Source: an uncultured Cohaesibacter sp.
GTDB taxonomy: Bacteria; Pseudomonadota; Alphaproteobacteria; Rhizobiales; Cohaesibacteraceae
Length of the DNA stretch: 64,000 bases
NCBI RefSeq assembly: GCF_963664735.1
Contig: NZ_OY761553.1
Coordinates: 1,565,303 to 1,629,302, forward strand
Reading direction: 5' to 3'
The position numbers and the translations under genes are program-made. This document shows positions 1 to 64,000 of this stretch, piece after piece; position 1 is the first letter of the stretch, and every line of letters begins with the position of its first letter. The notes under the pieces are model-generated. The model saw only the letters and a program-made list of their open reading frames with translations. It made no database searches and had not been told where the DNA came from.

Positions 1-1
1 A

Positions 2-169
2 TTCCATTTGGTGGTGCCAAGCAAAATGACCGTCTATGCAGCGCATGCGATTTGCGACAGGATTGAGGATGCCCTCAAGAGGGAAATGCCTCATGCGGTT
101 GTAACCATTCACATAGAGCCGGAATATATGGCCAATGAATCGGTGTTTGACGACACGCTGCCGATTTGA
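2..169 (+). CDS. Cation efflux (CDF) family transporter, C-terminal fragment
   Basis: The reading frame enters from the left edge and ends at a TGA at 167-169, giving about 55 residues. It contains PSKMTVYAAHAICDRIEDAL and later VVTIHIEPE. This pattern, a helix followed by a beta strand with HIEP, is typical of the cytoplasmic metal-binding ferredoxin-like domain at the C terminus of cation diffusion facilitators (divalent metal/proton antiporters). The membrane part lies outside the window, so the metal cannot be inferred. It converges on the GntR regulator gene, which ends 25 bases away on the other strand. Confidence 0.7.
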   Translation, partial: FHLVVPSKMTVYAAHAICDRIEDALKREMPHAVVTIHIEPEYMANESVFDDTLPI

Positions 170-193
170 TCCATCAAGACCCAAAATCTGGGC

Positions 194-976
194 TCAGAGA
201 TTGATGCTCTCAGACGCTTGGAAATTGTTATTGAAAACAAGTTCCACGCCCATCATTGGCCAACAGCCCCTGTTATATTCGATGATGCGGCCAGCGGTAT
301 CGTTGTTGAAAGAACGTGAGCGCAGAAGCGGTGCTTTGTTCGAAATCTGTAAAAGGTTGGCCTCTTCATCTGTTGCAAAATCGCCGAAAATGCGCGTCTC
401 ACTGCGAATATACTGCTTGATACCAGCGGCTTCGTAGGCTCCCAGAATCGTTCCTTCCCGCTCATAATCGGCAATGAAATCAGGAAAAACGCAGAGAGGA
501 AATTCCTTCACCGCATAATAATAGGGCACCTCTTTAGCAAATTGAAGCATGCGTAGCTCGACAATCTCTGCATCCTGAGGCAGCCCGAACACCTTGGCGG
601 CATCAGGGCTAACGCTCTTTCGCTCCAAAGACAACGTTTGCACCGGAGATGTCGCTTCATCAATGGAGGCATTTCCAGCATAGTTCTGGTGAACCACATA
701 ACGCATGGCCAGATGACGAACGAAAACACCTACCCCCTTGCGCGACACCAGCCGCCCCTCTCGCTGCAAGCGTGAAAGCGCCTTACGCAAGGTGATGCGG
801 TTAACGCCAAACATCTTTGCCAGATCGTCTTCTCCAGGGAGCTTGCTCCCTTCGGTCAGAAGCCCCGCCCCAATAGCACCGGTCAGCCGATCATAAATCT
901 GCATCCAGATCGAACGGTTTCTCTTGTCTTCAAATGGCTGCTTGGCAAGAGCTATCAAATCATCTTCGTTCTGCAC
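194..976 (-). CDS. GntR/HutC-family regulator with UTRA domain, PhnF-like
   Basis: A 260-residue DNA-binding repressor. An N-terminal winged helix (about residues 22-90) carries FGVNRITLRKALSRL followed by RKGVGVF, close to the PhnF pattern of phosphonate regulators. Residues about 105-255 form a UTRA effector domain. It starts at a GTG at 976 with GGGAG upstream. It is divergently transcribed from the ABC importer that begins at 1216, and the shared 239-base gap holds two palindromes, one matching the GTnTAnAC core used by HutC-type regulators. It is therefore the likely local repressor. The PhnF resemblance is from motif memory, and another sugar-type UTRA regulator is possible. Confidence 0.85.
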   Translation of the reverse strand: MQNEDDLIALAKQPFEDKRNRSIWMQIYDRLTGAIGAGLLTEGSKLPGEDDLAKMFGVNRITLRKALSRLQREGRLVSRKGVGVFVRHLAMRYVVHQNYAGNASIDEATSPVQTLSLERKSVSPDAAKVFGLPQDAEIVELRMLQFAKEVPYYYAVKEFPLCVFPDFIADYEREGTILGAYEAAGIKQYIRSETRIFGDFATDEEANLLQISNKAPLLRSRSFNNDTAGRIIEYNRGCWPMMGVELVFNNNFQASESINL

Positions 977-996
977 AGAACAACTCCCTTCAAGAG

Positions 997-1010
997 CCTA
1001 CGATAGTAGG
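997..1010. promoter_or_regulatory. Palindrome upstream of the GntR gene
   Basis: CCTAC-GATA-GTAGG is a perfect 5-base inverted repeat 21 bases upstream of the GTG start of the regulator. Its position suits autoregulation or a promoter-proximal hairpin. It differs in sequence from the operator-like palindrome at 1161-1176, so a common binding protein is doubtful. Confidence 0.35.
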
Positions 1011-1160
1011 TTTCAAATCATGGACGTCTTCATGCTCTCTGCTTAGCACACTGTAACAGAGGTTTCGTTTTTTGGGGGCCTATGTCACAGAAAATGTCAT
1101 CAAGCCGCGTCCCAACTGTCACAAATCATTCTTGCTAGAAGCGTAAATACAGTCTCGTTC

Positions 1161-1176
1161 TGCTGTGTACACAGCA
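1161..1176. promoter_or_regulatory. Putative HutC/PhnF-type operator
   Basis: TGCTGTGTACACAGCA is a perfect 16-base palindrome. Its centre GTGTACAC fits the GTnTAnAC core described for HutC-subfamily GntR regulators. It lies 39 bases before the ATG of the importer operon and in the promoter gap shared with the divergent UTRA-type GntR gene, the expected place for a repressor site. Confidence 0.6.
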
Positions 1177-1215
1177 ATATCCAATACGTCAAACTGGCCC
1201 CTTTGGAGACGTTTT

Positions 1216-2466
1216 ATGACTTCGTTCCGTATTTCTCGCCGTAATTTTGCAAAAGGCACCGCAGGTCTTACAGCCGCAGCCCTTCTTCCTTCCCTATCCT
1301 TTGCCAAAAGCGATATTTCAGTCACCATTTCAAGCCCTTGGGGTGCTGACACCCCGTTCCAGAAAGTGGTTGATGCCTATAATGCCAAGAAAACCGGCAT
1401 TACCGTAACCAATCGTTTTGACGGCAACTATCAGCAGATGGCAACCAAGGCTCTCGCCTCCATCGCCTCTGGCCGTCCACCGGAAATGATGATCACCGGT
1501 TGGAAATTTGGCTATTTTGCCCGCCGCACTCTTGGTGCTCGCAATTTCTACGATATCGACAAAGCGAAGGCTGAAGCCATCATCAGCCAGTTCAAGCCTT
1601 CTGTTCATTCGCTCGTCACCATCGACGATGCATTGATCGGCTTGCCATGGGCCATGTCCACCCCAGTCGTCTGGGTCAATATGGATTTGTGGCGTGCAGC
1701 CGGTCTTGATGAAAATATCCCGCAGGATGTCAGCCACACATGGTTGCTGGAGCAGGCCAAAAAAATCGAGAAAGCCTTGGGCGGAAAGAGCCATCCGACC
1801 TATCGCTCAGCTCTGGACCTTTCCAACAATGAATGGACCTCACAGGCATATGTGCAAAATGCTGGCGGTTATATTCTTGATGGCGACAAGGTTGTTTGTG
1901 ATAGCGCAGCAGCCATCAAGGGCATCACCGCTTTTGCAGAACCAGTCAAGGCTGGCGTTTGGAAAAACATGGACTATACCGCCCAGAAGAAAGCCTTGCT
2001 CGGCGGCAATATCGCCATGGTTGCCACCTCTTCCTCCTATGCCACCACGATGGCAGCCTCCGATATCGAGTTTAAAGATATCATGTTCCCAAGCCTTGAT
2101 GGCAACCGTCACATGAACTCCGGCGGCAACTTCCTTGCGGTTTATGCAAGAGACGAGGAACTGGCCAAAGCTTCCATGGATTTCCTCGCCTTCTGCGCAT
2201 CCAAGGAAGGCCAGATCATCTGGTCGGATGTTGGGTATCTGAATACCTCGATCCATGACATTCCTCACAAGCCGCTTCAAGACGCTGCCTATGCGCAGCT
2301 GAAAGAGGGCCTGACACCAGAAACCATCTGGCCGGGCAAACGCGGTCTGGAAGGACAAAGCATCTGGCGTGAGTGGGTGTCACGGGTACTGCAGGGTGCA
2401 GAAACCCCTGAGAGCGCCATGACGCAGGCTCAAAAAGAACTGACCAATATCATCTCTGCAAGCTAA
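1216..2466 (+). CDS. ABC transporter extracellular solute-binding protein, family 1 (sugar type)
   Basis: A 416-residue binding protein. The ATG at 1216 is chosen because GGAG lies just upstream and because the N terminus then reads ISRRNFAKGTAGLTAAALL, a twin-arginine (Tat) signal; a longer frame back to 1165 has no such support. The mature part contains features of the MalE-like cluster, such as the TGWKFGYFARR and GLPWAMSTPVVWVN segments. It is the first gene of an operon with two CUT1 permeases, a sugar kinase and an acyltransferase. Ligand unknown: the family takes sugars, sugar alcohols and glycerol-3-phosphate, and the PhnF-like regulator hints at a phosphorylated or phosphonate ligand (inference). 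Confidence 0.88.
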   Translation: MTSFRISRRNFAKGTAGLTAAALLPSLSFAKSDISVTISSPWGADTPFQKVVDAYNAKKTGITVTNRFDGNYQQMATKALASIASGRPPEMMITGWKFGYFARRTLGARNFYDIDKAKAEAIISQFKPSVHSLVTIDDALIGLPWAMSTPVVWVNMDLWRAAGLDENIPQDVSHTWLLEQAKKIEKALGGKSHPTYRSALDLSNNEWTSQAYVQNAGGYILDGDKVVCDSAAAIKGITAFAEPVKAGVWKNMDYTAQKKALLGGNIAMVATSSSYATTMAASDIEFKDIMFPSLDGNRHMNSGGNFLAVYARDEELAKASMDFLAFCASKEGQIIWSDVGYLNTSIHDIPHKPLQDAAYAQLKEGLTPETIWPGKRGLEGQSIWREWVSRVLQGAETPESAMTQAQKELTNIISAS

Positions 2467-2481
2467 TCGGACGGTTCTTAA

Positions 2482-3384
2482 ATGCCGAGCAGATATCTGC
2501 ATTTGACAATCAACAAGCTGGCCCCCTATCTGTTTGTGGGGCCAGCACTGATTTTTGTCGTCATATTCCTTTACGGCCCCATTCTATTCTCAGTGGTCCT
2601 GTCCTTTTCCGACTGGAACTTCATCACCCCTCAGATGCATTTTGTCGGATTTGATAACTATAGCCATATATTGGGCGACAGCCGGTTTATTTCTGCATCA
2701 TGGAATACCCTCCTCTATGTTGTGGTGCTGATTCCGGCGCAGATCCTGTTTCCCCTCGGACTTGCAGTGCTGTTGCGCCATGTTCGCTCCCCTGCGCTTG
2801 CCAATTTCTACAAGACCTCGCTGTTTCTGCCCACGATGCTTGCCTATTCTACGGCTGGCATTGCCTGGCTCTGGCTGTTTGACCCGACAAACGGCTTTTT
2901 CAACACGATGATGGGCTGGCTACGCTTGCCGACGAGCAATTGGTACACAGATCCGGATTTGGCGCTCTGGTGCGTGGCAATGGTCACTTTCTGGAAAAAT
3001 TTCGGGCTCAACATGTTGCTTTTGCTCGCAGCTCTTCTGGGTATACCGAAACCCATTCTGGAAGCTGCCGACATTGACGGTGCGAGCGCCTGGCACCGGT
3101 TCTGGACCATCGAATTGCAGATGATCTCGCCGACCTTCTTCTTCGTAACCGTCACCACGACTATGAATGTGCTCGATGACATCGCCGCTACAATTGATGT
3201 GCTCACCGGGGGCGGGCCATTTGGGCGCTCTTCCAACATTCTCTATTACATGTTCGAACGCGGCCTTGCTTTCTTCCAGTTTGGACAGGCAAGTGCATCG
3301 GCAGTGCTGATCATCCTGTTGGTTATCGTGATCACCGTTCTTCAATTCCGCATGTTCGAGCGGAGGGTCTATTATGAAAGCTGA
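2482..3384 (+). CDS. CUT1 sugar ABC transporter permease (MalF/UgpA type)
   Basis: A 300-residue inner-membrane permease with about six hydrophobic segments, the first near residues 15-40. The cytoplasmic coupling motif is at about 194-215 (EAADIDGASAWHRF), which docks the ATPase. It begins 15 bases after the binding protein gene and overlaps the next permease by 11 bases. Together they make the transmembrane pore of a binding-protein-dependent importer. Confidence 0.92.
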   Translation: MPSRYLHLTINKLAPYLFVGPALIFVVIFLYGPILFSVVLSFSDWNFITPQMHFVGFDNYSHILGDSRFISASWNTLLYVVVLIPAQILFPLGLAVLLRHVRSPALANFYKTSLFLPTMLAYSTAGIAWLWLFDPTNGFFNTMMGWLRLPTSNWYTDPDLALWCVAMVTFWKNFGLNMLLLLAALLGIPKPILEAADIDGASAWHRFWTIELQMISPTFFFVTVTTTMNVLDDIAATIDVLTGGGPFGRSSNILYYMFERGLAFFQFGQASASAVLIILLVIVITVLQFRMFERRVYYES

Positions 3385-4228
3385 TACCTATGACCGCGTT
3401 TCCGGATCTGGCACCGGGCGCTGGCTTTTGCACGGGCTGTTGGCCGTTGCGGCGTTGTTTGCCCTGTTTCCCTTGTTCTGGATGCTGACAACGGCTTTCA
3501 CGCCCAATGAATTGGTGCTGACCAAGGCGTTCCGCTTTTTTCCTGAACATCCATCGCTCGTCAACTTTTTCAATGCCTTTGAGCTCAACCCTGTTGCAGA
3601 TTGGCTATGGAATTCAATCCTCATTGCAACGCTCGTGACGGCCGGAAAGATTGCAATCGCAGCACCCGCAGGCTTTGCCTTTGCGCATATGCAGTTCAAG
3701 GGCCGCAATGCCTTGTTCTGGACCATTGTTGCAACCATGACCTTTCCAACGGCGATTGGCATCGTGCCCCTTTATGTCGGCATTTCCCTTATTGGCTGGT
3801 ACGACAGCATGACGGCGGTGATCGTGCCCTCAATTGCCTATATCGGCTTTTATGTATTCTTCATGCGGCAAGCCTTCCGGCATATGTCAAAGGACATGTT
3901 CGAAGCAGCAAGAATTGATGGTGCCGGACCTTTCAGACAGTTTTTTCAGATCGCCCTGCCCAACGTGTTGTCTCCGATCGCTTCCTTGTCTGTCATCAGC
4001 TTCATGGGGGCATGGAATATCTATCTCTGGTCACTGCTGGTGCTGGACAGCCCTCAGAACAAGACGCTCGCGGTCGGCATCAAGATGTACACCGCAATGG
4101 ACGACGCCGAGCCGCTTTGGGGCCCGATGATGGCGGTGGCCATTCTTTCAGCCCTGCCGGTCATTGTCGTTTTCAGCTTGGCGCAACGGTTTGTCATGGC
4201 GGCCTTTACGGGGCAAGTTGATAAATGA
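3374..4228 (+). CDS. CUT1 sugar ABC transporter permease (MalG/UgpE type)
   Basis: A 284-residue second permease of the same importer, with six membrane spans and the coupling motif EAARIDGAGPFRQF at about 177-190. Its start overlaps the end of the previous permease and its TGA overlaps the ATG of the kinase, so translation is coupled. No ATP-binding subunit gene follows; the importer must use a shared MalK/UgpC-like ATPase from elsewhere. Two such ATPases are encoded in this window at 55 kb and 60 kb. Confidence 0.92.
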   Translation: MKADTYDRVSGSGTGRWLLHGLLAVAALFALFPLFWMLTTAFTPNELVLTKAFRFFPEHPSLVNFFNAFELNPVADWLWNSILIATLVTAGKIAIAAPAGFAFAHMQFKGRNALFWTIVATMTFPTAIGIVPLYVGISLIGWYDSMTAVIVPSIAYIGFYVFFMRQAFRHMSKDMFEAARIDGAGPFRQFFQIALPNVLSPIASLSVISFMGAWNIYLWSLLVLDSPQNKTLAVGIKMYTAMDDAEPLWGPMMAVAILSALPVIVVFSLAQRFVMAAFTGQVDK

Positions 4229-5106
4229 GCAAAATCTGTATTCTGGGTAATATCGGCGTCGATATTCTGCATCATGTGCCTCGCCTGCCAGAAGCACATG
4301 AAAAGGTCAGCTCTCAAAAAACCAGCCTTGCCCGCGGGGGAGCTCCGGCAAATGTTGCGCACTGGCTGGCAAGGCTCGGCCATGAGATCCAGTTCATAGG
4401 TGTCACCGGAAGCGATCTCTTCTCGCGCTATGCAATCGAGTGTCTGGATAAGCTCGGGGTTGACGTGAACAACGTGCTTCAGCGGGACGATGTTGCACCA
4501 TCCCTTGCTTCGATTTTCGTGCATGGCAGCGAAAAAAGCATGATTTGCGCAGGATCCTCAAACAAAGGAAAATATTGGCACGGTCTGTTTGAAAAACTCG
4601 ATTTCAGCCCATTTGAGCTTGTGCATTGCCAATCCACTTTGCATGAGCATCTATTTTGCAAAAGACATGCAACGTGGCTTGGCAAAGCGCTGGTTTCAAC
4701 CGATCTGAACGGCCACTATTCTCGTCGCTTGCTACAAGATTTCGATCTTTGTTTCACCAACCATGATGAGCTGACGCGCGCCCTGGAAGGCTCAGATATC
4801 GCATCCATCCTGGATGCAGACTTTGCTAACAGGGCGTATCATCTGGTGGTCACCAATGGCCAGCAACCAGTCTTTGCCCATTTGCCTGAGGCTCACGTTT
4901 TTTGTCCTGTTGCTCCTTTCAAGGTTGTCGACGCGACAGGAGCTGGTGACGCCTTTTGTGCTGGATATCTCCATGCAACATTGCAGGGGGCAGACGTGAT
5001 CGCTTGTCTTGAAACCGGCATTCAGCTCTCGAAGGCGGCGTTGTCCGGCGATGGAGCCTGCCCCGATAACGAGGAAGTCGATGCGATAATCAACGGGCTT
5101 TCATAA
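4225..5106 (+). CDS. PfkB-family carbohydrate/nucleoside kinase
   Basis: A 293-residue ribokinase-fold kinase. The N-terminal strand ILGNIGVDIL and the GGAPANVAHWLARLG segment match the sugar-binding PfkB signature. The C-terminal signature VVDATGAGDAFCAGYLHA lies near 234-251, with Asp242 as the predicted catalytic base. It overlaps the permease gene by 4 bases. By position it should phosphorylate the imported compound or its product after entry. The family includes fructokinase, ribokinase and 2-keto-3-deoxygluconate kinase, and nothing here distinguishes among them. Confidence 0.88.
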   Translation: MSKICILGNIGVDILHHVPRLPEAHEKVSSQKTSLARGGAPANVAHWLARLGHEIQFIGVTGSDLFSRYAIECLDKLGVDVNNVLQRDDVAPSLASIFVHGSEKSMICAGSSNKGKYWHGLFEKLDFSPFELVHCQSTLHEHLFCKRHATWLGKALVSTDLNGHYSRRLLQDFDLCFTNHDELTRALEGSDIASILDADFANRAYHLVVTNGQQPVFAHLPEAHVFCPVAPFKVVDATGAGDAFCAGYLHATLQGADVIACLETGIQLSKAALSGDGACPDNEEVDAIINGLS

Positions 5107-5159
5107 GATAGTGAAAAAGATGAATTACATTCACGTCCGTTGAGACGAGGACATGTGCA

Positions 5160-5777
5160 ATGGCAAAATTAAGTGAGACTTCCATCCACGCCACGGTTCA
5201 ATTGCGCGAAGCACAGATTGGCGCTTGCTGCGAAGTTCTGGAGCATTCGGCAATCGAATATAGCACCATTGGCGACTATAGCTATCTGGGGCAATATTGC
5301 ATGGTGGCTGATGCGGAAATTGGCCGTTTCACTGCGATTGCAGCCCACGTAAGGCTTGGAGCACCAAACCACCCCATGAACCGGCCGACGCAGCACCGGC
5401 TTAGCTATGTGCCGGAATATTACTCCGACGAAGCAACGCGCGACCATGCTTTCTTTCAAGATCGCCGCGCAGCAAGGGTCTTCATAGGTCACGATGTGTG
5501 GATCGGACATGGGGTTACTGTCCTACCCGGCGTAACGGTTGGCAATGGTGCTGTTCTGGCTGCGGGGGCCGTCGTTACGCGTGACGTTGCTCCATACAGC
5601 ATTGTTGGCGGGGTTCCGGCTCGTCCCATTCATGACCGTTTTTCGCCAGACATTATCGCCAGTTTGCAGAGAATTGCCTGGTGGGACTGGCCGTTTAGCA
5701 AAATAATGGATCAACTTGAAGATTTTCGCAGCGAAGACCTCCACGCCTTTTGCAAACGATGGGACCCGACCTTCTAG
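5160..5777 (+). CDS. Hexapeptide-repeat acyltransferase, phosphonate-associated (DapH/XAT-like) family
   Basis: A 205-residue left-handed beta-helix protein. The xenobiotic/chloramphenicol acetyltransferase signature is present: [13 protein letters not shown] with the likely catalytic His71, [14 protein letters not shown] at 111-124, then [18 protein letters not shown] and a WWDW segment near the C terminus. The overall pattern is that of the transferase hexapeptide family found in phosphonate operons (TIGR03308, from memory). It follows the kinase gene by 53 bases. Inferred role: acetylation of the imported or phosphorylated compound, perhaps protecting or detoxifying it, as PhnO-type enzymes do for aminophosphonates. 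A simple sugar O-acetyltransferase (LacA/Maa) is less likely because the N-terminal Maa domain is absent. Confidence 0.82.
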
Positions 5778-5782
5778 GCGCG

Positions 5783-5791
5783 CCCCCCCCC
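5783..5791. repeat. Homopolymer run of nine C, next to a GGCGCGCC palindrome
   Basis: The C run begins 6 bases after the acyltransferase stop codon and follows GGCGCGCC. Such runs can be slippery in replication or sequencing. It lies outside coding sequence, so a length change would not shift a frame. Confidence 0.6.
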
Positions 5792-5918
5792 TTTTGCCCT
5801 GGCCGCTCAAAAAGTTGCAAAGCAGCAATCCTTATCCATGGCAACGGCCTCACTGTGAGCCAATCGTGGCTCGGACTTTCGACTTGAGACCAATTCTCCG
5901 TATAAAAACGTACCAGAA

Positions 5919-5940
5919 GGCTAGCGAAAAGCCCCTTTTT
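5919..5940 (+). terminator. Weak candidate terminator after the importer/kinase operon
   Basis: GGCT-AGCGAAA-AGCC is followed by CCTTTTT. The 4-base stem is short, so this is only a possible Rho-independent terminator between the acyltransferase and the P450 gene. The rest of the 5778-6038 gap shows no gene. Confidence 0.3.
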
Positions 5941-6038
5941 CGGCAATAGTCCGCTTTAAAGATTCATGTATTTGGTATTTTCTCCTTTAGCGGAACGCCG
6001 TTTTGTCAAACCAATCGAGTATTGCATCAAAGCCCGAG

Positions 6039-7424
6039 ATGGATTTTTGTCCTCCCTACCCGACGAGAGATCCCGGAAGAGTCAAGGTTTTCCGCCTGTT
6101 AAAGAAGGCGCGAAGCAACTATCTGGCTATCTGGTCCAAGAAGGATTTTGACCAGCGGATAATTGATTTCAAAATTCTCAATCGACCTTTGTTGATCTGT
6201 AATGCTCCTGATGTGGTGAAGGAGGCCTTCCAGACCAGACATGAAGAGCTTCAGCGCAAAACACCTCAAATGCGCAACGCTTTGAGCCCTCTCATTGGTG
6301 ATGGCCTATTTATCAGCGATGGCGACATCTGGGCTGCGCGGCGCAAGATCGTATTCCCCATCATTCACGGCTCCAGAGTGCCCAGTTTCGCGCCCATCAT
6401 GATCGAAACGATTGAAGAGAAGAAACGGGAATGGCTGGAGCTTAAGGACGGCGAAAGAATTGATGTCCTGTCAGAAATGGCGCATCTGACAGCAGAGATC
6501 ATTTGCCGGACCATATTCGGCCAGGATCTGGGCAAAGAGTTTGCCACCGAGGTTGTTGAAGCCTTTTCAGACTACCAAAAGCAAATTGACCAGATCGATC
6601 TCATTTCTCTCTTGGGACTGCCCGAGTGGCTACCGCGTTTTACCAAGCCCTCACTTAGAAAATCCATCAAGCGCATTCATAAGGTTCTCAATCAGATCAT
6701 TGATAAGTATGAGAAAACCAAATCCGAGGGCGGCGTTTCCGTGCTTGGAGGGCTGCTGGAAGCCTGCGATGATGATGGCAAGCCATTAAGTCGAGAAGCG
6801 ATCCGAAACGAAGCGTCCGTAATTTTCATGGCAGGCCACGAAACCACAGCGAACACCCTAGCTTGGGCATGGTATCTCCTTTCCCAATCTCCGCGCGTCG
6901 CTCGGCGTTTGCGAGATGAACTTGACAGCAGTCTTGGCGACAAGACACCGACCTTTGCAGACATTCGCAATCTGACCTACACAAAAGCAGTCGTGGAAGA
7001 AACCCTTCGCCTTTATCCTCCAGTTCCGATTCTCGGTCGCGAGGCCATGGAAGATACGAGCATTGATGGCAAGCCGGTTGCCAAGGGCACCCTTTTGCTG
7101 GTGGTTCCATGGTTGTTGCAACGCAACGCCAATTTGTGGCCCAATCCGCATGTTTTCTACCCAGAACGCCATATTGAATCAGATCAGACTCCCAACGGCG
7201 AGAAACGCTCCAAATATAGCTATGTTCCTTTCAGCATTGGACCGAGGATTTGTCCCGGCCTTGCTTTCGGCATGACCGAAGCTGTATTGAGCCTTGCCAT
7301 TCTGGCCCGGGATATCGATTTGCAGCTAGGCCCAGAACAGGAGGTTGAGCCGGTGTGCCGCCTGACCCTGAGGCCGGGAGACGATCTGCCAATGATCGTG
7401 CGTCACATCCATAAGCAAGTATAG
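6039..7424 (+). CDS. Cytochrome P450 monooxygenase
   Basis: A 461-residue soluble P450 counted from the ATG at 6039; a TTG at 6003 would add 12 residues and neither start has a strong Shine-Dalgarno. All landmarks are present: I-helix AGHETT (265-270) for oxygen activation, ExxR in EETLRLYPP (321-324), and the heme loop FSIGPRICPG with Cys405 as the axial ligand. There is no N-terminal membrane anchor, as usual in bacteria. No ferredoxin or reductase gene is nearby, so redox partners must be encoded elsewhere. The lipid A-type acyltransferase gene starts 9 bases after its stop, implying co-transcription and a lipid or fatty-acyl substrate (inference). Confidence 0.95.
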   Translation: MDFCPPYPTRDPGRVKVFRLLKKARSNYLAIWSKKDFDQRIIDFKILNRPLLICNAPDVVKEAFQTRHEELQRKTPQMRNALSPLIGDGLFISDGDIWAARRKIVFPIIHGSRVPSFAPIMIETIEEKKREWLELKDGERIDVLSEMAHLTAEIICRTIFGQDLGKEFATEVVEAFSDYQKQIDQIDLISLLGLPEWLPRFTKPSLRKSIKRIHKVLNQIIDKYEKTKSEGGVSVLGGLLEACDDDGKPLSREAIRNEASVIFMAGHETTANTLAWAWYLLSQSPRVARRLRDELDSSLGDKTPTFADIRNLTYTKAVVEETLRLYPPVPILGREAMEDTSIDGKPVAKGTLLLVVPWLLQRNANLWPNPHVFYPERHIESDQTPNGEKRSKYSYVPFSIGPRICPGLAFGMTEAVLSLAILARDIDLQLGPEQEVEPVCRLTLRPGDDLPMIVRHIHKQV

Positions 7425-7433
7425 TGCACGCCC

Positions 7434-8441
7434 ATGAAACCCTTACAGCTTTCAGACATCCCTTTCGAAGATACGCGCTCACCTGAACCTGAAGTCCCTC
7501 CTCTCGCATGGGCCCTTTCCAAGGATAGCAAAAAGAAAGCGGCCTGGCGGACATTCTGGCTGCTCCATCCGCTGATGGGAGGCATGAACTATCTCACGCA
7601 TCATCTGCTACGTTTGTTGCCGGTGTCGGGTTGCTCGCACTTTGGTGCCATGCTCGCCCCGTTTGCCAAATCCCGATTTTCAAGCTCCAAATTTTCTCAA
7701 CGTCTTGTCAATAACTTGAAAATTCTTCGCCCTGATGTGAGCGGCTCGGAAACAGCAACGGATCAGCTTGTTTCAAACTGGTGGGAAAATATAAGCCGCG
7801 TCTTTGCCGAATTCTCTGTTGTCGAGCGCTATTGGAGGTCAGGCGAGGTTGAAATTTCCGGAGAGGAGCAAATCAAAGCCCTTCAAGCAGCCGGACAATC
7901 CGTGATCTTCATATCGGTGCATCTTGGCCACTGGGAAGCGCAAGGGGCCGTTTTAGCGGAAGCCTTGGGTATTGAGGTTATCGGTTCTTTTGAACCCGAA
8001 CCTAACCGCTTTACCAATCGGCTGATTTATAATTTACGCAAGCGCCGTGGCCAATATGTTTTCCCACCGGGACAAAAGTCCGTCATGCGGCTACACAAGC
8101 TGCTGCACAATGGGTCCACGAGCGCATTGTTTTATATCGATGAAGTTCGCGAAAGACAGATTCATTTCCCTCTCTTGGGACGAAAGACACCAACAAGAGG
8201 TAATGCTGTTGCGGCGGTGAAGCTGGCGCTATCTTCCAATGCGGTTCTGGTGCCGGTGTATATGGCCAGAAAAGGTGGCGCCCACTATCGGATCAACATC
8301 CTCCCCCCAATTGTGCCTGACAGGAATGAGGATCGAGAAATTGGTATCAAGAGCTCAATTGAGAAAATCAATGAGCGCATTGAGCCCGTCGTGCTCGAAA
8401 ACCTGGATCAATGGTACATGCTGGCAGAATTGAGACTCTGA
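7434..8441 (+). CDS. Lipid A biosynthesis (KDO2-lipid IVA) acyltransferase family protein, LpxL/HtrB-like
   Basis: A 335-residue member of the HtrB/LpxL/LpxM family, which transfers acyl groups from acyl-ACP or acyl-CoA onto lipid A or related acceptors at the inner membrane. The HX4E catalytic motif is seen as HLGHWE (His163, Glu168), followed by the region LFYIDEVRERQIHFPLLGR that usually lines the active site. It has an unusually polar N-terminal extension of about 35 residues before the hydrophobic segment. It is tightly linked to the P450 gene rather than to lpx or kdt genes, so it may act on a specialised lipid (ornithine lipid, secondary lipid A chain or polyketide) rather than be the housekeeping LpxL. 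Confidence 0.82.
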   Translation: MKPLQLSDIPFEDTRSPEPEVPPLAWALSKDSKKKAAWRTFWLLHPLMGGMNYLTHHLLRLLPVSGCSHFGAMLAPFAKSRFSSSKFSQRLVNNLKILRPDVSGSETATDQLVSNWWENISRVFAEFSVVERYWRSGEVEISGEEQIKALQAAGQSVIFISVHLGHWEAQGAVLAEALGIEVIGSFEPEPNRFTNRLIYNLRKRRGQYVFPPGQKSVMRLHKLLHNGSTSALFYIDEVRERQIHFPLLGRKTPTRGNAVAAVKLALSSNAVLVPVYMARKGGAHYRINILPPIVPDRNEDREIGIKSSIEKINERIEPVVLENLDQWYMLAELRL

Positions 8442-8581
8442 CTCAATGGGCTTGAAAAACCGAAAATCGCTCAACGCATAAATCACGCGGCGTTTATCAA
8501 GTATAGTGGAAAAAGCTGGAAGATCGGGTCTTGCGGAAAGTGTAAATTACTGCGTTTATCCAGTAACTTAAGGTAGACCCA

Positions 8582-8658
8582 TGGTCGGAGCGAGAGGATT
8601 CGAACCTCCGACCCCCTGATCCCAAATCAGGTGCGCTACCAGGCTGCGCTACGCTCCG
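8582..8658 (-). tRNA. tRNA-Pro (anticodon TGG)
   Basis: On the minus strand the 77-base cloverleaf begins with acceptor arm CGGAGCG and ends with CGCTCCG-A-CCA, so the CCA is encoded. The T arm is GGAGGTTCGAATCCTC. The anticodon arm CCTGA-TTTGGGA-TCAGG has TGG in the loop, reading proline CCA/CCN codons. It lies alone between the acyltransferase gene and tRNA-Gln. Confidence 0.95.
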
Positions 8659-8935
8659 TACCTCTGGTGGAGGGGCTTATAGCCTCCCCTTCCCTCGATG
8701 GCAAGGCCCTAGCAGACAATTTTTCTTCTGTTTGATAGATTTCCACGTCAGATGTTGCAAATGACTGGATTTCTTTCGATTTTCTCGGTGTATCAAACAA
8801 AAGCACACCCATTTTTCCAACCGGAATATCAGCAAAAAATCTCACTTGTGAAAAATTCGGTTTAAAGCATTGCACGACTTTACGGGCTTCTGTATAGAAG
8901 GCCTACTTTGAGCCGGAGCAAAGATTCTGGCTTGC

Positions 8936-9010
8936 TGGGGTGTGGCCAAGTGGTAAGGCATCGGTTTTTGGTATCGTGTACCGTAGGTTCGAATCCTACC
9001 ACCCCAGCCA
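8936..9010 (+). tRNA. tRNA-Gln (anticodon TTG)
   Basis: A 75-base tRNA with acceptor arm TGGGGTG pairing with CACCCCA, followed by G and an encoded CCA. The T arm is GTAGGTTCGAATCCTAC. The anticodon loop TTTTGGT puts TTG at positions 34-36. The anticodon stem TCGGT/ATCGT is imperfect: one T-T mismatch at its top and one G-T pair, weaker than the usual alphaproteobacterial form. The remaining arms are intact, so a working tRNA is likely. Confidence 0.93.
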
Positions 9011-9611
9011 ATTCTCTCTTCTCCAAATTCAGCAATGCATAGATCTCGCGCCAAATTCAGGTTGCGGGCATACATCTGTTGGCGCGTATTGGTAAGAAAA
9101 CCGACGGATCAATAGAGCTTCAACGTGGCAGTGGCACCTTAGGCCGCAGTATCTAAACCATGGCTGGAGCAGCCATGGCAGACAAACTCAACTGGTTCAA
9201 GCCATGACGTAAGCCACATACCAGGGCCAGATTACAAGCCATTTCGCTCGACTGTTCGGCTCCCCAGTAATGCCACCGATTCATCAGTGATTGCGGTTTC
9301 CTCCCCTCTCATTTGTTTCATATTTCTCGCAAGACACTTGGCACAAAACCCAAGATTGGATTATCCATTACCAAATTTCCATCCACTTTCCTAACCACGC
9401 AGCATATTTCATCCGATGTTAGCGCAACAATAGCGCTAGCATGGGCAATTAAATTGACCAATCTTGTTAAATTTGATAATCCAATAATCATAAGAATTAT
9501 TTGAGTTAGCCCCGATATCAGATTGGGCTGACGATCGGTTAGTCCTATTTGCTTTTAGCAAATTGGCATCAAGCGTTGCCACCAAACCGAAGATCTGGGA
9601 GGATCCGTTAC
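9011..9611. other. 600-base intergenic region without a convincing gene
   Basis: It lies between tRNA-Gln and the epimerase. It holds a perfect 9-base hairpin at 9158-9178. An AT-rich stretch follows (9300-9510) with TTGACC and GATAAT 15 bases apart (a poor promoter match), and a dyad AATAAT-n7-ATTATT at 9483-9501. A 63-codon frame at 9313-9504 has no Shine-Dalgarno or recognisable protein. No tRNA 3' repeat or integrase relic was seen. Confidence 0.6.
9158..9178. repeat. Perfect inverted repeat (hairpin)
   Basis: CCATGGCTG and CAGCCATGG are separated by a GAG loop, giving a 9-base stem. There is no T-run, so it is not a standard terminator, though it could end or process the tRNA-Gln transcript. 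Confidence 0.55.
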
Positions 9612-10481
9612 ATGAAATTTGGAATTTACTATTCCTTTTGGGAGAAGGAATGGGGCGCGGATTGCCTGCCCTATATCGAACGCGTTGCAAAGCTGGGCTT
9701 TGATATCATTGAAATCGCCGCTCACCATCTGAACGGATACAGCGAAGCCCATCGCAAGGAAATCGGCCAGTGTGCCAAAGACAATGGCATTGCAATGACC
9801 GCAGGGCTTGGCCCGTCATTCGAGCGCAATCTTTCCTCTCCTGATCCGAACATCCGCAAGGCTGGCCGCGCCTTTTTTGAAGAAACACTGGTCAACATAT
9901 CCAAACTGGACATTCATATCATCGGCGGAGCGCTTCATTCCTATTGGCCGGTAGACTATACCAAGCCTCTCGATATTGAAGGCGACAGACAAAGAGGGCT
10001 TGAAGGCATTGAAAGCCTTGCCGACTTTGCCAATAATCTGGGTGTGAACCTTTGCATTGAAGTGCTGAATCGCTTCGAAAACCATGTGATCAACACTGCG
10101 GAGCAAGGGGTTGCCTTTGTCAAGGAAGTCAACAAACCCAATGTCAAGGTGATGCTGGACACATTCCATATGAATATCGAGGAAGACAGCATCGGCGCTG
10201 CCATCAGAACCGCTGGGCCATATCTGGGTCATTTCCATACCGGTGAGAACAACCGTCGCGTTCCGGGCAAGGGTCGCCTGCCTTGGCATGAAATCGGAAC
10301 AGCCTTGCGTGAGATCGGCTATGATGGCGCAGTGGTGATGGAGCCCTTTGTCAAAATGGGTGGCGAGATCGGCCAGGATATCCGTGTCTGGCGCGACTTG
10401 AGCAACAATGCTAGCCAATCACAACTAGACGCTGATGCGCGTAATGCACTTGAATTTTCTCGTTTCGTGCTGGGTGACTAG
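9612..10481 (+). CDS. D-psicose (D-allulose) 3-epimerase
   Basis: A 289-residue sugar epimerase of the xylose-isomerase-like TIM-barrel family, the same length as and very similar to the Agrobacterium tumefaciens enzyme. Shared stretches include GIYYSFWE, FDIIEIAAHH, IGGALHSYWP, CIEVLNRFENHV, VMLDTFHMNIEED, GHFHTGE and VVMEPFVK. The metal ligands Glu150, Asp183, His209 and Glu244 are conserved by alignment from memory. It interconverts D-fructose and D-psicose, or D-tagatose and D-sorbose, using Mn or Co in the cytoplasm. ATG 9612 is chosen over an upstream frame because GGGAGGA precedes it. It is followed by an AraR-type regulator and a FrcK-like kinase, but no transporter is adjacent. Confidence 0.92.
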   Translation: MKFGIYYSFWEKEWGADCLPYIERVAKLGFDIIEIAAHHLNGYSEAHRKEIGQCAKDNGIAMTAGLGPSFERNLSSPDPNIRKAGRAFFEETLVNISKLDIHIIGGALHSYWPVDYTKPLDIEGDRQRGLEGIESLADFANNLGVNLCIEVLNRFENHVINTAEQGVAFVKEVNKPNVKVMLDTFHMNIEEDSIGAAIRTAGPYLGHFHTGENNRRVPGKGRLPWHEIGTALREIGYDGAVVMEPFVKMGGEIGQDIRVWRDLSNNASQSQLDADARNALEFSRFVLGD

Positions 10482-10522
10482 AGCCATATCGTAATCACGC
10501 CAAACCCTTTACGCTCGCGGTT

Positions 10523-10550
10523 GCAGAGCCTTGCCGTCATAAGGCTCTGC
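10523..10550. promoter_or_regulatory. Strong intergenic hairpin between the epimerase and the AraR-type regulator
   Basis: GCAGAGCCTT and AAGGCTCTGC form a perfect 10-base stem with an 8-base loop. It lies 41 bases after the epimerase stop and 26 before the regulator start. TCCCTCC rather than a T-run follows, so it may be an operator, an mRNA-stabilising hairpin or a weak terminator. Confidence 0.6.
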
Positions 10551-10576
10551 TCCCTCCTGAACCGAACAGACACAGA

Positions 10577-11695
10577 ATGGCACCAACAGAAAAATCAGAT
10601 CTGAGAAAGACCGAGGAAATCTATCAGGATATTCTCGCCCAGATTTCCAAAGGGAAATGGGCTATCGGGCAAAAGCTGCCCACAGAGCGTGTTTTCTCGG
10701 AACAATATGGTGTTTCACGGCCAACGATGGGGCGCATCCTTAACCGACTGAAGGACAGCGGTCACATCAAGCGCGTCGTTGGGGCTGGTACTTTTCTGAC
10801 AAATACGGGCGGGTCCACCTTGCCTGTGCGATCCCGAAAAATCGGGCTTTTTGTTCCCGGGCTTGGTAAAGGCGAGATATTCGAACCGATTTGCGCCAAT
10901 ATCGCAGAGCTCTCAACGGAGCAAAATATTTCGTTGATCTGGGGTGGCCCCCCCTCCTCCACCAGCAGCAGTCCCGACTTGCTCATCCAGGCCGCAAAGC
11001 GCCTCATCGAGCAGGATGTTCAGGGCGTTTTCTTTCAGCCTGTAGAACGCGAGAAAGATGCTCTTGAAACCAATCTGCAAATTGCGGAGCTGTTTCACGC
11101 CGCCAAAGTGGAGATTGTGTTGCTGGATGCGGACCTTGTTCCCTTCCCTCAGAAAAGCCCGTATGATCTGGTCGGAATAGACAATATCGCGGCGGCTTAT
11201 CAGCTCACCAAACATTTTACGGATCAGGGCGCTGAACGTGTCGACTTTGTCTGGAGCCCTTACACGGCGAACACCTTGACGAGCCGGATCAAAGGATATC
11301 GCGAGGCACTTTTGGCAGCGGGGATACAGCCGACCGATCACTGGCTCCATGAGGGCGACAGCAAGACGGCGGCCTTTGCTTCGGCTCTGATTGACAGCGG
11401 CGCACGTAATTTCATCTGCTCCAACGACGAGATAGCATCCCAGCTCATGCGCAGCCTTGAAGAGCTTGGCCTGCGCGTGCCAGAGGATGTGAGACTTGCC
11501 GGCTTTGATGATGTGAAATATGCCCACATGCTAAAAGTACCGCTTACAACGGTTCGACAGCCCTGTCGTGCTTTGGCTCAGATCGCGCTTAGAACCATGA
11601 TTGATCGGCTCAGTTTCCCTCATATGCCACCAACAACCGTAACCCTTGCCGCAGACTTGTGCTTGCGCCGCTCCTCTCGTTTTTCCCAAACATGA
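10577..11695 (+). CDS. GntR-LacI hybrid transcriptional regulator (AraR type)
   Basis: A 372-residue cytoplasmic repressor with an N-terminal GntR winged helix (about residues 10-78, including EQYGVSRPTMGRILNRL). It is joined to a LacI/GalR-type periplasmic-binding-like sensor domain (about 85-368; ICSNDEIASQL, DVRLAGFDDVKYAHMLKVPLTTVRQP). This is the architecture of Bacillus AraR. Such proteins release DNA when a free sugar binds. Being directly behind the epimerase and ahead of the kinase, it probably senses psicose or fructose or a related sugar; the ligand is inference. Confidence 0.88.
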   Translation: MAPTEKSDLRKTEEIYQDILAQISKGKWAIGQKLPTERVFSEQYGVSRPTMGRILNRLKDSGHIKRVVGAGTFLTNTGGSTLPVRSRKIGLFVPGLGKGEIFEPICANIAELSTEQNISLIWGGPPSSTSSSPDLLIQAAKRLIEQDVQGVFFQPVEREKDALETNLQIAELFHAAKVEIVLLDADLVPFPQKSPYDLVGIDNIAAAYQLTKHFTDQGAERVDFVWSPYTANTLTSRIKGYREALLAAGIQPTDHWLHEGDSKTAAFASALIDSGARNFICSNDEIASQLMRSLEELGLRVPEDVRLAGFDDVKYAHMLKVPLTTVRQPCRALAQIALRTMIDRLSFPHMPPTTVTLAADLCLRRSSRFSQT

Positions 11696-11735
11696 AAGGG
11701 GCGATCTGTCCGGTCCTATTTGAAAGATTGAAACT

Positions 11736-12377
11736 ATGCTTACTTGCAAAGATCGCGTTGCATCGGTTGGCGATGCTCTTGTCGCGCAATATTCTGGTCA
11801 ACGGCTTTTGGTTGGATTGGCAGGGGCACCCGGATCCGGCAAGTCGACTTTGGCAGAACTGTTGAGAGATGTACTGAACAAGCAGCAGCCCGGCATCGCC
11901 GAGATCCTGCCGATGGATGGCTATCATTATGACAATCTCATTTTGGAAGCCAAGGGCTTGCTACCGCGAAAAGGATCTCCCGAGACATTCGACGTCATGG
12001 GATTGGTACATATGCTCAAGCGCCTCATTCAGAATGAAGAAGAGAGCGTCGCAGTGCCAATTTTTGACCGATCGCTGGAGCTGTCCCGCGCCAGCGCACG
12101 CTTGATCGGTCGTGCGACAGGTATCATCATTTGTGAAGGTAACTACCTGCTTCTCAAGTGCAAACCGTGGGATCAGGTGGCCGCCCATTTTGATGCAACG
12201 GTGATGATTGAAGCCTCGCAAGCCACGCTCCGCGCGCGTCTCAAATCCCGTTGGCTAGGCTATGGCTTTTCTGAAGCGGAAGCAGAACAAAAAGCCGACA
12301 GCAATGACATGCCAAACGGGCTGGTTGTTATGGAAGATAGCATCAAGGCCGATTATGTGATTGCCAACGACGATTGA
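11736..12377 (+). CDS. P-loop sugar/nucleoside kinase, FrcK-like (uridine kinase/PRK superfamily)
   Basis: A 213-residue kinase. The Walker A sequence GAPGSGKS is at 30-37, followed by the DGYHYDN segment at 61-67 characteristic of the uridine kinase/phosphoribulokinase/pantothenate kinase group. An Arg-rich lid occurs near TLRARLKSRW. The pattern matches the fructose-transport-associated kinase FrcK of rhizobia. Encoded 40 bases after the AraR-type regulator, it would phosphorylate the ketose produced by the epimerase. It converges on the FCD regulator gene with a 9-base gap. Confidence 0.75.
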   Translation: MLTCKDRVASVGDALVAQYSGQRLLVGLAGAPGSGKSTLAELLRDVLNKQQPGIAEILPMDGYHYDNLILEAKGLLPRKGSPETFDVMGLVHMLKRLIQNEEESVAVPIFDRSLELSRASARLIGRATGIIICEGNYLLLKCKPWDQVAAHFDATVMIEASQATLRARLKSRWLGYGFSEAEAEQKADSNDMPNGLVVMEDSIKADYVIANDD

Positions 12378-12386
12378 AGGGGCTGC

Positions 12387-13088
12387 TTATGGTTGAGCGG
12401 CCTTCTGATTGTCGTCCGATTGATCAATATGCGCCCTGATAACGGCCTTGAGACGCTCAGCATCCTTATTGGCCAAGGCGTCAACCATTTCGAAATGCTC
12501 TTTGCCTGACTGCTCGATGCGCGCAAAGCTGAACCATTGAGAGGCCGGAGCTGGCGGCGTTCTGAGCCGCAACTCGCCAACCAGATCAACAAGGCTTGTA
12601 TTGCCTGACGTAGCCAGCATGGCCGTGTGAAAGGCGATGTTGGTCTCATAAATCTCCATGATTTTCTCACTTTTGAGCTGATCCATGAAGCGCTGAGCCA
12701 AAGCGGCAAGCTCATTCAGGTGGTGGGGCTGGACCTTCTGAACCATGAAATCCGCAGCTGATGTTTCAAGCATGATGCGAATATCGCGCACTTCATCAAT
12801 CGAACGTCCGTCTTCTCGATGCACATAATAGCCCCGGTTCTGTTCATATCGAATGATCCGTTTGCTAAAGAGTGTTTCCAATGTCTTTCTAATTTCAGAT
12901 CGGCTGGCATCATAACGACGCTGCAAGTCAATCTGCTTAAGCCAGCTCCCCGGAGAAAAAACTCCGGCTCTGATGTCGGCAGCCAGAAGATCGGTCACGT
13001 CTTTATTTTGCTTCCTTCTTCTCAAAACTTTCCACCGCCCCCAGTTCGTTAAATATCGAAATATGCATGAAAAATCAGCTTGCCTCAT
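12387..13088 (-). CDS. GntR-family regulator with FCD domain
   Basis: A 233-residue regulator. The winged helix covers roughly residues 27-95 (RRYDASRSEIRKTLETL, then YEQNRGYYVHR). An all-helical FCD domain follows (about 105-225), with the typical DEVRDIRIMLE opening and a His in FHTAMLATSGN that usually helps bind a metal or carboxylate effector. It is divergent from the amidohydrolase/amino-acid importer operon across a 157-base gap that contains a FadR-type half-site pair, so it is probably the repressor of that operon. The first 25 residues are atypical and the real start may be a little downstream. Confidence 0.85.
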   Translation of the reverse strand: MRQADFSCIFRYLTNWGRWKVLRRRKQNKDVTDLLAADIRAGVFSPGSWLKQIDLQRRYDASRSEIRKTLETLFSKRIIRYEQNRGYYVHREDGRSIDEVRDIRIMLETSAADFMVQKVQPHHLNELAALAQRFMDQLKSEKIMEIYETNIAFHTAMLATSGNTSLVDLVGELRLRTPPAPASQWFSFARIEQSGKEHFEMVDALANKDAERLKAVIRAHIDQSDDNQKAAQP

Positions 13089-13190
13089 TTTTCACCATGC
13101 ACAGAGATTGCGCAAGCCTAAAAATTGTGCTCAATATTGGCACCAATTCCGCAAATATGTTTAATCTCATTACTTTAGAAGATTTTAATT

Positions 13191-13206
13191 TGCGTAATTA
13201 TACGAA
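13191..13206. promoter_or_regulatory. Candidate FadR-subfamily operator
   Basis: CGTA-ATTA-TACG (13193-13204), flanked by TG and AA, is a dyad containing GTA and TAC half-sites. It resembles the T-GT-n(3)-AC-A layout bound by FadR-type GntR proteins. It sits in the divergent promoter gap 42 bases before the amidohydrolase ATG. Confidence 0.4.
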
Positions 13207-13245
13207 TGTATTCAATTTTGCAGCAATTCAAAGGATGGTCCCCCC

Positions 13246-14667
13246 ATGCAAAATAGCGAAGAAATCTGGTCTCACGTCGATAAATTATCTGAGGATTTCT
13301 GCGGCTTGTCGGATCGCGTGTGGGAAACGCCCGAGCTTAATTTCCATGAATTTGCCTCCTCGGCCGAGCATAAGGCCATGCTGGAGAAATATGGCTTCAA
13401 GGTTCAGGCTGGTGTTGCGGGTATCCCCACCGCAGTTGTGGGGGAAGCAGGCAGCGAAGGCCCTGTCATCGCAATTCTTGGCGAATATGACGCCCTGCCA
13501 GGCCTCAGTCAGGAACATGGCATCGCGGAACGACGCGAAATCGTAGAAGGCGGCAGTGGGCATGGTTGCGGCCATAACCTGCTCGGCGCTGGCTCCATGC
13601 TGGCAGCGGCAGCCGTCAAGGACTGGCTGGCCGAGAAGGGCATCAAGGGTCGTGTGCGCTATTATGGCTGCCCGGCTGAAGAAGGCGGCTCGGCAAAGGG
13701 CTTCATGGTGCGTGCGGGACTGTTTGACGATGTGGATATCGCGATCTGCTGGCACCCGGCACCCTTTGCTGGCGTCAACAAGCCCATATCTCTGGCCTGC
13801 AATGAATTGATTTTCACCTTTACAGGACGCGCCTCCCATGCGGCGGCCTCTCCTGAACTGGGGCGCAGCGCGCTTGATGCGGTCGAGCTGATGAATGTCG
13901 GCGTCAACTATATGCGTGAGCATATGCCCTCAACAGCCCGCATCCACTATGCCGTTATCGACAGCGGTGGCATCGCGCCAAACGTTGTGCAACCGCGCGC
14001 TGTGGTGCGCTATCTGGTGCGGGATCGCGAACTGCCTGACATGCAAGAGCTTGTCACTCGCGTCAAGAAAATTGCCGACGGCGCGGCTCTGATGACGGAG
14101 ACCTCTGTTGAAAGCAAGATTGTCTCCGGTGACGGCAACCTCATCGGCAATGACCCGCTGGAAACGCTGATGCATGAGATGCTGGAACGCCTTGGCCCAC
14201 CGCAATATTCAGAAGATGACAAGGCCTTTGCCAGAGAAATTCAGGCGACCCTCTCGCGAGAAGACATTGAAGCCGCCTATAAACGTTTTGGCCTCAAACC
14301 ACGCCTGGATGAACCTCTATGCGAGAGCATTACGCCGCTTAATTCCGGCGATGGCCGCCATGTTGGCTCGACCGATGTGGGTACTGTCAGCTGGGTCGTC
14401 CCGACCGTTCAGATGCGCGGCGCAACCTATGCCGTAGGCACGCCGGGGCATTCATGGCAGCTGGTCGCACAGGGCAAGACCCCGGCGGCTCACAAAGGCA
14501 TGGAACACACGGCCAAGATTTTGGCAGCTACCGCATGCGAGCTGTTCCTTGATCCGGCAAAGATCGAAGAAGCCAAGGTCGATTTTGCCGATAAGCTGAA
14601 CGGCCGCCCCTTCATTAACCCGATCCCGGATGATTGCGATCCGGAACTGCCTGAAGCGAAGGAATAG
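13246..14667 (+). CDS. M20-family amidohydrolase (AbgB-like aminoacylase)
   Basis: A 473-residue metal-dependent amidase or carboxypeptidase of the M20D group. Metal and catalytic signatures are visible: GEYDALPG (79-86), GHGCGHNLLG (105-114), PAEEGG (143-148), WHPAP (169-173), and a dimerisation domain with GRASHAAASPELGRSALDA. The length and VPTVQMRGATYAVGTPGHSWQ match p-aminobenzoyl-glutamate hydrolase subunit B. A Shine-Dalgarno AAAGGA precedes the ATG. It heads an operon with a complete polar-amino-acid importer, so the substrate is likely an imported N-acyl or peptide-like amino acid conjugate that it cleaves in the cytoplasm. Confidence 0.88.
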   Translation: MQNSEEIWSHVDKLSEDFCGLSDRVWETPELNFHEFASSAEHKAMLEKYGFKVQAGVAGIPTAVVGEAGSEGPVIAILGEYDALPGLSQEHGIAERREIVEGGSGHGCGHNLLGAGSMLAAAAVKDWLAEKGIKGRVRYYGCPAEEGGSAKGFMVRAGLFDDVDIAICWHPAPFAGVNKPISLACNELIFTFTGRASHAAASPELGRSALDAVELMNVGVNYMREHMPSTARIHYAVIDSGGIAPNVVQPRAVVRYLVRDRELPDMQELVTRVKKIADGAALMTETSVESKIVSGDGNLIGNDPLETLMHEMLERLGPPQYSEDDKAFAREIQATLSREDIEAAYKRFGLKPRLDEPLCESITPLNSGDGRHVGSTDVGTVSWVVPTVQMRGATYAVGTPGHSWQLVAQGKTPAAHKGMEHTAKILAATACELFLDPAKIEEAKVDFADKLNGRPFINPIPDDCDPELPEAKE

Positions 14668-14742
14668 GCAGGTCACTGTCTCAATCCTGACTACCCGATC
14701 TTTTGCACAGTTCAAAGGATCTCGACAAGGAGACTAAAACCA

Positions 14743-15453
14743 GTGAGTTTTTTTCAACTGATGGGCTTTGGTGAAGGTGGCTGGGGGGCCTTTATGCTCA
14801 TGGGGGCAGCAGTCACCATGGTCTTGGCCTTATGCGGCTTTGCCATCGGAGCCTGCTTTGGCGCCTTTGCGGCATGGGCCAAGATCGCCGGCAACCGGTT
14901 CACCCGCGCACTTGCGGATATTTACACGACCGTTTTGCGCGGCATCCCCGATCTGCTGGTGATCTATCTGTTCTATTTCGGCGGCAGCGCCTTTCTGACC
15001 TGGCTCGGTCGCCTGTTCGGCTCGGATGGCTTTATCGGCCTGCCCGGCTTTCTGGCTGGAGCGATGGCCATCGGGATTACGTCCGGTGCGCAACATACGG
15101 AAGTGTTCCGCGGGGCCTATCGCGCCGTTGCCAAGGGTGAGATTGAAGCTGCAGTTGCTTGTGGCATGCCACGCTTCATGCGCTTTCGCCGCATCATTGC
15201 GCCGCTGGTTCTGCGCCATGCCCTGCCCGGACTTGGCAATGTCTGGCAGATTGTCCTGAAAGAATCCGCGTTGGTCTCGGTTACAGGTGTTGTCGAGCTC
15301 TTGCGTCAAAGTCAGGTTGGTGCCGGGTCTACCCGTCAGCCGTTTGACTTCTATTTTGCGGCAGCGATCCTCTATCTCTGCATTACGACCATTTCGAGCA
15401 TCAGTTTCCACTCTGCCGAAAAGCGGTTCAATAAGGGAGTGAGACGAAGCTGA
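14743..15453 (+). CDS. Polar amino acid ABC transporter permease (HisQ/ArtQ type)
   Basis: A 236-residue inner-membrane permease of the PAAT family with about five spans. The coupling loop EIEAAVACGMPRFMRFRRI is at 133-151. It starts at a GTG preceded by AAGGAGA. Its TGA overlaps the ATG of the next permease by one base. It forms a heterodimeric pore with the following gene. Confidence 0.92.
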   Translation: MSFFQLMGFGEGGWGAFMLMGAAVTMVLALCGFAIGACFGAFAAWAKIAGNRFTRALADIYTTVLRGIPDLLVIYLFYFGGSAFLTWLGRLFGSDGFIGLPGFLAGAMAIGITSGAQHTEVFRGAYRAVAKGEIEAAVACGMPRFMRFRRIIAPLVLRHALPGLGNVWQIVLKESALVSVTGVVELLRQSQVGAGSTRQPFDFYFAAAILYLCITTISSISFHSAEKRFNKGVRRS

Positions 15454-16190
15454 TGGATATGCAATTCTTCTGGGAGTCGCTGGTCACCCTGATCCCCGGC
15501 ATTCCTCTCACTCTGTTGCTGGCGTTCCTCTCCACGTTCCTTGGAGCCTTCATTGCCTTGCTGCTGGCAACCATGCGCCTCTCCGGCATCAAGCCACTTG
15601 ACTGGTTCGCACAAGGTTATCTGTTCGTGTTTCGCGGTTCACCGCTGCTCGTGCAGTTGTTCTTGATTTATTATGGCCTCAGCCAGTTTCCGGCTATCCG
15701 CCATTCATTCGCATGGACATTCCTGCGCGATCCCTATTGGTGCGCGATCATTGCGTTGACGCTCAACACGGCCGCCTATGCCAGTGAGGTCATCCGAGGC
15801 GGCCTTCTTTCCGTGCCTCAAGGTCAGGTTGAAGCGGCGCGTGCCTCTGGCATGTCGGGCTTCAAGCTGTTCCGCCGCATTGTCTTCCCGCTGGCCATCC
15901 GGCAGGCTCTGCCCGCCTATGGCACCGAGTTGATCCTGATGGTCAAAGCCACCTCGCTTGCGTCCATCATCACCATCATGGAAATCACCGGGCTCGCCGC
16001 CAAGCTGGTCTCCGAAACCTACCGGGTGATTGAAGTCTTTATTGTTGCCGGTGCCATCTATCTGGCCATCAACTTCATTCTCACCCGTATCGTCATGGCG
16101 CTGGAATATAAACTGACGCCACATTTGCGTGAGCCTCGTATTCTGAGCGCACTTGCCCTTGAAAATGAATCTGCTGGAGAAATTTCGTGA
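15453..16190 (+). CDS. Polar amino acid ABC transporter permease (HisM/ArtM type)
   Basis: A 245-residue partner permease. The hallmark [16 protein letters not shown] lies at about 60-75 and the [17 protein letters not shown] coupling loop at 127-143. The coding region overlaps the ATPase gene by 4 bases (GTGA), indicating translational coupling. Confidence 0.92.
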
Positions 16191-16969
16191 CTGGTCCCGT
16201 ATCCCAAAACAGCGCGGTCGCTGTCAGCCTCACTGATCTGCACAAATATTTCGGCGATCTCGAAGTCCTCAAGGGCGTAACCATGAAGGCGCACGAGGGC
16301 GAAGTGGTCTCGATACTGGGCTCTTCGGGCTCGGGTAAATCAACCATGCTTCGCTGTATCAACATGCTCGAGACACCCACATCGGGCACGGTTACCGTCG
16401 GTGATGAAGTCATCAAGCTGGTAACAGACCGCAAGGGCAATGTGAAAGCGGCTGATCGCAAGCAGATCGACCGTCTACGCACCCGGGTTGGCATGGTGTT
16501 CCAATCCTTCAATCTGTGGTCTCACAAGACAATTCTTGAGAATGTCATCGAGGCGCCGATCCATGTTCAGGGTCGCGACAAGAAGGACTGTATCGAGGAA
16601 GCAAAGGATATTCTTGCCAAGGTGGGCATTGCCGACAAGCGCGACTTCTATCCATCGCACCTTTCAGGCGGGCAGCAACAGCGCGCGGCCATTGCCCGTG
16701 CCCTCGCCCAGCATCCTGACGTATTGCTGTTTGACGAGCCGACTTCGGCGCTTGATCCGGAACTGGTGGGTGAGGTTCTGCGCGTTATGCGCGGCTTGGC
16801 TGAAGAAGGCCGCACCATGCTGGTTGTGACCCACGAAATGGGTTTTGCGCGAGATGTCTCGAACCGTGTTGTGTTCTTGCATCAGGGGCAGATCGACGCA
16901 GAAGGCAGCCCGCAAGAGCTGTTCAATGACAAGAGCAACGAACGTTTTCAAAAATTCATTGCCGGCTAA
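16187..16969 (+). CDS. Polar amino acid ABC transporter ATP-binding protein (HisP/GlnQ type)
   Basis: A 260-residue ABC ATPase that powers the importer. Walker A GSSGSGKS is at 45-52, the Q-loop in [11 protein letters not shown], the signature LSGGQQQR at 159-166, Walker B LLFDEP at 180-185, and the switch His in VVTHEMGFA. It starts at GTG 16187 with CTGGAGAA upstream, inside the end of the permease gene. Confidence 0.95.
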
Positions 16970-16987
16970 AGGCGGCAGTCAATAGCT

Positions 16988-17014
16988 CCGGCCCAAGCCA
17001 TCCCGGTCGGCCGG
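16988..17014. repeat. Intercistronic inverted repeat
   Basis: CCGGCC and GGCCGG flank a 15-base loop between the ATPase and binding-protein genes. Such hairpins are common ahead of or behind binding-protein genes and may tune mRNA stability. Confidence 0.35.
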
Positions 17015-17039
17015 TCAATCACCAAAAAGGGAAAGTAAC

Positions 17040-17888
17040 ATGAAAATCTGGACCCGACTTCTCGGGGTGGCCATGACAGCAGCGATGCTGTTGGCAGGCC
17101 CTGCGATGGCAAAAGAATGGAAAACCGTCAAACTCGGCACCGAAGGCGCATTCCCTCCGTGGAACTCCACCAATGCGGACGGCACCCTTGAAGGCTTTGA
17201 AATCGATCTTGGCAAGATCCTGTGCGAACGCATGGAAGTGAAATGCGAATGGGTCGTTCAGGATTGGAAAGGCATCATCCCTGCTCTCAACGCGGGCAAA
17301 TTCGACGCCATCATGTCCGGCATGTCCGCTACGGCAAAACGCGCTGAAGTGATCGACTTCTCGATTCCTTACGGCTCCACCGGCCAGACCTTCGGCGTTC
17401 TTTCCGATACCGACCTCGTCGACCTGCCGCTTAATGGCCAAGTCTTCCCGCTCGCTTCCAAACCGGAAGAAGCCAAGAAAGCAATTGAAGAAATCAAACC
17501 TTTCTTCAAAGGCAAAATCATCGGTGTTCAGTCTTCCGCAATCGCTGAACGCTTCTTGCAGGAAAATCTCGCTGACGTGGCTGAAATCCGCGAATATGGC
17601 AAGACACAGGAACATGACCTTGATCTGATGTCCGGTCGTGTTGATGCTATCATGGCTTCTACTGCTTACATCTCCACCGCCATGAAAGATCCGGCTAACG
17701 AAGGTATGGTCCTTGCTGGCCCTCGTTTCCAGGGCGGCATTCTGGGTAAAGGCAGCTCGCTTGGCCTGCGCAAGGGATCTGACGATCTGAAAGCCATGTT
17801 CGACAAGGCTATTGCATCCGCTCGCGACGATGGCACCATCAAGGAACTGTCCATCAAATGGTTCGGCTTTGACGTGACCGTCTACTAA
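17040..17888 (+). CDS. Amino acid ABC transporter periplasmic binding protein, family 3
   Basis: A 282-residue binding protein of the LAO/HisJ type. A classical signal peptide ends at AGPAMA-KE (about residue 24). The mature chain shows the family pattern: GTEGAFPPWN, GFEIDLGKILCERM, WKGIIPALNAGKFDAIMSGMSATAKR, and DLMSGRVDAIMAS. AAAGGGAAAG precedes the ATG. A rather long insert (about residues 125-160, rich in Lys/Glu) lies between the two lobes. It is the last gene of the operon, followed by a strong terminator. The ligand may be the amino-acid conjugate cleaved by the adjacent amidohydrolase. Confidence 0.93.
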   Translation: MKIWTRLLGVAMTAAMLLAGPAMAKEWKTVKLGTEGAFPPWNSTNADGTLEGFEIDLGKILCERMEVKCEWVVQDWKGIIPALNAGKFDAIMSGMSATAKRAEVIDFSIPYGSTGQTFGVLSDTDLVDLPLNGQVFPLASKPEEAKKAIEEIKPFFKGKIIGVQSSAIAERFLQENLADVAEIREYGKTQEHDLDLMSGRVDAIMASTAYISTAMKDPANEGMVLAGPRFQGGILGKGSSLGLRKGSDDLKAMFDKAIASARDDGTIKELSIKWFGFDVTVY

Positions 17889-17924
17889 GAGTCAATTCTT
17901 TCGCCTTTACGGCACAAACAAAAG

Positions 17925-17960
17925 CACCCGGAGCGATATTCGCGTCCGGGTGTTTCTTTT
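17925..17960. terminator. Bidirectional Rho-independent terminator
   Basis: CACCCGGA (17925-17932) pairs with TCCGGGTG (17945-17952), extended inside by GCG/CGC with one bulge. On plus it is followed by TTTCTTTTT, ending the amino acid importer operon. On minus the hairpin is followed by CTTTTGTTTG, suitable for ending the quinone oxidoreductase operon that converges here. Confidence 0.85.
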
Positions 17961-17971
17961 TGCTCGGTGCT

Positions 17972-17992
17972 TATTGAACTCAATGTTCAATA
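17972..17992. repeat. Inverted repeat in the convergent gap
   Basis: TATTGAAC and GTTCAATA, with a 5-base centre, form a perfect 8-base dyad between the terminator and the end of the oxidoreductase gene. It may be an additional minus-strand transcript end or a protein site. Confidence 0.4.
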
Positions 17993-18022
17993 GCGCTCTT
18001 CTCAAGCCAAAGCGTCCAGCTC

Positions 18023-18994
18023 TCAAGGTTTGAGAATGGTCGCGCCAGTGGTCTTCCTGCCTTCCAGAGCTTCGTGAGCTTTGGCTGCGTCCTTGAGAGG
18101 CATGGAGGCAACGACATCGGCCTTCACATCGCCACTGACCAGACGGCTGAACAGATCGGTTGCCCTCAAGACAAGATCTTCCCGCTTTGCAACATAGTCA
18201 AACAAAACCGGACGGCTGGCAGCCTTTGACCCTGCGGCCAGATCAGAGAGCTTGAAATCAGCGATCATGCCTGAGGACTGACCAAAGTTGGCAAACATGC
18301 CAAATGGCTTGAGGCAGGCAATGGAACCACGCCATGTATCTTTGCCGACACTGTCATAAACCACTTCACAGCCTTCACCGCCGGTCAGTTCCATGACCCT
18401 CTCGGCGAAATTCTCTTCACGATAATTGATGACGTCCGTATAGCCATGCTTAAGCGCCAAGGCGACCTTTTCGGGAGAGCCTGCCGTACCAATGGCGCGG
18501 GCACCAAGAGCTTTCAGCCACTGGCCGAGGATGAGCCCCACGCCACCTGCTGCGGCATGCACCAGCACCGTATCACCGGCCTTGACCTTATATGTCGAGG
18601 TGACGAGATACTGCGCCGTCAAGCCTTTGAGCATAACCGAAGCGGCAAGGTCATCCGACACGCCATCTGGCAGCACCACAAGGCGATCTGCAGCCAATAT
18701 GCGACGTTCTCTATAGGCACCGAACTTCAGGACATAGGCCACTCTATCTCCAACCTTGAGCCCTTCAACACCCTCACCGATAGCTTCCACGACACCGGCA
18801 GCTTCGGCACCGGGAATCATGGTCTCTTCCGGCCAAGGGTAAAGCGCAGTTCTGTTGTAGACATCGATGAAGTTGACGCCAATTGCCGTGTGGCGCACCA
18901 GAGCTTCTCCGGGACCAGGCACGCCTGTTTCCAGGGCGCACCACTCCATGACTTCCGGACCACCAGGTCTGGAAGCGACAAGTGCCATATCCAT
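18023..18994 (-). CDS. Zinc-independent quinone oxidoreductase / MDR-family dehydrogenase
   Basis: A 323-residue medium-chain dehydrogenase/reductase of the quinone reductase type. It has the GVNFIDVYNRTALYP segment, the proline-glycine rich PGAEAAGVVEAIGEGV, and the NAD(P)H-binding motif VHAAAGGVGLILGQW; zinc ligands are absent. The ATG at 18994 is preferred to the one 21 bases upstream because CGGAGA lies directly before it. It is the last gene of the large minus-strand operon and would reduce a quinone or enone intermediate with NADPH; the substrate is unknown. Confidence 0.85.
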   Translation of the reverse strand: MDMALVASRPGGPEVMEWCALETGVPGPGEALVRHTAIGVNFIDVYNRTALYPWPEETMIPGAEAAGVVEAIGEGVEGLKVGDRVAYVLKFGAYRERRILAADRLVVLPDGVSDDLAASVMLKGLTAQYLVTSTYKVKAGDTVLVHAAAGGVGLILGQWLKALGARAIGTAGSPEKVALALKHGYTDVINYREENFAERVMELTGGEGCEVVYDSVGKDTWRGSIACLKPFGMFANFGQSSGMIADFKLSDLAAGSKAASRPVLFDYVAKREDLVLRATDLFSRLVSGDVKADVVASMPLKDAAKAHEALEGRKTTGATILKP

Positions 18995-19073
18995 TTTTTT
19001 CTCCGATTTTTGCATCGGCGCCGTCTCATGGGATCGGCGACGATGCTAAAGTCATTGTTTTATGTTGGGTTTG

Positions 19074-19481
19074 TTAAGCCAGAAATTCAGGATCAACTGG
19101 AACCTGCAAAGCCGTTACCAGATGGTTGGTCTGGGCAGCCAAGCCAACAATAGAGAGGAGCTCGGCGTAGGTGTCCTCTGTCATTCCCTTGGCACGAGCC
19201 TGAGCTGTGTGGGAATGGATGCAATATGAGCAGGAATTGGCGGCAGAAACAGCGATGTAAATCATTTCGCGTGTCATCGGGTCAATGTTGCCCGGCGTAA
19301 GCATAACGGCCTTGAGGCCTTCCCATGTCCGTTTGAGTAGGGCCGGATCAGCAGCTCCCAGTACGCGCCAGAAATTATTGATGAAATCGGTTTTACGCAG
19401 TTCGCGAATTTCGTCAAAGACTTCCTTTACAGCCGGGATATTTTCAACTTCTTCATCAGTCAGCACTTTTACAGTTGCCAT
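19074..19481 (-). CDS. Carboxymuconolactone decarboxylase (AhpD-fold) family protein
   Basis: A 135-residue all-helical protein with the CxxC-x(3)-H motif: Cys84, Cys87 and His91 in the segment NSCSYCIHSH. In this family the motif supports peroxidase or disulfide chemistry (AhpD) or, without the cysteines, lactone decarboxylation. The intact cysteines favour a thiol redox role. AGGAGG precedes the ATG. It sits between an aminotransferase and a quinone reductase gene, so it may handle an oxidised intermediate or peroxide made by the pathway. Confidence 0.85.
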   Translation of the reverse strand: MATVKVLTDEEVENIPAVKEVFDEIRELRKTDFINNFWRVLGAADPALLKRTWEGLKAVMLTPGNIDPMTREMIYIAVSAANSCSYCIHSHTAQARAKGMTEDTYAELLSIVGLAAQTNHLVTALQVPVDPEFLA

Positions 19482-19493
19482 TTTGGTATCCTC

Positions 19494-20348
19494 CTAGGCG
19501 TGCGCCCATTCCATGTATAGTGAACGAGCCTTTTTGGTGATTGGCCCGTATTCGAGTTCCCGGTCTTCTATGCGAGATACCGGAATAACCTTTGAGATAT
19601 TTCCGGTAGAAAAGATTTCGTCCGCTTCCATGAAGTCCTCAACGGTCAAGGTCATTTCATGAACGCTGTAGCCCGCGTCGCGCAGCAGGCCCAAAACGCG
19701 CTTGCGGGTGATGCCGGCAAGGAAAGTGCCGTTCGGAATGGAGGTAAAAACCTCACCACCACGCACCATGAAGACGTTGGCGGTTGCCAGTTCGGCCACG
19801 TTGCCAGCGCAGTCTGTTACCAGTGCATTGTCGAAGCCCTTGAGCTGGGCTTCGCGAACCATGCGCGCATTGTTGGCATAAAGGCAGGCGGCCTTGGCGT
19901 TGGTCGGGGCAACGGCAATGGTCGGGCGATGGAATTTCGTGGTTGTAATGGAGAAACCGGTAGGTTCCACCATCGGGATTTCCTCAAGGCAAAGGGCAAA
20001 ATCGGTAGACGATGCCAGCGGCGGCAATGTGCCGATATCGCTCTCCTCGGCCCAATACATCGGACGGATATAAACATCGGTGTTGGGAGCGAACTTCTTG
20101 ATGCCTTCCTTGGCGAGCGCTTCGATTTCCTCACCGGTGAAGGTTGGCTCCAGCATCAAGGCCTTGGCGGAGCGGTTAATTCGCTGGCAATGCAAGTCCA
20201 GATCCGGATAGACGCCTTCAAACAGACGTGCTCCATCAAATACCAGAGACCCCAACCATGTTGCATGAGAAGCCGCGCCCAGAATGCGCACATCGCCTTC
20301 ATGCCAGTCGCCTTTGTAATAGGTCCACATTGCTCGCTTTGCAGCCAT
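19494..20348 (-). CDS. Branched-chain-type (fold IV) aminotransferase
   Basis: A 284-residue PLP enzyme of class IV. Landmarks are LGSLVFDGARLFEG near the N terminus, YIRPMYWAEE, KAACLYANNARMVREAQLKGFDNALV around the PLP lysine, and GNVAELATANVFMV and GTFLAGITRKRVLGLL in the C-terminal half. ATG 20348 is chosen because AAGGAG and AGGAA stand just upstream; a longer frame to 20369 is unsupported. Family members include IlvE, D-alanine aminotransferase and (R)-amine transaminases. Location in a sugar-type import operon away from ilv genes suggests a catabolic role on an amino-bearing substrate rather than isoleucine/valine synthesis. Confidence 0.85.
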   Translation of the reverse strand: MAAKRAMWTYYKGDWHEGDVRILGAASHATWLGSLVFDGARLFEGVYPDLDLHCQRINRSAKALMLEPTFTGEEIEALAKEGIKKFAPNTDVYIRPMYWAEESDIGTLPPLASSTDFALCLEEIPMVEPTGFSITTTKFHRPTIAVAPTNAKAACLYANNARMVREAQLKGFDNALVTDCAGNVAELATANVFMVRGGEVFTSIPNGTFLAGITRKRVLGLLRDAGYSVHEMTLTVEDFMEADEIFSTGNISKVIPVSRIEDRELEYGPITKKARSLYMEWAHA

Positions 20349-20380
20349 TTCCTTACTCCTTGACATCATCCGGTCATCCG

Positions 20381-21877
20381 TCAGTGGACGGCCGCATACA
20401 TTATTTTTTCTTCAGTTGCTTCGGATGGAGAAAATTCTTCAACGATGCGCCCCTGACGACAAACCAGAATTCGGTCAGACAGGTTCATGATCTCCGGCAA
20501 GTAAGAGGAAATCACGACCACAGCCAGTCCTTGATCGGCCAAATCATTGATGATCTGATGGATCTCGGCAATTGCACCAACGTCCACACCGCGGGTCGGC
20601 TCATCGAAAATGACAAGCTTTGGCTGCTGCACGAGGCCCTTGCCGATAACCACCTTTTGCTGGTTGCCACCGGACAGCTCGACCACACGGGCATTGTCGT
20701 TGATGGCCCGGATATTGAGTTTCCTGGACCAATCAGCTGAGACCTCGCCCATCTCTTTCTTGCTGATATACCAAGCCTTGTCGTGCCCGGCGGCGATGAG
20801 ACCGGCATAGATATTCTCGGCAATAGACATGGTTTCGAAGAAACCTTCGCTCTTGCGGTCTTCGGTTACATACACGATGCCGTCATTGACGGCCTCTCGC
20901 GGCACATAATAACGGGTCGGCTTTTCATTGAGCACGATGGTTCCGCCGCGCAGAAAGTCGCGTTTGTAAATGCCGGAAACAATCTTGAAGGTCTCGGTGC
21001 GGCCAGACCCGATCAGGCCGAATACGCCGGTGATCTGGCCTGCAAAGATCGAGAAGGAATTGTTACGGACCATGGCACCCATGGAGATATCCTGTACCGA
21101 AAGCACCTTTTTGCCCGCCTTGCGCACCCCGCTTTCACCCCGATCCCGATAGAGCTCGCCAGAGAGCGTACGCCCAACCATGGCCGAAATGATCTTGTCT
21201 CGCGTAAAGGTTTCGGTCTTGCCGCTGGCCACCAGCTCGCCGTCACGCAGAATGGTGATCCTGTCGGAAATCTGCAGGGCTTCTTCCAGCGCATGGCTAA
21301 TGAAAATGATGGACACACCGCTGTTCTTGAGGCGCTCGATAAGGGCGAAGAAATGGCGTTTTTCTTCCGGTGTCAGTGTGGCGGTCGGTTCGTCGAAGAT
21401 GATCACTTCGGCTTTGTGGTGCACTGCGCGGGCGATCTCGACCATCTGGCGTTTTGCCGCGCCAAGCGTTGCCACCAGTGCCGTCGGATCAACGGAGAAG
21501 TTCAGAGACTGCAGGAACTGCTGAGCAGAAATGAAGGTGCCACGCAGACGGTTGAGAAAGCTTTCAGACCCCAGATAAAGATTCTGCGCAACCGTCATGG
21601 ATGGCACAAGGCTGGTTTCCTGAAACACCATGGCAATGCCTGCGTCCAACGCCTCATTGGGATTGGTAAAGACCTTTTCCTTGCCATGATGAAACATCTT
21701 GCCAGAGGTGGGTTCCACCACACCGGCCATCATTTTGGTGAGGGTCGATTTGCCAGCCCCGTTCTCTCCCAGAAGCGCATGAACCTCGCCCTTGTGCAGC
21801 TCAAAATCAACGTCCTTGATAGCGGGAACGCCGCGATAGGCTTTGGTGATTTTTTCCATACGAATGATGGGTTCCAT
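20381..21877 (-). CDS. Ribose-type (CUT2) ABC transporter ATP-binding protein, RbsA/MglA-like
   Basis: A 498-residue tandem ATPase. The first nucleotide-binding domain has Walker A GENGAGKS at 37-44 and the degenerate signature usual for RbsA. The second has LSGGNQQKVVIGKGL and Walker B VIFDEPTRGVDVG. It drives import through the two permeases encoded upstream (22.9-27.4 kb). GGAGGG stands before the ATG, and the gene follows the free propeller gene by 4 bases, so translation is probably coupled. Confidence 0.95.
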   Translation of the reverse strand: MEPIIRMEKITKAYRGVPAIKDVDFELHKGEVHALLGENGAGKSTLTKMMAGVVEPTSGKMFHHGKEKVFTNPNEALDAGIAMVFQETSLVPSMTVAQNLYLGSESFLNRLRGTFISAQQFLQSLNFSVDPTALVATLGAAKRQMVEIARAVHHKAEVIIFDEPTATLTPEEKRHFFALIERLKNSGVSIIFISHALEEALQISDRITILRDGELVASGKTETFTRDKIISAMVGRTLSGELYRDRGESGVRKAGKKVLSVQDISMGAMVRNNSFSIFAGQITGVFGLIGSGRTETFKIVSGIYKRDFLRGGTIVLNEKPTRYYVPREAVNDGIVYVTEDRKSEGFFETMSIAENIYAGLIAAGHDKAWYISKKEMGEVSADWSRKLNIRAINDNARVVELSGGNQQKVVIGKGLVQQPKLVIFDEPTRGVDVGAIAEIHQIINDLADQGLAVVVISSYLPEIMNLSDRILVCRQGRIVEEFSPSEATEEKIMYAAVH

Positions 21878-21881
21878 ATCC

Positions 21882-22937
21882 CTAGCCCTCCGCTTTCGTA
21901 TCTTTTATGCCAAGCAACAGGTCCCCACCCTTGGAGGCGACGATCACTTCGCCATTATGCTCGATGGCGCTACAAACCCCGTGACGGTTACCGTTGGCGC
22001 GACTGTGCATACTGGAAACCGGGTTCATGGTTTTGCTCAAACGCACAACCATGCCGTAAGAACGGGCAGGAGCCCAAGCCTTGTAGACGCCCATGGTGCG
22101 AATGCCACCGCATTGCAGCGGTTCAAGGAAACTGCGGTTGGAATAAAGCGCAGGAGCGATCCAATAATCGCGGGGTACGCTTTCCATCATATCGTAGCGA
22201 TAGTGCTTTTCCTGCAGCACCAGTTCCACCAGACGGTTGCGCGGGGCAAAAACCGAGAGAATGGCGCCGCCATCGCTGGTTGGCATGATCCGAGCCGGAT
22301 AGCCGGGGATCTGATCAATCAACACGGAAATGTTGTAGTCGGCATCCAACTGCATGACGCGATGTTTCCAGCTTTCCGAGAAGACAAGGCGACCGCCACT
22401 CAAGGGGCAAAGACCGTAGGGGTAAGCCAAACCGTCAGCAACCTTTTCAAATGGCTGACTTGGTGTATGTCTTACCCAGATCGAACCACATGACTTCTTG
22501 CTCATCAGGTCAGCGGCCCAATCGGAGCATAGATGGGCAGAAGAGCCATTAGCCAACCACAGAGAGCCGTCATAGGAAAAGGCAAGAGCCGTAATCGCCT
22601 TGATTTCAGCAAGAAGATGGACCGGCTCACCATCAACAAAGAGCTGTGCCGTTTCCAGTGCAACTGCCAACTTGTCATCTTGTGAAACCGCAATGGCTGT
22701 AATGGGCGCTTCAAAGGAGCGGAGCAATTTGGGCTCTGCGCCCTTATTGACGGCATAAATCGCATTGCCTGATGTAGCAATCACTTCACCTTTGTAGACA
22801 GCCAGATTATCCGGTTCAGAAAGATGAGACATGATGTCCGCATCATCCAGTACCGTGTTGGGTCGGAAGGCGCCATCCATGGGCGGAATGGTTACGGCCT
22901 TGCCGCGGAAGATATCAAGAATGGGATCGAGGATCAT
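21882..22937 (-). CDS. Strictosidine synthase/SMP-30-like beta-propeller protein (free form)
   Basis: A 351-residue protein without a signal peptide. It shows the propeller family pattern: LAYPYGLCPLSGGRLVFSES, then WKHRVMQLDAD, PGYPARIMPTSDGGAI, and a C-terminal VCSAIEHNGEVIVASKGG. The family (SMP-30, gluconolactonase, strictosidine synthase, paraoxonase-like) is mostly calcium-dependent lactonases or esterases. The ATG at 22937 overlaps the TGA of the upstream permease fusion (ATGA) and has GGGGAG upstream. It resembles the C-terminal half of that fusion protein but is divergent, so two related propellers act in this operon. Enzymatic activity is inferred only. Confidence 0.72.
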   Translation of the reverse strand: MILDPILDIFRGKAVTIPPMDGAFRPNTVLDDADIMSHLSEPDNLAVYKGEVIATSGNAIYAVNKGAEPKLLRSFEAPITAIAVSQDDKLAVALETAQLFVDGEPVHLLAEIKAITALAFSYDGSLWLANGSSAHLCSDWAADLMSKKSCGSIWVRHTPSQPFEKVADGLAYPYGLCPLSGGRLVFSESWKHRVMQLDADYNISVLIDQIPGYPARIMPTSDGGAILSVFAPRNRLVELVLQEKHYRYDMMESVPRDYWIAPALYSNRSFLEPLQCGGIRTMGVYKAWAPARSYGMVVRLSKTMNPVSSMHSRANGNRHGVCSAIEHNGEVIVASKGGDLLLGIKDTKAEG

Positions 22938-25057
22938 GCTTTTTCTCCCCAATAGGACGTCATGCCGGTCCAGTTCGGGTCAGCCCCTTCCAGATCATAA
23001 AGACCGATACGGTTGTTCAGAATACCACCGATAAAGAGTTTGCCCTTATGCTCGCGCATGGAGGTAACCATCGGATGCGCTTGCCCGGTGAGATCGCCCA
23101 TGGTCTTAATGATTTTGCCGTTGTCATCGAACTTGACGAGGCCGCCAGTGTTGATGTTCGGGAACAACCAGTCATCCTGAGGCAAACGGCGCGTCATGCG
23201 TTTGCGCATGTCCGGATGGCGCAAGGACAAATCGAAACTCGGGGTTCTCATGCCGAGCCAAGCCATCCAGTAAGTGCCATCGGAAGCGCGGTTGATGTTA
23301 TCGGTATAACCAGGCATATCCTTGATGACGCATTCCACGGTGCCCTTTTTCGGTCCGGCGATCCAATAGCGATGGATACGGCTTCTCCAGCTTTCAGAGA
23401 AATAGAGCGACTGGCCATCATGGGCAATGCAGACACCGTTGGTATAGCGATAGCCATCAAGCAGGGTCTTTGTGGACCCGTCCTTGGGATCATAGACCAG
23501 AAGACGGCCGGTGCCGCGGTTTTCAATGGAATCGAGCATCCATTCGTGGGCGTCATAGCGCTTGGTGGAGTCTGTGAAGTAGATCTTTCCGTCCGGCGCG
23601 ATATCCAGATCGTTCGGGTCACGCATGCGGGCGTCGTCCACGATGGATGTCCATGACCGTTTGGTCTCAGCGGAAAGGCGGGTCACTTCGCGATCGGGAG
23701 AAATCTTGTAAAGCCCCATGGCACCGACGCAAGAGATGAGATTTTCATCCTTGTCGAAAGCCAGACCCAGCGGGAAACCACCAACATGAGCAAAGACTTC
23801 GGAGCGTTTGTAATCTGGGGCAAAGAAGCGGACAATCTCACCATGGCGCGTGCCACAATAAAGATGATCATTGCGGTCAAGGATCACATCCTCCGGCCCT
23901 TCCAACTCACCCAGACCGATATGCTGGGCATTCGAGAGCTTGTTGTTGAGCGAATAGGCAGAGCCCGACCCCGGTTCGGCGGATTCCGATTTGCCCATTT
24001 TCAGATAAACAGGCGCAACATAGATCTCGTTTAGCACCTTGTGGCGGTTCTTGAGCCAGCGAATGTCAATGGTCACGGCAAGCGCAAGCATGATGCCGAG
24101 CACCATCTGGTTTGTACCGGTGCCAAAGCCAAGACGGATAAGGCCGTTGGTCATGACCAGAACGATGATGGCACCCATGATGCCCTTGACCACAGATCCA
24201 CGGCCACCGCCAAGAGAGTTGCCGCCAACCACTGCGGCAGTTAAGGCGAGGATTTCCAACCCCATGCCCGTGCCCGGCCCGGCGCTCGAGAGGCGCGTCG
24301 CCATCAGGAAGCCGGAAACACCGGCACAAAAGCCCGAGAACACATAGGTCATGAAAACGATGTGGCGAACGCGGATACCGGCATTGTGCGCGGAGCGACG
24401 CGAGCCGCCCACAGCTTGCACATGCCAGCCCGGCCGAGAGCGGGTCAGCGCGATATGCGTGATCAATGCAAAAAGCAGAGCGGTCAAGACCGGGACAGAG
24501 AAGCCAAAAACCGTTCCGTCGCCGATGAAATCCCAAAGATCGGAAGAGGCAAAGGACATCTGGACCTCGGCGCCATATTGCACCACCAGAATGTCGAACA
24601 GAGCACGGCCGATGATGAAGGTCACAAGCGTGGTGAGAAAGGCGCGCAGACGCAGAAAACCGATGAGATAGCCGTTGATCGCGCCGCAGACAACGCCGGT
24701 TGCAATGGCTGCCAAAAGGCAGACCCAAACAGGGGCTTCAAAAATGAAGAAGGTGCCAACAGATGCAAATGTCGCCAGCGCAAAGATGGACCCGACCGAA
24801 AGATCGATACCGCCGCCAAGCATGACCACAGTCAAGCCAGTAACGACCAGTGAAAACTCACCCAACTGGCGTGTGGATTCCTGAAGCGAATAGGGTTTGA
24901 AGAACCCCGGAATTGCAGAACCGAATACGAAAACAACAGCCACCAGGACGATGAAGGGGATGGCGTTGTCAGTCCATCTCTTGGTCAGGATTTCACCCAC
25001 CAAGTGATCCGGGATGTAGTTGTAGCGCCAGGCTTGCATTCTTTCACGAAAGGCCAT
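22934..25057 (-). CDS. CUT2 ABC transporter permease fused to a strictosidine synthase/SMP-30-like beta-propeller
   Basis: A 707-residue fusion in one uninterrupted frame. Residues 1-345 are an RbsC-type permease with eight or more hydrophobic spans and the family motif GGGIDLSVGS at 81-90, plus GGNSLGGGRGS at 278-288. A polar linker (346-375, rich in Ser/Gly/Glu) follows. Residues about 376-700 are a beta-propeller: EGPEDVILDRNDHLYCG, RDPNDLDIAPDGKIYFTDS, YTNGVCIAHDGQSLYFSES, RYWIAGPKKG and PGYTDNINRASDGTYW, matching strictosidine synthase/APMAP-like proteins. RbsC-type permeases end in the cytoplasm, so the propeller is probably cytoplasmic and could act on the substrate as it emerges. It is flanked by the binding protein gene and a second propeller gene. 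Confidence 0.9.
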   Translation of the reverse strand: MAFRERMQAWRYNYIPDHLVGEILTKRWTDNAIPFIVLVAVVFVFGSAIPGFFKPYSLQESTRQLGEFSLVVTGLTVVMLGGGIDLSVGSIFALATFASVGTFFIFEAPVWVCLLAAIATGVVCGAINGYLIGFLRLRAFLTTLVTFIIGRALFDILVVQYGAEVQMSFASSDLWDFIGDGTVFGFSVPVLTALLFALITHIALTRSRPGWHVQAVGGSRRSAHNAGIRVRHIVFMTYVFSGFCAGVSGFLMATRLSSAGPGTGMGLEILALTAAVVGGNSLGGGRGSVVKGIMGAIIVLVMTNGLIRLGFGTGTNQMVLGIMLALAVTIDIRWLKNRHKVLNEIYVAPVYLKMGKSESAEPGSGSAYSLNNKLSNAQHIGLGELEGPEDVILDRNDHLYCGTRHGEIVRFFAPDYKRSEVFAHVGGFPLGLAFDKDENLISCVGAMGLYKISPDREVTRLSAETKRSWTSIVDDARMRDPNDLDIAPDGKIYFTDSTKRYDAHEWMLDSIENRGTGRLLVYDPKDGSTKTLLDGYRYTNGVCIAHDGQSLYFSESWRSRIHRYWIAGPKKGTVECVIKDMPGYTDNINRASDGTYWMAWLGMRTPSFDLSLRHPDMRKRMTRRLPQDDWLFPNINTGGLVKFDDNGKIIKTMGDLTGQAHPMVTSMREHKGKLFIGGILNNRIGLYDLEGADPNWTGMTSYWGEKA

Positions 25058-25259
25058 CTATCATACTTCCGACGACTTGGACCCACCGACCTGCCACAAA
25101 AAGGCGGCATCGGGCGGACTTGAATTTGGAAATAGTGTGACCAGAACCCAATGAGGTCCGCAGAAGGTCACGGCTATGAGAGAGTTGGTTTCGGGCAGCA
25201 GTCTGGCCGTCCGAAACCGGGTAGGAAGGCACGGCGCCCGAGCGCCGTTGCCGAATGTC

Positions 25260-26291
25260 TTACTTGCCTTCAGCTTTGGCCTGAAGAGCCTTCAGATCCC
25301 AGCAGCTGTCAGCCCGCATATTGTCTTTGGTGGTGGCTTCCATCAAAGTGTAGATGTAGGTAGCTGCAGAACCGGCTGGCTGACCGCTCTGAAGCAGGTA
25401 TTTGATGATCGAAACCATGTTGTGGGATTCCTGAGCCAGAGCAGTTGTAACAACTGCGCCGTAGGTTCCGTCTGCGATGCGATCACAATCGGCGGTCTGT
25501 TCGCCACCACCGGTGGTAACCAGGAAGACTTTATCCTGCATGCCAGCGTCACGAATGGCCGCTGCGGCACCTGTTGCATCACCATCCCAGAAATCGATGA
25601 TGCCGCAAACGTCAGGATTCTGCTGCAACATAGTGGTGGTCACGTTACGAGAGGTGGTTGCGTCCCAGTTGGAATCTGGCTTGGCAACAACTTCAAAGTC
25701 CGTATGCTCGGCCAGCACTTCCATGATGCCCTGATACTGAAACAGGCTGGTTGCGTTGACCTGATCGCCCTGCACCAGACCGATCTTCTTGGAAGAATCC
25801 GGACCACAGCCTTTGATAACAGCCTCAGCCTCAATACGGCCAAGCTCTGTCCAGTCGCTGCCGACATAGGCGTCAGCCTTGAAGTTGGCCGGGTTGTCGA
25901 CGAGGATGACATAGATGCCAGCCTTCTGCGCACGTTTCATTAGCTTGGAGTAGGAGTTCATGTCCGGAGACTGAATGATCAGCACGTCAGGTTTTGTTTC
26001 AGAAGCAATTGCTTCGGTGATTGCCTGAGCACCGGATTCCACACTCCAGTTCGGATCGCGCGTTTCAAAGATGCCTCCGAAGGCTTCCACTTCGCGCTGA
26101 ACGATAGCAGCCCAACCCTGAGCAAGGTCAAAGCCCATGGTCATTGGAACCAGCATAACGCGTTTTCCGGTAAGCGCCTTGGAATAGATTTCTGGGCCTG
26201 GATCACCTGCTGCCGAAGCTTGCGCAACGAGAGCCGCGGAGCTGATGGTAAGCGCCGCAGTTGCGGCCATAAGGGTTTTGATGATGTTCAT
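25260..26291 (-). CDS. Ribose-type (CUT2) ABC transporter substrate-binding protein
   Basis: A 343-residue periplasmic binding protein of the RbsB/Peripla_BP_4 type. A signal peptide ends near ALVAQASA (about residue 27). The mature protein shows VMLVPMTMGFDLAQGWAAIVQREVEAFGG and KPDVLIIQSPDMNSYSKLMKRAQKAGI, then VDNPANFKADAYVGSDW and VCGIIDFWDGDATGAAAAIRDAG. AGAGAGGG precedes the ATG. It lies between two permease genes and delivers the ligand to them. The ligand is not identifiable; sugars and autoinducer-like molecules are usual for the family. Confidence 0.92.
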   Translation of the reverse strand: MNIIKTLMAATAALTISSAALVAQASAAGDPGPEIYSKALTGKRVMLVPMTMGFDLAQGWAAIVQREVEAFGGIFETRDPNWSVESGAQAITEAIASETKPDVLIIQSPDMNSYSKLMKRAQKAGIYVILVDNPANFKADAYVGSDWTELGRIEAEAVIKGCGPDSSKKIGLVQGDQVNATSLFQYQGIMEVLAEHTDFEVVAKPDSNWDATTSRNVTTTMLQQNPDVCGIIDFWDGDATGAAAAIRDAGMQDKVFLVTTGGGEQTADCDRIADGTYGAVVTTALAQESHNMVSIIKYLLQSGQPAGSAATYIYTLMEATTKDNMRADSCWDLKALQAKAEGK

Positions 26292-26397
26292 GTCTGTCCC
26301 TCTCTGGAAAGGTTTTGATTGCTGAAGTGCTTCGTGGTTGCTTTTTTGATTGGCTAGTTAATCTCTTGACTGTTCGGTCTTCTGCGGGGCCTTGAAA

Positions 26398-27369
26398 CTA
26401 GATATCGCCTTGCTGGGCAGTCTGCTCATCGCGCGGGTTCAGAATGCCATCGACGATGATGGCACCCAGCAAGATACTCGCCTTGATAAGGTTCTGATAA
26501 AGCAGGGGAATATCAATAATAGTCATGGCGTTGAGCATGATTCCGATAAGGGCTGCGCCGAATAATACGTTGCGCGCACTCCCCTTGCCGCCAGACAAGC
26601 CAATACCGCCGATGACGGTGATCAGCACGATGTCATAAAGCAGGTTGGAATTGACAATGCGGGTGTTGATCGAATGCAGGCTGGCGGCGGTAAGAATGCC
26701 TGCAACGAATGCAATCAACGCTGAAATCACGTAGCGCAGAACCATCATCGGACGAACCGGCATGCCCGAGTTGCGGGCGGCCTCCGGGTTATCACCGGCA
26801 TAATAGACATACCGTCCCCATTTGCTGTAGCGCAGGAACAGGAATGTGGCAAATGACAGCCCGGCGAAAATGAAAACCTCAACGGGGATACTTGCAAACC
26901 GCATACCACCAAGTATCTCGACCCAATGTCCTTCAGGGACAGGAACCGCGTCAGTCGTAATCAACTGGGAGCGCACAAATCCGAACACAAATGAAGAGCT
27001 GGCAAGCGTTACGAAAATGGCTGGCACGTCAGCATAGGCAACCAGAATGCCATTGATCAGGCCGATGACGACAACGCCAGCCAAAGAGAACAGCAGCGCA
27101 CTGCCCTCACCCATGCCCGCATTGAGCATTTGCAAATAGCAGGCAACGGACATGGCCATGATGGCCACCATTGAGAGGTCAATTCCCCGGCCGATGATGA
27201 TGATCGCCATTCCAAGAGCGAGGATACCAAGCACCGAAACGGAACGAACGATGGAGACCAGATTATCCGCAGTAAAGAAACCCGGCAAAAACAACGATGC
27301 CAAAGCGAAAATCGCTATGGTAATCGCCAAAACGATGCTCTCTTGGTTCAGATTCTTAAAAAAGCTCAT
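26398..27369 (-). CDS. Ribose-type (CUT2) ABC transporter permease (RbsC-like)
   Basis: A 323-residue permease with about eight to ten spans. It contains GRGIDLSMVAIMAMS, the family loop near residue 65, and a C-terminal GGIGLSGGKGSARNVLFGA. It is the first gene of the operon behind the LysR regulator; a perfect 7-base dyad lies just upstream. It pairs with the permease-propeller fusion to give a heterodimeric channel, which is unusual because RbsC channels are often homodimers. Confidence 0.93.
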   Translation of the reverse strand: MSFFKNLNQESIVLAITIAIFALASLFLPGFFTADNLVSIVRSVSVLGILALGMAIIIIGRGIDLSMVAIMAMSVACYLQMLNAGMGEGSALLFSLAGVVVIGLINGILVAYADVPAIFVTLASSSFVFGFVRSQLITTDAVPVPEGHWVEILGGMRFASIPVEVFIFAGLSFATFLFLRYSKWGRYVYYAGDNPEAARNSGMPVRPMMVLRYVISALIAFVAGILTAASLHSINTRIVNSNLLYDIVLITVIGGIGLSGGKGSARNVLFGAALIGIMLNAMTIIDIPLLYQNLIKASILLGAIIVDGILNPRDEQTAQQGDI

Positions 27370-27395
27370 CTGCGCGATCTACTCCATTTCCAGCA

Positions 27396-27416
27396 GTTGC
27401 ATAATAATAATGCAAC
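27396..27416. promoter_or_regulatory. Candidate LysR-type operator
   Basis: GTTGCAT-n7-ATGCAAC is a perfect dyad of 21 bases containing the T-n11-A spacing typical of LysR-family boxes. It lies 27 bases upstream of the first importer gene and directly downstream of the lysR gene, so it fits activation of the operon by that regulator. Confidence 0.5.
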
Positions 27417-27539
27417 CCGCCACCTTGCCTAAACAATAAGCAACGTAGCGCCAGAAAGTTCTTCGCGTCCAATGAATATTTTTATCAAGAATCTATGCGT
27501 AAATCGCATCGATGGAGTGTTCGCGCAAAAATCGGCCGA

Positions 27540-28487
27540 TTAGATGACCTGAAGATGACCATATTGTGCGTAATCAATCAAATTTTCTTCTTCTTGTTGC
27601 TCGGCACAAATGTGATTACCAAGCTCATCAATAAATCTCTGACCATATGCCGGGAGCGGGTGAAGGACGTTCCACATTGCGCAAATACCAAAAGTGATGG
27701 GCTCGCCTTTCAAAGCAATGGGGCGGCTATGCAGTTTGGGTTCTTGAAACTGCGCCGAAGAAGGAACGACAGCAACTCCATTGCCACCAATGGACATTGC
27801 CAGCAACGTGTGTGGTGAATTGCTCTCCAGAACGACGCGCGGAACCTTGCCACTCACTCGGCAAGCCGCATCAAAAACCTCCCGCGAGACATGTTTCTTG
27901 TTGAGCGTCAAAATCGGCAATGAAATAAGCTCTTCAATTTCGATCTGTTCATCCTGATCACCGAGGAACTCGGAAATACCGACGGCCAGAAAACCCAGTT
28001 TCCCCAAGGGACGGCTTCCCAACACCTCAATCGGCACAGATGGTTCTGCGCTGATAGTCAGATGAAAGACACCATCTTCCAGTTTCGCGGCGAGCTCTGG
28101 CCCGCCTCCATCCTCAAGGCGGATTTCAATATCAGGATTTTCCTTGATCCACCTTCTCAGGAACTGAGGCATATAGCGTTCGATAAGCTGAGAGCAGGCC
28201 CCAATTTTCAAAAGGCCGGATTCTCCGCCCGTCAAATCATCAGCAAAAGTCCTAAGCTCTCTGTCGGCAACCAGAACATTGTTGATTTTTGCAAGCAATG
28301 CCTCGCCCTGAGGTGTAAAGCGGATGTTGCGACCGGTTTTTTCAAACAGCTTGACGCCCAGATAATCTTCCAGAGCCTTGACCTGGCGCGAAAGCGCCGA
28401 CTGCGTAATATTCAAACGCTCGGCAGCCTTTGTAAAATTCATCAATTCTGCTACCGCTACAAAGCTGGTGTAGTTGCGAATATCCAT
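27540..28487 (-). CDS. LysR-family transcriptional regulator
   Basis: A 315-residue regulator. The N-terminal helix-turn-helix (residues 1-60: FTKAAERLNITQSALSRQVKAL) is followed by a two-lobed effector domain (about 90-300). It is encoded on the same strand as, and 170 bases upstream of, the importer/propeller operon. It probably activates that operon when the pathway substrate or an intermediate binds. The C terminus is long and acidic (EEQEEEN). Confidence 0.92.
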   Translation of the reverse strand: MDIRNYTSFVAVAELMNFTKAAERLNITQSALSRQVKALEDYLGVKLFEKTGRNIRFTPQGEALLAKINNVLVADRELRTFADDLTGGESGLLKIGACSQLIERYMPQFLRRWIKENPDIEIRLEDGGGPELAAKLEDGVFHLTISAEPSVPIEVLGSRPLGKLGFLAVGISEFLGDQDEQIEIEELISLPILTLNKKHVSREVFDAACRVSGKVPRVVLESNSPHTLLAMSIGGNGVAVVPSSAQFQEPKLHSRPIALKGEPITFGICAMWNVLHPLPAYGQRFIDELGNHICAEQQEEENLIDYAQYGHLQVI

Positions 28488-28942
28488 TGTCGGGCCTTTA
28501 CACTCAATAAAACCTGATAGAAGCTTACCAGAAGCTATGGTAAAGTTTCATTCCTTGTCAAATGAACTTAGCTGTTCAAATATCCCCATCACAGGCCGGG
28601 ATGGTGCTGTGCTTGAATAATCACAATTACTTTATATCAATGAAATCAGGCGGGTTGCGGGCAATCTGAGCATTCGAACAGACAATATGGGGCTATGCTG
28701 CGACAAAACTCATTTGCATATCAAAAGCTTGCCACAATTTATTTCTTATTGTTTCCCAAAGGAAGGAATTGTGGTCTTTAAAGGGGTAAAACTAACCTAG
28801 GCTTTCTGATTACTCTAGGCTGTGCTATTGATTTTTTTAAGTTAATGGCCAATTCAAGGTAAAGACACAATTTATTTGGAAAGTTTGGTTAAGCTAGTAT
28901 TAGCGCATCGGGCTGAGAACCATAGAGTTTGGAGTATGTAGT
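28488..28942. other. 455-base divergent promoter region (lysR / tamA)
   Basis: AT-rich, without a plausible gene. It should hold the promoters of the minus-strand lysR gene and the plus-strand tamA-tamB operon. The heptamer CTAGGCT occurs twice in direct orientation near 28797 and 28815. No clear -35/-10 pair or riboswitch was recognised. Confidence 0.5.
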
Positions 28943-30904
28943 TTGCTGTCTCGGCGGGAAATTCAGACAGAGCACAAGGGTAACGCTTGGGTTGGTGGCG
29001 CCGCTTCGACTGCCAGGCCATGGGCTGTGCTGTGCCTTGCCGCTACGATTTTATCGTCTGGTTGGACGGTTCAGGCTGCCGCTTTTGAGCTTTTTGGGTA
29101 TAAATTCAGCTCAAGCGGCATTGAGAAGGCCGGGGATGCAAAGGCTACTGCCGACATTGCCAATCCCGTTTCCTACAGTGTGACGCTTACCAGCGACAAT
29201 GAAGAACTCAAGGAAGCTGTAGAAGAAGCGTCTCTGCTTATCGAGAAAAAGGAAGAACCCGCCTCTGGAACAACCGGACTTCTTGTGCGCGCAAGAAGCG
29301 ACCAGAAACGCCTGATTGCCGCGCTCTATCGCAAAGGATTATATGGCGGTACAGTCGACATCACGGTCAATGGCGAACGGTATGATCGGGTAGCTCTTGA
29401 TGAAGACCTCTCTGGAAAAGCCGTCAAAGTTGCGATTTCTGTTACGTCCGGGCGTGTGTTTACATTCTCCAAGCCTGACGCAAAGCTAAGCGACGGCTCG
29501 TCCATCGGCCTTGCCCGCTATGGCGTTGTCGCCGGATCGCCAGCCTATTCCCAGTTGGTTATCGATGCTGAGGACGCAATTGTATCAAGCTACAAGCAGC
29601 GCGGCTTTGCTCTGGCCAAAGTGGAAGAACGCTCTCTGGCAGCCGATCACAAAACTGGCAAGCTGGATGTAAGCTTGCGTGTTGATCAGGGACCTCTTGC
29701 CCGCTTCGGTCAAGTAACCGTTTCAGGCAACAAGGATGTTGATAGCGAGCTAATCGTCCAGCAGGCAGACATTCCAGTTGGCGAGACCTACAGCCCGGAA
29801 ATAATATCGAAAGCGAGCAGAAACTTGCGCGCTCTGGGGGTGTTTGACAGCGTGATTGTCAAACCTTCCGAAACGATATTGGCTGATGGCAGCTTGCCAA
29901 TTGAAATATCTGTGAAGGAACGCAAATTCCGCACCATCGGCGCCGGCGTTACGATCGGTAATCTGGATGGCGTTGGCCTTGAAGGCTATTGGGTGCACCG
30001 CAACCTGTTTGGTGGTGCAGAGAGCCTGCGCATTCAGGGATCTGTTGCCAATATCGGTCAGGATGACGTAAAGGATCTGGACTATAACGCCGATATCATC
30101 TTCAAAAAGCCCGGCGTCCTTGGCCCTTCGAGCACCTTTGATTCCAAGCTATCGCTCGACTTCACCAATCCTGATGCCTATCAGAAGCGGTCTGTCAGTG
30201 GCGAAGTTGGCCTTAGCTATCAGTGGAGCGACGAGCTTTCCACTCGAGCCGCCTTCAAGGCTGAATATGCTCGCATCACCGACAACAAGGGCTCGGAAAC
30301 GAACCTGTTATTCTCCACACCTTTGGAGCTGGCCTATGACCGGCGGGACAGCAAGCTTGACCCAACCAAGGGCTTTTATGCCTTGATTGATACCGAGCCA
30401 ACCATCAGCAGCGATGGCTCCATCGGTTTTGTAAAAAGCAGCGCCACCCTCTCGGTCTATCAGGCAATCGACAAGGCCAAGCGGTTTGTACTGGCTGGCA
30501 AGCTTTCGGCTGGGTCCATCGTGGGTGCTTCCAAGAGTGATGTCCCTACCGACCGTCGCTTCTTCACCGGTGGTGGTGGTAGCATTCGCGGCTATTCTTA
30601 CCAGATGGCAGGCCCCAGAGATGCTAGCAACGACCCAACGGGTGGCCTGTCCTATATCACGGCATCCTTGGAAGCGCGCATGAAGCTGACCGACACAATC
30701 GGTATGGCTGCATTCATCGACACAGGGAACAGCTTCAATAGCACTTTGCCGAAATTTCAGGACGAATGGTACACCGGTGTTGGCGCTGGCCTGCGATACC
30801 TTACCCCAATCGGTCCTCTAAGACTTGATGTCGCCGTACCACTCAAAAAAATCAAGGGCGAGCCCGATTTTGGTGTTTATTTGGGGTTAGGTCAGGCTTT
30901 CTAG
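28943..30904 (+). CDS. tamA: Translocation and assembly module outer-membrane protein TamA
   Basis: A 653-residue Omp85-family protein. It starts at a TTG with GGAG eight bases upstream, and an ATG-TAG just before cannot be used. A hydrophobic signal segment lies at about residues 27-47. Three POTRA-like repeats follow (about 60-330; GLYGGTVDITVNG, GPLARFGQVTVSGNKDV). The C-terminal beta barrel (about 335-653) contains the surface-antigen signature RRFFTGGGGSIRGY and ends in Phe. With TamB it builds the envelope-spanning complex that inserts some outer-membrane proteins and moves phospholipids. Confidence 0.93.
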   Translation: MLSRREIQTEHKGNAWVGGAASTARPWAVLCLAATILSSGWTVQAAAFELFGYKFSSSGIEKAGDAKATADIANPVSYSVTLTSDNEELKEAVEEASLLIEKKEEPASGTTGLLVRARSDQKRLIAALYRKGLYGGTVDITVNGERYDRVALDEDLSGKAVKVAISVTSGRVFTFSKPDAKLSDGSSIGLARYGVVAGSPAYSQLVIDAEDAIVSSYKQRGFALAKVEERSLAADHKTGKLDVSLRVDQGPLARFGQVTVSGNKDVDSELIVQQADIPVGETYSPEIISKASRNLRALGVFDSVIVKPSETILADGSLPIEISVKERKFRTIGAGVTIGNLDGVGLEGYWVHRNLFGGAESLRIQGSVANIGQDDVKDLDYNADIIFKKPGVLGPSSTFDSKLSLDFTNPDAYQKRSVSGEVGLSYQWSDELSTRAAFKAEYARITDNKGSETNLLFSTPLELAYDRRDSKLDPTKGFYALIDTEPTISSDGSIGFVKSSATLSVYQAIDKAKRFVLAGKLSAGSIVGASKSDVPTDRRFFTGGGGSIRGYSYQMAGPRDASNDPTGGLSYITASLEARMKLTDTIGMAAFIDTGNSFNSTLPKFQDEWYTGVGAGLRYLTPIGPLRLDVAVPLKKIKGEPDFGVYLGLGQAF

Positions 30905-30947
30905 CCTTTATAGTCGGTACAGCTGATTCTCCAGACATGAGGCCATC

Positions 30948-33900
30948 ATGAAGTCTGCTTATTCCTCGATATTTCGGGGCCTCTATATATTGCTGTTTGT
31001 TCTGCTGGCGCTGTTGCTGGTCGGATATTTGCTGCTCTCAACAAGTTTCGGTTTGTCGATGACCGCAAACTTGGTCAATTCGATTGCCAGCAGCGACGAG
31101 CAAAAGGTGGAAATTTCGGGTCTCGATAGTCTTCTGGGTGACATCACTATCAAGCGGGTATCGCTGTCTGACAAGAACGGCACATGGCTGGAAGCCAAGG
31201 GGCTGAGCGGCCACTATTCACTTCTGGCCCTTTTCAGTCTGGATCTATCAATAGACAGTGTTGGTCTGGAAGAGCTCAATGTCAGCCGCCTCCCAGCAGC
31301 TTCAGATACGCCAGCTGAGGATACCAGTTCTGATGGTTCTCTCATCCCCAGCCTGCCTGCAGTTAGCGCAGAAGTCGGGGAACTTTCCATCCGCAGGATT
31401 TCTCTTGGCGAAACCGTTTTGGGCAAGGCCGCCGAGTTGACCCTTTCCAGCAACATGGCTCTCGATGGCGCCCCGTTCAGAACCTCCGGCTCTTTAGATT
31501 TGCACTATCTTGATGCGCCAACGGACGGTTTAACCAGCAGTTGGGATCTGGCCCCATCGGAAAACCGGCGACTGTTGTCATTGGCCTTTACCGAGCCACG
31601 TGGCGGCCTTGCAGCGAGACTTATCGATATGGCTGATCTTCCGGCCATAGATATTTCCCTTAAAGGCGACGGGGCCGCCGACAATTGGCGTTCTGATCTT
31701 TCGGTCAAACTGGATGGCCAGGAAACTGTCAGCGGCCAGGTCCTTGTTTCTCTCGCGGATGCCTCTTCGCGCATCAATGCAAAATTGCAAGGTAAGCTTT
31801 CCCCCTTCCTGCCCAGCTCGGTCATCCCTCTTGTAGCGGGCACGAGCACGATCGACCTTGCTGTTGAACAATCCAAAGATGATGTTTTGCAGCTAAAGCA
31901 ATTGTCCTTTGTTTCCGGTCTTGCCCATCTTGAAGCGAGTGGCTTCCTGAATAACAGGGACAACAGCCTAGATGTTGCAATGCGGTTTAATCTTGGTCAG
32001 GAAGGCACTCAAATCGAATTGCAGCAGACCGATGCGCCATCGCTCAATATTGGGCATGTCGGACTTGAAGGCCGTTTGAGCGGCTCGCTCGACAAAGCCG
32101 CACTCAAGCTTGAAGGTTCCCTTGCGAGCCTCGCACAAAATAGTCTGGCAGTTGACGGCGTATCTTTGTCTATGTCCGCTCCTGAACTCAATCTTCAAAC
32201 CCCAGCGGGGCTGATCAACACCAAGATCACGGTCAACAGCATTGCGTCGGGCTCCGACCAGCTAGACGCCATCCTTGATGGCACAAAGGCGCTTGATATC
32301 AGCAGCCAGTTATCCGGCCAAGAGATCGAGTTGAAAGATCTCACCCTCAATGCCGGGTTGCTATCGGTGAAAAGCCAAGGGCGTTATGCCCCCGATGCTC
32401 TTGCCTTCAAGGGCAATATCGCACTTGCCGATCTCAAGCCGATTAATGACGGTCTATCGGGTGCGCTCAAGGGTAGTTTTGCCGTTGACGGCACAGCGAG
32501 TGATCCGCATATCACGCTCGCCATGTCCAATCAGAAATTCTCCGTTTACAACAAGAGCATCAGCGAGTTAACGCTTGACCTCGCGTCAACCGCAGCTCCC
32601 GATGCGCGTCTTACACTCGCGGCGCTCTATGACGGTTCGCCCCTCAAAAGCGCCGTTGAACTCAAGACAAATGAAGACGGAAGCCGCTCAATCAACAAGC
32701 TTGAGGTTTCTGCTCCGGGGACAAGCATCAATGGTGCATTGTCCGTTGCGTCAGACGGGTTGGCGACAGGGTCCATCACAGCATCGGTCTCGGATTTCTC
32801 CGAGCTTGGTCCGCTCTTGCTGCAACCGGGCCTCAAAGGATCGCTCAAGGCGGATATTTCCCTGTCATCGGCAAATGGCAAGCAAGCGGTTGACCTGCAA
32901 GCAACAGTACCTCAACTTGCCATGGACGCCATGTCCTTGTCTGCCATGAAGCTTGCGTCCCAGATCAACGATGTGACGGGCTCCATGAGCATGAACTCAT
33001 CACTGACTGTCGACAGGATCACAGCTTCGGGAGAAACGATCCGCTCACTCAAAGCCAACATGACCGGTCATGACGGCAACTTGCCATTCTCGCTCGACGC
33101 CTCTCTGTCTCAGGCGCCACTAAAGCTCTCGGGCACTTTCTTGCAGCAGGATAACCGTACGGCGCTTGCACTTGATACATTCTCGGGCCGCTGGAAATCT
33201 ATCGCCCTGTCGCTGGTCGAGCCTGTGAAGATCGACCTGAGCAACGGAGTAAAATTGGGCAACACCCTGACGCTCGCCGTTGACTCCGGTACTGTAGCAG
33301 TCTCTGGTTCGGCAGGAGATCAGTTGGATCTTGCCATTGCGCTCAACAAAATCCCCCTGTCCATAGCAGAGAAAGTCACTCCGACTGGCGAGACACCGAC
33401 GGGACAAATCGACTTGACGGCACAGGTTAGCGGCTCTTCAAGCAATCCGGTAGCCACATGGAAAGGATCATTAAGCGGGCTTTCTGTCCGCTCCACGCGC
33501 CAAGCCGGTTTACCCCAGTTAGCCATCAACAGCTCCGGGCGTTTTGACAATAATATCATTACCATGCAGAACCATCTCACCGGCGGGGGGGCTGATTTGG
33601 CAGTGAGCGGCAACGTCGGGCTTACTCGCCAATCGCTCAACATTGCTGCCAAAGGCTCTGTTCCCTTCTCCCTCGCGGCCAGAAGCCTTGCCGATGCAGG
33701 CCTGCAGCTGGATGGCAGCGCCAATGTGGCGGCAAATGTAACAGGCAGCTTTACTGCACCCGACATCAAGGGGTCGATCACAACCAAGGGCGCCCGCTTT
33801 TCTGAATTCTCTTCGGGTATCGTGTTGCGTGACCTTGCAGGAACCGTGACGCTGGAAGGTCAGCGAGCCGTCATTCAGTCTGTTACGGGGCGCCTTGGCA

Positions 33901-34940
33901 AAGAGGGAACCCTCGACATCAAGGGCACAGTGGGTATTGACGCCAACGCAGGCCTACCGGCCGATATTTCCGTTACCATTCGCAACGGCAACTTCAAATA
34001 TGAGGACATGCTGACCAGCCTCTTCAACGCCAGCATGAGCTTGAAGGGCCAGCTGACCGGCGATTCCGTTATTTCCGGCCAGGTTGCCTTGAAGACAACA
34101 GAAATCATGATCCCTGAGAAACTGCCCCAATCCCTGACGCCGATTGATGTCACTCATAAAAATGCGACCGGTCGCGTGGCTGAACAGGCTAAGAAATTTG
34201 CGCCCAAGGAAAGCAGTTCTGCAAGCACAGGGCCTGCCATGAGGCTTGATCTGCAGATAAAGGCCCCACGCAGCATCTATGTACGCGGACGCGGCATGGA
34301 TGCCGAGCTAGGTGGCACGATCCGGATCACCGGAACCACGGCAGATCCAAGACCGCTTGGTAGCATCGACATGCAACGGGGCCGTCTTGAGATCCTGACC
34401 AAGCGGCTTGATTTTGACAGCGGCACTGTCACCTTCGCAGGAACGCTAGACCCCGCGCTTGATTTCACCGCGAATGCATCAAGCAGTGGTACGACCTATA
34501 CAGTCACGGTCGGAGGATATGCCTCTGCGCCTGAAATCGAGCTTTCGTCATCACCAACGCTGCCCGAGGATGAAATTCTGGCTCATTTGTTCTTTGACAA
34601 GAACCTTGCTGATCTTTCTGCCATCCAGTTAGCCCAGCTAGCCAATGCCGTTGCGACATTGAGCGGAGTCAACTCAGGTCCCGGGGTTCTGGATCGCCTG
34701 CGCAATATGGCTGGCATTGATAATATCGACATCAAGTCAGATGAAACGACCAATGAAACCACCGTAGGTGTTGGCCGTTATATCAACGACAGAACCTACA
34801 TCAATGTAGAGAAAAGCACGGCGAGCGATTCTGGCAAGGTGAGTATCGATCTGGATATCACGGATCAGTTCAAGGCTCATGGAGAAGCCAGCTCTGACGG
34901 CGAGGCCAAGGCTGGTATCTTTTTTGAACGCGATTACTAA
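30948..34940 (+). CDS. tamB: Translocation and assembly module inner-membrane protein TamB
   Basis: A 1330-residue AsmA-like protein with one N-terminal membrane helix (about residues 8-32, LLFVLLALLLVGYLLLS). A very long beta-rich, repeat-like periplasmic body follows. The conserved C-terminal DUF490 domain (about 980-1330) includes IRITGTTADPRPLGSIDMQRGRL, DEILAHLFF and VGVGRYINDRTYINVEKS, and the chain ends in an aromatic residue. It follows tamA by 43 bases, the standard operon. It is thought to form a hydrophobic groove across the periplasm that works with TamA. Confidence 0.94.
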   Translation: MKSAYSSIFRGLYILLFVLLALLLVGYLLLSTSFGLSMTANLVNSIASSDEQKVEISGLDSLLGDITIKRVSLSDKNGTWLEAKGLSGHYSLLALFSLDLSIDSVGLEELNVSRLPAASDTPAEDTSSDGSLIPSLPAVSAEVGELSIRRISLGETVLGKAAELTLSSNMALDGAPFRTSGSLDLHYLDAPTDGLTSSWDLAPSENRRLLSLAFTEPRGGLAARLIDMADLPAIDISLKGDGAADNWRSDLSVKLDGQETVSGQVLVSLADASSRINAKLQGKLSPFLPSSVIPLVAGTSTIDLAVEQSKDDVLQLKQLSFVSGLAHLEASGFLNNRDNSLDVAMRFNLGQEGTQIELQQTDAPSLNIGHVGLEGRLSGSLDKAALKLEGSLASLAQNSLAVDGVSLSMSAPELNLQTPAGLINTKITVNSIASGSDQLDAILDGTKALDISSQLSGQEIELKDLTLNAGLLSVKSQGRYAPDALAFKGNIALADLKPINDGLSGALKGSFAVDGTASDPHITLAMSNQKFSVYNKSISELTLDLASTAAPDARLTLAALYDGSPLKSAVELKTNEDGSRSINKLEVSAPGTSINGALSVASDGLATGSITASVSDFSELGPLLLQPGLKGSLKADISLSSANGKQAVDLQATVPQLAMDAMSLSAMKLASQINDVTGSMSMNSSLTVDRITASGETIRSLKANMTGHDGNLPFSLDASLSQAPLKLSGTFLQQDNRTALALDTFSGRWKSIALSLVEPVKIDLSNGVKLGNTLTLAVDSGTVAVSGSAGDQLDLAIALNKIPLSIAEKVTPTGETPTGQIDLTAQVSGSSSNPVATWKGSLSGLSVRSTRQAGLPQLAINSSGRFDNNIITMQNHLTGGGADLAVSGNVGLTRQSLNIAAKGSVPFSLAARSLADAGLQLDGSANVAANVTGSFTAPDIKGSITTKGARFSEFSSGIVLRDLAGTVTLEGQRAVIQSVTGRLGKEGTLDIKGTVGIDANAGLPADISVTIRNGNFKYEDMLTSLFNASMSLKGQLTGDSVISGQVALKTTEIMIPEKLPQSLTPIDVTHKNATGRVAEQAKKFAPKESSSASTGPAMRLDLQIKAPRSIYVRGRGMDAELGGTIRITGTTADPRPLGSIDMQRGRLEILTKRLDFDSGTVTFAGTLDPALDFTANASSSGTTYTVTVGGYASAPEIELSSSPTLPEDEILAHLFFDKNLADLSAIQLAQLANAVATLSGVNSGPGVLDRLRNMAGIDNIDIKSDETTNETTVGVGRYINDRTYINVEKSTASDSGKVSIDLDITDQFKAHGEASSDGEAKAGIFFERDY

Positions 34941-34995
34941 GGCCCCAGGCCCTTTACCGCGTTCAATCTATCCTTGGTTTTGTCAAGGCTTCGCT

Positions 34996-37900
34996 CTAGC
35001 AGGCTGTCTTCACAGCCCCTTCCAGCTCTTCAGTGGCGCGTTTCTCGCCACCCTCTCCCTTTGCTATCATGGCGCGAAAATCTTCAAGATGGGGATCTAG
35101 ATTTTCGTGCAAGTAGCAATTCAGAATCTTGTCCTTCATCTCTTCAGAGACATTCTTGAGAATGTCTCTGGCTGGCATTGGTCGGCTGATCAGGTAGCCC
35201 TGAAGCTGATCGCATTCATTTTCGCGCAGGAATGCAGCTTCTTCCACGGTCTCAACACCTTCTGCCACGATCTCCATGCCCAAGCCCTTGCCCAGCCCGA
35301 TGATCACTTTCAGAATCGCTACGGCGCTCTTCTCCTGCCCAAGAGCAATCACGAAATTGCGGTCGATCTTGATCGTGTCGAAAGGATATTTCGAAAGGTA
35401 GGACAAGGAAGAATATCCGGTTCCGAAATCATCCAGCGCTAGAGCCAGCCCCAAGCGTTTTAGCTGTTTCATCACGGCCAGCCCATGCTCGTCATCTTCA
35501 ATCAGCATGTTTTCGGTTAGCTCAAGCTCGATACGGGCCGGGTTGGTGCCGGTTCTTTCGAGTGTCTCTTGAATTTTCTTCACAAAATCTCTTTGCAAGA
35601 AAGCCAACGGACTGATGTTGATGCTAAGGCGCTGGCCCTCAAGCATGTTGGCGGCTTCCTTGCAGGCATGCTCAAACACCCAAGTGTCGATATCAATAAT
35701 CAAGCCACTCGCTTCGGCGACCGGAATGAACTCTCCGGGACTAACGACGCCCTTTTCGGCATGGTTCCAGCGGAGCAAGGCTTCGTAAGAACAGACTTCC
35801 AGTGTTTTGGAGTCCACCCGAGGCTGATAATAGAGCTCGAACTCATCGTTCTGCAGTGCCTTTTCAAGCCCCGCCTGCAACGCACGACGCTTTTCCATGA
35901 GCTTATTGAGACCGGGCTGATAAATACTGGACATATTTCGGCCAGTGTTTTTCGAGTGATAAAGAGCGATGTCTGCCCGGTAGAACATGGTCTCTGCGTC
36001 TTTTGCATGTTCCGGACTTAACGCAATGCCGACACTGGCTCCGATAAAGACTGCGGTTTTTTCGTCAATGCTGATTGGTTTGGACAGTTCATTGACGATG
36101 CGATGCCCGGTATCTGCTGCCTGATTGGTGAAGAGGACGTTGCGTTGAATAAGGGCAAATTCATCTCCACCCAGACGAGCCACGCTATCATTGACGCCGG
36201 AGATTGCCTCAAGGCGGCGAGCTGTCTCCTTGATCACGATATCACCAGCCGGATGCCCATAGACGTCGTTGACATTCTTGAAGCGATCCAAATCGATGAT
36301 TATGAGTGCAACGGCTCGTTGGCTTGTTGCTGATTTGACGGCATTTTCCAGCTGCGTATTAAAGAGCGAACGGTTGGCAACTCCCGTCAGGGCATCATGC
36401 TGTGCCATGACGCGAATATGTTCTTCTGCCGCCTTGCGTTCTCTTAGGTCAACAATACAGGAAATGCGAACATTTTGTCCCTTGTAGTTGATAAAGCGAC
36501 CACGAATAGCAACCGGAATGCGCTCACCAGACTTAGACAACAAAACCGCTTCATAAGGTTCTATTGTATTTTCTGCGATGTTTCGCTCAATACGTCCGCG
36601 ATGTCTTTCATCCGTAAAGAGCATGATGTCCTTGCCGACAATTTCATCAAGGCTATATTCTAGCAACTCGGCGATCTGGCGATTGCCATCGATGACGCGA
36701 CCATTGTGATGAATGGCTATGCCCTCAAAAGTCGCGTTGGAAAGCGCTGTAATACGTTCGGCTTCTTCAGACTTGACCTTCAGCAACTCAAGTTCACTGC
36801 GCGTCTTATGCTCGGTTTCCAGATTTGCCATCAGCTCGTTGAACAGGTTGGTCAGATTTTCTGCTTCGTCCCCCGCCACGATCGGCAATCTCTGCGAAAA
36901 TCCATCATGCCTGCCATCCAGCAGCTTCTGCATTGCATCTTCCACATGCCCGACACCGATGCGCGTTGCATGCTCGGCGATGTTCAAACCGATCAACTCT
37001 TCTTCGTGGCTTGCACGCAGATGCATGAACCGCTTCAAAAACCAGAAACACAGGAAACCAAGACCAAAGCTGACAACAAAGTTAGTCACGACGCCCAATG
37101 CCTGGATCAGAAACTGATAGTCTCTGCCATTCTGAAACTTGTCTGCTGGAGCTAACAGCGCCAGCCCCAAGGTGCCGACAACACCCGCAAAAGCGTGTGC
37201 ACCGATGGCCCCCACAGCATCGTCAATCTTCCATTTATGCTCCAGCATGCTGTTGGCAAAAACGGCCACCAGTCCGCCCAAGGTGCCGATTATGATTGCG
37301 CCAAGAGGAGTGAGCACCGCGCATCCTGCGGTAACTGCAACCAGCCCGCCCAGCAGGCCAGAAAGCGATTTTTCCGGCAGATAATAACCGTCTTGCTTGT
37401 AACCCAGAACAAAGCCAGCAACCGTACCGAAGCCACCCGCCAGTACCGTATTCAAAATGATATAGGCGACAGCTTCATTGGCCTTGAGCGTAGAACCCCC
37501 GTTAAAGCCAAGCCAACCGATAAACAGTAAAAGTCCGCCTGTTGTGGCCAATACCGGACTGTGGCCGGCCATTCGAACGGGCTCTCCCGTGTTGGAAAAA
37601 CGCCCTTCGCGCGCGCCCAGCACCATGCAACCGGCCAAGGCAACCCAACCACCTGTTCCATGCACCACGGAAGAGCCCGCAAAATCAATAAAACCGAGAT
37701 TGGCCAGAAAGGCCCCTTCATTTGGACGCAGTGCAGCGCCCCAAGCCCAATGAGCGAAAAGCGGGAAGATAATTGCAGACAAAAAGAAGGATGCAAGAAC
37801 ATACGAAGAAAGACGAATACGTTCCGCTATTGCGCCAGAAACGATGGTTGCTGCAGTTCCGCAAAACATCACCTGAAACACGAAGAAACCGGCTTCCCGC

Positions 37901-38238
37901 GACGAGATGTGTTGTAGTCCCAAATACCGCCAATCCAAGCCTATCAGTCCATAAGAATTGCCGAAAGCAATCATGAAACCGACTATTGTGAAGGCCGCTA
38001 CGGAAAACACGAAGTCAAGCAGGTTCTTCTGTGCAACGTTGATGGAGTTCTTTGAGCGAACCATTCCTGCTTCAAGAAGAAGAAACCCTACCTGCATGAA
38101 CATGACGAGGGCAGACGCCGACATTACCCATGTAAGGTCCAGATTCGCTTCCACATTTCCCAAATCTGCTGCTAAAGCGTAGTCGGGGATAAATATTAGT
38201 AAAAATGACAATAAATACTGCACAAATCTAAAACGCAT
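34996..38238 (-). CDS. Ammonium transporter (Amt) fused to PAS, GGDEF and EAL domains
   Basis: A 1080-residue fusion (ATG 38238 chosen; a TTG nine bases upstream is possible and neither has a clear Shine-Dalgarno). Residues 1-25 are a signal-like segment. About 30-405 form an Amt/Mep/Rh channel with the pore histidines His193 (GSSVVHGTGG) and His348 (IGAHAFAGVVGT). A helical linker (about 410-495) leads to a PAS domain (about 497-598). Next comes GGDEF (600-770, intact GGDEF at 690-694, no RxxD inhibitory site), then a complete EAL domain (785-1030) with EALLRW, DDFGTGYSS and EGVET. It would couple ammonium binding or flux to c-di-GMP synthesis or breakdown at the inner membrane. No glnK gene is adjacent, unlike standard amtB loci. 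Confidence 0.95.
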   Translation of the reverse strand: MRFRFVQYLLSFLLIFIPDYALAADLGNVEANLDLTWVMSASALVMFMQVGFLLLEAGMVRSKNSINVAQKNLLDFVFSVAAFTIVGFMIAFGNSYGLIGLDWRYLGLQHISSREAGFFVFQVMFCGTAATIVSGAIAERIRLSSYVLASFFLSAIIFPLFAHWAWGAALRPNEGAFLANLGFIDFAGSSVVHGTGGWVALAGCMVLGAREGRFSNTGEPVRMAGHSPVLATTGGLLLFIGWLGFNGGSTLKANEAVAYIILNTVLAGGFGTVAGFVLGYKQDGYYLPEKSLSGLLGGLVAVTAGCAVLTPLGAIIIGTLGGLVAVFANSMLEHKWKIDDAVGAIGAHAFAGVVGTLGLALLAPADKFQNGRDYQFLIQALGVVTNFVVSFGLGFLCFWFLKRFMHLRASHEEELIGLNIAEHATRIGVGHVEDAMQKLLDGRHDGFSQRLPIVAGDEAENLTNLFNELMANLETEHKTRSELELLKVKSEEAERITALSNATFEGIAIHHNGRVIDGNRQIAELLEYSLDEIVGKDIMLFTDERHRGRIERNIAENTIEPYEAVLLSKSGERIPVAIRGRFINYKGQNVRISCIVDLRERKAAEEHIRVMAQHDALTGVANRSLFNTQLENAVKSATSQRAVALIIIDLDRFKNVNDVYGHPAGDIVIKETARRLEAISGVNDSVARLGGDEFALIQRNVLFTNQAADTGHRIVNELSKPISIDEKTAVFIGASVGIALSPEHAKDAETMFYRADIALYHSKNTGRNMSSIYQPGLNKLMEKRRALQAGLEKALQNDEFELYYQPRVDSKTLEVCSYEALLRWNHAEKGVVSPGEFIPVAEASGLIIDIDTWVFEHACKEAANMLEGQRLSINISPLAFLQRDFVKKIQETLERTGTNPARIELELTENMLIEDDEHGLAVMKQLKRLGLALALDDFGTGYSSLSYLSKYPFDTIKIDRNFVIALGQEKSAVAILKVIIGLGKGLGMEIVAEGVETVEEAAFLRENECDQLQGYLISRPMPARDILKNVSEEMKDKILNCYLHENLDPHLEDFRAMIAKGEGGEKRATEELEGAVKTAC

Positions 38239-38626
38239 ACTGATCAATCAATGTTAGAATGCACCTATCAAGACCAAAGCAGCTTATGTGCTCCAAGTTA
38301 AATTTCACTTTATAAGTGATTAAGTAATTACTCCTATTCACTCTTTCCAATCAATTAATGACTTACATATATCGGAATTTATGCTTCTGAAGAAATATAG
38401 AATGATTAAAAACAACAACAAAGTTTATTTTTACATTTATATATTTCATGTTTTCATTTCCTAGTCTTGGCTTGTCTTTGGCCTCTTTTTCTCAATCATG
38501 ACGTCTAAAAGTCGAGCCATATTGACCCCGGCAAGGCATATACCTAATCTGAATACTGCACCGAGTTATCAGCCAAACAACAGCGCCGATCCGGTGTGAG
38601 GGGGGATCTTTGGTCTTTACGTTTGG
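38239..38626. other. AT-rich divergent promoter region (amt fusion / two-component system)
   Basis: About 390 bases, very AT-rich between 38270 and 38470, with no gene. It should contain divergent promoters for the Amt fusion and the response regulator. No sigma-54 (GG-n10-GC) box could be assigned with confidence. Confidence 0.5.
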
Positions 38627-39298
38627 ATGCGGGTTTTATTTGTAGAAGACAATATAGCGCTGGCTGACACAGTGGTTGAGCGCTTCAGGAAGGAAGGCCA
38701 TGTCATAGATCACGAAAGTGATGGTGAACAGGCCGATTATATTTTACGCCACAAGGAATTCGATCTTATTTTGCTCGATATCAATCTGCCGGGCAGAAAT
38801 GGTTTCGAGCTGCTCAGGGCTATTCGAGCACGTAATCTTGATACGCCGGTTCTTGTTCTTTCGGCACGTTCGGAAATTGATGATCGCGTGGTAGGCCTTG
38901 ATGCTGGTGCTGATGACTATATGACCAAGCCATTTGACTTTCGCGAGTTGATCGCTCGCTGCCGAGCCTTGGCGCGTCGAAAATCAGGTCTGGCACGAAA
39001 CCTTCTCATTGCAGGCAATTTCACGTTTGACTGGGGCACCAAGCTCGCAAATGTGGCTGGCAAGGACATTGAACTGCGCAACAAGGAGGTCCAGCTGCTG
39101 GAGCTGTTCTTGCGCAGCCTCGATCGGGTTCTGACCAAGGAAGAAATCGCCGACAAGATATATAATTTCGACGAAACGCCCAGTTTCAATGCGATAGAGC
39201 AAACCATAACACGCCTTAGGAAAAAGCTGGATGGCGCTCCGTTCATCATCAAGACCATTCGCGGACTGGGTTATATGGCCCATATGGATGATAGCTAA
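38627..39298 (+). CDS. OmpR-family response regulator (TctD-like)
   Basis: A 223-residue two-component response regulator. The receiver domain (1-115) has the acidic pair around Asp8, the phospho-acceptor Asp51 in LILLDINLPG, and the KPFDFREL lysine. The DNA-binding winged helix (125-220) has the RLRKKLDG recognition helix and the IIKTIRGLGYMA hairpin. It is followed by a histidine kinase and a binding protein gene. TctD-like function in tricarboxylate control is inferred from the nearby citrate genes. Confidence 0.92.
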   Translation: MRVLFVEDNIALADTVVERFRKEGHVIDHESDGEQADYILRHKEFDLILLDINLPGRNGFELLRAIRARNLDTPVLVLSARSEIDDRVVGLDAGADDYMTKPFDFRELIARCRALARRKSGLARNLLIAGNFTFDWGTKLANVAGKDIELRNKEVQLLELFLRSLDRVLTKEEIADKIYNFDETPSFNAIEQTITRLRKKLDGAPFIIKTIRGLGYMAHMDDS

Positions 39299-39325
39299 GC
39301 GGCCACATCTAAGAGACCACTGCTC

Positions 39326-40774
39326 ATGAAGCATAATCCCAAACGTCTGACACAGAAATCCATGCGTCATCGGCTCTTGCTTGCCATGAGCGCCGGATTT
39401 ATGGCGATTCTGACCATTATTTGTGCCGGTCTTTGGGGCTATGCGCAGCAGGCTGCCAATGAGTCTTTTGACCGCCTTCTGCACGGCGCTGCACTCGCCA
39501 TTCTTGAACGTGCCAACATGGCATCAGGCGAGGTACGGGTGGACATCCCCTACTCGGCTTTTGAAATTTTGGGCCTGGCCAAGGAAGACCGCATCTTTTA
39601 TCGGATCTTCACGCAAGATAACCAGACGATCACGGCGTCGCATAATCTGCTCCCTGCCGCGAACTACAAGCCCAGCGAAAGACCGGTTTATTGGGACGAT
39701 GCCTACAGCGGGGAAACGGTCCGCTTCATGCAACAATCGCGCTTGCTCACCGGCGATGCGGGCTCAAAATGGTTGATTGTGCAATTCGGGCAAACCTGCA
39801 TTGCCCGACAAGATATGATCGCCGATCTCTTCTGGCGTGGATTTGCCGTGGCGCTCTTCATAACGGTTGTTGGGCTCATGTTTGTCTGGATCGCAATCAA
39901 CCGCGCTTTGCACCCACTCATCGATGTAGAGGAGAATTTGCGGCAACGCGATATTTCCGACTTTACTCCTCTTCCCGTCACGCCCCCCAGAGAAGTCGCC
40001 AGCCTCATTCTTTCAATCAACGGCTTCATTTCTCGCCTGAAGAACAACCTTGACCATTCCCAGATATTCATTGCCGACGTTACCCATCAGATAAGAACCG
40101 CCCTTTCCGCTTTACAGGGACAGCTGGAGCTTGCCAGCAGGGAACAGGACGCCGACCTAAGGCAGGACAGAGTTGAAAAGGCCGAACGGCAAAGCAGGCA
40201 GACGATCCACCTCACCAACCAGTTGCTTGCCCATGCGATGGTAATCCATCGGGCTGATCAAAGGATCAGTTCCGACATTCACCTTGCCGAATTGCTAAAG
40301 ACTGTCCTGCAGTCGGTTCTGCGCGAGCATATCAAATCCGACATCGACTTTTCGGTCTCCATCGCAGCAGAAATTGAAAATGGCGGCGCAGATGCAGACC
40401 TCATTGCAGGCGACAGCATCTCTCTGCGCGAAGCAATCCGCAATGTCATCGACAATGCAGTCAAGCATGGTCCAGAGAATAACCGGATCGATATTTCGCT
40501 TTACGAGAAGCTCTACAAGGTTCGCGGTCGTAAGCGCCGCAAAGTCATCTTGCAGGTCGATGATGCCGGTCCGGGCATTCACGAGGCTACACGCGGCAAA
40601 GTTCTGGAGCGCTTCTATACCACAGAAAAACAAGCAGAAGGCTCTGGCCTAGGTCTCAGCATCGTCGATGAAGTGATGCGCAGCCATGGCGCTCGCCTTT
40701 CACTGGGGGATTCAGCCCTCGGAGGTTTGCGCGTCAGAATGGAATTTGACGGGAAAATCGGGAGGGCAGAATGA
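39326..40774 (+). CDS. Sensor histidine kinase (TctE-like)
   Basis: A 482-residue inner-membrane kinase. Transmembrane segments lie at about 17-40 and 171-191, flanking a periplasmic sensor region of about 130 residues. A HAMP-like segment follows (about 193-243). The dimerisation box DVTHQIRTALSAL carries His254 but has Ala where the usual motif has Pro. The ATPase domain shows NVIDNAVKHG (N box), DDAGPGI (G1) and EGSGLGLSIVDEV (G2). It overlaps the binding protein gene by 4 bases, so the three proteins are made together. The signal is probably a ligand presented by that binding protein. Confidence 0.92.
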   Translation: MKHNPKRLTQKSMRHRLLLAMSAGFMAILTIICAGLWGYAQQAANESFDRLLHGAALAILERANMASGEVRVDIPYSAFEILGLAKEDRIFYRIFTQDNQTITASHNLLPAANYKPSERPVYWDDAYSGETVRFMQQSRLLTGDAGSKWLIVQFGQTCIARQDMIADLFWRGFAVALFITVVGLMFVWIAINRALHPLIDVEENLRQRDISDFTPLPVTPPREVASLILSINGFISRLKNNLDHSQIFIADVTHQIRTALSALQGQLELASREQDADLRQDRVEKAERQSRQTIHLTNQLLAHAMVIHRADQRISSDIHLAELLKTVLQSVLREHIKSDIDFSVSIAAEIENGGADADLIAGDSISLREAIRNVIDNAVKHGPENNRIDISLYEKLYKVRGRKRRKVILQVDDAGPGIHEATRGKVLERFYTTEKQAEGSGLGLSIVDEVMRSHGARLSLGDSALGGLRVRMEFDGKIGRAE

Positions 40775-41850
40775 AGAAACGCCGGTCCATGCAAATCGTT
40801 TCAATTATCGAGCGCGTGCTCTGGCTTTGCATGTTTTCATTGTCCTTGCTCTCCTTGACGACCAGCGGCAATGCTCAGGATAAAATCTGGCTTGATATCT
40901 GGAGCACAACAGACACCGCCGCATTTGAAGGCCTGGTCAAGACGTTCGAGGCGCAGAACACCAATATTGGCGTCCGCTATCATGAAGTGACGACCAATGA
41001 ACTGTATGATCACGTGCTGACTGCGCGTGACCGCAAGGACACCGCAATCGATCTGGTCATCAGTTCGGCGATGGACCTGCAGGTCAAGCTGGTCAATGAA
41101 GGGCTGGCTTCCCATTTCAATGCAGATCGCGCAGGAGAGACGCCCGACTGGTCCGAGTGGCGCAATGAGCTTTATGGCTTCACATATGAGCCGATCGTCA
41201 TGGTCTATAACAAAGCATCTTTTCACGGCTACCCCCTGCCCAAGACCCATTCCGATCTTGCAGAATTGCTGATCAACAATCTGCTCTCCTTCAAGGGCAA
41301 GGTAGGCACTTATGACGCGGAATCTTCGGGGGCGGGATATCTGTTCTTTACGCAGGATGCCATACAGAGCGACAAGATCTTTCGTGTCATAGAGGCACTT
41401 AGTCGCGCACAAATGCGAACATATGACTATACCTCAGCCATTCTGGACGCTGTCTCGACGGGCAATCTCACTCTTGGCTACAATGTGATCGGCACCTATG
41501 CGCTGGAACGCGCTTCCCATGATCCCAATATCGGCATATTCGAATTTCGCGACTACACCATCGTCATGTCGCGCACGGCCTTTATCTATAAATACTCGAC
41601 CAAGCAACAGGAAGCGGCGCGGTTCATGGAATTTCTGCTTTCCGAAGAGGGGCAGGAAAGCATGGCAAAAGAGTCTGCCCTCATTCCGATTTCACCTCAA
41701 GCACGACAACAGAAATTGCCGCAAGGGTCGAATAATGCCTATTTGCCAATCAAGTTGGGTATCGGCCTGTTGACCTATCAGGACACTCTCAAAAAGCGTT
41801 ATTTTCTGGATGTCTGGAACAGTATGTTCAAAAACTCAGATAAGCTGTGA
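40771..41850 (+). CDS. Periplasmic solute-binding protein coupled to the two-component system
   Basis: A 359-residue family 1-type binding protein with a signal segment (about 10-35, ending at GNAQ). The mature protein has WLDIWSTTDTAAFEGLVKTFEAQNTNIGVRYHEV, the Fe/sugar-type SBP fold. No permease or ATPase is nearby; it is coupled by a 4-base overlap to the histidine kinase. It therefore probably serves as a sensor that presents ligand to the kinase, as binding proteins do in several TctE-type systems. The 3' end overlaps the convergent hydrolase gene by 15 bases. Confidence 0.85.
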   Translation: MKKRRSMQIVSIIERVLWLCMFSLSLLSLTTSGNAQDKIWLDIWSTTDTAAFEGLVKTFEAQNTNIGVRYHEVTTNELYDHVLTARDRKDTAIDLVISSAMDLQVKLVNEGLASHFNADRAGETPDWSEWRNELYGFTYEPIVMVYNKASFHGYPLPKTHSDLAELLINNLLSFKGKVGTYDAESSGAGYLFFTQDAIQSDKIFRVIEALSRAQMRTYDYTSAILDAVSTGNLTLGYNVIGTYALERASHDPNIGIFEFRDYTIVMSRTAFIYKYSTKQQEAARFMEFLLSEEGQESMAKESALIPISPQARQQKLPQGSNNAYLPIKLGIGLLTYQDTLKKRYFLDVWNSMFKNSDKL

Positions 41851-42444
41851 TGGCTTTTCAGCCACATGATCTGCAACACGGTCAGCCAGTTCCTTGAGAA
41901 TGGTCAACCCATATGGCCAGCGGCCGAAGCCAGCTTCGGAATTGATGTGCCCGGCCTCGCCGACGTCGATGAAAGCAGATTGCCAACTGTCCGCCAACGC
42001 TTTTGCGCGGGGAAATGAGATCAGCTTGTCATTGTGGCTGGCCACCACAACTGTGGGGATATTGAGCTTTTCGTGAGGAACGATCTCTTCGGCGGCAAAG
42101 CGCATGGGCTCAGCGGGGGCAACAAACATGCCGCCAACAATATCCAGCTCACCACTGGCGATAACGCATGCCGATGCCAGCGAGCCCAGAGAATGTCCGA
42201 TCAAAATGGCAGGCCGTTTGCGTTTGTTCACCAGACGCCCGATTGCATCGATCCAGAGGACAATATCACGCTGGGCCCATCGGCGCTGTTCGATGCGATG
42301 AAATAATTCAATTTCCCGCTCCCAAAAGCTCTGCCAATGTTCAGGGCCGCTATTTTTAAAGCCGGGAACGAGAACAAAATCAAACTGTTCTGCATGGGCT
42401 TCGAGAGCTTCCAATATCTCGGGATCTGTCAGTTGTTTAGTCAA
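41836..42444 (-). CDS. Alpha/beta hydrolase of the RBBP9/YdeN family
   Basis: A 202-residue serine hydrolase. The nucleophile elbow is GHSLGS (near residue 83-88), an acid residue lies in ASHNDKLISFPRA, and the catalytic His in VGEAGHINSEAGFGRWP, so the triad is complete. LVPGFKNSGPEHWQS near the N terminus is typical of the family. Substrates are poorly known (small esters or peptides). It lies between the sensor operon and the citrate lyase operon, tail-to-tail with the former. Confidence 0.88.
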   Translation of the reverse strand: MTKQLTDPEILEALEAHAEQFDFVLVPGFKNSGPEHWQSFWEREIELFHRIEQRRWAQRDIVLWIDAIGRLVNKRKRPAILIGHSLGSLASACVIASGELDIVGGMFVAPAEPMRFAAEEIVPHEKLNIPTVVVASHNDKLISFPRAKALADSWQSAFIDVGEAGHINSEAGFGRWPYGLTILKELADRVADHVAEKPSQLI

Positions 42445-42511
42445 AAAGTCACCCCGTAAAACAGTTAAATTATGTCATCGGTAATCTAGTACCAATGCGT
42501 TCTATCTTCAA

Positions 42512-42558
42512 CTCTCGCTAGAGAGATGTCGTCTTTGCCACGGCAAAGCATTTTATGC
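42512..42558. repeat. Cluster of three short palindromes
   Basis: CTCTC-GCTA-GAGAG (42512-42525), CTTTGCC-AC-GGCAAAG (42533-42548) and GCAT-TTT-ATGC (42548-42558) stand in a row. They lie between the hydrolase start and the end of citX, downstream of the citrate lyase operon and upstream of the hydrolase gene. They could be part of a transcript end or an operator cluster. Confidence 0.55.
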
Positions 42559-42698
42559 TTCTTCATATACAAAAAAGAGCAGGAAGTCTCCGTTCTTTCA
42601 TGATATTTCTTTCAAAAAGCCCGTTATCACATCCTGCGCCGTTCATTCCTTGCATAATAGAAACCAAGAATTAGCTGGGCATAGGTTGATTTTCTGCG

Positions 42699-43244
42699 CT
42701 ATTCCCGCAAATCCTGCCATTGCTTCACCATGTGCTGCATGTGCGCGAGAATCTCCCCCACCCCGTGGCGTCGCGAGCGCGCGCAGGCATGTGCCGGTTC
42801 ATCGCACAACAGGCATTGGCGTGGAGCCAAACCGAGATTTCGCCGCGCAATTGCCTTGCCGTCTGAGCCATGGACATCGAGATCCCACAATCGGCCAAGC
42901 GCATGGTTCTCTTCCAGTTCCACCATAGCCCTTTTTAGCGCATCAGCTTGGCTATCAACCCCATAGAGTGCTTCGGGGCCAGTCGGCGCTTCAATATCCC
43001 AGAGAGGATGATAAACCCAGCCAAGAGAGCTGAAGCGCTCGCGTACAAGCCGGTTGGCTTCTGAGGCAATGGTCCGGCTCATGGAGCACATTTTGATCGG
43101 TCCGGGCATGACAACTGTCAGAGTGAGTGTCGGCAACCGGCTGCGAGCAAGAACTTCCTCGCGCCTTTGCACGCGCCTGTCACGGGCCAGAAGCATATCC
43201 TTCACCCCAATTTCTGGTCCTTCCAGCCACGGCCATTCTGTCAT
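42699..43244 (-). CDS. citX: Holo-citrate lyase acyl-carrier-protein synthase CitX (apo-citrate lyase phosphoribosyl-dephospho-CoA transferase)
   Basis: A 181-residue enzyme that attaches the 2'-(5''-triphosphoribosyl)-3'-dephospho-CoA prosthetic group to the serine of CitD. The family pattern is visible: MLLARDRRVQRREEVL, the acidic DLDVHG, and the C-terminal APRQCLLCDEPAHACARSRRH. The start overlaps the end of citG by 4 bases. It is the last gene of the citrate lyase operon. Confidence 0.93.
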   Translation of the reverse strand: MTEWPWLEGPEIGVKDMLLARDRRVQRREEVLARSRLPTLTLTVVMPGPIKMCSMSRTIASEANRLVRERFSSLGWVYHPLWDIEAPTGPEALYGVDSQADALKRAMVELEENHALGRLWDLDVHGSDGKAIARRNLGLAPRQCLLCDEPAHACARSRRHGVGEILAHMQHMVKQWQDLRE

Positions 43245-44284
43245 GAAGAAACCTCACAACTGATCAATGCAGCCCTGTCAATGTGCGAGAGAAACAGAGT
43301 AACCGCCAAAAGATCGGCACTGCCACCAGGGCTCAGGTTGCGAGCAATCAGGGCATTATCCATCTCGATGAGCCGGTCGCGAAAGTCGACGGCAAATGCT
43401 CCACCAAGGCTTTTAAGATGCTGCGCTTGTCGGCGTACAAAAAACAACCCTTCCATTCCGCCGCGGGCAACAAGATTTGTATCGCGGTTACGGATGAGCA
43501 ATTCCAGAAGGGCGGCAAGCAATGCCGTTTCTCCATCCTGGCTGGCCTGTTGCACTGCCGAATAGGCTGGCAAGGCATATTGGCGCACCAGAGCAAAGCC
43601 ACTTTCCGCTTCGCCCCGAGCTCCGGTCAGGCCATAGCGGCGATAAATATATTCTCCTGCCGTATTGGCCGTTTTCACATTATTGGCAAACTCGCCCTTG
43701 ACCATACCTTGTGTCAGAAGAGCAACCTCGCCGCACAAAGCAATAACGCTCACCCTTTCTCCACGAGCACAAAGGCGACCGGCGGCACCGAGCAGCAGGC
43801 CAAAAGCGAAAATCCCCCCCTTGTGGGTATTGATGCCGGATGTTGCGTCATTCATCGCCTCTTCACAAATGAGCCCATGCATGCGCAAAGCCTGCAAGGC
43901 GATTGAGGCAGGCTCGTGCGCGGTTTGAGCGCCCGTATTCACAAAAGCGGGAAAATGCGGGTGTAACGCTTGAGCGCTGGCAAGGAATGTCGCCAGCGTC
44001 ATATCTTTATGAGAGCCGTTATTACGGGCATCGACCAGCCCCGGCTTGGGCGTCAGAGAGGCTTCAGCAACAAGGGCTTCATGGACGAGATCAGCAAGCC
44101 CCAGAGCCAGACCGGGCAGCTTTTGTGCTTCACTGGAAGATAGCTTTGTCTGAGACGGGCCCACCTGTAGCGGCAAGGAGGAGAGCCCCCCCTCTTGCTG
44201 CAAAGGCAGATCAGAGGCAGGAACACCCGCCTCATCGCCCTTGCCACAAGCAACATTCTCATCCATGAATGACCCTATCGTCAT
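43241..44284 (-). CDS. citG: Triphosphoribosyl-dephospho-CoA synthase CitG
   Basis: A 347-residue enzyme that makes the citrate lyase prosthetic group precursor from ATP and dephospho-CoA. The core starts near residue 60 (ADLVHEALVAEASLTPKPGLVD) and includes GSHKDMTLATFLASA, GINTHKGGIFAFGLLLGA and the C-terminal helix bundle. The first 55 residues are a low-complexity extension rich in Ser, Pro and Gln that other CitG proteins usually lack, so the true start may lie downstream or the extension may be lineage-specific. It overlaps citF by 4 bases (ATGA). Confidence 0.92.
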   Translation of the reverse strand: MTIGSFMDENVACGKGDEAGVPASDLPLQQEGGLSSLPLQVGPSQTKLSSSEAQKLPGLALGLADLVHEALVAEASLTPKPGLVDARNNGSHKDMTLATFLASAQALHPHFPAFVNTGAQTAHEPASIALQALRMHGLICEEAMNDATSGINTHKGGIFAFGLLLGAAGRLCARGERVSVIALCGEVALLTQGMVKGEFANNVKTANTAGEYIYRRYGLTGARGEAESGFALVRQYALPAYSAVQQASQDGETALLAALLELLIRNRDTNLVARGGMEGLFFVRRQAQHLKSLGGAFAVDFRDRLIEMDNALIARNLSPGGSADLLAVTLFLSHIDRAALISCEVSS

Positions 44285-45801
44285 TTGGCAACCTGACGCA
44301 CGGTATCAATCACCGTACCGTCACGATAACGCACGACACCCACCACCTTGTCCAGAAATTCGATTGGCTTCGGCTCTCCGGTGATCGAAATTGCCCTCTG
44401 GTATAGCTCCTCAATGGAGCGAACTGGCAGATTGGCTGCTTTTAAACGCTCGGCAACGTCGGGCCGGTTGGGATTGACGGCGATGCCATGATCGGTAACC
44501 AGCACGCCTACAGTTTCACCCGGGGTAACGCGCGTGGTGACATTTTTCACAACGGTTGGAATGCGCGAGCGAATAAGGGGAGCGGCCACGATAGAAAGCT
44601 TTGCTCCTGCTGCCGTATCGCAGTGCCCACCGGACGCGCCGCGCATGACGCCATCAGAACCGGTCAGCACATTGACATTGAAATCAAGGTCGATCTCCAG
44701 TGCCGAAAGGATGACCATGTCGAGCCGGTCAACCACAGCGCCTTTTGACATCGGACTCGCATAATAGTGAGCCGAAATTTCAACGTGGTTTGGCGAGGTT
44801 TCCAACGAGCGAGCAGCGACTGTATCAAAGCTCTGGGTATCGAGCAATGTTCCGATAAGCCCCTTGTTGTGCAGGTCTACCATGCCTCCGGTCTGTCCAC
44901 CCAGCGCCCAGGCTGCCTTGATGTCCAGATGACGCATGCGATCTTCAAGAAAACGCACCGTCGCCGTAGACGAACCGCCTGTACCGGTCTGCATGGAGAA
45001 GCCATCCTTGAAATAACCGCCATATTCCATGACTTCAGCCGACAAACGGGCAATCAGCAACTCGCGCGGGTTGGTTGTTGCACGGGCAGCACCGACGGAA
45101 ATTTTGGCCGGATCGCCGACTTCATCCACCAGCACGATCCAGTCCACCTGATCTTGCCGGATACTGGCGGGCGCATTCGGATATTCAACGATTTCCTCGG
45201 TGAGCATGATCACGTTCTTGGCGAAATAAGCATCCACCATTGCATAGCCGAGGGAGCCACAGCGGGAGCGACCGGAGAAACCGTTGGCATTGCCGTAAGC
45301 ATCGCAGGCCGAAACGCCGATAAAGGCGACGTCAATGTTGATTTCACCGGTTTCAATGAGCGCACAGCGGCCGCCGTGAGAATGCACGGTGATCGGTTCT
45401 TCCATCAGACCGTGGGAAATGGCATCGGCCAGCTTGCCTCGCATGCCGGAGGTGTAGATCTTCCGGATCACGCCATTCTTGATATGCTCGATCAAAGGGG
45501 CGTTGGCTGAGACCAGGGACGAAGAGGCTAGCGTCAGATCCTTGAAGCCCATATCGGCCAGAATCTGCACGACCATATTGATGACCTTGTCCCCTTCGCG
45601 ATAGGCGTGGTGGAAGGAAATGGTCATGCCATCCTTGAGCCCGACGCGACGAACGGCCTCTTGCACCGTGTCGACCAGTTTACGATCGAGCTTGGCGACC
45701 GGATCGGCCAGATATGGGATTTTTGCTGCAAAGCCCTGAAACAGTTCTGGTTCAGCCACCTTCTCGCCCCTCCCCGGAGCCGATTGATTGTTCTTGTCCA
45801 T
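44281..45801 (-). CDS. citF: Citrate lyase alpha subunit (citrate:acetyl-ACP transferase) CitF
   Basis: A 506-residue subunit that swaps acetyl for citryl on the ACP thiol. The family landmarks FHHAYREGDKVINMVV, VTVHSHGGRCALIETG, GNANGFSGRSRCGSLGYAMVDA and the C-terminal LVTDHGIAVNPNRPD are present. AGGAGG precedes the ATG. The gene lies between citE and citG as in enterobacterial operons. Confidence 0.95.
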   Translation of the reverse strand: MDKNNQSAPGRGEKVAEPELFQGFAAKIPYLADPVAKLDRKLVDTVQEAVRRVGLKDGMTISFHHAYREGDKVINMVVQILADMGFKDLTLASSSLVSANAPLIEHIKNGVIRKIYTSGMRGKLADAISHGLMEEPITVHSHGGRCALIETGEINIDVAFIGVSACDAYGNANGFSGRSRCGSLGYAMVDAYFAKNVIMLTEEIVEYPNAPASIRQDQVDWIVLVDEVGDPAKISVGAARATTNPRELLIARLSAEVMEYGGYFKDGFSMQTGTGGSSTATVRFLEDRMRHLDIKAAWALGGQTGGMVDLHNKGLIGTLLDTQSFDTVAARSLETSPNHVEISAHYYASPMSKGAVVDRLDMVILSALEIDLDFNVNVLTGSDGVMRGASGGHCDTAAGAKLSIVAAPLIRSRIPTVVKNVTTRVTPGETVGVLVTDHGIAVNPNRPDVAERLKAANLPVRSIEELYQRAISITGEPKPIEFLDKVVGVVRYRDGTVIDTVRQVAK

Positions 45802-45813
45802 CTGCCGCGCCTC

Positions 45814-46686
45814 CTATCGTCTGACACCGGATGCCTGAGCCCGGCTCAGGGTCCGCTTGGCGCTGTCCACGATTGGTGCGTCGATCATTTTGCCGTTGAG
45901 CGAGATGACGCCCAGCCCTTCGGCTTCGGCTTTTTTTGCGGCCGCAACCACACGGTTGGCATAGTCGACATCTTCCTGCGTTGGTGCATAGGCATTGTGC
46001 AGCAGCTCGATCTGGCGCGGGTTGATCAGTGACTTGCCGTTAAAGCCAAGCCGCTTGATGACATCCACTTCCTTGAGGAAGCCTTCCTCATTGTTGATGT
46101 CTGAATAGACCACATCGAAGGCGTCGATCTTGGCGGCACGGGCAGCATGCAACACCGCGCAGCGAGCATAAAACAGCTCGGAGCCATCGCCACGCTCGGT
46201 TTGCATATCGACCACATAGTCGAAACCGGCAAGGGCTATGCCCATCAGTCGTTTGGAAGCGTTGGCAATGGCTACGGCATTGATGACACCGGATGCGGAT
46301 TCAATGGCCGCCATGAGCAACGTGGAGCCAACCTCGCGGCCGCACTTGCGCTCTAGTTCTTCAACACAAGTTTCCAGTTCCTTTACATCATCAGCGGTCT
46401 CTGTCTTGGGCAGACGAATGACGTCGGCGCCGCCTCGTACAGCGGCCTCGAGATCATCCTTGCCGAAAGGCGTGGACAGCGGATTGATGCGCACGACCCG
46501 CTCTATTCCTTCATAAAGCGAAGATTTCAGCGTGTGATAAACCAGAAGACGGGCGGCATCCTTTTCGCGCAAGGAAACAGCATCCTCCAGATCAAACATG
46601 ACCGAATCCGGCTTGAATACGAAAGCGGTCGATATCATGGCAGCGTTTGAGCCGGGGATGAACAACATGGAACGACGCAAAGTCAT
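45814..46686 (-). CDS. citE: Citrate lyase beta subunit (citryl-ACP lyase) CitE
   Basis: A 290-residue TIM-barrel lyase that splits citryl-ACP into oxaloacetate and acetyl-ACP. The motifs [45 protein letters not shown] and a magnesium-binding acidic site in [14 protein letters not shown] are seen. ATG 46686 is preferred because GGGAGG is seven bases upstream; a TTG at 46701 is inside that Shine-Dalgarno region. It overlaps citD by 4 bases. Confidence 0.95.
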
Positions 46687-46979
46687 GACAGAGCCTCCCA
46701 ATCAACCGATTTTTCTCCGGCGGCCCGAAGGATTGCGGCTTCCAGACGCGCCTCGATGACGCAATCCAGGGCACCTTTGTCCTCGATGATGATGGTCGCT
46801 CCTTCAGATACGCCCAATTTCTGCAAGGTCTCTCCCACGACCTTGCGAATCTGGTCTCCGAATTGATTCTGAACTTCGCTGTTCAGGATCAGTTCGACCG
46901 GACCTTCAGATGGCGAGACCCTGACGAAGAGATCGCTCGATTCGAGTGTTCCCGCCAACGCCTCCTGTGTGATCTGCAT
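46683..46979 (-). CDS. citD: Citrate lyase gamma subunit (acyl carrier protein) CitD
   Basis: A 98-residue acyl carrier. The prosthetic-group serine is Ser14 in AGTLESSDL, the same position as in E. coli. The core [16 protein letters not shown] and [21 protein letters not shown] are conserved. GAGGAG precedes the ATG. It carries the acetyl or citryl thioester between the CitF and CitE active sites. Confidence 0.95.
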
Positions 46980-47042
46980 GTTTCACTCCTCTTGATTTCT
47001 TAAATATCTAATTCATGCATGGCGGCGTTTTGCCGTCAGTCG

Positions 47043-48071
47043 TCAAAACCTTTGGGCATATTTGTTCATGATGAGATCGAAGGTTGGCTTTGGGACAAAT
47101 TCCTTGATCTTGTCAAAATTCCTGGCTGCCAGCAGGCGCCGAACTTCCGAAGCCGAAACGGCAATACCGATACGCTTGGTGCGCTCCAGTTCAACCACCT
47201 TGACGGTGTGAGCAATGGAGCTGGGTTCCTGCAGCCAGAATTTCATGTCCTGATTATATTTGCGCGTGGTATCGCAAAAGGGCTCGGTGCCAACAAAGCG
47301 ATGGGTAATCCCGAGCGCTGGGGCGATATATTTTCGGAACAAAAGCAGATCCACCGCTGTGCGACACTGGCCAACCATGCCCTTATCCTTGAAGAAATAG
47401 GCAGGGAATGTGGCACGAGATACCATGTAGATGGACCCTTCATGCAGCGTCAAGTTGGGAATGTCCTTTGTCATCTGCTTGGCCAGCTCAAAGCGGTCAT
47501 GATAGGAAAACAAAGACGCGTCTTCCTTGACGATGAACAGGTGTAGCCAGTCGCACCTTTTGGCAGCTTCCTGAATGAGATAAAGATGGCCCAGCGTGAA
47601 AGGATTTGCGTTGGCAACCACACAGCCGATCTTGTCGCCTTCGACCTGCATCTTGGCGAGGCCTGCGCAATAGTTCTTGATGCCAACCGGACTATTTTCG
47701 AGAAGAACTGTTTGTCCGGGCACTTCGACCAGGCGATAGAAGCCGCAACCCAAAAAGAAATCCGCATTATGCGGCTCGGTGTAAACAAAAAGGATCTGAT
47801 AACCCTGACTGTGCGCGAGATAAGTGACCTCGCTAACCAGGCGCAGGCTGATTGAACTGCCCCTCAGGGTCTGGCAAATAGCCACATCCTTGATGATGCC
47901 CTTCTCAAAGCCAGCACAAGCGACCAGCTTGCCTTCTTTGCGCGCGGTCACAAAGAATTCTATGTGCTTCTCATAGTCGAGCCCACATCTGGCTAGAAGA
48001 TCGACGATCTCCTTGCGAGCAGCAGGGTCGTAGGCCGGTTCCACCGTCAAGAATTCCAATTCGTCGCTCAC
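47043..48071 (-). CDS. citC: [Citrate (pro-3S)-lyase] ligase CitC
   Basis: A 342-residue enzyme that acetylates the citrate lyase prosthetic thiol with acetate and ATP, activating the enzyme. An N-terminal GNAT-like domain (about 10-130) precedes a nucleotidyltransferase domain with the dinucleotide-binding segment ANANPFTLGHLYLI (HxGH-like) and a C-terminal SASEVRRLLA. GTG 48071 is chosen since AGAGGA lies 8 bases ahead; a TTG at 48077 is too close to it. It is the first gene of the citC-D-E-F-G-X operon. Confidence 0.94.
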   Translation of the reverse strand: MSDELEFLTVEPAYDPAARKEIVDLLARCGLDYEKHIEFFVTARKEGKLVACAGFEKGIIKDVAICQTLRGSSISLRLVSEVTYLAHSQGYQILFVYTEPHNADFFLGCGFYRLVEVPGQTVLLENSPVGIKNYCAGLAKMQVEGDKIGCVVANANPFTLGHLYLIQEAAKRCDWLHLFIVKEDASLFSYHDRFELAKQMTKDIPNLTLHEGSIYMVSRATFPAYFFKDKGMVGQCRTAVDLLLFRKYIAPALGITHRFVGTEPFCDTTRKYNQDMKFWLQEPSSIAHTVKVVELERTKRIGIAVSASEVRRLLAARNFDKIKEFVPKPTFDLIMNKYAQRF

Positions 48072-48537
48072 TAGCAAAATCCTCTAGCCGTTGGAGCAAC
48101 AAGAATTTCATCATCATGATTTAGAGAGCAAGCGCACGTTGGCCTTCGGCTAAGAGCCGGCCAGACCGGGCTTCAACTTCCGCAAGTTTGCGGACAATGA
48201 CAATGGATATTCTCATTCCTTATTAATTACGGTTTTATCCACCCTCATCGATTGCTGGTTTTTCACTTATACTCGCCGCAGCAGTTCCCTTTGGCAAATA
48301 TAGTGGCAATCATTTTGATGGTTCTTTTTAGCTTCTTTTCCTGTCTTGTCCCTGACCGAAGTCATGGTTGAGACAATTTGACCTCAAAAAGCTGTGATTT
48401 TAGCAGAATTGACGATCATTTTGCTTATGTAGAACCATTCTCGAGCAAGGCGGCGACAGTGATCGTCGCCCTGCTGCATTCTGTTGACTTTTTGCGCCCT
48501 TAAACTTCGGTCTGGTGCGCAAAGAGCGGTTTTAACC
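48072..48537. other. Intergenic region between tctA and citC (citrate lyase promoter)
   Basis: About 465 bases without a gene. It lies downstream of the tctA stop and upstream of citC, so it should hold the cit promoter and perhaps a tct terminator. Two inverted repeats are seen: GGCGAC-n7-GTCGCC (48452-48470) and TTTGCGC-n19-GCGCAAA (48491-48523). Neither is followed by a T-run on minus. The stretch 48210-48330 is AT-rich. Confidence 0.5.
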
Positions 48538-50079
48538 TCAGTTCGATACTTCCTCTTCCGCATCGACTGAAACCGGCTTTGGCTTTTTAGGCATGAAGCG
48601 ACTTACGAAAATCGGAAGAACAAATCCGATGATCGAAATGGCCCAAAGGCAAATAGACAGAGGGCTTTGGAAAAGGACCGACCAGTCACCATCTGAGATG
48701 GTAATCGCACGGCGCAAATTGCTCTCCATGTTGTTGCCCAACAGCACACCAAGAATAACCGGTACAAGCGGCACATCCATTTTTCTGAACAGCCAGCCAA
48801 CCACACCAAAGGCAACCATTATCAACAGATCAAAGCTGGAACCGGCAATGCCGTAAATCCCGACGAAGCTGACCATTGCCACGATCGGCATCAGAATGCG
48901 AGGCGGCACCAGCAGCACCCGAATGAAGATGCCAACGAATGGAATGTTAAGCAGCAGCAGAATGAAGTTGCCGATGAAGAGGGCTGCAATCAGGCCCCAG
49001 ACCACGTCCGGATTATTGGCAAAGAGCAACGGTCCGGGAGTAATGTTGAGGGCCAGAAGAACAGCCAGCAACACAGCCGTGGTACCAGAACCGGGAACAC
49101 CAAGCGCAAGCATTGGCACCAAAGCGCCACCGGCAGCGGCGTTGTTGCCCGCTTCCGGAGCAGCCACACCGCGAGGATCGCCCTTACCGAAGGTGCCATT
49201 CTTGTCCAGCAAGCGCTTTTCCATCGAATAGGAGATGAAAGACCCCAGAGATGCACCGGCACCGGGCAAAACACCCGCAATGAAACCGACCAAACTGGTT
49301 CTGAGAATAGACGGAAAGCTGCCCCAGAATGTTTTCATGCTTGGCGTCAAACGACCAAGTTCGACTTTTTTTCCTTCGGCATCAGCGCTGCCATGACGGT
49401 TTTCGATAAAGATGAAAACCTCCGAGATCGCGAACAAGCCAACGATGGCAACAAGAAAGTCGATACCATCATAGAAATGAACGATCCCGAAAGTGAAGCG
49501 TGGTACGCCGGTTTGGGTATCGACCCCGACCATGGCGAGACCAAGCCCGACCATCGCAGCAAAGGCAGACTTTGCCTGATTGTTCGAAGACACCCCTCCC
49601 AATGTGGCAAAAGCCAAGGCAAAGAGAGCAAAATATTCGGCAGGACCAAAGGCCAAGGCGATCTTGACCAGCTGAGGAGCCAGCAACACCAGCCCCCAAG
49701 TGGCAAGAAATGACCCGATGAAGGACGCAAAACCGGAGAGTGCCAACGCCTCGCCGCCTCGTCCGTTCTGGGCCATTGGATAGCCATCAAGACAGGTCAT
49801 CAAGGCCGGAGCATCGCCCGGAATGTTCAGAAGAATTGATGAAATACGGCCACCATACATGGCACCGTAATAAACAGATGTCAGCAGGATGAGAGATGGC
49901 GTCGCACCAAGCCCCAGCGAGAAGGCCAGCGGGATAAGAATTGCAACCCCGTTTGAAGGCCCAAGGCCGGGCAATGCGCCCATGATGGTTCCCAGAAAAC
50001 ATCCAAGCAGAGCGAGAATGAGATTCTGAAACGTCATCGCAATCAGAAAGCCGTCACCAAGAGACGAAAGAGTTTCCAT
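48538..50079 (-). CDS. tctA: Tripartite tricarboxylate transporter, large permease TctA
   Basis: A 513-residue inner-membrane protein with about ten to twelve hydrophobic spans. The TctA signature lies near the N terminus: GCFLGTIMGALPGLGPSNGVAIL, then YYGAMYGGRISSILLNIPGDAPA. A matching central repeat is GVLPGAGASLGSFISYSMEKR and LGVPGSGTTAVLLAV. GGGAG precedes the ATG. It imports citrate or related tricarboxylates with TctB and TctC using the ion gradient. Confidence 0.95.
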   Translation of the reverse strand: METLSSLGDGFLIAMTFQNLILALLGCFLGTIMGALPGLGPSNGVAILIPLAFSLGLGATPSLILLTSVYYGAMYGGRISSILLNIPGDAPALMTCLDGYPMAQNGRGGEALALSGFASFIGSFLATWGLVLLAPQLVKIALAFGPAEYFALFALAFATLGGVSSNNQAKSAFAAMVGLGLAMVGVDTQTGVPRFTFGIVHFYDGIDFLVAIVGLFAISEVFIFIENRHGSADAEGKKVELGRLTPSMKTFWGSFPSILRTSLVGFIAGVLPGAGASLGSFISYSMEKRLLDKNGTFGKGDPRGVAAPEAGNNAAAGGALVPMLALGVPGSGTTAVLLAVLLALNITPGPLLFANNPDVVWGLIAALFIGNFILLLLNIPFVGIFIRVLLVPPRILMPIVAMVSFVGIYGIAGSSFDLLIMVAFGVVGWLFRKMDVPLVPVILGVLLGNNMESNLRRAITISDGDWSVLFQSPLSICLWAISIIGFVLPIFVSRFMPKKPKPVSVDAEEEVSN

Positions 50080-50091
50080 GATCCAATCTCC

Positions 50092-50523
50092 CTAGAAACC
50101 AAGCGGACCCTTGGCCAAAGACAGGCCAAAGAGAAGGTGGAAAATGACGTAGATGCCAAGGGAAATGGAAATACCGACCACGACGGACTGAATGGCAGAT
50201 GTGCCTAGACGCCAGGTCAGATAGGTGGAAGCTACGGCGGTGGCAATGACAAAGCCGATGATCGGAAGAAACTCGGCATAGAGAACCATCACGACAATCG
50301 CGCCAACAAGCTCAACGAACCTGGGCAAAGCAGGCCATTTGGGCGCAGCATCTGGTTTCAGAATGATTGCCAATGATGAGATTGCCAAAATCGCTGCGAT
50401 AATCAAAGGGAAGGCTTTGGGGCCAACAGCATCTGAGAGAAAACTCTCTTCGATTATCAAGGACGAATAGGCAAAGAGTGCAGCTAGAAGGAGCCCAACA
50501 GCTCCGAAGATACGATCACTCAT
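50092..50523 (-). CDS. tctB: Tripartite tricarboxylate transporter, small membrane subunit TctB
   Basis: A 143-residue protein with four hydrophobic segments and the family pattern FPLIIAAILAISS near residues 40-55. ATG 50523 is chosen since GAGGGG stands at proper distance from it, whereas the ATG six bases upstream is too close. It is encoded between tctC and tctA. Confidence 0.88.
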   Translation of the reverse strand: MSDRIFGAVGLLLAALFAYSSLIIEESFLSDAVGPKAFPLIIAAILAISSLAIILKPDAAPKWPALPRFVELVGAIVVMVLYAEFLPIIGFVIATAVASTYLTWRLGTSAIQSVVVGISISLGIYVIFHLLFGLSLAKGPLGF

Positions 50524-50544
50524 GATCATCCCCTCGTTATACGG

Positions 50545-50559
50545 GCGTCACGGCGACGC
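50545..50559. repeat. Intercistronic hairpin between tctC and tctB
   Basis: GCGTC-ACGGC-GACGC forms a short GC-rich stem just upstream of the tctB Shine-Dalgarno. It may reduce expression of the membrane subunits relative to the abundant binding protein. Confidence 0.4.
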
Positions 50560-50593
50560 GCCAAGGCCGCCGCGACAGGGATTTTAATTGTTC

Positions 50594-51577
50594 TTATTTG
50601 ATAATGCCGATGTCGCGAGAGATCTGCTGGATCTTGGCGACGGATTCCCCTACGAAGTTCTCGAATTCTGCACCCTGCAGATCGAGGGGAGCCAAACCGT
50701 TGTTTTTCATAACGGCTTTCCATTCTGGCGTATCATAGAGTTCGTCGATCTTGGATACCCAGAAGTTATAGGCATCGTCGGTCATATTCTTTGGAGCATA
50801 GAAACCGCGCCAGTTTGCGCCGATTGCATCAATGCCCTGCTCTTTGGCTGTTGGGAATGATGCATATTCACCTTCAAGGCGATCTGGAGAAAGAACGGCA
50901 ACCACGCGGATGTCGCCGGAGTCTACAAAGCCTTTGGCTTCGGAGATGTCACCAGAGAATGCCTGAACGGATCCGGCCAAAAGCTGGGTAACAGCTTCGC
51001 CACCACCATTGAAGGCGATATATTTCACTTTACGAACATCACTGATACCTGCTGCGTTTGCAGCAATAAGCACCTTCAGATGGTCCCACCCACCAACAGC
51101 GGAGCCTCCGGCAATGGCGATGGAGCTCGGTTTGTCTTTCAACTGAGCCATCAGCTCCTTGAGGTCCTTGATCGGGCTTTTGGCTGCAACGGCGATCACG
51201 CCATAATCTGCGCCGATGGCACCGACCCAGCGAACCTGATCCATGGTGTTGCCCGGATATGCACCCTGAGCAAGACGTGTGGCTGTTGCTGACGAAGCTG
51301 CAACAATAAGATCATTGTCATCGCCGCGCTTGTTCACGACAGCTGCATAAGCAACGCCACCGCCGCCACCAGCAAGGTTTGAAACCTGCATGGTAGACGT
51401 AATAAGGCCGAGGTCCTGAAGGGTTTTGCCAACCTGACGGCAGGTAAAGTCCCAGCCACCACCCGGGTTGGCAGGAGCGATACATTCTGGATTTTCGGGT
51501 TCAAATGCCTGAGCGGCAACAGGGGCCAACGACATGGCAGCAACAGCCATTGCCGCACGGACAACTTTGGAAATCAT
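50594..51577 (-). CDS. tctC: Tripartite tricarboxylate transporter periplasmic binding protein TctC
   Basis: A 327-residue binding protein. ATG 51577 is chosen: GGAGGAG precedes it and a signal peptide (residues 1-24, VAAMSLAPVAAQA) follows, while a longer upstream frame has neither. The Bug-family pattern includes ECIAPANPGGGWDFTCRQVGKTL, VSNLAGGGGGVAYA and DRLEGEYASFPTAKEQGIDAIGANWRGFYAP. It captures tricarboxylate for TctAB; citrate is the likely ligand because the citrate lyase operon lies just downstream. Confidence 0.93.
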   Translation of the reverse strand: MISKVVRAAMAVAAMSLAPVAAQAFEPENPECIAPANPGGGWDFTCRQVGKTLQDLGLITSTMQVSNLAGGGGGVAYAAVVNKRGDDNDLIVAASSATATRLAQGAYPGNTMDQVRWVGAIGADYGVIAVAAKSPIKDLKELMAQLKDKPSSIAIAGGSAVGGWDHLKVLIAANAAGISDVRKVKYIAFNGGGEAVTQLLAGSVQAFSGDISEAKGFVDSGDIRVVAVLSPDRLEGEYASFPTAKEQGIDAIGANWRGFYAPKNMTDDAYNFWVSKIDELYDTPEWKAVMKNNGLAPLDLQGAEFENFVGESVAKIQQISRDIGIIK

Positions 51578-52009
51578 GATTTCTCCTCCACTTAAGTGCC
51601 CGCCTTTTCTCCTTCTGGCGAGCCATCGTGGGGATAGTAATCTGCTTGTCTGACAGGAAGCTGTTACGGACTTCTTAATATTACGGTTTGGTATTATCCA
51701 AAGTGATAAGTTGACCATATCTGTGAAGTTGCAGAGAAAATGCGCCAAAACAGCCAGTTTCCGCCCCTTCCAGCACCCAGGAATCACAAAACTCTATTTT
51801 TGATTGCAACCTGATAAGGTATCACCCTCGCGGACTGTAGCCCTGTCATGCTTTTGCCGAATCAATGGTTCGACAGCCCAAGCCTTCCCTCTCCCGCTTT
51901 AATATACCTTGGACAAATATGAAGAAACCGGACCGCCAGACCAAACAGACAAGAGGTCTGTTCACATCTGGCAGCCCGGCAAAAGGCTGCGTTTTTAAAG
52001 ATGGCTCTA

Positions 52010-52055
52010 CCGGAAGCACCTTCTATGTATTGGCAAGGAGGAAAGATGCTTCCGG
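52010..52055. repeat. Inverted repeat with 9-base arms
   Basis: CCGGAAGCA (52010-52018) and TGCTTCCGG (52047-52055) are perfect arms around a 28-base loop. It lies next to the terminator-like hairpin that follows the arabinoside binding-protein gene. Confidence 0.45.
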
Positions 52056-52062
52056 CAAGTAA

Positions 52063-52102
52063 TGACCTTCAGAGCCAAGTCAGGCCAAGGTCCTGAAGGT
52101 CA
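52063..52102 (-). terminator. Hairpin at the end of the arabinoside importer operon
   Basis: TGACCTTCAG and CTGAAGGTCA are perfect 10-base arms, seven bases beyond the stop codon of the binding-protein gene. There is no good T-run, so it may be a processing or stabilising structure or a Rho-assisted end. Confidence 0.5.
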
Positions 52103-52108
52103 CGAAAA

Positions 52109-53419
52109 TTAGAGGTTGCCAAGCAGATCGTTGACGCGCTCTTCAATTCTCTTGAGTGCTTCATCGACTGGCTTGTTGCCGTTGATTGCAGCGGCCAGCT
52201 CTTCACCGACGATATCCTGCAAGGCAAACTGACGCATGACACCATCTGGCAAGGTCTGACCGATCTGGGAGATCTTGACGATTTTGTCGCGATGCGGCAG
52301 AGCCTTGAATTCAGGCATATCGAACACAGTCTTCACAGCAGGAAGGTGACCTGTACGAGCCCATTCGAAGTCGTTCTGTTCAAGGAATTTGAAGAGCTTG
52401 CCGATAGCTGCCATTTTTTCGTCGTCACGATCACCGCGCGGCACAGCCCAGCCATGGCCATCAACATAGGTTGCATCTTTGCCCGAGAAGAATTGCGGAA
52501 CAGGATAAACCGTATAACCGCCCGACAAGGCATTGCCTTCTTCCTTGGACTGGGCATCCAGATCGCCAATCAGCCAGGTGCCGTTGACTTCGATGCCACC
52601 TTCACCGGACGAGAAGCCGGAAACCACTGCTGAATAGTCCATATCCAGAGTAGAAAGGCCTTCGTCATGGATTTTCTTCATGAATTCGACGGCTTTTTTG
52701 GCTTCCGGACCAGAGAGATTGATCTTGCTCGGATCTTTGAAGAAGTCATAATTCTGCTGCATCATCAGTGTGTAGAAAATGCGCATGTAGGCAGCGGTTT
52801 CGTTGGCATAGATCTGTACGAGATAAGGCTTGCCGGTGGCGTCCTTGAATTTCTTGCCCTGTTCGAAGAATTCATCAACAGAAGTCGGCAATACCGGTGT
52901 ACCGTCTGCATTCACCAAACCAGCCTGTTTCATCATGTTCATATTGACATGGAAGAGCATGGTCCAGTTATCGAACGGCAAGGCGTACATCTTACCGTCT
53001 TTGGTTGCGCCACCACGGGCTGCGTCTGAGAAATCCGATGGATTGATACCGGCGGAGGCGAACAGCTCGTCCAGTGGCATGAAGAGACCGCGGGTGGAAT
53101 AGTCGGAAATTGCCGAATAGTGAACGGACACAACATCCGGAGCGGCGTTGGAAGCTAGCTGGGCGTTGAGCTGGTTATAGCCGGGCCATTCAACCGTAGT
53201 GACATTGACTTTGATGTCCGGATTTTCAGCCTGAAACTTGTTGACCAGAGACGTGATGATGCCGCATTCGCCAACAGCCTTGGAAACATCGGTCACGCTG
53301 CCATAGTCAGCATCACATGCACCGAAGAAGCGTTGCAGTTCGATTGTGGTATCCGCTTGAGCCATGGAGGCCATTCCGAGCAATGCTACGGACGCCGTCG
53401 CCAATAGTAAAGATTTCAT
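52109..53419 (-). CDS. Sugar ABC transporter solute-binding protein (family 1), arabinoside importer
   Basis: A 436-residue periplasmic binding protein with a signal peptide ending at SMAQA (about residue 22). It shows IELQRFFGACDADYGS, GGATKDGKMYALPFDNWTMLFHVNMNMM, FSSGEGGIEVNGTWLIGDL and ATYVDGHGWAVPRG, typical of CUT1 binding proteins. It is the last gene of the operon with two permeases, an ATPase and a GH51 arabinofuranosidase, so arabinose-containing oligosaccharides are the probable ligand (inference). Confidence 0.92.
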   Translation of the reverse strand: MKSLLLATASVALLGMASMAQADTTIELQRFFGACDADYGSVTDVSKAVGECGIITSLVNKFQAENPDIKVNVTTVEWPGYNQLNAQLASNAAPDVVSVHYSAISDYSTRGLFMPLDELFASAGINPSDFSDAARGGATKDGKMYALPFDNWTMLFHVNMNMMKQAGLVNADGTPVLPTSVDEFFEQGKKFKDATGKPYLVQIYANETAAYMRIFYTLMMQQNYDFFKDPSKINLSGPEAKKAVEFMKKIHDEGLSTLDMDYSAVVSGFSSGEGGIEVNGTWLIGDLDAQSKEEGNALSGGYTVYPVPQFFSGKDATYVDGHGWAVPRGDRDDEKMAAIGKLFKFLEQNDFEWARTGHLPAVKTVFDMPEFKALPHRDKIVKISQIGQTLPDGVMRQFALQDIVGEELAAAINGNKPVDEALKRIEERVNDLLGNL

Positions 53420-53513
53420 GTTTCTCTCCCTATGTTGGGCATTTGCCCTTTGAATATCCGGCCCATCTTCATGCTTCCCACTTCTCGAAGACTGCCGATA
53501 GTGTTGGCCGCCC

Positions 53514-54374
53514 CTACTTGACGGCCCCTCCCGAAACAGCGGTCACAATATTCCGCTGGAAAAAGATATAGACAATGATGACCGGCAGCGAGGCGAACAC
53601 GGCTTGCGCGGCCAGAAAACCAAGCCCCTCGGTCTGTGCGAAGTTTCGCTGTGATGATGCTATCCCGATGGTCAGCGTATACATGTCCTTTTTGGTCGCA
53701 GAAATCAGCGGCCACCAATAGTCGTTCCATGCGAGCAGGAAGGTAAAAATGCCCAAAGTTGCCTGTGCAGGCATCGTAAGCGGCAGTAGAACCTTCCAGA
53801 AAATGCGGAAGCGCGAGGTATTATCAAGCAGCGCCGCTTCGTCGATCTCTTTGGGAATAGCTCTGAAGAACTGTGTCATCAGATAAACGCCAAAGGCTGA
53901 CGACATGCCCGGCAGCATCAGACCCAGATAGCTATTGTGCAGATGCAACCAGCTGAACATCTGGTGGCGGGCAATAATGACGGCTTGCTCGGGTACGGCC
54001 AAACCAAACAGCACGATGACAAAAATCGTCTTGCGGAACGGAAATTCCAGTCGCGCAAAGGCATAGCCAGCCAGAGACGCTAAAGTCAGAACGCCGATGG
54101 TTTGCCCCACGGCAACAATCATCGAGTTGAGGAACCAGCGAAAGACGAGACTTGAGTGAAAAAGGTCCGTGTAATTCTTCACTGTGTAAGGCGCAGAAAA
54201 TACAGCCTCAGACCCACGCATCAAAAGCGTATTGTCCTTGAAGGACAAGCCCAACACCCACAAGACCGGAGCGACCATCACGATGGCAAAGATTGCCGCA
54301 CACCAGAATAGTGTCTTGTTCGCGGTAAGGCTTGAAGGTGAGAAGCTTCTGTTTCTATTTATCAACCCAGCCAT
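53514..54374 (-). CDS. CUT1 ABC transporter permease (MalG/AraQ type)
   Basis: A 286-residue permease with six spans and the coupling motif EAALLDNTSRFRIFWKVLLP. ATG 54374 is preferred to an upstream start because AAGGAGGAGG lies before it. It starts 2 bases after the partner permease stop. Confidence 0.93.
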   Translation of the reverse strand: MAGLINRNRSFSPSSLTANKTLFWCAAIFAIVMVAPVLWVLGLSFKDNTLLMRGSEAVFSAPYTVKNYTDLFHSSLVFRWFLNSMIVAVGQTIGVLTLASLAGYAFARLEFPFRKTIFVIVLFGLAVPEQAVIIARHQMFSWLHLHNSYLGLMLPGMSSAFGVYLMTQFFRAIPKEIDEAALLDNTSRFRIFWKVLLPLTMPAQATLGIFTFLLAWNDYWWPLISATKKDMYTLTIGIASSQRNFAQTEGLGFLAAQAVFASLPVIIVYIFFQRNIVTAVSGGAVK

Positions 54375-54376
54375 GA

Positions 54377-55252
54377 TCAAGCCTCCTCCTTGCGCGAAGT
54401 TACCCAATATTGCAGCATTGCAGCCAGCAGGATGATGAGGAACAAGACCTCGGATGCCGCAGTACCCATGCCAACATCCCAGCGGACAAAGCTGGTATCA
54501 AAGATGTAAAGAACGATCGGGCGCGAAGACCCAGCCGGACCACCGTTTGTCATCAACTGAGCCTGACCGAACAGCTGGAATTGCATCACGATCTGCACAA
54601 TGGCCACCATGACAATGGTGGATTTGATCGAAGGCAGGGTAATGCGCGTCAACACCCGCCAACGGCTGGCACTATCGAGCGCGGCCGCTTCATAAAGATC
54701 CGCCGGTATTTGTTGCAAGGCGGCCAGAAACAGCATCATTGGCAGGCCAAGGCACCACCAGACTGTCGCCACCCCAACTGAAAAGAGCGACCAGCCCTCG
54801 GTGGACAGAAAGCCGATCTGCTCCCACCCCATTTTGTCAAACACCAAGGCCAGTAAACCGTCGCCGGGGATGAAAACAAAACGCCAGATCAATGTGACGA
54901 TGGTGACCGAAAGCACGGTGGAAGAGAAGAACAAGCCGCGTAGAAGAGACGAGGCTTTTGTGGTCTTGTTGAGCGCCAAGGCAAGAAACAGGCCCAGAGC
55001 CACCAATGTCGGCACCGAGACCAAAACGAAGATCACGGTATTCCAGACCGCTTGCCCGAAAACCGGATCGCTAAAAACGCGCTCGTAGTTTTTCAGCCCA
55101 ATGAAACGGGCGCCGCCGAAGAGATCTGTCTTATTGAGCGAAAGCCACATGCCCCACACAAGAGGGAACACCAGAAGGCTTAGAAAAACGCACATATAAG
55201 GCAAGATGAAAAGGGCATTTGACCAGCGCGAACGTTGGTAGGATTCTGCCAT
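54377..55252 (-). CDS. CUT1 ABC transporter permease (MalF/AraP type)
   Basis: A 291-residue permease with six spans and the coupling motif YEAAALDSASRWRVLTRITLP. ATG 55252 is chosen, with GAGGAGG upstream; the longer frame back to 55366 overlaps the ATPase gene and lacks family similarity there. It begins 1 base after the ATPase stop. Confidence 0.93.
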   Translation of the reverse strand: MAESYQRSRWSNALFILPYMCVFLSLLVFPLVWGMWLSLNKTDLFGGARFIGLKNYERVFSDPVFGQAVWNTVIFVLVSVPTLVALGLFLALALNKTTKASSLLRGLFFSSTVLSVTIVTLIWRFVFIPGDGLLALVFDKMGWEQIGFLSTEGWSLFSVGVATVWWCLGLPMMLFLAALQQIPADLYEAAALDSASRWRVLTRITLPSIKSTIVMVAIVQIVMQFQLFGQAQLMTNGGPAGSSRPIVLYIFDTSFVRWDVGMGTAASEVLFLIILLAAMLQYWVTSRKEEA

Positions 55253-55253
55253 C

Positions 55254-56366
55254 TTATGCCTCCTCTTCATTATGGAAGGCGGAGCCGGTCCCGTCAAAGA
55301 CATGCAAGGCGGTCTTATCGAGGCCGAACTTGACCGTCTCTCCGGCAACGACTGTGGACCGGCCACTATCCTCGACGATCATATCATGACCGCTTTTAAG
55401 CTTGCCATAAAGCAAGGTGCGTTCACCAAGCCGCTCGACCACGGTTACCTTCAGCTCCAATCCATCCTGACCGGTTTCAATAACATGCGTGTCTTCGGAT
55501 CGGATACCGATGGTCGCTCCGTCCAGTTTGAAGTTGCTAGGCAGTTTGACGTCTGTTGGAAGTGAGCCAGCCCCCTCCACTTCCAGAGCTGCTCCGGACT
55601 GTTCACCGGCATGATTGAAGGTAACAGATGTGATCGGCAGCATTGACATGGCGGGCGAGCCAACAAATTCGGCAACGAAACGTGTGGCCGGACGCTGATA
55701 GATTTCCATCGGCGTGCCGATTTGCTCGATTTTCTTGTCGTGCATCACCACGATCCTGTGCGCCAGTGTCATGGCCTCCACCTGATCATGGGTTACGAAA
55801 ATCATGGTCGAGCCGAGACGTTGATGCAGTTGTGCCAGCTCAAGGCGCGTACGCCCTCTGAGCGCTGCATCAAGGTTGGACAGAGGCTCATCAAACAGGA
55901 AGGCCTTTGGCTCTTTGACGATGGCGCGCCCGATAGCGACACGCTGGCGCTGGCCACCGGACAGTTTTGCCGGTTTTCTATCCAAGAGATGGGCCATTTC
56001 AAGCGTCTCGGCAGCAGACTGGACGCGCTTTTCGATTTCGGCTTTATCGACTTTGATATTCTCAAGACCGAATGCCATATTCTGCGCAACGGTCATGTGC
56101 GGATAAAGAGCATAGGTCTGGAAAACCATCGCCACGCCGCGTTGACCCGGCGGCAGGATATCGATGCGTTCCCCGCCGATGGAAATTGTTCCTTTATCGA
56201 CGGATTCCAGTCCGGCGATCATGCGCAACAAAGTTGACTTGCCGCAACCAGAAGGCCCCAGAAATACGACGAATTCACCGGCTTCAATGCTTAGTGAAAT
56301 ATCATCAAGCACAGTCAGCGCCCCGTAGGACTTGGTTACATTGTTGATATCGATAGTCGCAGACAT
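55254..56366 (-). CDS. CUT1 ABC transporter ATP-binding protein (MalK/UgpC type)
   Basis: A 370-residue ATPase with Walker A GPSGCGKS, signature LSGGQRQR, Walker B AFLFDEPLSNLD and the switch HDQVEAMTLAHR, plus a C-terminal TOBE/OB domain (about 240-365). The start at ATG 56366 gives the usual MSATIDINNVTKSYG opening; a longer frame adds an unlikely cysteine-rich leader. Such ATPases can serve several importers and might also power the ATPase-less system at 1.2-4.2 kb. Confidence 0.95.
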   Translation of the reverse strand: MSATIDINNVTKSYGALTVLDDISLSIEAGEFVVFLGPSGCGKSTLLRMIAGLESVDKGTISIGGERIDILPPGQRGVAMVFQTYALYPHMTVAQNMAFGLENIKVDKAEIEKRVQSAAETLEMAHLLDRKPAKLSGGQRQRVAIGRAIVKEPKAFLFDEPLSNLDAALRGRTRLELAQLHQRLGSTMIFVTHDQVEAMTLAHRIVVMHDKKIEQIGTPMEIYQRPATRFVAEFVGSPAMSMLPITSVTFNHAGEQSGAALEVEGAGSLPTDVKLPSNFKLDGATIGIRSEDTHVIETGQDGLELKVTVVERLGERTLLYGKLKSGHDMIVEDSGRSTVVAGETVKFGLDKTALHVFDGTGSAFHNEEEA

Positions 56367-56437
56367 GTGACACTCTTTTTTTCGGAACACATCAAATAGG
56401 CAAACGGGAAAACCCCGGCGCACGCCGGGGCATCCGA

Positions 56438-57943
56438 TTATGAAAGCCGGATCATACGGTAGCTCAATGGAGCCATTTTGACCGATAACTTGCCGTCAGC
56501 AACGCTGGCCCCTTGCCCATCGAGGGGAGCGACCGGTTCTCCTTCAGGGCCGTTGACCAGATCCAACTTGAAGCCCCCTAGTATCTTGTCCATCGCCACT
56601 GATTTATGGGTAAAGCCTTCTAGCGACAGTTCCACATCAAGGGCTTCAGTTTCATGACGGTTGACCAAAAAGAAAGTGAGGCCGCCATCTTCTTCAGTAA
56701 CAACACCAGAAGCATCAAGAAATGGCACATTCTTGGCGAAGTCTGTTTCGTAGCCATCCACCGACACGGCAAGATCCAAGGCCGTGCCGCGCCCATATTT
56801 GGAGGCAAACAGATATGGATAATAGGTTGTCTGCCGCCATGCGGGCCCACCCTCGACCGTCATGATCGGGGCGATCACATTGACAAGCTGGGCGAGGCAG
56901 CCGACCTTGACCACATCGGAGCGACGGATGAAGCTGTTGAGGATACATCCCACAACCAGCACATCGGCAAAGTCATAAATGTCTTCCAGCAGAGCCGGAG
57001 CGTGTGGCCAACCCTGGTTGCCTTCAAGGATTGCCTTGTCCTGCTCGGCAGAGTGATACCAGACGTTCCATTCATCAAATGAAATGTAGACATCTTTCTT
57101 TGAGCGCTTCTTTGCCTTGATGGTTTTGATAACGCTAGAAATAGTCTCGATGTAATTATCGAGCAGCAGCGATTTTGCCAGAAAATTCTTGGTGTTCTGC
57201 TCGTGATTGTCAAAATACATATGCAGCGATATGTAATCGACGCTGTCATATGTGTAGTCCAGAACCGTGTATTCCCACTCCGGATAAGTGGCCATGTTGG
57301 GAGAGGACGAACCGCAGACGACAAGCTCGATGCTTTTGTCGAAAGCGCGCATGGCTTTTGCGGTTTCAAAGGCGGTGCGGCCATATTCAGCGGCGGTTTT
57401 CTGCCCGATCTGCCAAGGACCATCCATTTCGTTGCCAAGGCACCAGAGTTTGACATTCCAAGGCTCTTCCCGACCGTTTTTCTTTCGAAGATCAGACCAG
57501 TAGGACCCACCCGGATGGTTGACATATTCAAGAAACGCGCGGGCCTCATCAAGGCCACGAGAGCCCAGATTGACCGCAAGCATCATTTCCGTATCGGCCT
57601 TTTTGGCCCAATCGGCAAATTCATGAATGCCGATCTGGTTGCTCTCGGATGTGTGCCAAGCCAGATCAAGACGCACCGGACGATCTTCCCTAGGGCCGAT
57701 CCCGTCTTCCCAGTTATAGGCCGAAACGAAATTGCCGCCCGGATAGCGAACAACGGGAACATCAAGCTCTTTTACGAGATCGATGACATCCTGACGGAAA
57801 CCTTGCTCATCTGCGGTTGCATGGCCGGGTTCATAAATTCCGGTATAAACGGCTCGACCCAAATGCTCGATAAACGAGCCATACAAGCGAGGATCAATTT
57901 TTGCGACGATAAAATCTTTGTGCGCGGTGACTGATGCACGCAT
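56438..57943 (-). CDS. Alpha-L-arabinofuranosidase, glycoside hydrolase family 51
   Basis: A 501-residue intracellular GH51 enzyme (no signal peptide) that removes terminal arabinofuranose from arabino-oligosaccharides. The acid/base Glu172 lies in WCLGNEMDGPWQ and the nucleophile Glu291 in ISFDEWNVWY, positions close to the characterised Geobacillus enzyme. VRYPGGNFVSAYNWEDGIGP is the family substrate-site loop. A C-terminal beta domain follows. It heads the operon that encodes its own importer; its promoter region carries tandem TTTATGATA repeats. Confidence 0.95.
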   Translation of the reverse strand: MRASVTAHKDFIVAKIDPRLYGSFIEHLGRAVYTGIYEPGHATADEQGFRQDVIDLVKELDVPVVRYPGGNFVSAYNWEDGIGPREDRPVRLDLAWHTSESNQIGIHEFADWAKKADTEMMLAVNLGSRGLDEARAFLEYVNHPGGSYWSDLRKKNGREEPWNVKLWCLGNEMDGPWQIGQKTAAEYGRTAFETAKAMRAFDKSIELVVCGSSSPNMATYPEWEYTVLDYTYDSVDYISLHMYFDNHEQNTKNFLAKSLLLDNYIETISSVIKTIKAKKRSKKDVYISFDEWNVWYHSAEQDKAILEGNQGWPHAPALLEDIYDFADVLVVGCILNSFIRRSDVVKVGCLAQLVNVIAPIMTVEGGPAWRQTTYYPYLFASKYGRGTALDLAVSVDGYETDFAKNVPFLDASGVVTEEDGGLTFFLVNRHETEALDVELSLEGFTHKSVAMDKILGGFKLDLVNGPEGEPVAPLDGQGASVADGKLSVKMAPLSYRMIRLS

Positions 57944-57960
57944 GCCGGCTCTCCATTATG

Positions 57961-57998
57961 TATCAAAATTTATGATATAATTCAGTATTTATGATACT
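57961..57998. promoter_or_regulatory. Tandem operator-like repeats upstream of the arabinofuranosidase gene
   Basis: TTTATGATA occurs twice in direct orientation (57969-57977 and 57988-57996), 19 bases apart. Each copy belongs to a dyad, TATCA-n7-TGATA (57961-57977) and AGTAT-n5-ATACT (57984-57998). They lie 18-55 bases upstream of the ATG, and the ArsR-type regulator gene is immediately upstream of the promoter. Confidence 0.5.
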
Positions 57999-58108
57999 AA
58001 CTGAGGTAGCATTCGACCGTCAAGAGGTTGTTATACTGATTTTTTAAACCCAAAATCCGGATTAATAGCAGATAGAGGTTAGGATGATCGCAGTATTTTC
58101 GCTAGATA

Positions 58109-58134
58109 TCTGATAAATGGCACTGTTTATCAGA
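58109..58134. repeat. Inverted repeat after the ArsR-type regulator gene
   Basis: TCTGATAAA and TTTATCAGA form perfect 9-base arms with an 8-base centre, 30 bases after the regulator stop codon. There is no T-run. It contains the same TTTATCA/TGATAAA element as the operator-like repeats near 57970, so it may be another binding site rather than a terminator. Confidence 0.5.
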
Positions 58135-58163
58135 CTTGCTGATTAACTTTTAAGAAACCAATC

Positions 58164-59087
58164 TCACTTGGTCTTTAGTCGCAACACGATATCCTGATCA
58201 TAATTTCCGAACCCGCGCCCAAAAATATTGAGCCCACCGGGGTTCTTCGCCTCGTCTGGCACAGAAATACGAACACGGATGGAGCGATGGTTATCAAGCT
58301 CCAGTTCACTCAGCGTAATGTCTGAAACCCGAATGCCATCCACATAGGTTCCATCAGAGGTCACACGAAAGCTCTTTAAATGACCATATTGCGAACCGGC
58401 CAGTTTCCACCAGTCGGGCGTGTATTTGCCGCGCTGGTCACCATAGTCACCAGGTGCAGTCCATACGGCGATCAGCTTGTCATTGATGGAAATATTGATA
58501 TCGGAAGGCCAGTCATCAGACGTGCCCGGCACCTCTGAAGAAAGTTCAAGAACAAGCTCCAGTTCATCCACTTCCTTGCCGGCAATGCGGGCGTTGTTGG
58601 GAAACTGATAGCGCACATAGCCTTTCGTAAACCAAAGCAAACCGGCCTTCATGCGCTCGGGAGAATGAAATGTATCGGGGCTGTCTAGAAATCCGATGAT
58701 ACCCTCGCTGGAGCAAAGACCACAGGGGGCTGTGGTGTTGCAGCCAGAATAAAGACCGACGGGCATGGCCACTTCGATCATATTCTGATCCGTCTTGCCT
58801 GCTTCCTTGAAAGAGAGCACAACCTCATCATAGGCCGTTCGGCAAATCTTCTGGCTCCCCTTTTTGGCCTTTTGACTCTCGGTCTCGATAAGCCCGGCTT
58901 TTTCAAGGGAGTTGACATGGGTGGAAGTAGACGATTGCGGCAAATCAAGAATGTCCGCGATGTCATTGACATTCAGCGGGCCGCGCTCGTTCAGCAGCGT
59001 CAGAATTGAAAGGCGAGCGGGAGCGGCGAGGCTTTTCAAAACTTCAAGCCCGTTCTCCGGCGTGATCAGCATATATCGTTTACTCAT
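58164..59087 (-). CDS. ArsR-type winged-helix regulator with C-terminal sensor domain
   Basis: A 307-residue regulator. The N-terminal ArsR-like winged helix (about 10-95) has NDIADILDLPQSSTSTHVNSLEKAGL as recognition region (residues about 41-66). The remaining 200 residues are beta-rich and not a standard ArsR part; they include a cysteine group Cys116, Cys122 and Cys125 (GLYSGCNTTAPCGLCSSEG). ATG 59087 is chosen with GAGGAAAG upstream. A perfect palindrome lies 17 bases ahead. The gene is upstream of and co-oriented with the arabinofuranosidase operon, so it likely controls it and itself. The ligand is not known; sugar sensing by the C-terminal domain is inference. Confidence 0.78.
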   Translation of the reverse strand: MSKRYMLITPENGLEVLKSLAAPARLSILTLLNERGPLNVNDIADILDLPQSSTSTHVNSLEKAGLIETESQKAKKGSQKICRTAYDEVVLSFKEAGKTDQNMIEVAMPVGLYSGCNTTAPCGLCSSEGIIGFLDSPDTFHSPERMKAGLLWFTKGYVRYQFPNNARIAGKEVDELELVLELSSEVPGTSDDWPSDINISINDKLIAVWTAPGDYGDQRGKYTPDWWKLAGSQYGHLKSFRVTSDGTYVDGIRVSDITLSELELDNHRSIRVRISVPDEAKNPGGLNIFGRGFGNYDQDIVLRLKTK

Positions 59088-59103
59088 TTCACTTTCCTCA
59101 ATT

Positions 59104-59121
59104 ATTCGATACATATCGAAT
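59104..59121. promoter_or_regulatory. Palindrome upstream of the ArsR-type regulator
   Basis: ATTCGAT-ACAT-ATCGAAT is a perfect 7-base dyad located 17 bases before the start codon. The position suits autorepression by the ArsR-type protein. Confidence 0.55.
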
Positions 59122-59207
59122 TTTTTGATTTTTTCCAAGTGAAAATAATAGATTCCCTCCGATCACCCTAATTGGGAGAGCGTCCCAAAAGAGAAAAATA
59201 CGCAAAA

Positions 59208-60089
59208 TTACTGAAAACTGTTGCCCAGATCAGATCTCAGGCTTTTGAAATCGGCGAGCGCACGCATGGTGTGATTATCATCAATGGCCGCCAGATCCAG
59301 AATGACGGCATTGGCGATCGTCATGGGAACCACCAGTGATTGTGGCTGCCCCGCTTCGCCGCGCGATGCAGCAATATGCACATCCGGCACAGGGTTGAGC
59401 CGTGCACCGGAAAGATCCGTCAGGGCCAGCACCTTGGCTCCGCGCGATTGCGCCACCTGACAGATATCAAGCAAGACACTGGAAGGTTTTCGAAAACAAT
59501 TCAGCCAGACCACGTCCTCAGCAGTCAAGGCAGCCAGCTTTTCAGGAAGGAGATGGATCTGACAGGACAGATCCTCGGCCGCATAGCCAGAGCGCATGAG
59601 ACGTCGGGCCACAAGCTGGGACAGGGCCTCTGCATGTCCTGTTCCGAAAACAAAGATCCGACGGGCTTTGCTCAGGCGGGATGAGAATTCACGGATGTCG
59701 GCATCGGTGACGCTCGTTCGCACCTGCTCCAGCGCCGCGATTTCGCCATCCAGAATGGAAGCAAGCAGTCCGCTTTCCTCTGCTTTGACAAGGCGAGCCG
59801 CAATACGTGCGGAGGCATGTTGAAAATCATCACCTCGCTCGATCAGATTGGTTTGCAGAAAGCTGCGAAATTCCGGATAGCCCTTGAAACCCAAGCGTCG
59901 TGCCAGACGCACCGCCGATGTGGGGTGAACGCCAGCGCGGGAGGAAACCTCCTTACCATTTTCCATTGCCGCGCGCACGGGATCGCGCATCAGCACATCG
60001 AGAATACGCGTATCAGCCTCGGTCAATTTGGCCGAATTCTGTTTGATAAGATCACCCAGAAAACCGGGCATTGCCGTTGGATTATTCAT
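59208..60089 (-). CDS. RpiR/MurR-family regulator with SIS domain
   Basis: A 293-residue regulator with an N-terminal helix-turn-helix of the RpiR type (about 35-80, VSSRAGVHPTSAVRLARRLGFKGYPEFR). A SIS phosphosugar-binding domain follows (about 125-260; RRIFVFGTGHAEALSQLVARRL). Such proteins sense sugar phosphates. It follows the Ugp-like importer genes in the same direction after a 157-base gap, so it may be the local regulator for the glycerophosphoryl/sugar-phosphate pathway. Confidence 0.88.
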   Translation of the reverse strand: MNNPTAMPGFLGDLIKQNSAKLTEADTRILDVLMRDPVRAAMENGKEVSSRAGVHPTSAVRLARRLGFKGYPEFRSFLQTNLIERGDDFQHASARIAARLVKAEESGLLASILDGEIAALEQVRTSVTDADIREFSSRLSKARRIFVFGTGHAEALSQLVARRLMRSGYAAEDLSCQIHLLPEKLAALTAEDVVWLNCFRKPSSVLLDICQVAQSRGAKVLALTDLSGARLNPVPDVHIAASRGEAGQPQSLVVPMTIANAVILDLAAIDDNHTMRALADFKSLRSDLGNSFQ

Positions 60090-60246
60090 TTAGTGTCCAC
60101 ACCACAGTCTTCCCGCCATCGCCTTTTCGGCCTCATCTAGTGACCGTTACCCAGCCTTGAGACAATTTCAGAATCTCTTATTGCCTGCTCAGATCCTCTC
60201 CTTCTTGCCGAGAATGGAGCCCATGTGCAAGCCCGTTATGTTCAGA

Positions 60247-61275
60247 CTATTGTGGATCGACACGCATGCCGTCCTGTTTTCGGAAATAGTGCGCACGGTC
60301 CAGATCGACATTGATAAGCACATTGGGATTGTCTTTGTCGAGCTTGGCGCGTTCCGAAATGAGCGTCAGGCGACCAGCATCGGTATCGCAATGCAAGATC
60401 ACATCCGAGCCGGTCATCTCGGAGAGAACTACCTTGCCCGGAAGATTGATTTCACAGGCTTCGCCAGTGTTGATCGATAGGGCTTCCGGTCTCAAACCGA
60501 TCTCGATATCTGCGCTGCCCTTCCAGAATGGCACCTTGTCAGCGGGCAGAAAATTCATTGGCGGCATGCCCAAGAAGCTCGCAACAAACTGATTTGCAGG
60601 CCTGTCATAGATGGCTTCTGGGGTATCAAATTGCTGCAAATAGCCGTTTTTCATTACGGCGATCCGGTCTGCCAGCGACAATGCCTCGGTCTGATCGTGG
60701 GTCACATAGATGATGGTTGCGCCGAGCTGGCGGTGCAGCGCCTTGATTTCGGTGCGCATGGCAACACGCAGGGCGTTATCAAGGTTGGAGAGCGGCTCAT
60801 CCATCAGGAATGTGGAGGTATTACGTGCAATGGCACGCCCCATGGCGACGCGTTGTCGCTGGCCCCCGGATAGTGCACCCGGCTTACGATCCAGATAGGG
60901 TTCCAGTTGAAGTGTGCGGGCAACTTCTTCTGCGCGCGCATTGCGCTCTTTCTTTGGCACCTTGCGTAATTCCAGACCGAAGGCGATGTTCTCGCGCACG
61001 CTCAGATGCGGATAGAGCGCATAGTTCTGGAAGATCATTGCAATGTTGCGATGTTGCGGCAGTTGGTCGTTTGCCCGCTTGTCGGCGATCAAAATGTCTC
61101 CATCTTCGCATTTTTCCAATCCGGCGATCAGGCGTAGTAGCGTGGACTTGCCGCAGCCGGAAGGGCCGACGATGACGATAAATTCACCGTCGTCGATTTC
61201 CATCGAAACGTCATGCAGAATCTGGGGTGTGCCATCGTAGGACTTGTTGATGTTTCTTAGGGAAATACTGCTCAT
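60247..61275 (-). CDS. CUT1 ABC transporter ATP-binding protein (UgpC type)
   Basis: A 342-residue ATPase. Walker A GPSGCGKS, Q-loop MIFQNYALYPH, signature LSGGQRQR, the D-loop in FLMDEPLSNLDNALR, switch HDQTEALSLADR, and a C-terminal TOBE domain are all seen. ATG 61275 is supported by GGAAGGAA; the longer frame back to 61554 overlaps the phosphodiesterase gene. The ATG overlaps the TGA of that gene (ATGA). Confidence 0.93.
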   Translation of the reverse strand: MSSISLRNINKSYDGTPQILHDVSMEIDDGEFIVIVGPSGCGKSTLLRLIAGLEKCEDGDILIADKRANDQLPQHRNIAMIFQNYALYPHLSVRENIAFGLELRKVPKKERNARAEEVARTLQLEPYLDRKPGALSGGQRQRVAMGRAIARNTSTFLMDEPLSNLDNALRVAMRTEIKALHRQLGATIIYVTHDQTEALSLADRIAVMKNGYLQQFDTPEAIYDRPANQFVASFLGMPPMNFLPADKVPFWKGSADIEIGLRPEALSINTGEACEINLPGKVVLSEMTGSDVILHCDTDAGRLTLISERAKLDKDNPNVLINVDLDRAHYFRKQDGMRVDPQ

Positions 61276-62021
61276 TTGCCAGTTCCTTCCAGCAATTGAT
61301 TGCGAATGGCGACGGCAAGGCTCGGACGATCCGAGGTAAAAACCTTGACGCCCATTTCCAGCGCTTTCCGAATTTGAGGAACCGTGTGTGCGGCCCAGCA
61401 GCCAAACTCGAGGCCTGCTTCGAGCGTGGCAGCCATCAGCTCCGGCGTTGCCTTGTCGATATTGACTCCGATCTCCGGAATATTTCGTGATTTGGCCATT
61501 TCCAGAACGCCCTTCGCACCCAGTTGGGTGAGGACTGCCGGGCTGACGAGCCATAGACGGGGACGATCGGTGTGCTCTGCCACTTCATCGAGATAGTCCA
61601 ACAGGAAAGATGAGAAATTGGCGGTCTTGAGCATGTCTTCCTTTGCCAAAAGATCCATCACGCGGGGTACAAAATTCTTGTAAGGCTTGCCATCAGCGCC
61701 GGGCTTGAATTCGCAGCGGAAGATGACCGAGCTGTCGTCGAATATTTCGCAAAGCTCGCGCAACAATATTGGTCGGCTGTTACGGCTATAATTGATGACC
61801 GCCGAGAGCACTTCGTCTGTTTTTAAGTCTGCAATCGCACCCATTGTATCCGTGGTGCGGTCCAGCGTGGCGTCGTGATGCACGATAATTTCGCCATCTT
61901 TTGTCGGGTGCACGTCGAATTCGACCTCTTCCACGGCCATTGCTGCGGTTGCAGTAAAGCCAGCCAGAGTGCTGTCACCATATTCAAGCGTTCCACCACG
62001 ATGAGAAGCAATACGGGTCAT
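61272..62021 (-). CDS. Glycerophosphodiester phosphodiesterase (UgpQ-like)
   Basis: A 249-residue cytoplasmic TIM-barrel enzyme that cleaves glycerophosphodiesters to glycerol-3-phosphate and an alcohol. The active-site strand IASHRGG, the acidic EEVEFDVHPTKDGEIIVHHDATLDRTTD (His and metal-binding Glu/Asp), and the C-terminal VFTSDRPSLA are typical. AAGGAA precedes the ATG. It sits between permease and ATPase genes of the importer, as in ugpBAECQ-type loci. Confidence 0.92.
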   Translation of the reverse strand: MTRIASHRGGTLEYGDSTLAGFTATAAMAVEEVEFDVHPTKDGEIIVHHDATLDRTTDTMGAIADLKTDEVLSAVINYSRNSRPILLRELCEIFDDSSVIFRCEFKPGADGKPYKNFVPRVMDLLAKEDMLKTANFSSFLLDYLDEVAEHTDRPRLWLVSPAVLTQLGAKGVLEMAKSRNIPEIGVNIDKATPELMAATLEAGLEFGCWAAHTVPQIRKALEMGVKVFTSDRPSLAVAIRNQLLEGTGK

Positions 62022-62063
62022 GTCTTTATTTCCTTGTCTTGATTTCCTTGTGCTCGGGATTGC

Positions 62064-62873
62064 CTATTTGACAGCGCCCATTGTGATCCCCCGGACCAAA
62101 TGGCGTTCAACAAGGGCAAAGCCGAGCAGAACCGGTAGAATTGAAATGGTTGAAGCGGCCATTACGAGCGGCCAGTTGATTAGGTCTTCGCCCGGATTGA
62201 TGCGATATAGGCGGGCCAGGCCAACCTGTAGTGTGTAGAGATCGCTTTTGCCAATGGCGACCAGAGGCCAGATGTAGCTGTTCCATTCGTTGATGAAGAT
62301 ATAGAGCGCCATGGACAAGACCGCAGGACGCGCCAGAGGCACAATCACGCGGGTCAAAACCTGTAGAGACGAGGCGCCATCCATATAAGCTGCTTCGTCC
62401 AGAGATCGTGGAATACCCCGGATATATTGCCGCAAGAAGAAGGTCGCAAAGGCGTTTGCCATTGGTGGCAAGATCAATCCGGCATATGAATCCAGCAGCC
62501 CCACACGGGCGAGCGTGAGATAGTTCGGGATGAGGCTGATGTGGCTAGGGATCATCAGCGTGGCAACCGTCAAGCCAAAGAACAGATCGTTGCCACGGAA
62601 TGTAAAGCGCGCAAAGGCGTAGGCCGCAAGGGTCGCAATAGCGATGCCGCCGAGCGTGACAATGCCCGAAACGAGGATGCTGTTAAAGAGATAACGAGCA
62701 AAGTGATATTGCCCTATGGCTCGCCCGTAATTGTCCATCGTAAACTCGACACCGCCGGCATAATAGGCATCTACCGTCTGAAAAGACAGCCACATGGAAT
62801 AGAGCGCAGGCGAGAGAAACAGCAGCCCGACAATCAAGGCGAGACCGGAGCGGATCGGGTTTTCAAGCTTCAT
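62064..62873 (-). CDS. CUT1 ABC transporter permease (UgpE/MalG type)
   Basis: A 269-residue permease with six spans and the coupling motif DEAAYMDGASSLQVLTRVIVP. It overlaps the upstream permease by 11 bases. The glycerophosphodiesterase gene follows 42 bases downstream. Confidence 0.93.
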   Translation of the reverse strand: MKLENPIRSGLALIVGLLFLSPALYSMWLSFQTVDAYYAGGVEFTMDNYGRAIGQYHFARYLFNSILVSGIVTLGGIAIATLAAYAFARFTFRGNDLFFGLTVATLMIPSHISLIPNYLTLARVGLLDSYAGLILPPMANAFATFFLRQYIRGIPRSLDEAAYMDGASSLQVLTRVIVPLARPAVLSMALYIFINEWNSYIWPLVAIGKSDLYTLQVGLARLYRINPGEDLINWPLVMAASTISILPVLLGFALVERHLVRGITMGAVK

Positions 62874-63732
62874 AATGCACCTTCCGTCCGATAATACGGG
62901 ACTTGATGAGAGACAGAGCGATAAGAATGATGAACAGGAGCACGGCCAGTGCGGATCCGGTTCCGATATCGAACAGGGTGAAGCCGACGCGATAGAGCAT
63001 GTTCACCAGCATGTCAGTCGCGCTTGCCGGTCCGCCGTCGGTCATGACGTTGACGATAGTAAAAACCTGGAAAGCTTCAATGACGGAGATGACCAGCAGA
63101 AAATAGGTGGTAGGCATGACCAGAGGCATGGTGATCCGGCGAAAGACATGGAAGCGCCCTCCCCCATCAACAGATGCCGCATCGTAAAGTTCATCGGGGA
63201 TTGCCTGAAGACCGGCGATGTAAATCACGATGTCGTAACCGATCTGCTTCCATGTATTGACGAGAATCAGCACCCAAAGGGCGATCTGCGGGTCTTGCAG
63301 CCATGGCACTTTGCCGATCCCCACAACCTTCAGCAGTTCATTGGCCACGCCGTAATCGGTCGCAAAGATCCATGAAAACACAACCGCGATGGAAACTGTC
63401 GAGGTCACCGAAGGCAAAAAGAAGGCACCGCGCAGCAGGCGCGTTTCGAATTTGTCACCGGTCAGCCAGTTGGCAATCAACAAGGCCAGACCAAGGCGCA
63501 ACGGCACAGAAAAAAGGGCGAACAGTCCCGTAACACGCAGGGAATTCCAGAATTCGGTAGAACTGAGCAATAACTGATAATTTTCAAACCCGACAAACGG
63601 TTTCGTCGGCGACATGAAGTCCCATTCCCGGAAGCTGAGATTGATGCTCGTGAAAATGGGTATGTAGGTAAAGACCGCAATGAAAGCCATCAACGGCACG
63701 ATATAGAGATAGGGAGAAAGCTTGCGGACCAT
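62863..63732 (-). CDS. CUT1 ABC transporter permease (UgpA/MalF type)
   Basis: A 289-residue permease with six spans and the coupling motif YDAASVDGGGRFHVFRRITMP. It is encoded after the binding-protein gene with a 125-base gap holding hairpins. With the neighbouring permease it forms the pore for glycerol-3-phosphate or glycerophosphodiesters (inferred from the linked phosphodiesterase). Confidence 0.93.
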   Translation of the reverse strand: MVRKLSPYLYIVPLMAFIAVFTYIPIFTSINLSFREWDFMSPTKPFVGFENYQLLLSSTEFWNSLRVTGLFALFSVPLRLGLALLIANWLTGDKFETRLLRGAFFLPSVTSTVSIAVVFSWIFATDYGVANELLKVVGIGKVPWLQDPQIALWVLILVNTWKQIGYDIVIYIAGLQAIPDELYDAASVDGGGRFHVFRRITMPLVMPTTYFLLVISVIEAFQVFTIVNVMTDGGPASATDMLVNMLYRVGFTLFDIGTGSALAVLLFIILIALSLIKSRIIGRKVHYEA

Positions 63733-63750
63733 GGAAGCTACCTAACGATC

Positions 63751-63833
63751 TTGGCCCGTCGATCGACTAAGGCCAATCAGTTTATTTCTTGAAATCAAGG
63801 CAATAGGACGGAGACCAATGAAAGCCCCGTCCT
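63751..63833. repeat. Intercistronic hairpins between binding protein and permease genes
   Basis: AGGACGG (63805-63811) pairs with CCGTCCT (63827-63833). A second structure has TTGGCC (63751-63756) and GGCCAA (63771-63776) around the palindrome GTCGATCGAC (63758-63767). Such hairpins after a binding-protein gene usually raise its mRNA level over that of the permeases. Confidence 0.5.
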
Positions 63834-63857
63834 GTTCAGCTCATAAATCGGGGTGCT

Positions 63858-64000
63858 TTACTTAGCCAGACGTTCAGCTTCGGCACGCGTTTTGACGGCG
63901 AACTCCGTGAGAACTTCCTTCACGTCGCGCTGGCCAAGAGCCATAGCCTGCCAGAGATCATATTCGCTGGCGCGCATCCATGTAACGACAGGAGGACGGG
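63858..64000 (-). CDS. ABC transporter solute-binding protein, C-terminal fragment
   Basis: The frame enters from the right edge and ends with TAA at 63858-63860, giving 46 residues. The end pattern WMRASEYDLWQAMALGQRDVKEVL plus a Lys/Glu-rich final helix is typical of the C terminus of family 1 binding proteins. It should be the periplasmic receptor of the Ugp-like importer encoded downstream. Confidence 0.75.
   Translation of the reverse strand, partial: RPPVVTWMRASEYDLWQAMALGQRDVKEVLTEFAVKTRAEAERLAK

Follow-up and report, generated by a model that had tools for sequence, protein, structure and literature searches.

A CUT2-type importer permease joined in frame to a strictosidine-synthase-like propeller recurs in a five-gene cassette of Proteobacteria

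A 64,000-nucleotide stretch of the genome of an uncultured Cohaesibacter sp. (the window, throughout) carries on its minus strand, at 22934..25057, a gene in which a CUT2 permease is joined to a strictosidine-synthase-like propeller. The gene belongs to a cassette of five (permease, binding protein, permease::propeller, free propeller, tandem ATPase) whose make-up and order are the same at every fusion locus examined, as far as the DNA reaches, and which is spread over Alpha-, Beta- and Gammaproteobacteria, including many soil and marine bacteria. Computation supports the fusion, the cassette, the predicted sidedness of the propeller, its fold, and the conservation of a putative metal site in one propeller and its loss in the other. 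The explanation we favour, with about even confidence, is an importer whose permease carries an ester or lactone hydrolase that would act on the incoming substrate; the activity, the metal and the substrate itself are the conjectural parts of this proposal.

The fusion frame comprises 707 codons and a stop codon. A prior reading of the DNA from its letters alone (the sequence-only reading) had described it as a full RbsC-type channel followed by a complete propeller of the six-bladed type, and searches against Pfam and NCBIfam together with a structure model bear out both parts. Residues 65-327 match BPD_transp_2 (122.8 bits against a cut-off of 26.8), residues 368-411 and 412-602 match SSL_N and SGL, both above cut-off, and residues 482-568 match Str_synth (80.5 bits against a cut-off of 25). 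Six blades in the fold search and an SSL_N/Str_synth sequence place the second domain in the strictosidine-synthase-like subgroup of the N6P propellers. The permease domain (residues 1-345; 24023..25057) has ten membrane helices in the model, with both ends predicted to be cytoplasmic; in the same model the last helix stops at residue 345, a loop follows, and propeller strands begin at 378 within the propeller domain (residues 373-707; 22937..23941). The linker between the domains (residues 346-372; 23942..24022; model confidence low at 347-349) had been called polar, which is true of the window's protein, yet by its sequence it is not free-form, given that Y-[VI]-[SA]-P lies near its start in 43 of 44 fusions and Y-x-x-P in all 44. 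Averaged over 44 fusions, the predicted inner loops of the permease carry 15.2 lysines and arginines and the outer loops 0.6, and this charge distribution predicts a cytoplasmic location for the propeller, as had been supposed. The window's genome (one contig, 4.94 Mb) has 26 BPD_transp_2 matches and such transporters are therefore common in it; two open frames there, G000:C1:157672-159420 (631 aa) and 205369-207330 (764 aa), contain two BPD_transp_2 matches each and may represent other permease fusions.

All genes of the operon lie on the minus strand. A LysR-family regulator (27540..28487; assigned by family search) stands upstream of the cassette and is followed by a second, unfused CUT2 permease of 323 aa (26398..27369), a periplasmic binding protein of 343 aa (25260..26291), the fusion, the free propeller (21882..22937), a sugar-type tandem-NBD ABC ATPase of 498 aa (20381..21877), a class IV aminotransferase (19494..20369; PRK13356, 491.9 bits, cut-off 262), an AhpD/carboxymuconolactone decarboxylase-like protein (19074..19481; Pfam) and a quinone-oxidoreductase-like dehydrogenase (18023..19015; Pfam and NCBIfam). 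The transport components were assigned with Pfam and NCBIfam: BPD_transp_2 is found in the unfused permease (102.9 bits) as in the fusion, the binding protein matches Peripla_BP_4 (142.8 bits, cut-off 35.1) and is of the ribose/allose type with no specific NCBIfam model above cut-off, and the ATPase has two ABC_tran stretches on one chain and is covered almost full length by AraG/RbsA-type models at scores below their cut-offs. None of the sugar-specific NCBIfam models listed for the permeases, the ATPase or the binding protein reaches its cut-off. The free propeller counts 351 aa from an ATG that overlaps the stop codon of the fusion (ATGA), an overlap that the sequence-only reading had also reported, or 356 aa from an alternative TTG 15 bases earlier, at 22952. 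Just past the operon, on the opposite strand at window positions 16187-17888, are an ABC ATPase-type frame and a family-3 binding protein of the lysine/arginine/ornithine type. Beyond the LysR gene two plus-strand frames of 653 and 1330 aa (28943-34940) resemble, by eye, what we take to be a TamA/TamB pair.

The one argument for an artefact of annotation or assembly is that fusions of this kind are rare in general, and we give that reading negligible probability. A full-length frame free of stops occurs in 12 of 60 other genomes searched as relatives, at 53-95% identity, and this excludes a frameshift artefact without resequencing; neither a stop nor a frameshift, which had been named as grounds for doubting the fusion, interrupts the linker in these relatives. 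The 12 consist of 10 of 17 same-genus genomes and of G023 and G032, which belong to two other families of the same order, and thus the domain order recurs in related genomes. Against an artefact, too, the continuous frame is identical in layout across 59 distinct sequences (among which some share 95% identity) from many genera.

Wider searches extended the distribution of the fusion. Among plasmids, 15 records match over at least 80% of the fusion query; all ten annotated plasmid loci viewed out of these 15 have the constant cassette order, and the hosts include Shinella, Rhizobium, Pantoea, Paraburkholderia, Sulfitobacter, Celeribacter, Salipiger and Paracoccus. At least 22 fusion loci (L049-L070) are present among 80 loci kept from named genomes, the remaining 58 matching over just one of the two parts, permease or propeller. 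The order holds in all 22 as far as each contig reaches, contig ends cutting L053, L056, L057, L063 and L067, the last within the fusion itself. Eighteen of 385 genomes in a class sample match the fusion at E 1e-60 or better; ten have the fusion (that of G427 cut by a contig end) and eight the propeller alone. In a phylum sample 11 of 398 genomes, the window's own included, match at 1e-100. Further genome regions that were scanned have the same order as far as each reaches. One genome of the class sample, G400, has five cassettes, three of them near each other on one contig; four are complete and the fifth (contig C26) extends from the fusion to the ATPase only. The three on G400:C25 (L188, L189, L196) are complete and lie close together beside genes for HMG-CoA reductase and HMG-CoA lyase.

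The free propeller follows the fusion closely in these genomes. Strong matches to it (E 1e-59 or better) occur in 10 of the 385 class genomes, exactly those that have the fusion, and weaker ones (E 1e-28 to 1e-15), spread over these ten and 11 further genomes, are the fusions themselves or shorter stand-alone frames. Each strong free propeller of the class sample has an adjoining fusion, so that no unfused version of the cassette was found among them; three in G400 that lie away from the two fusions first listed (two candidates were scored per genome) each have a fusion of their own. Stand-alone strictosidine-synthase-like proteins (L022, L023, L077, L087, L096, L106, L115) have no cassette genes in the flanks examined, about 1.5 kb only for L022 and L023, save for one ATPase-type match in L106.

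By sequence the closest solved relative of the fused propeller is TGW6 (7.2e-31, against 2.5e-21 for the next), and in a fold search of the model, which barely covered the permease part, strictosidine synthases tied with TGW6 as best structural matches. Residues E389, N482, N540 and N587 align with the four residues named for TGW6 in an alignment counted by hand, Asn-272 of TGW6 falling on N587. The absence of a metal site and of conservation, which had been put forward as evidence against a functional propeller, is not what the relatives display. E389, N540, D586 and N587 are invariant in all 59 distinct fusions and position 482 is N in 20, the window's among them, and D in 39, so that with N or D counted at 482 every putative metal-ligand position is kept in 59 of 59. 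Whether the window's propeller binds a metal at this putative site is uncertain because TGW6, an IAA-glucose hydrolase with the same residue types, showed no calcium in its crystal at the equivalent site, where it has a single acidic residue. The 39 fusions with aspartate at 482 have a second acidic residue.

The same matches could suit a fused propeller that is a condensing enzyme of the strictosidine synthase (Pictet-Spengler) type, as Str_synth and SSL_N both exceed their Pfam cut-offs and the synthases tie with TGW6 structurally. We consider this very unlikely. The positions of N540 and D586 are, as we read them, both glycine in the two strictosidine synthase alignments shown, whereas asparagine and aspartate are kept there in 59 of 59 fusions, and a true synthase was rejected as a candidate on these positions. 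According to a review (PMC4215206), true synthases lack the metal ligands, while most strictosidine-synthase-like proteins keep four of them and are likely hydrolases.

The free propeller is a diverged homologue of the fused one. Neither Pfam nor NCBIfam yields a match to it at E 0.001, and the two propellers can be called homologous because their profiles align with E 2.9e-31 over 309 columns. The free propeller likely arose by duplication of the fused one. Its profile scores fusions at 79-105 bits against 52-76 for seven stand-alone proteins, and the profile of the fused propeller scores stand-alone proteins at 132-202 bits against 41-127 for free propellers among the scores listed; this asymmetry would fit a fast-diverging copy, and a separate origin might fit it too. 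In all 65 free propellers the positions equivalent to D586 and N587 are lost, the first being A, S or G throughout and the second R in 63 and G and H in one each. E389 is kept in seven (provided that the PED motif is aligned) and N540 likewise in seven, whereas eight keep N482. Taken together, 49 of the 65 keep none of the five positions, ten keep one and six keep two, and none keeps more than two. The full set is therefore absent from every free propeller, but complete loss of the site in each of them can be rejected, with 16 retaining one or two positions; our weighing of the explanations is the same either way. In the window's free propeller the arginine that stands in place of the putative ligand, as it does in 63 of the 65, lies in the motif PGYPAR, as if a fixed positive charge had replaced the metal.

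This loss bears on a second explanation, that the propellers are a regulatory gate in which fused and free copies bind a cytoplasmic substrate or product and stop or license transport with no chemistry involved. They would then resemble the C-terminal regulatory domains that some ABC importers have. Free propellers have no full metal site and yet possess strongly conserved motifs (GYPxR; HSR..G..HG, the latter in 44 of 45) that suggest binding, and the restriction of strong free-propeller matches in the class sample to genomes with the fusion also accords with a gate. Against it stands the fused copy, which keeps the putative site in 59 of 59 sequences, down to 41% identity, more than binding alone seems to need. 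We regard a gate as a minority possibility, albeit a substantial one.

Less probable again is that the propellers serve mainly as a scaffold, holding two unlike permeases and the ATPase in place or docking catabolic enzymes at the membrane. The cassette always encodes a pair of unlike permeases and a pair of unlike propellers in one order, and neighbouring enzymes vary between branches while it stays constant; both observations could be read in this way. A scaffold leaves the invariant metal-site residues unexplained, however, and ordinary CUT2 importers work without one.

We return to hydrolysis at the channel exit, which is the most likely explanation because hydrolysis predominates in the fold family, the putative ligands are invariant and the domain lies on the receiving side. 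An inner-side propeller attached to a pump, in a five-gene set that recurs, suggests that cargo is cut on arrival. In such a system the binding protein would deliver a small, hydroxylated and probably cyclic or esterified compound to a channel that combines an ordinary permease with a permease::propeller, with the tandem ATPase powering import. The propeller, hung on the last helix at the cytoplasmic side, would hydrolyse the arriving ester or lactone bond within its central pocket, a divalent metal probably taking part, and the catabolic enzymes whose genes flank the cassette would take over the freed acid or alcohol. The free propeller, with its incomplete site, may be a partner of the fused copy, paired with it in a structural or substrate-sensing role. 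Hydrolysis, the metal, this pairing and the coupling to import are what we infer from the computed features.

The neighbouring genes point to a possible cargo at some loci. HMG-CoA reductase adjoins the cassette in four of 54 fusion loci, some with short flanks (L044, L054, L189 and L198), and this adjacency suggests mevalonate or mevalonolactone as the likeliest cargo in those four. Three of the four pass the NCBIfam equivalog cut-off for the degradative enzyme (431-442 bits, cut-off 260), and the enzyme of L189 was identified in a Pfam scan. HMG-CoA lyase lies near the cassette in L054, L189 and L198, and passes its NCBIfam cut-off in both cases scanned; that of L198 is on the opposite strand and was assigned by its Pfam HMGL-like match. 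On a tree of 65 fusions, given without support values, the four loci form two separate pairs. Across the class sample HMG-CoA reductase exceeds its cut-off in 19 of 385 genomes, three of the ten with a fusion against 16 of the remaining 375 (Fisher p 0.01). It adjoins the fusion in G400 and lies about 15 kb away in G341 and about 256 kb away in G263, and so only the first of these three genomes speaks for linkage. No ABC system for mevalonate catabolism was found in the literature searched.

HMG-CoA reductase was not found in the window's genome, and the window's cassette therefore probably has a different cargo. Its four neighbours, the genes for LysR, an aminotransferase, an AhpD-like protein and a dehydrogenase, occur together again only in L039, L049 and L050 within one locus set, same-genus flanks being too short to tell. 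In a scan that left LysR aside two of the four are present in L201, and the AhpD-like gene alone is commoner. Elsewhere an alcohol and an aldehyde dehydrogenase (ADH and ALDH) accompany the cassette in L046, L048, L062, L066 and L205, an acyl-CoA ligase in L055, L059, L194 and L210, and a CoA-transferase with a carboxyltransferase in L070 and L192. Neighbouring catabolic genes thus differ between branches and there is no single cargo theme. This variation goes beyond the sequence-only reading, as do the constant five-gene make-up of the cassette and the divergence of the free propeller with its incomplete site. A more specific proposal, which we advance tentatively and with less confidence than the hydrolase itself, is a family of primary-active importers with vectorial hydrolysis, each combining a permease-borne cytoplasmic metallo-hydrolase with a catalytically dead sister propeller, in which a lactone or ester would be opened and trapped as the acid; in two branches such an importer would take up mevalonolactone and supply degradative HMG-CoA reductase.

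To our knowledge hardly any ABC importer has been described in which the channel subunit itself includes an enzyme, and we found no description of a permease-propeller fusion in the open-licence PubMed Central literature. Annotation labels of the ten plasmid relatives name one part or the other, eight being called SMP-30/gluconolactonase/LRE family protein and two permease. If the propeller is active, the cassette would couple import to chemistry in a compact form and would also hold an active/degenerate enzyme pair; the presence of HMG-CoA reductase next to some cassettes suggests, in addition, an importer that serves mevalonate catabolism.

Judged on the sequence features examined, the system is a CUT2 importer to which an N6P superfamily member is joined, and it would work like one. 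It resembles RbsABC, AraFGH and AlsABC in its Peripla_BP_4 binding protein, BPD_transp_2 permease and tandem-domain ATPase, and differs from them in having two unlike permeases, one fused to a propeller, plus a free propeller; in contrast to sugar-specific CUT2 systems, its NCBIfam sugar-model scores are all below cut-off. Rice TGW6 (8kg3) is likewise an N6P strictosidine-synthase-like protein; the window's propeller differs in being fused to a transporter subunit, and TGW6 has Asn-167 where 39 of the 59 fusions, though not the window's, have aspartate. The nearest described fusion that we met is QsdH of Pseudoalteromonas byunsanensis, in which a lactonase likewise shares its polypeptide chain with a membrane transporter. 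There a GDSL hydrolase, predicted to be periplasmic, is N-terminal on an RND efflux pump (PMC3466314); the window's fusion has neither an RND pump nor a GDSL hydrolase and instead joins BPD_transp_2 to a propeller, C-terminal on an ABC importer permease and predicted to be cytoplasmic.
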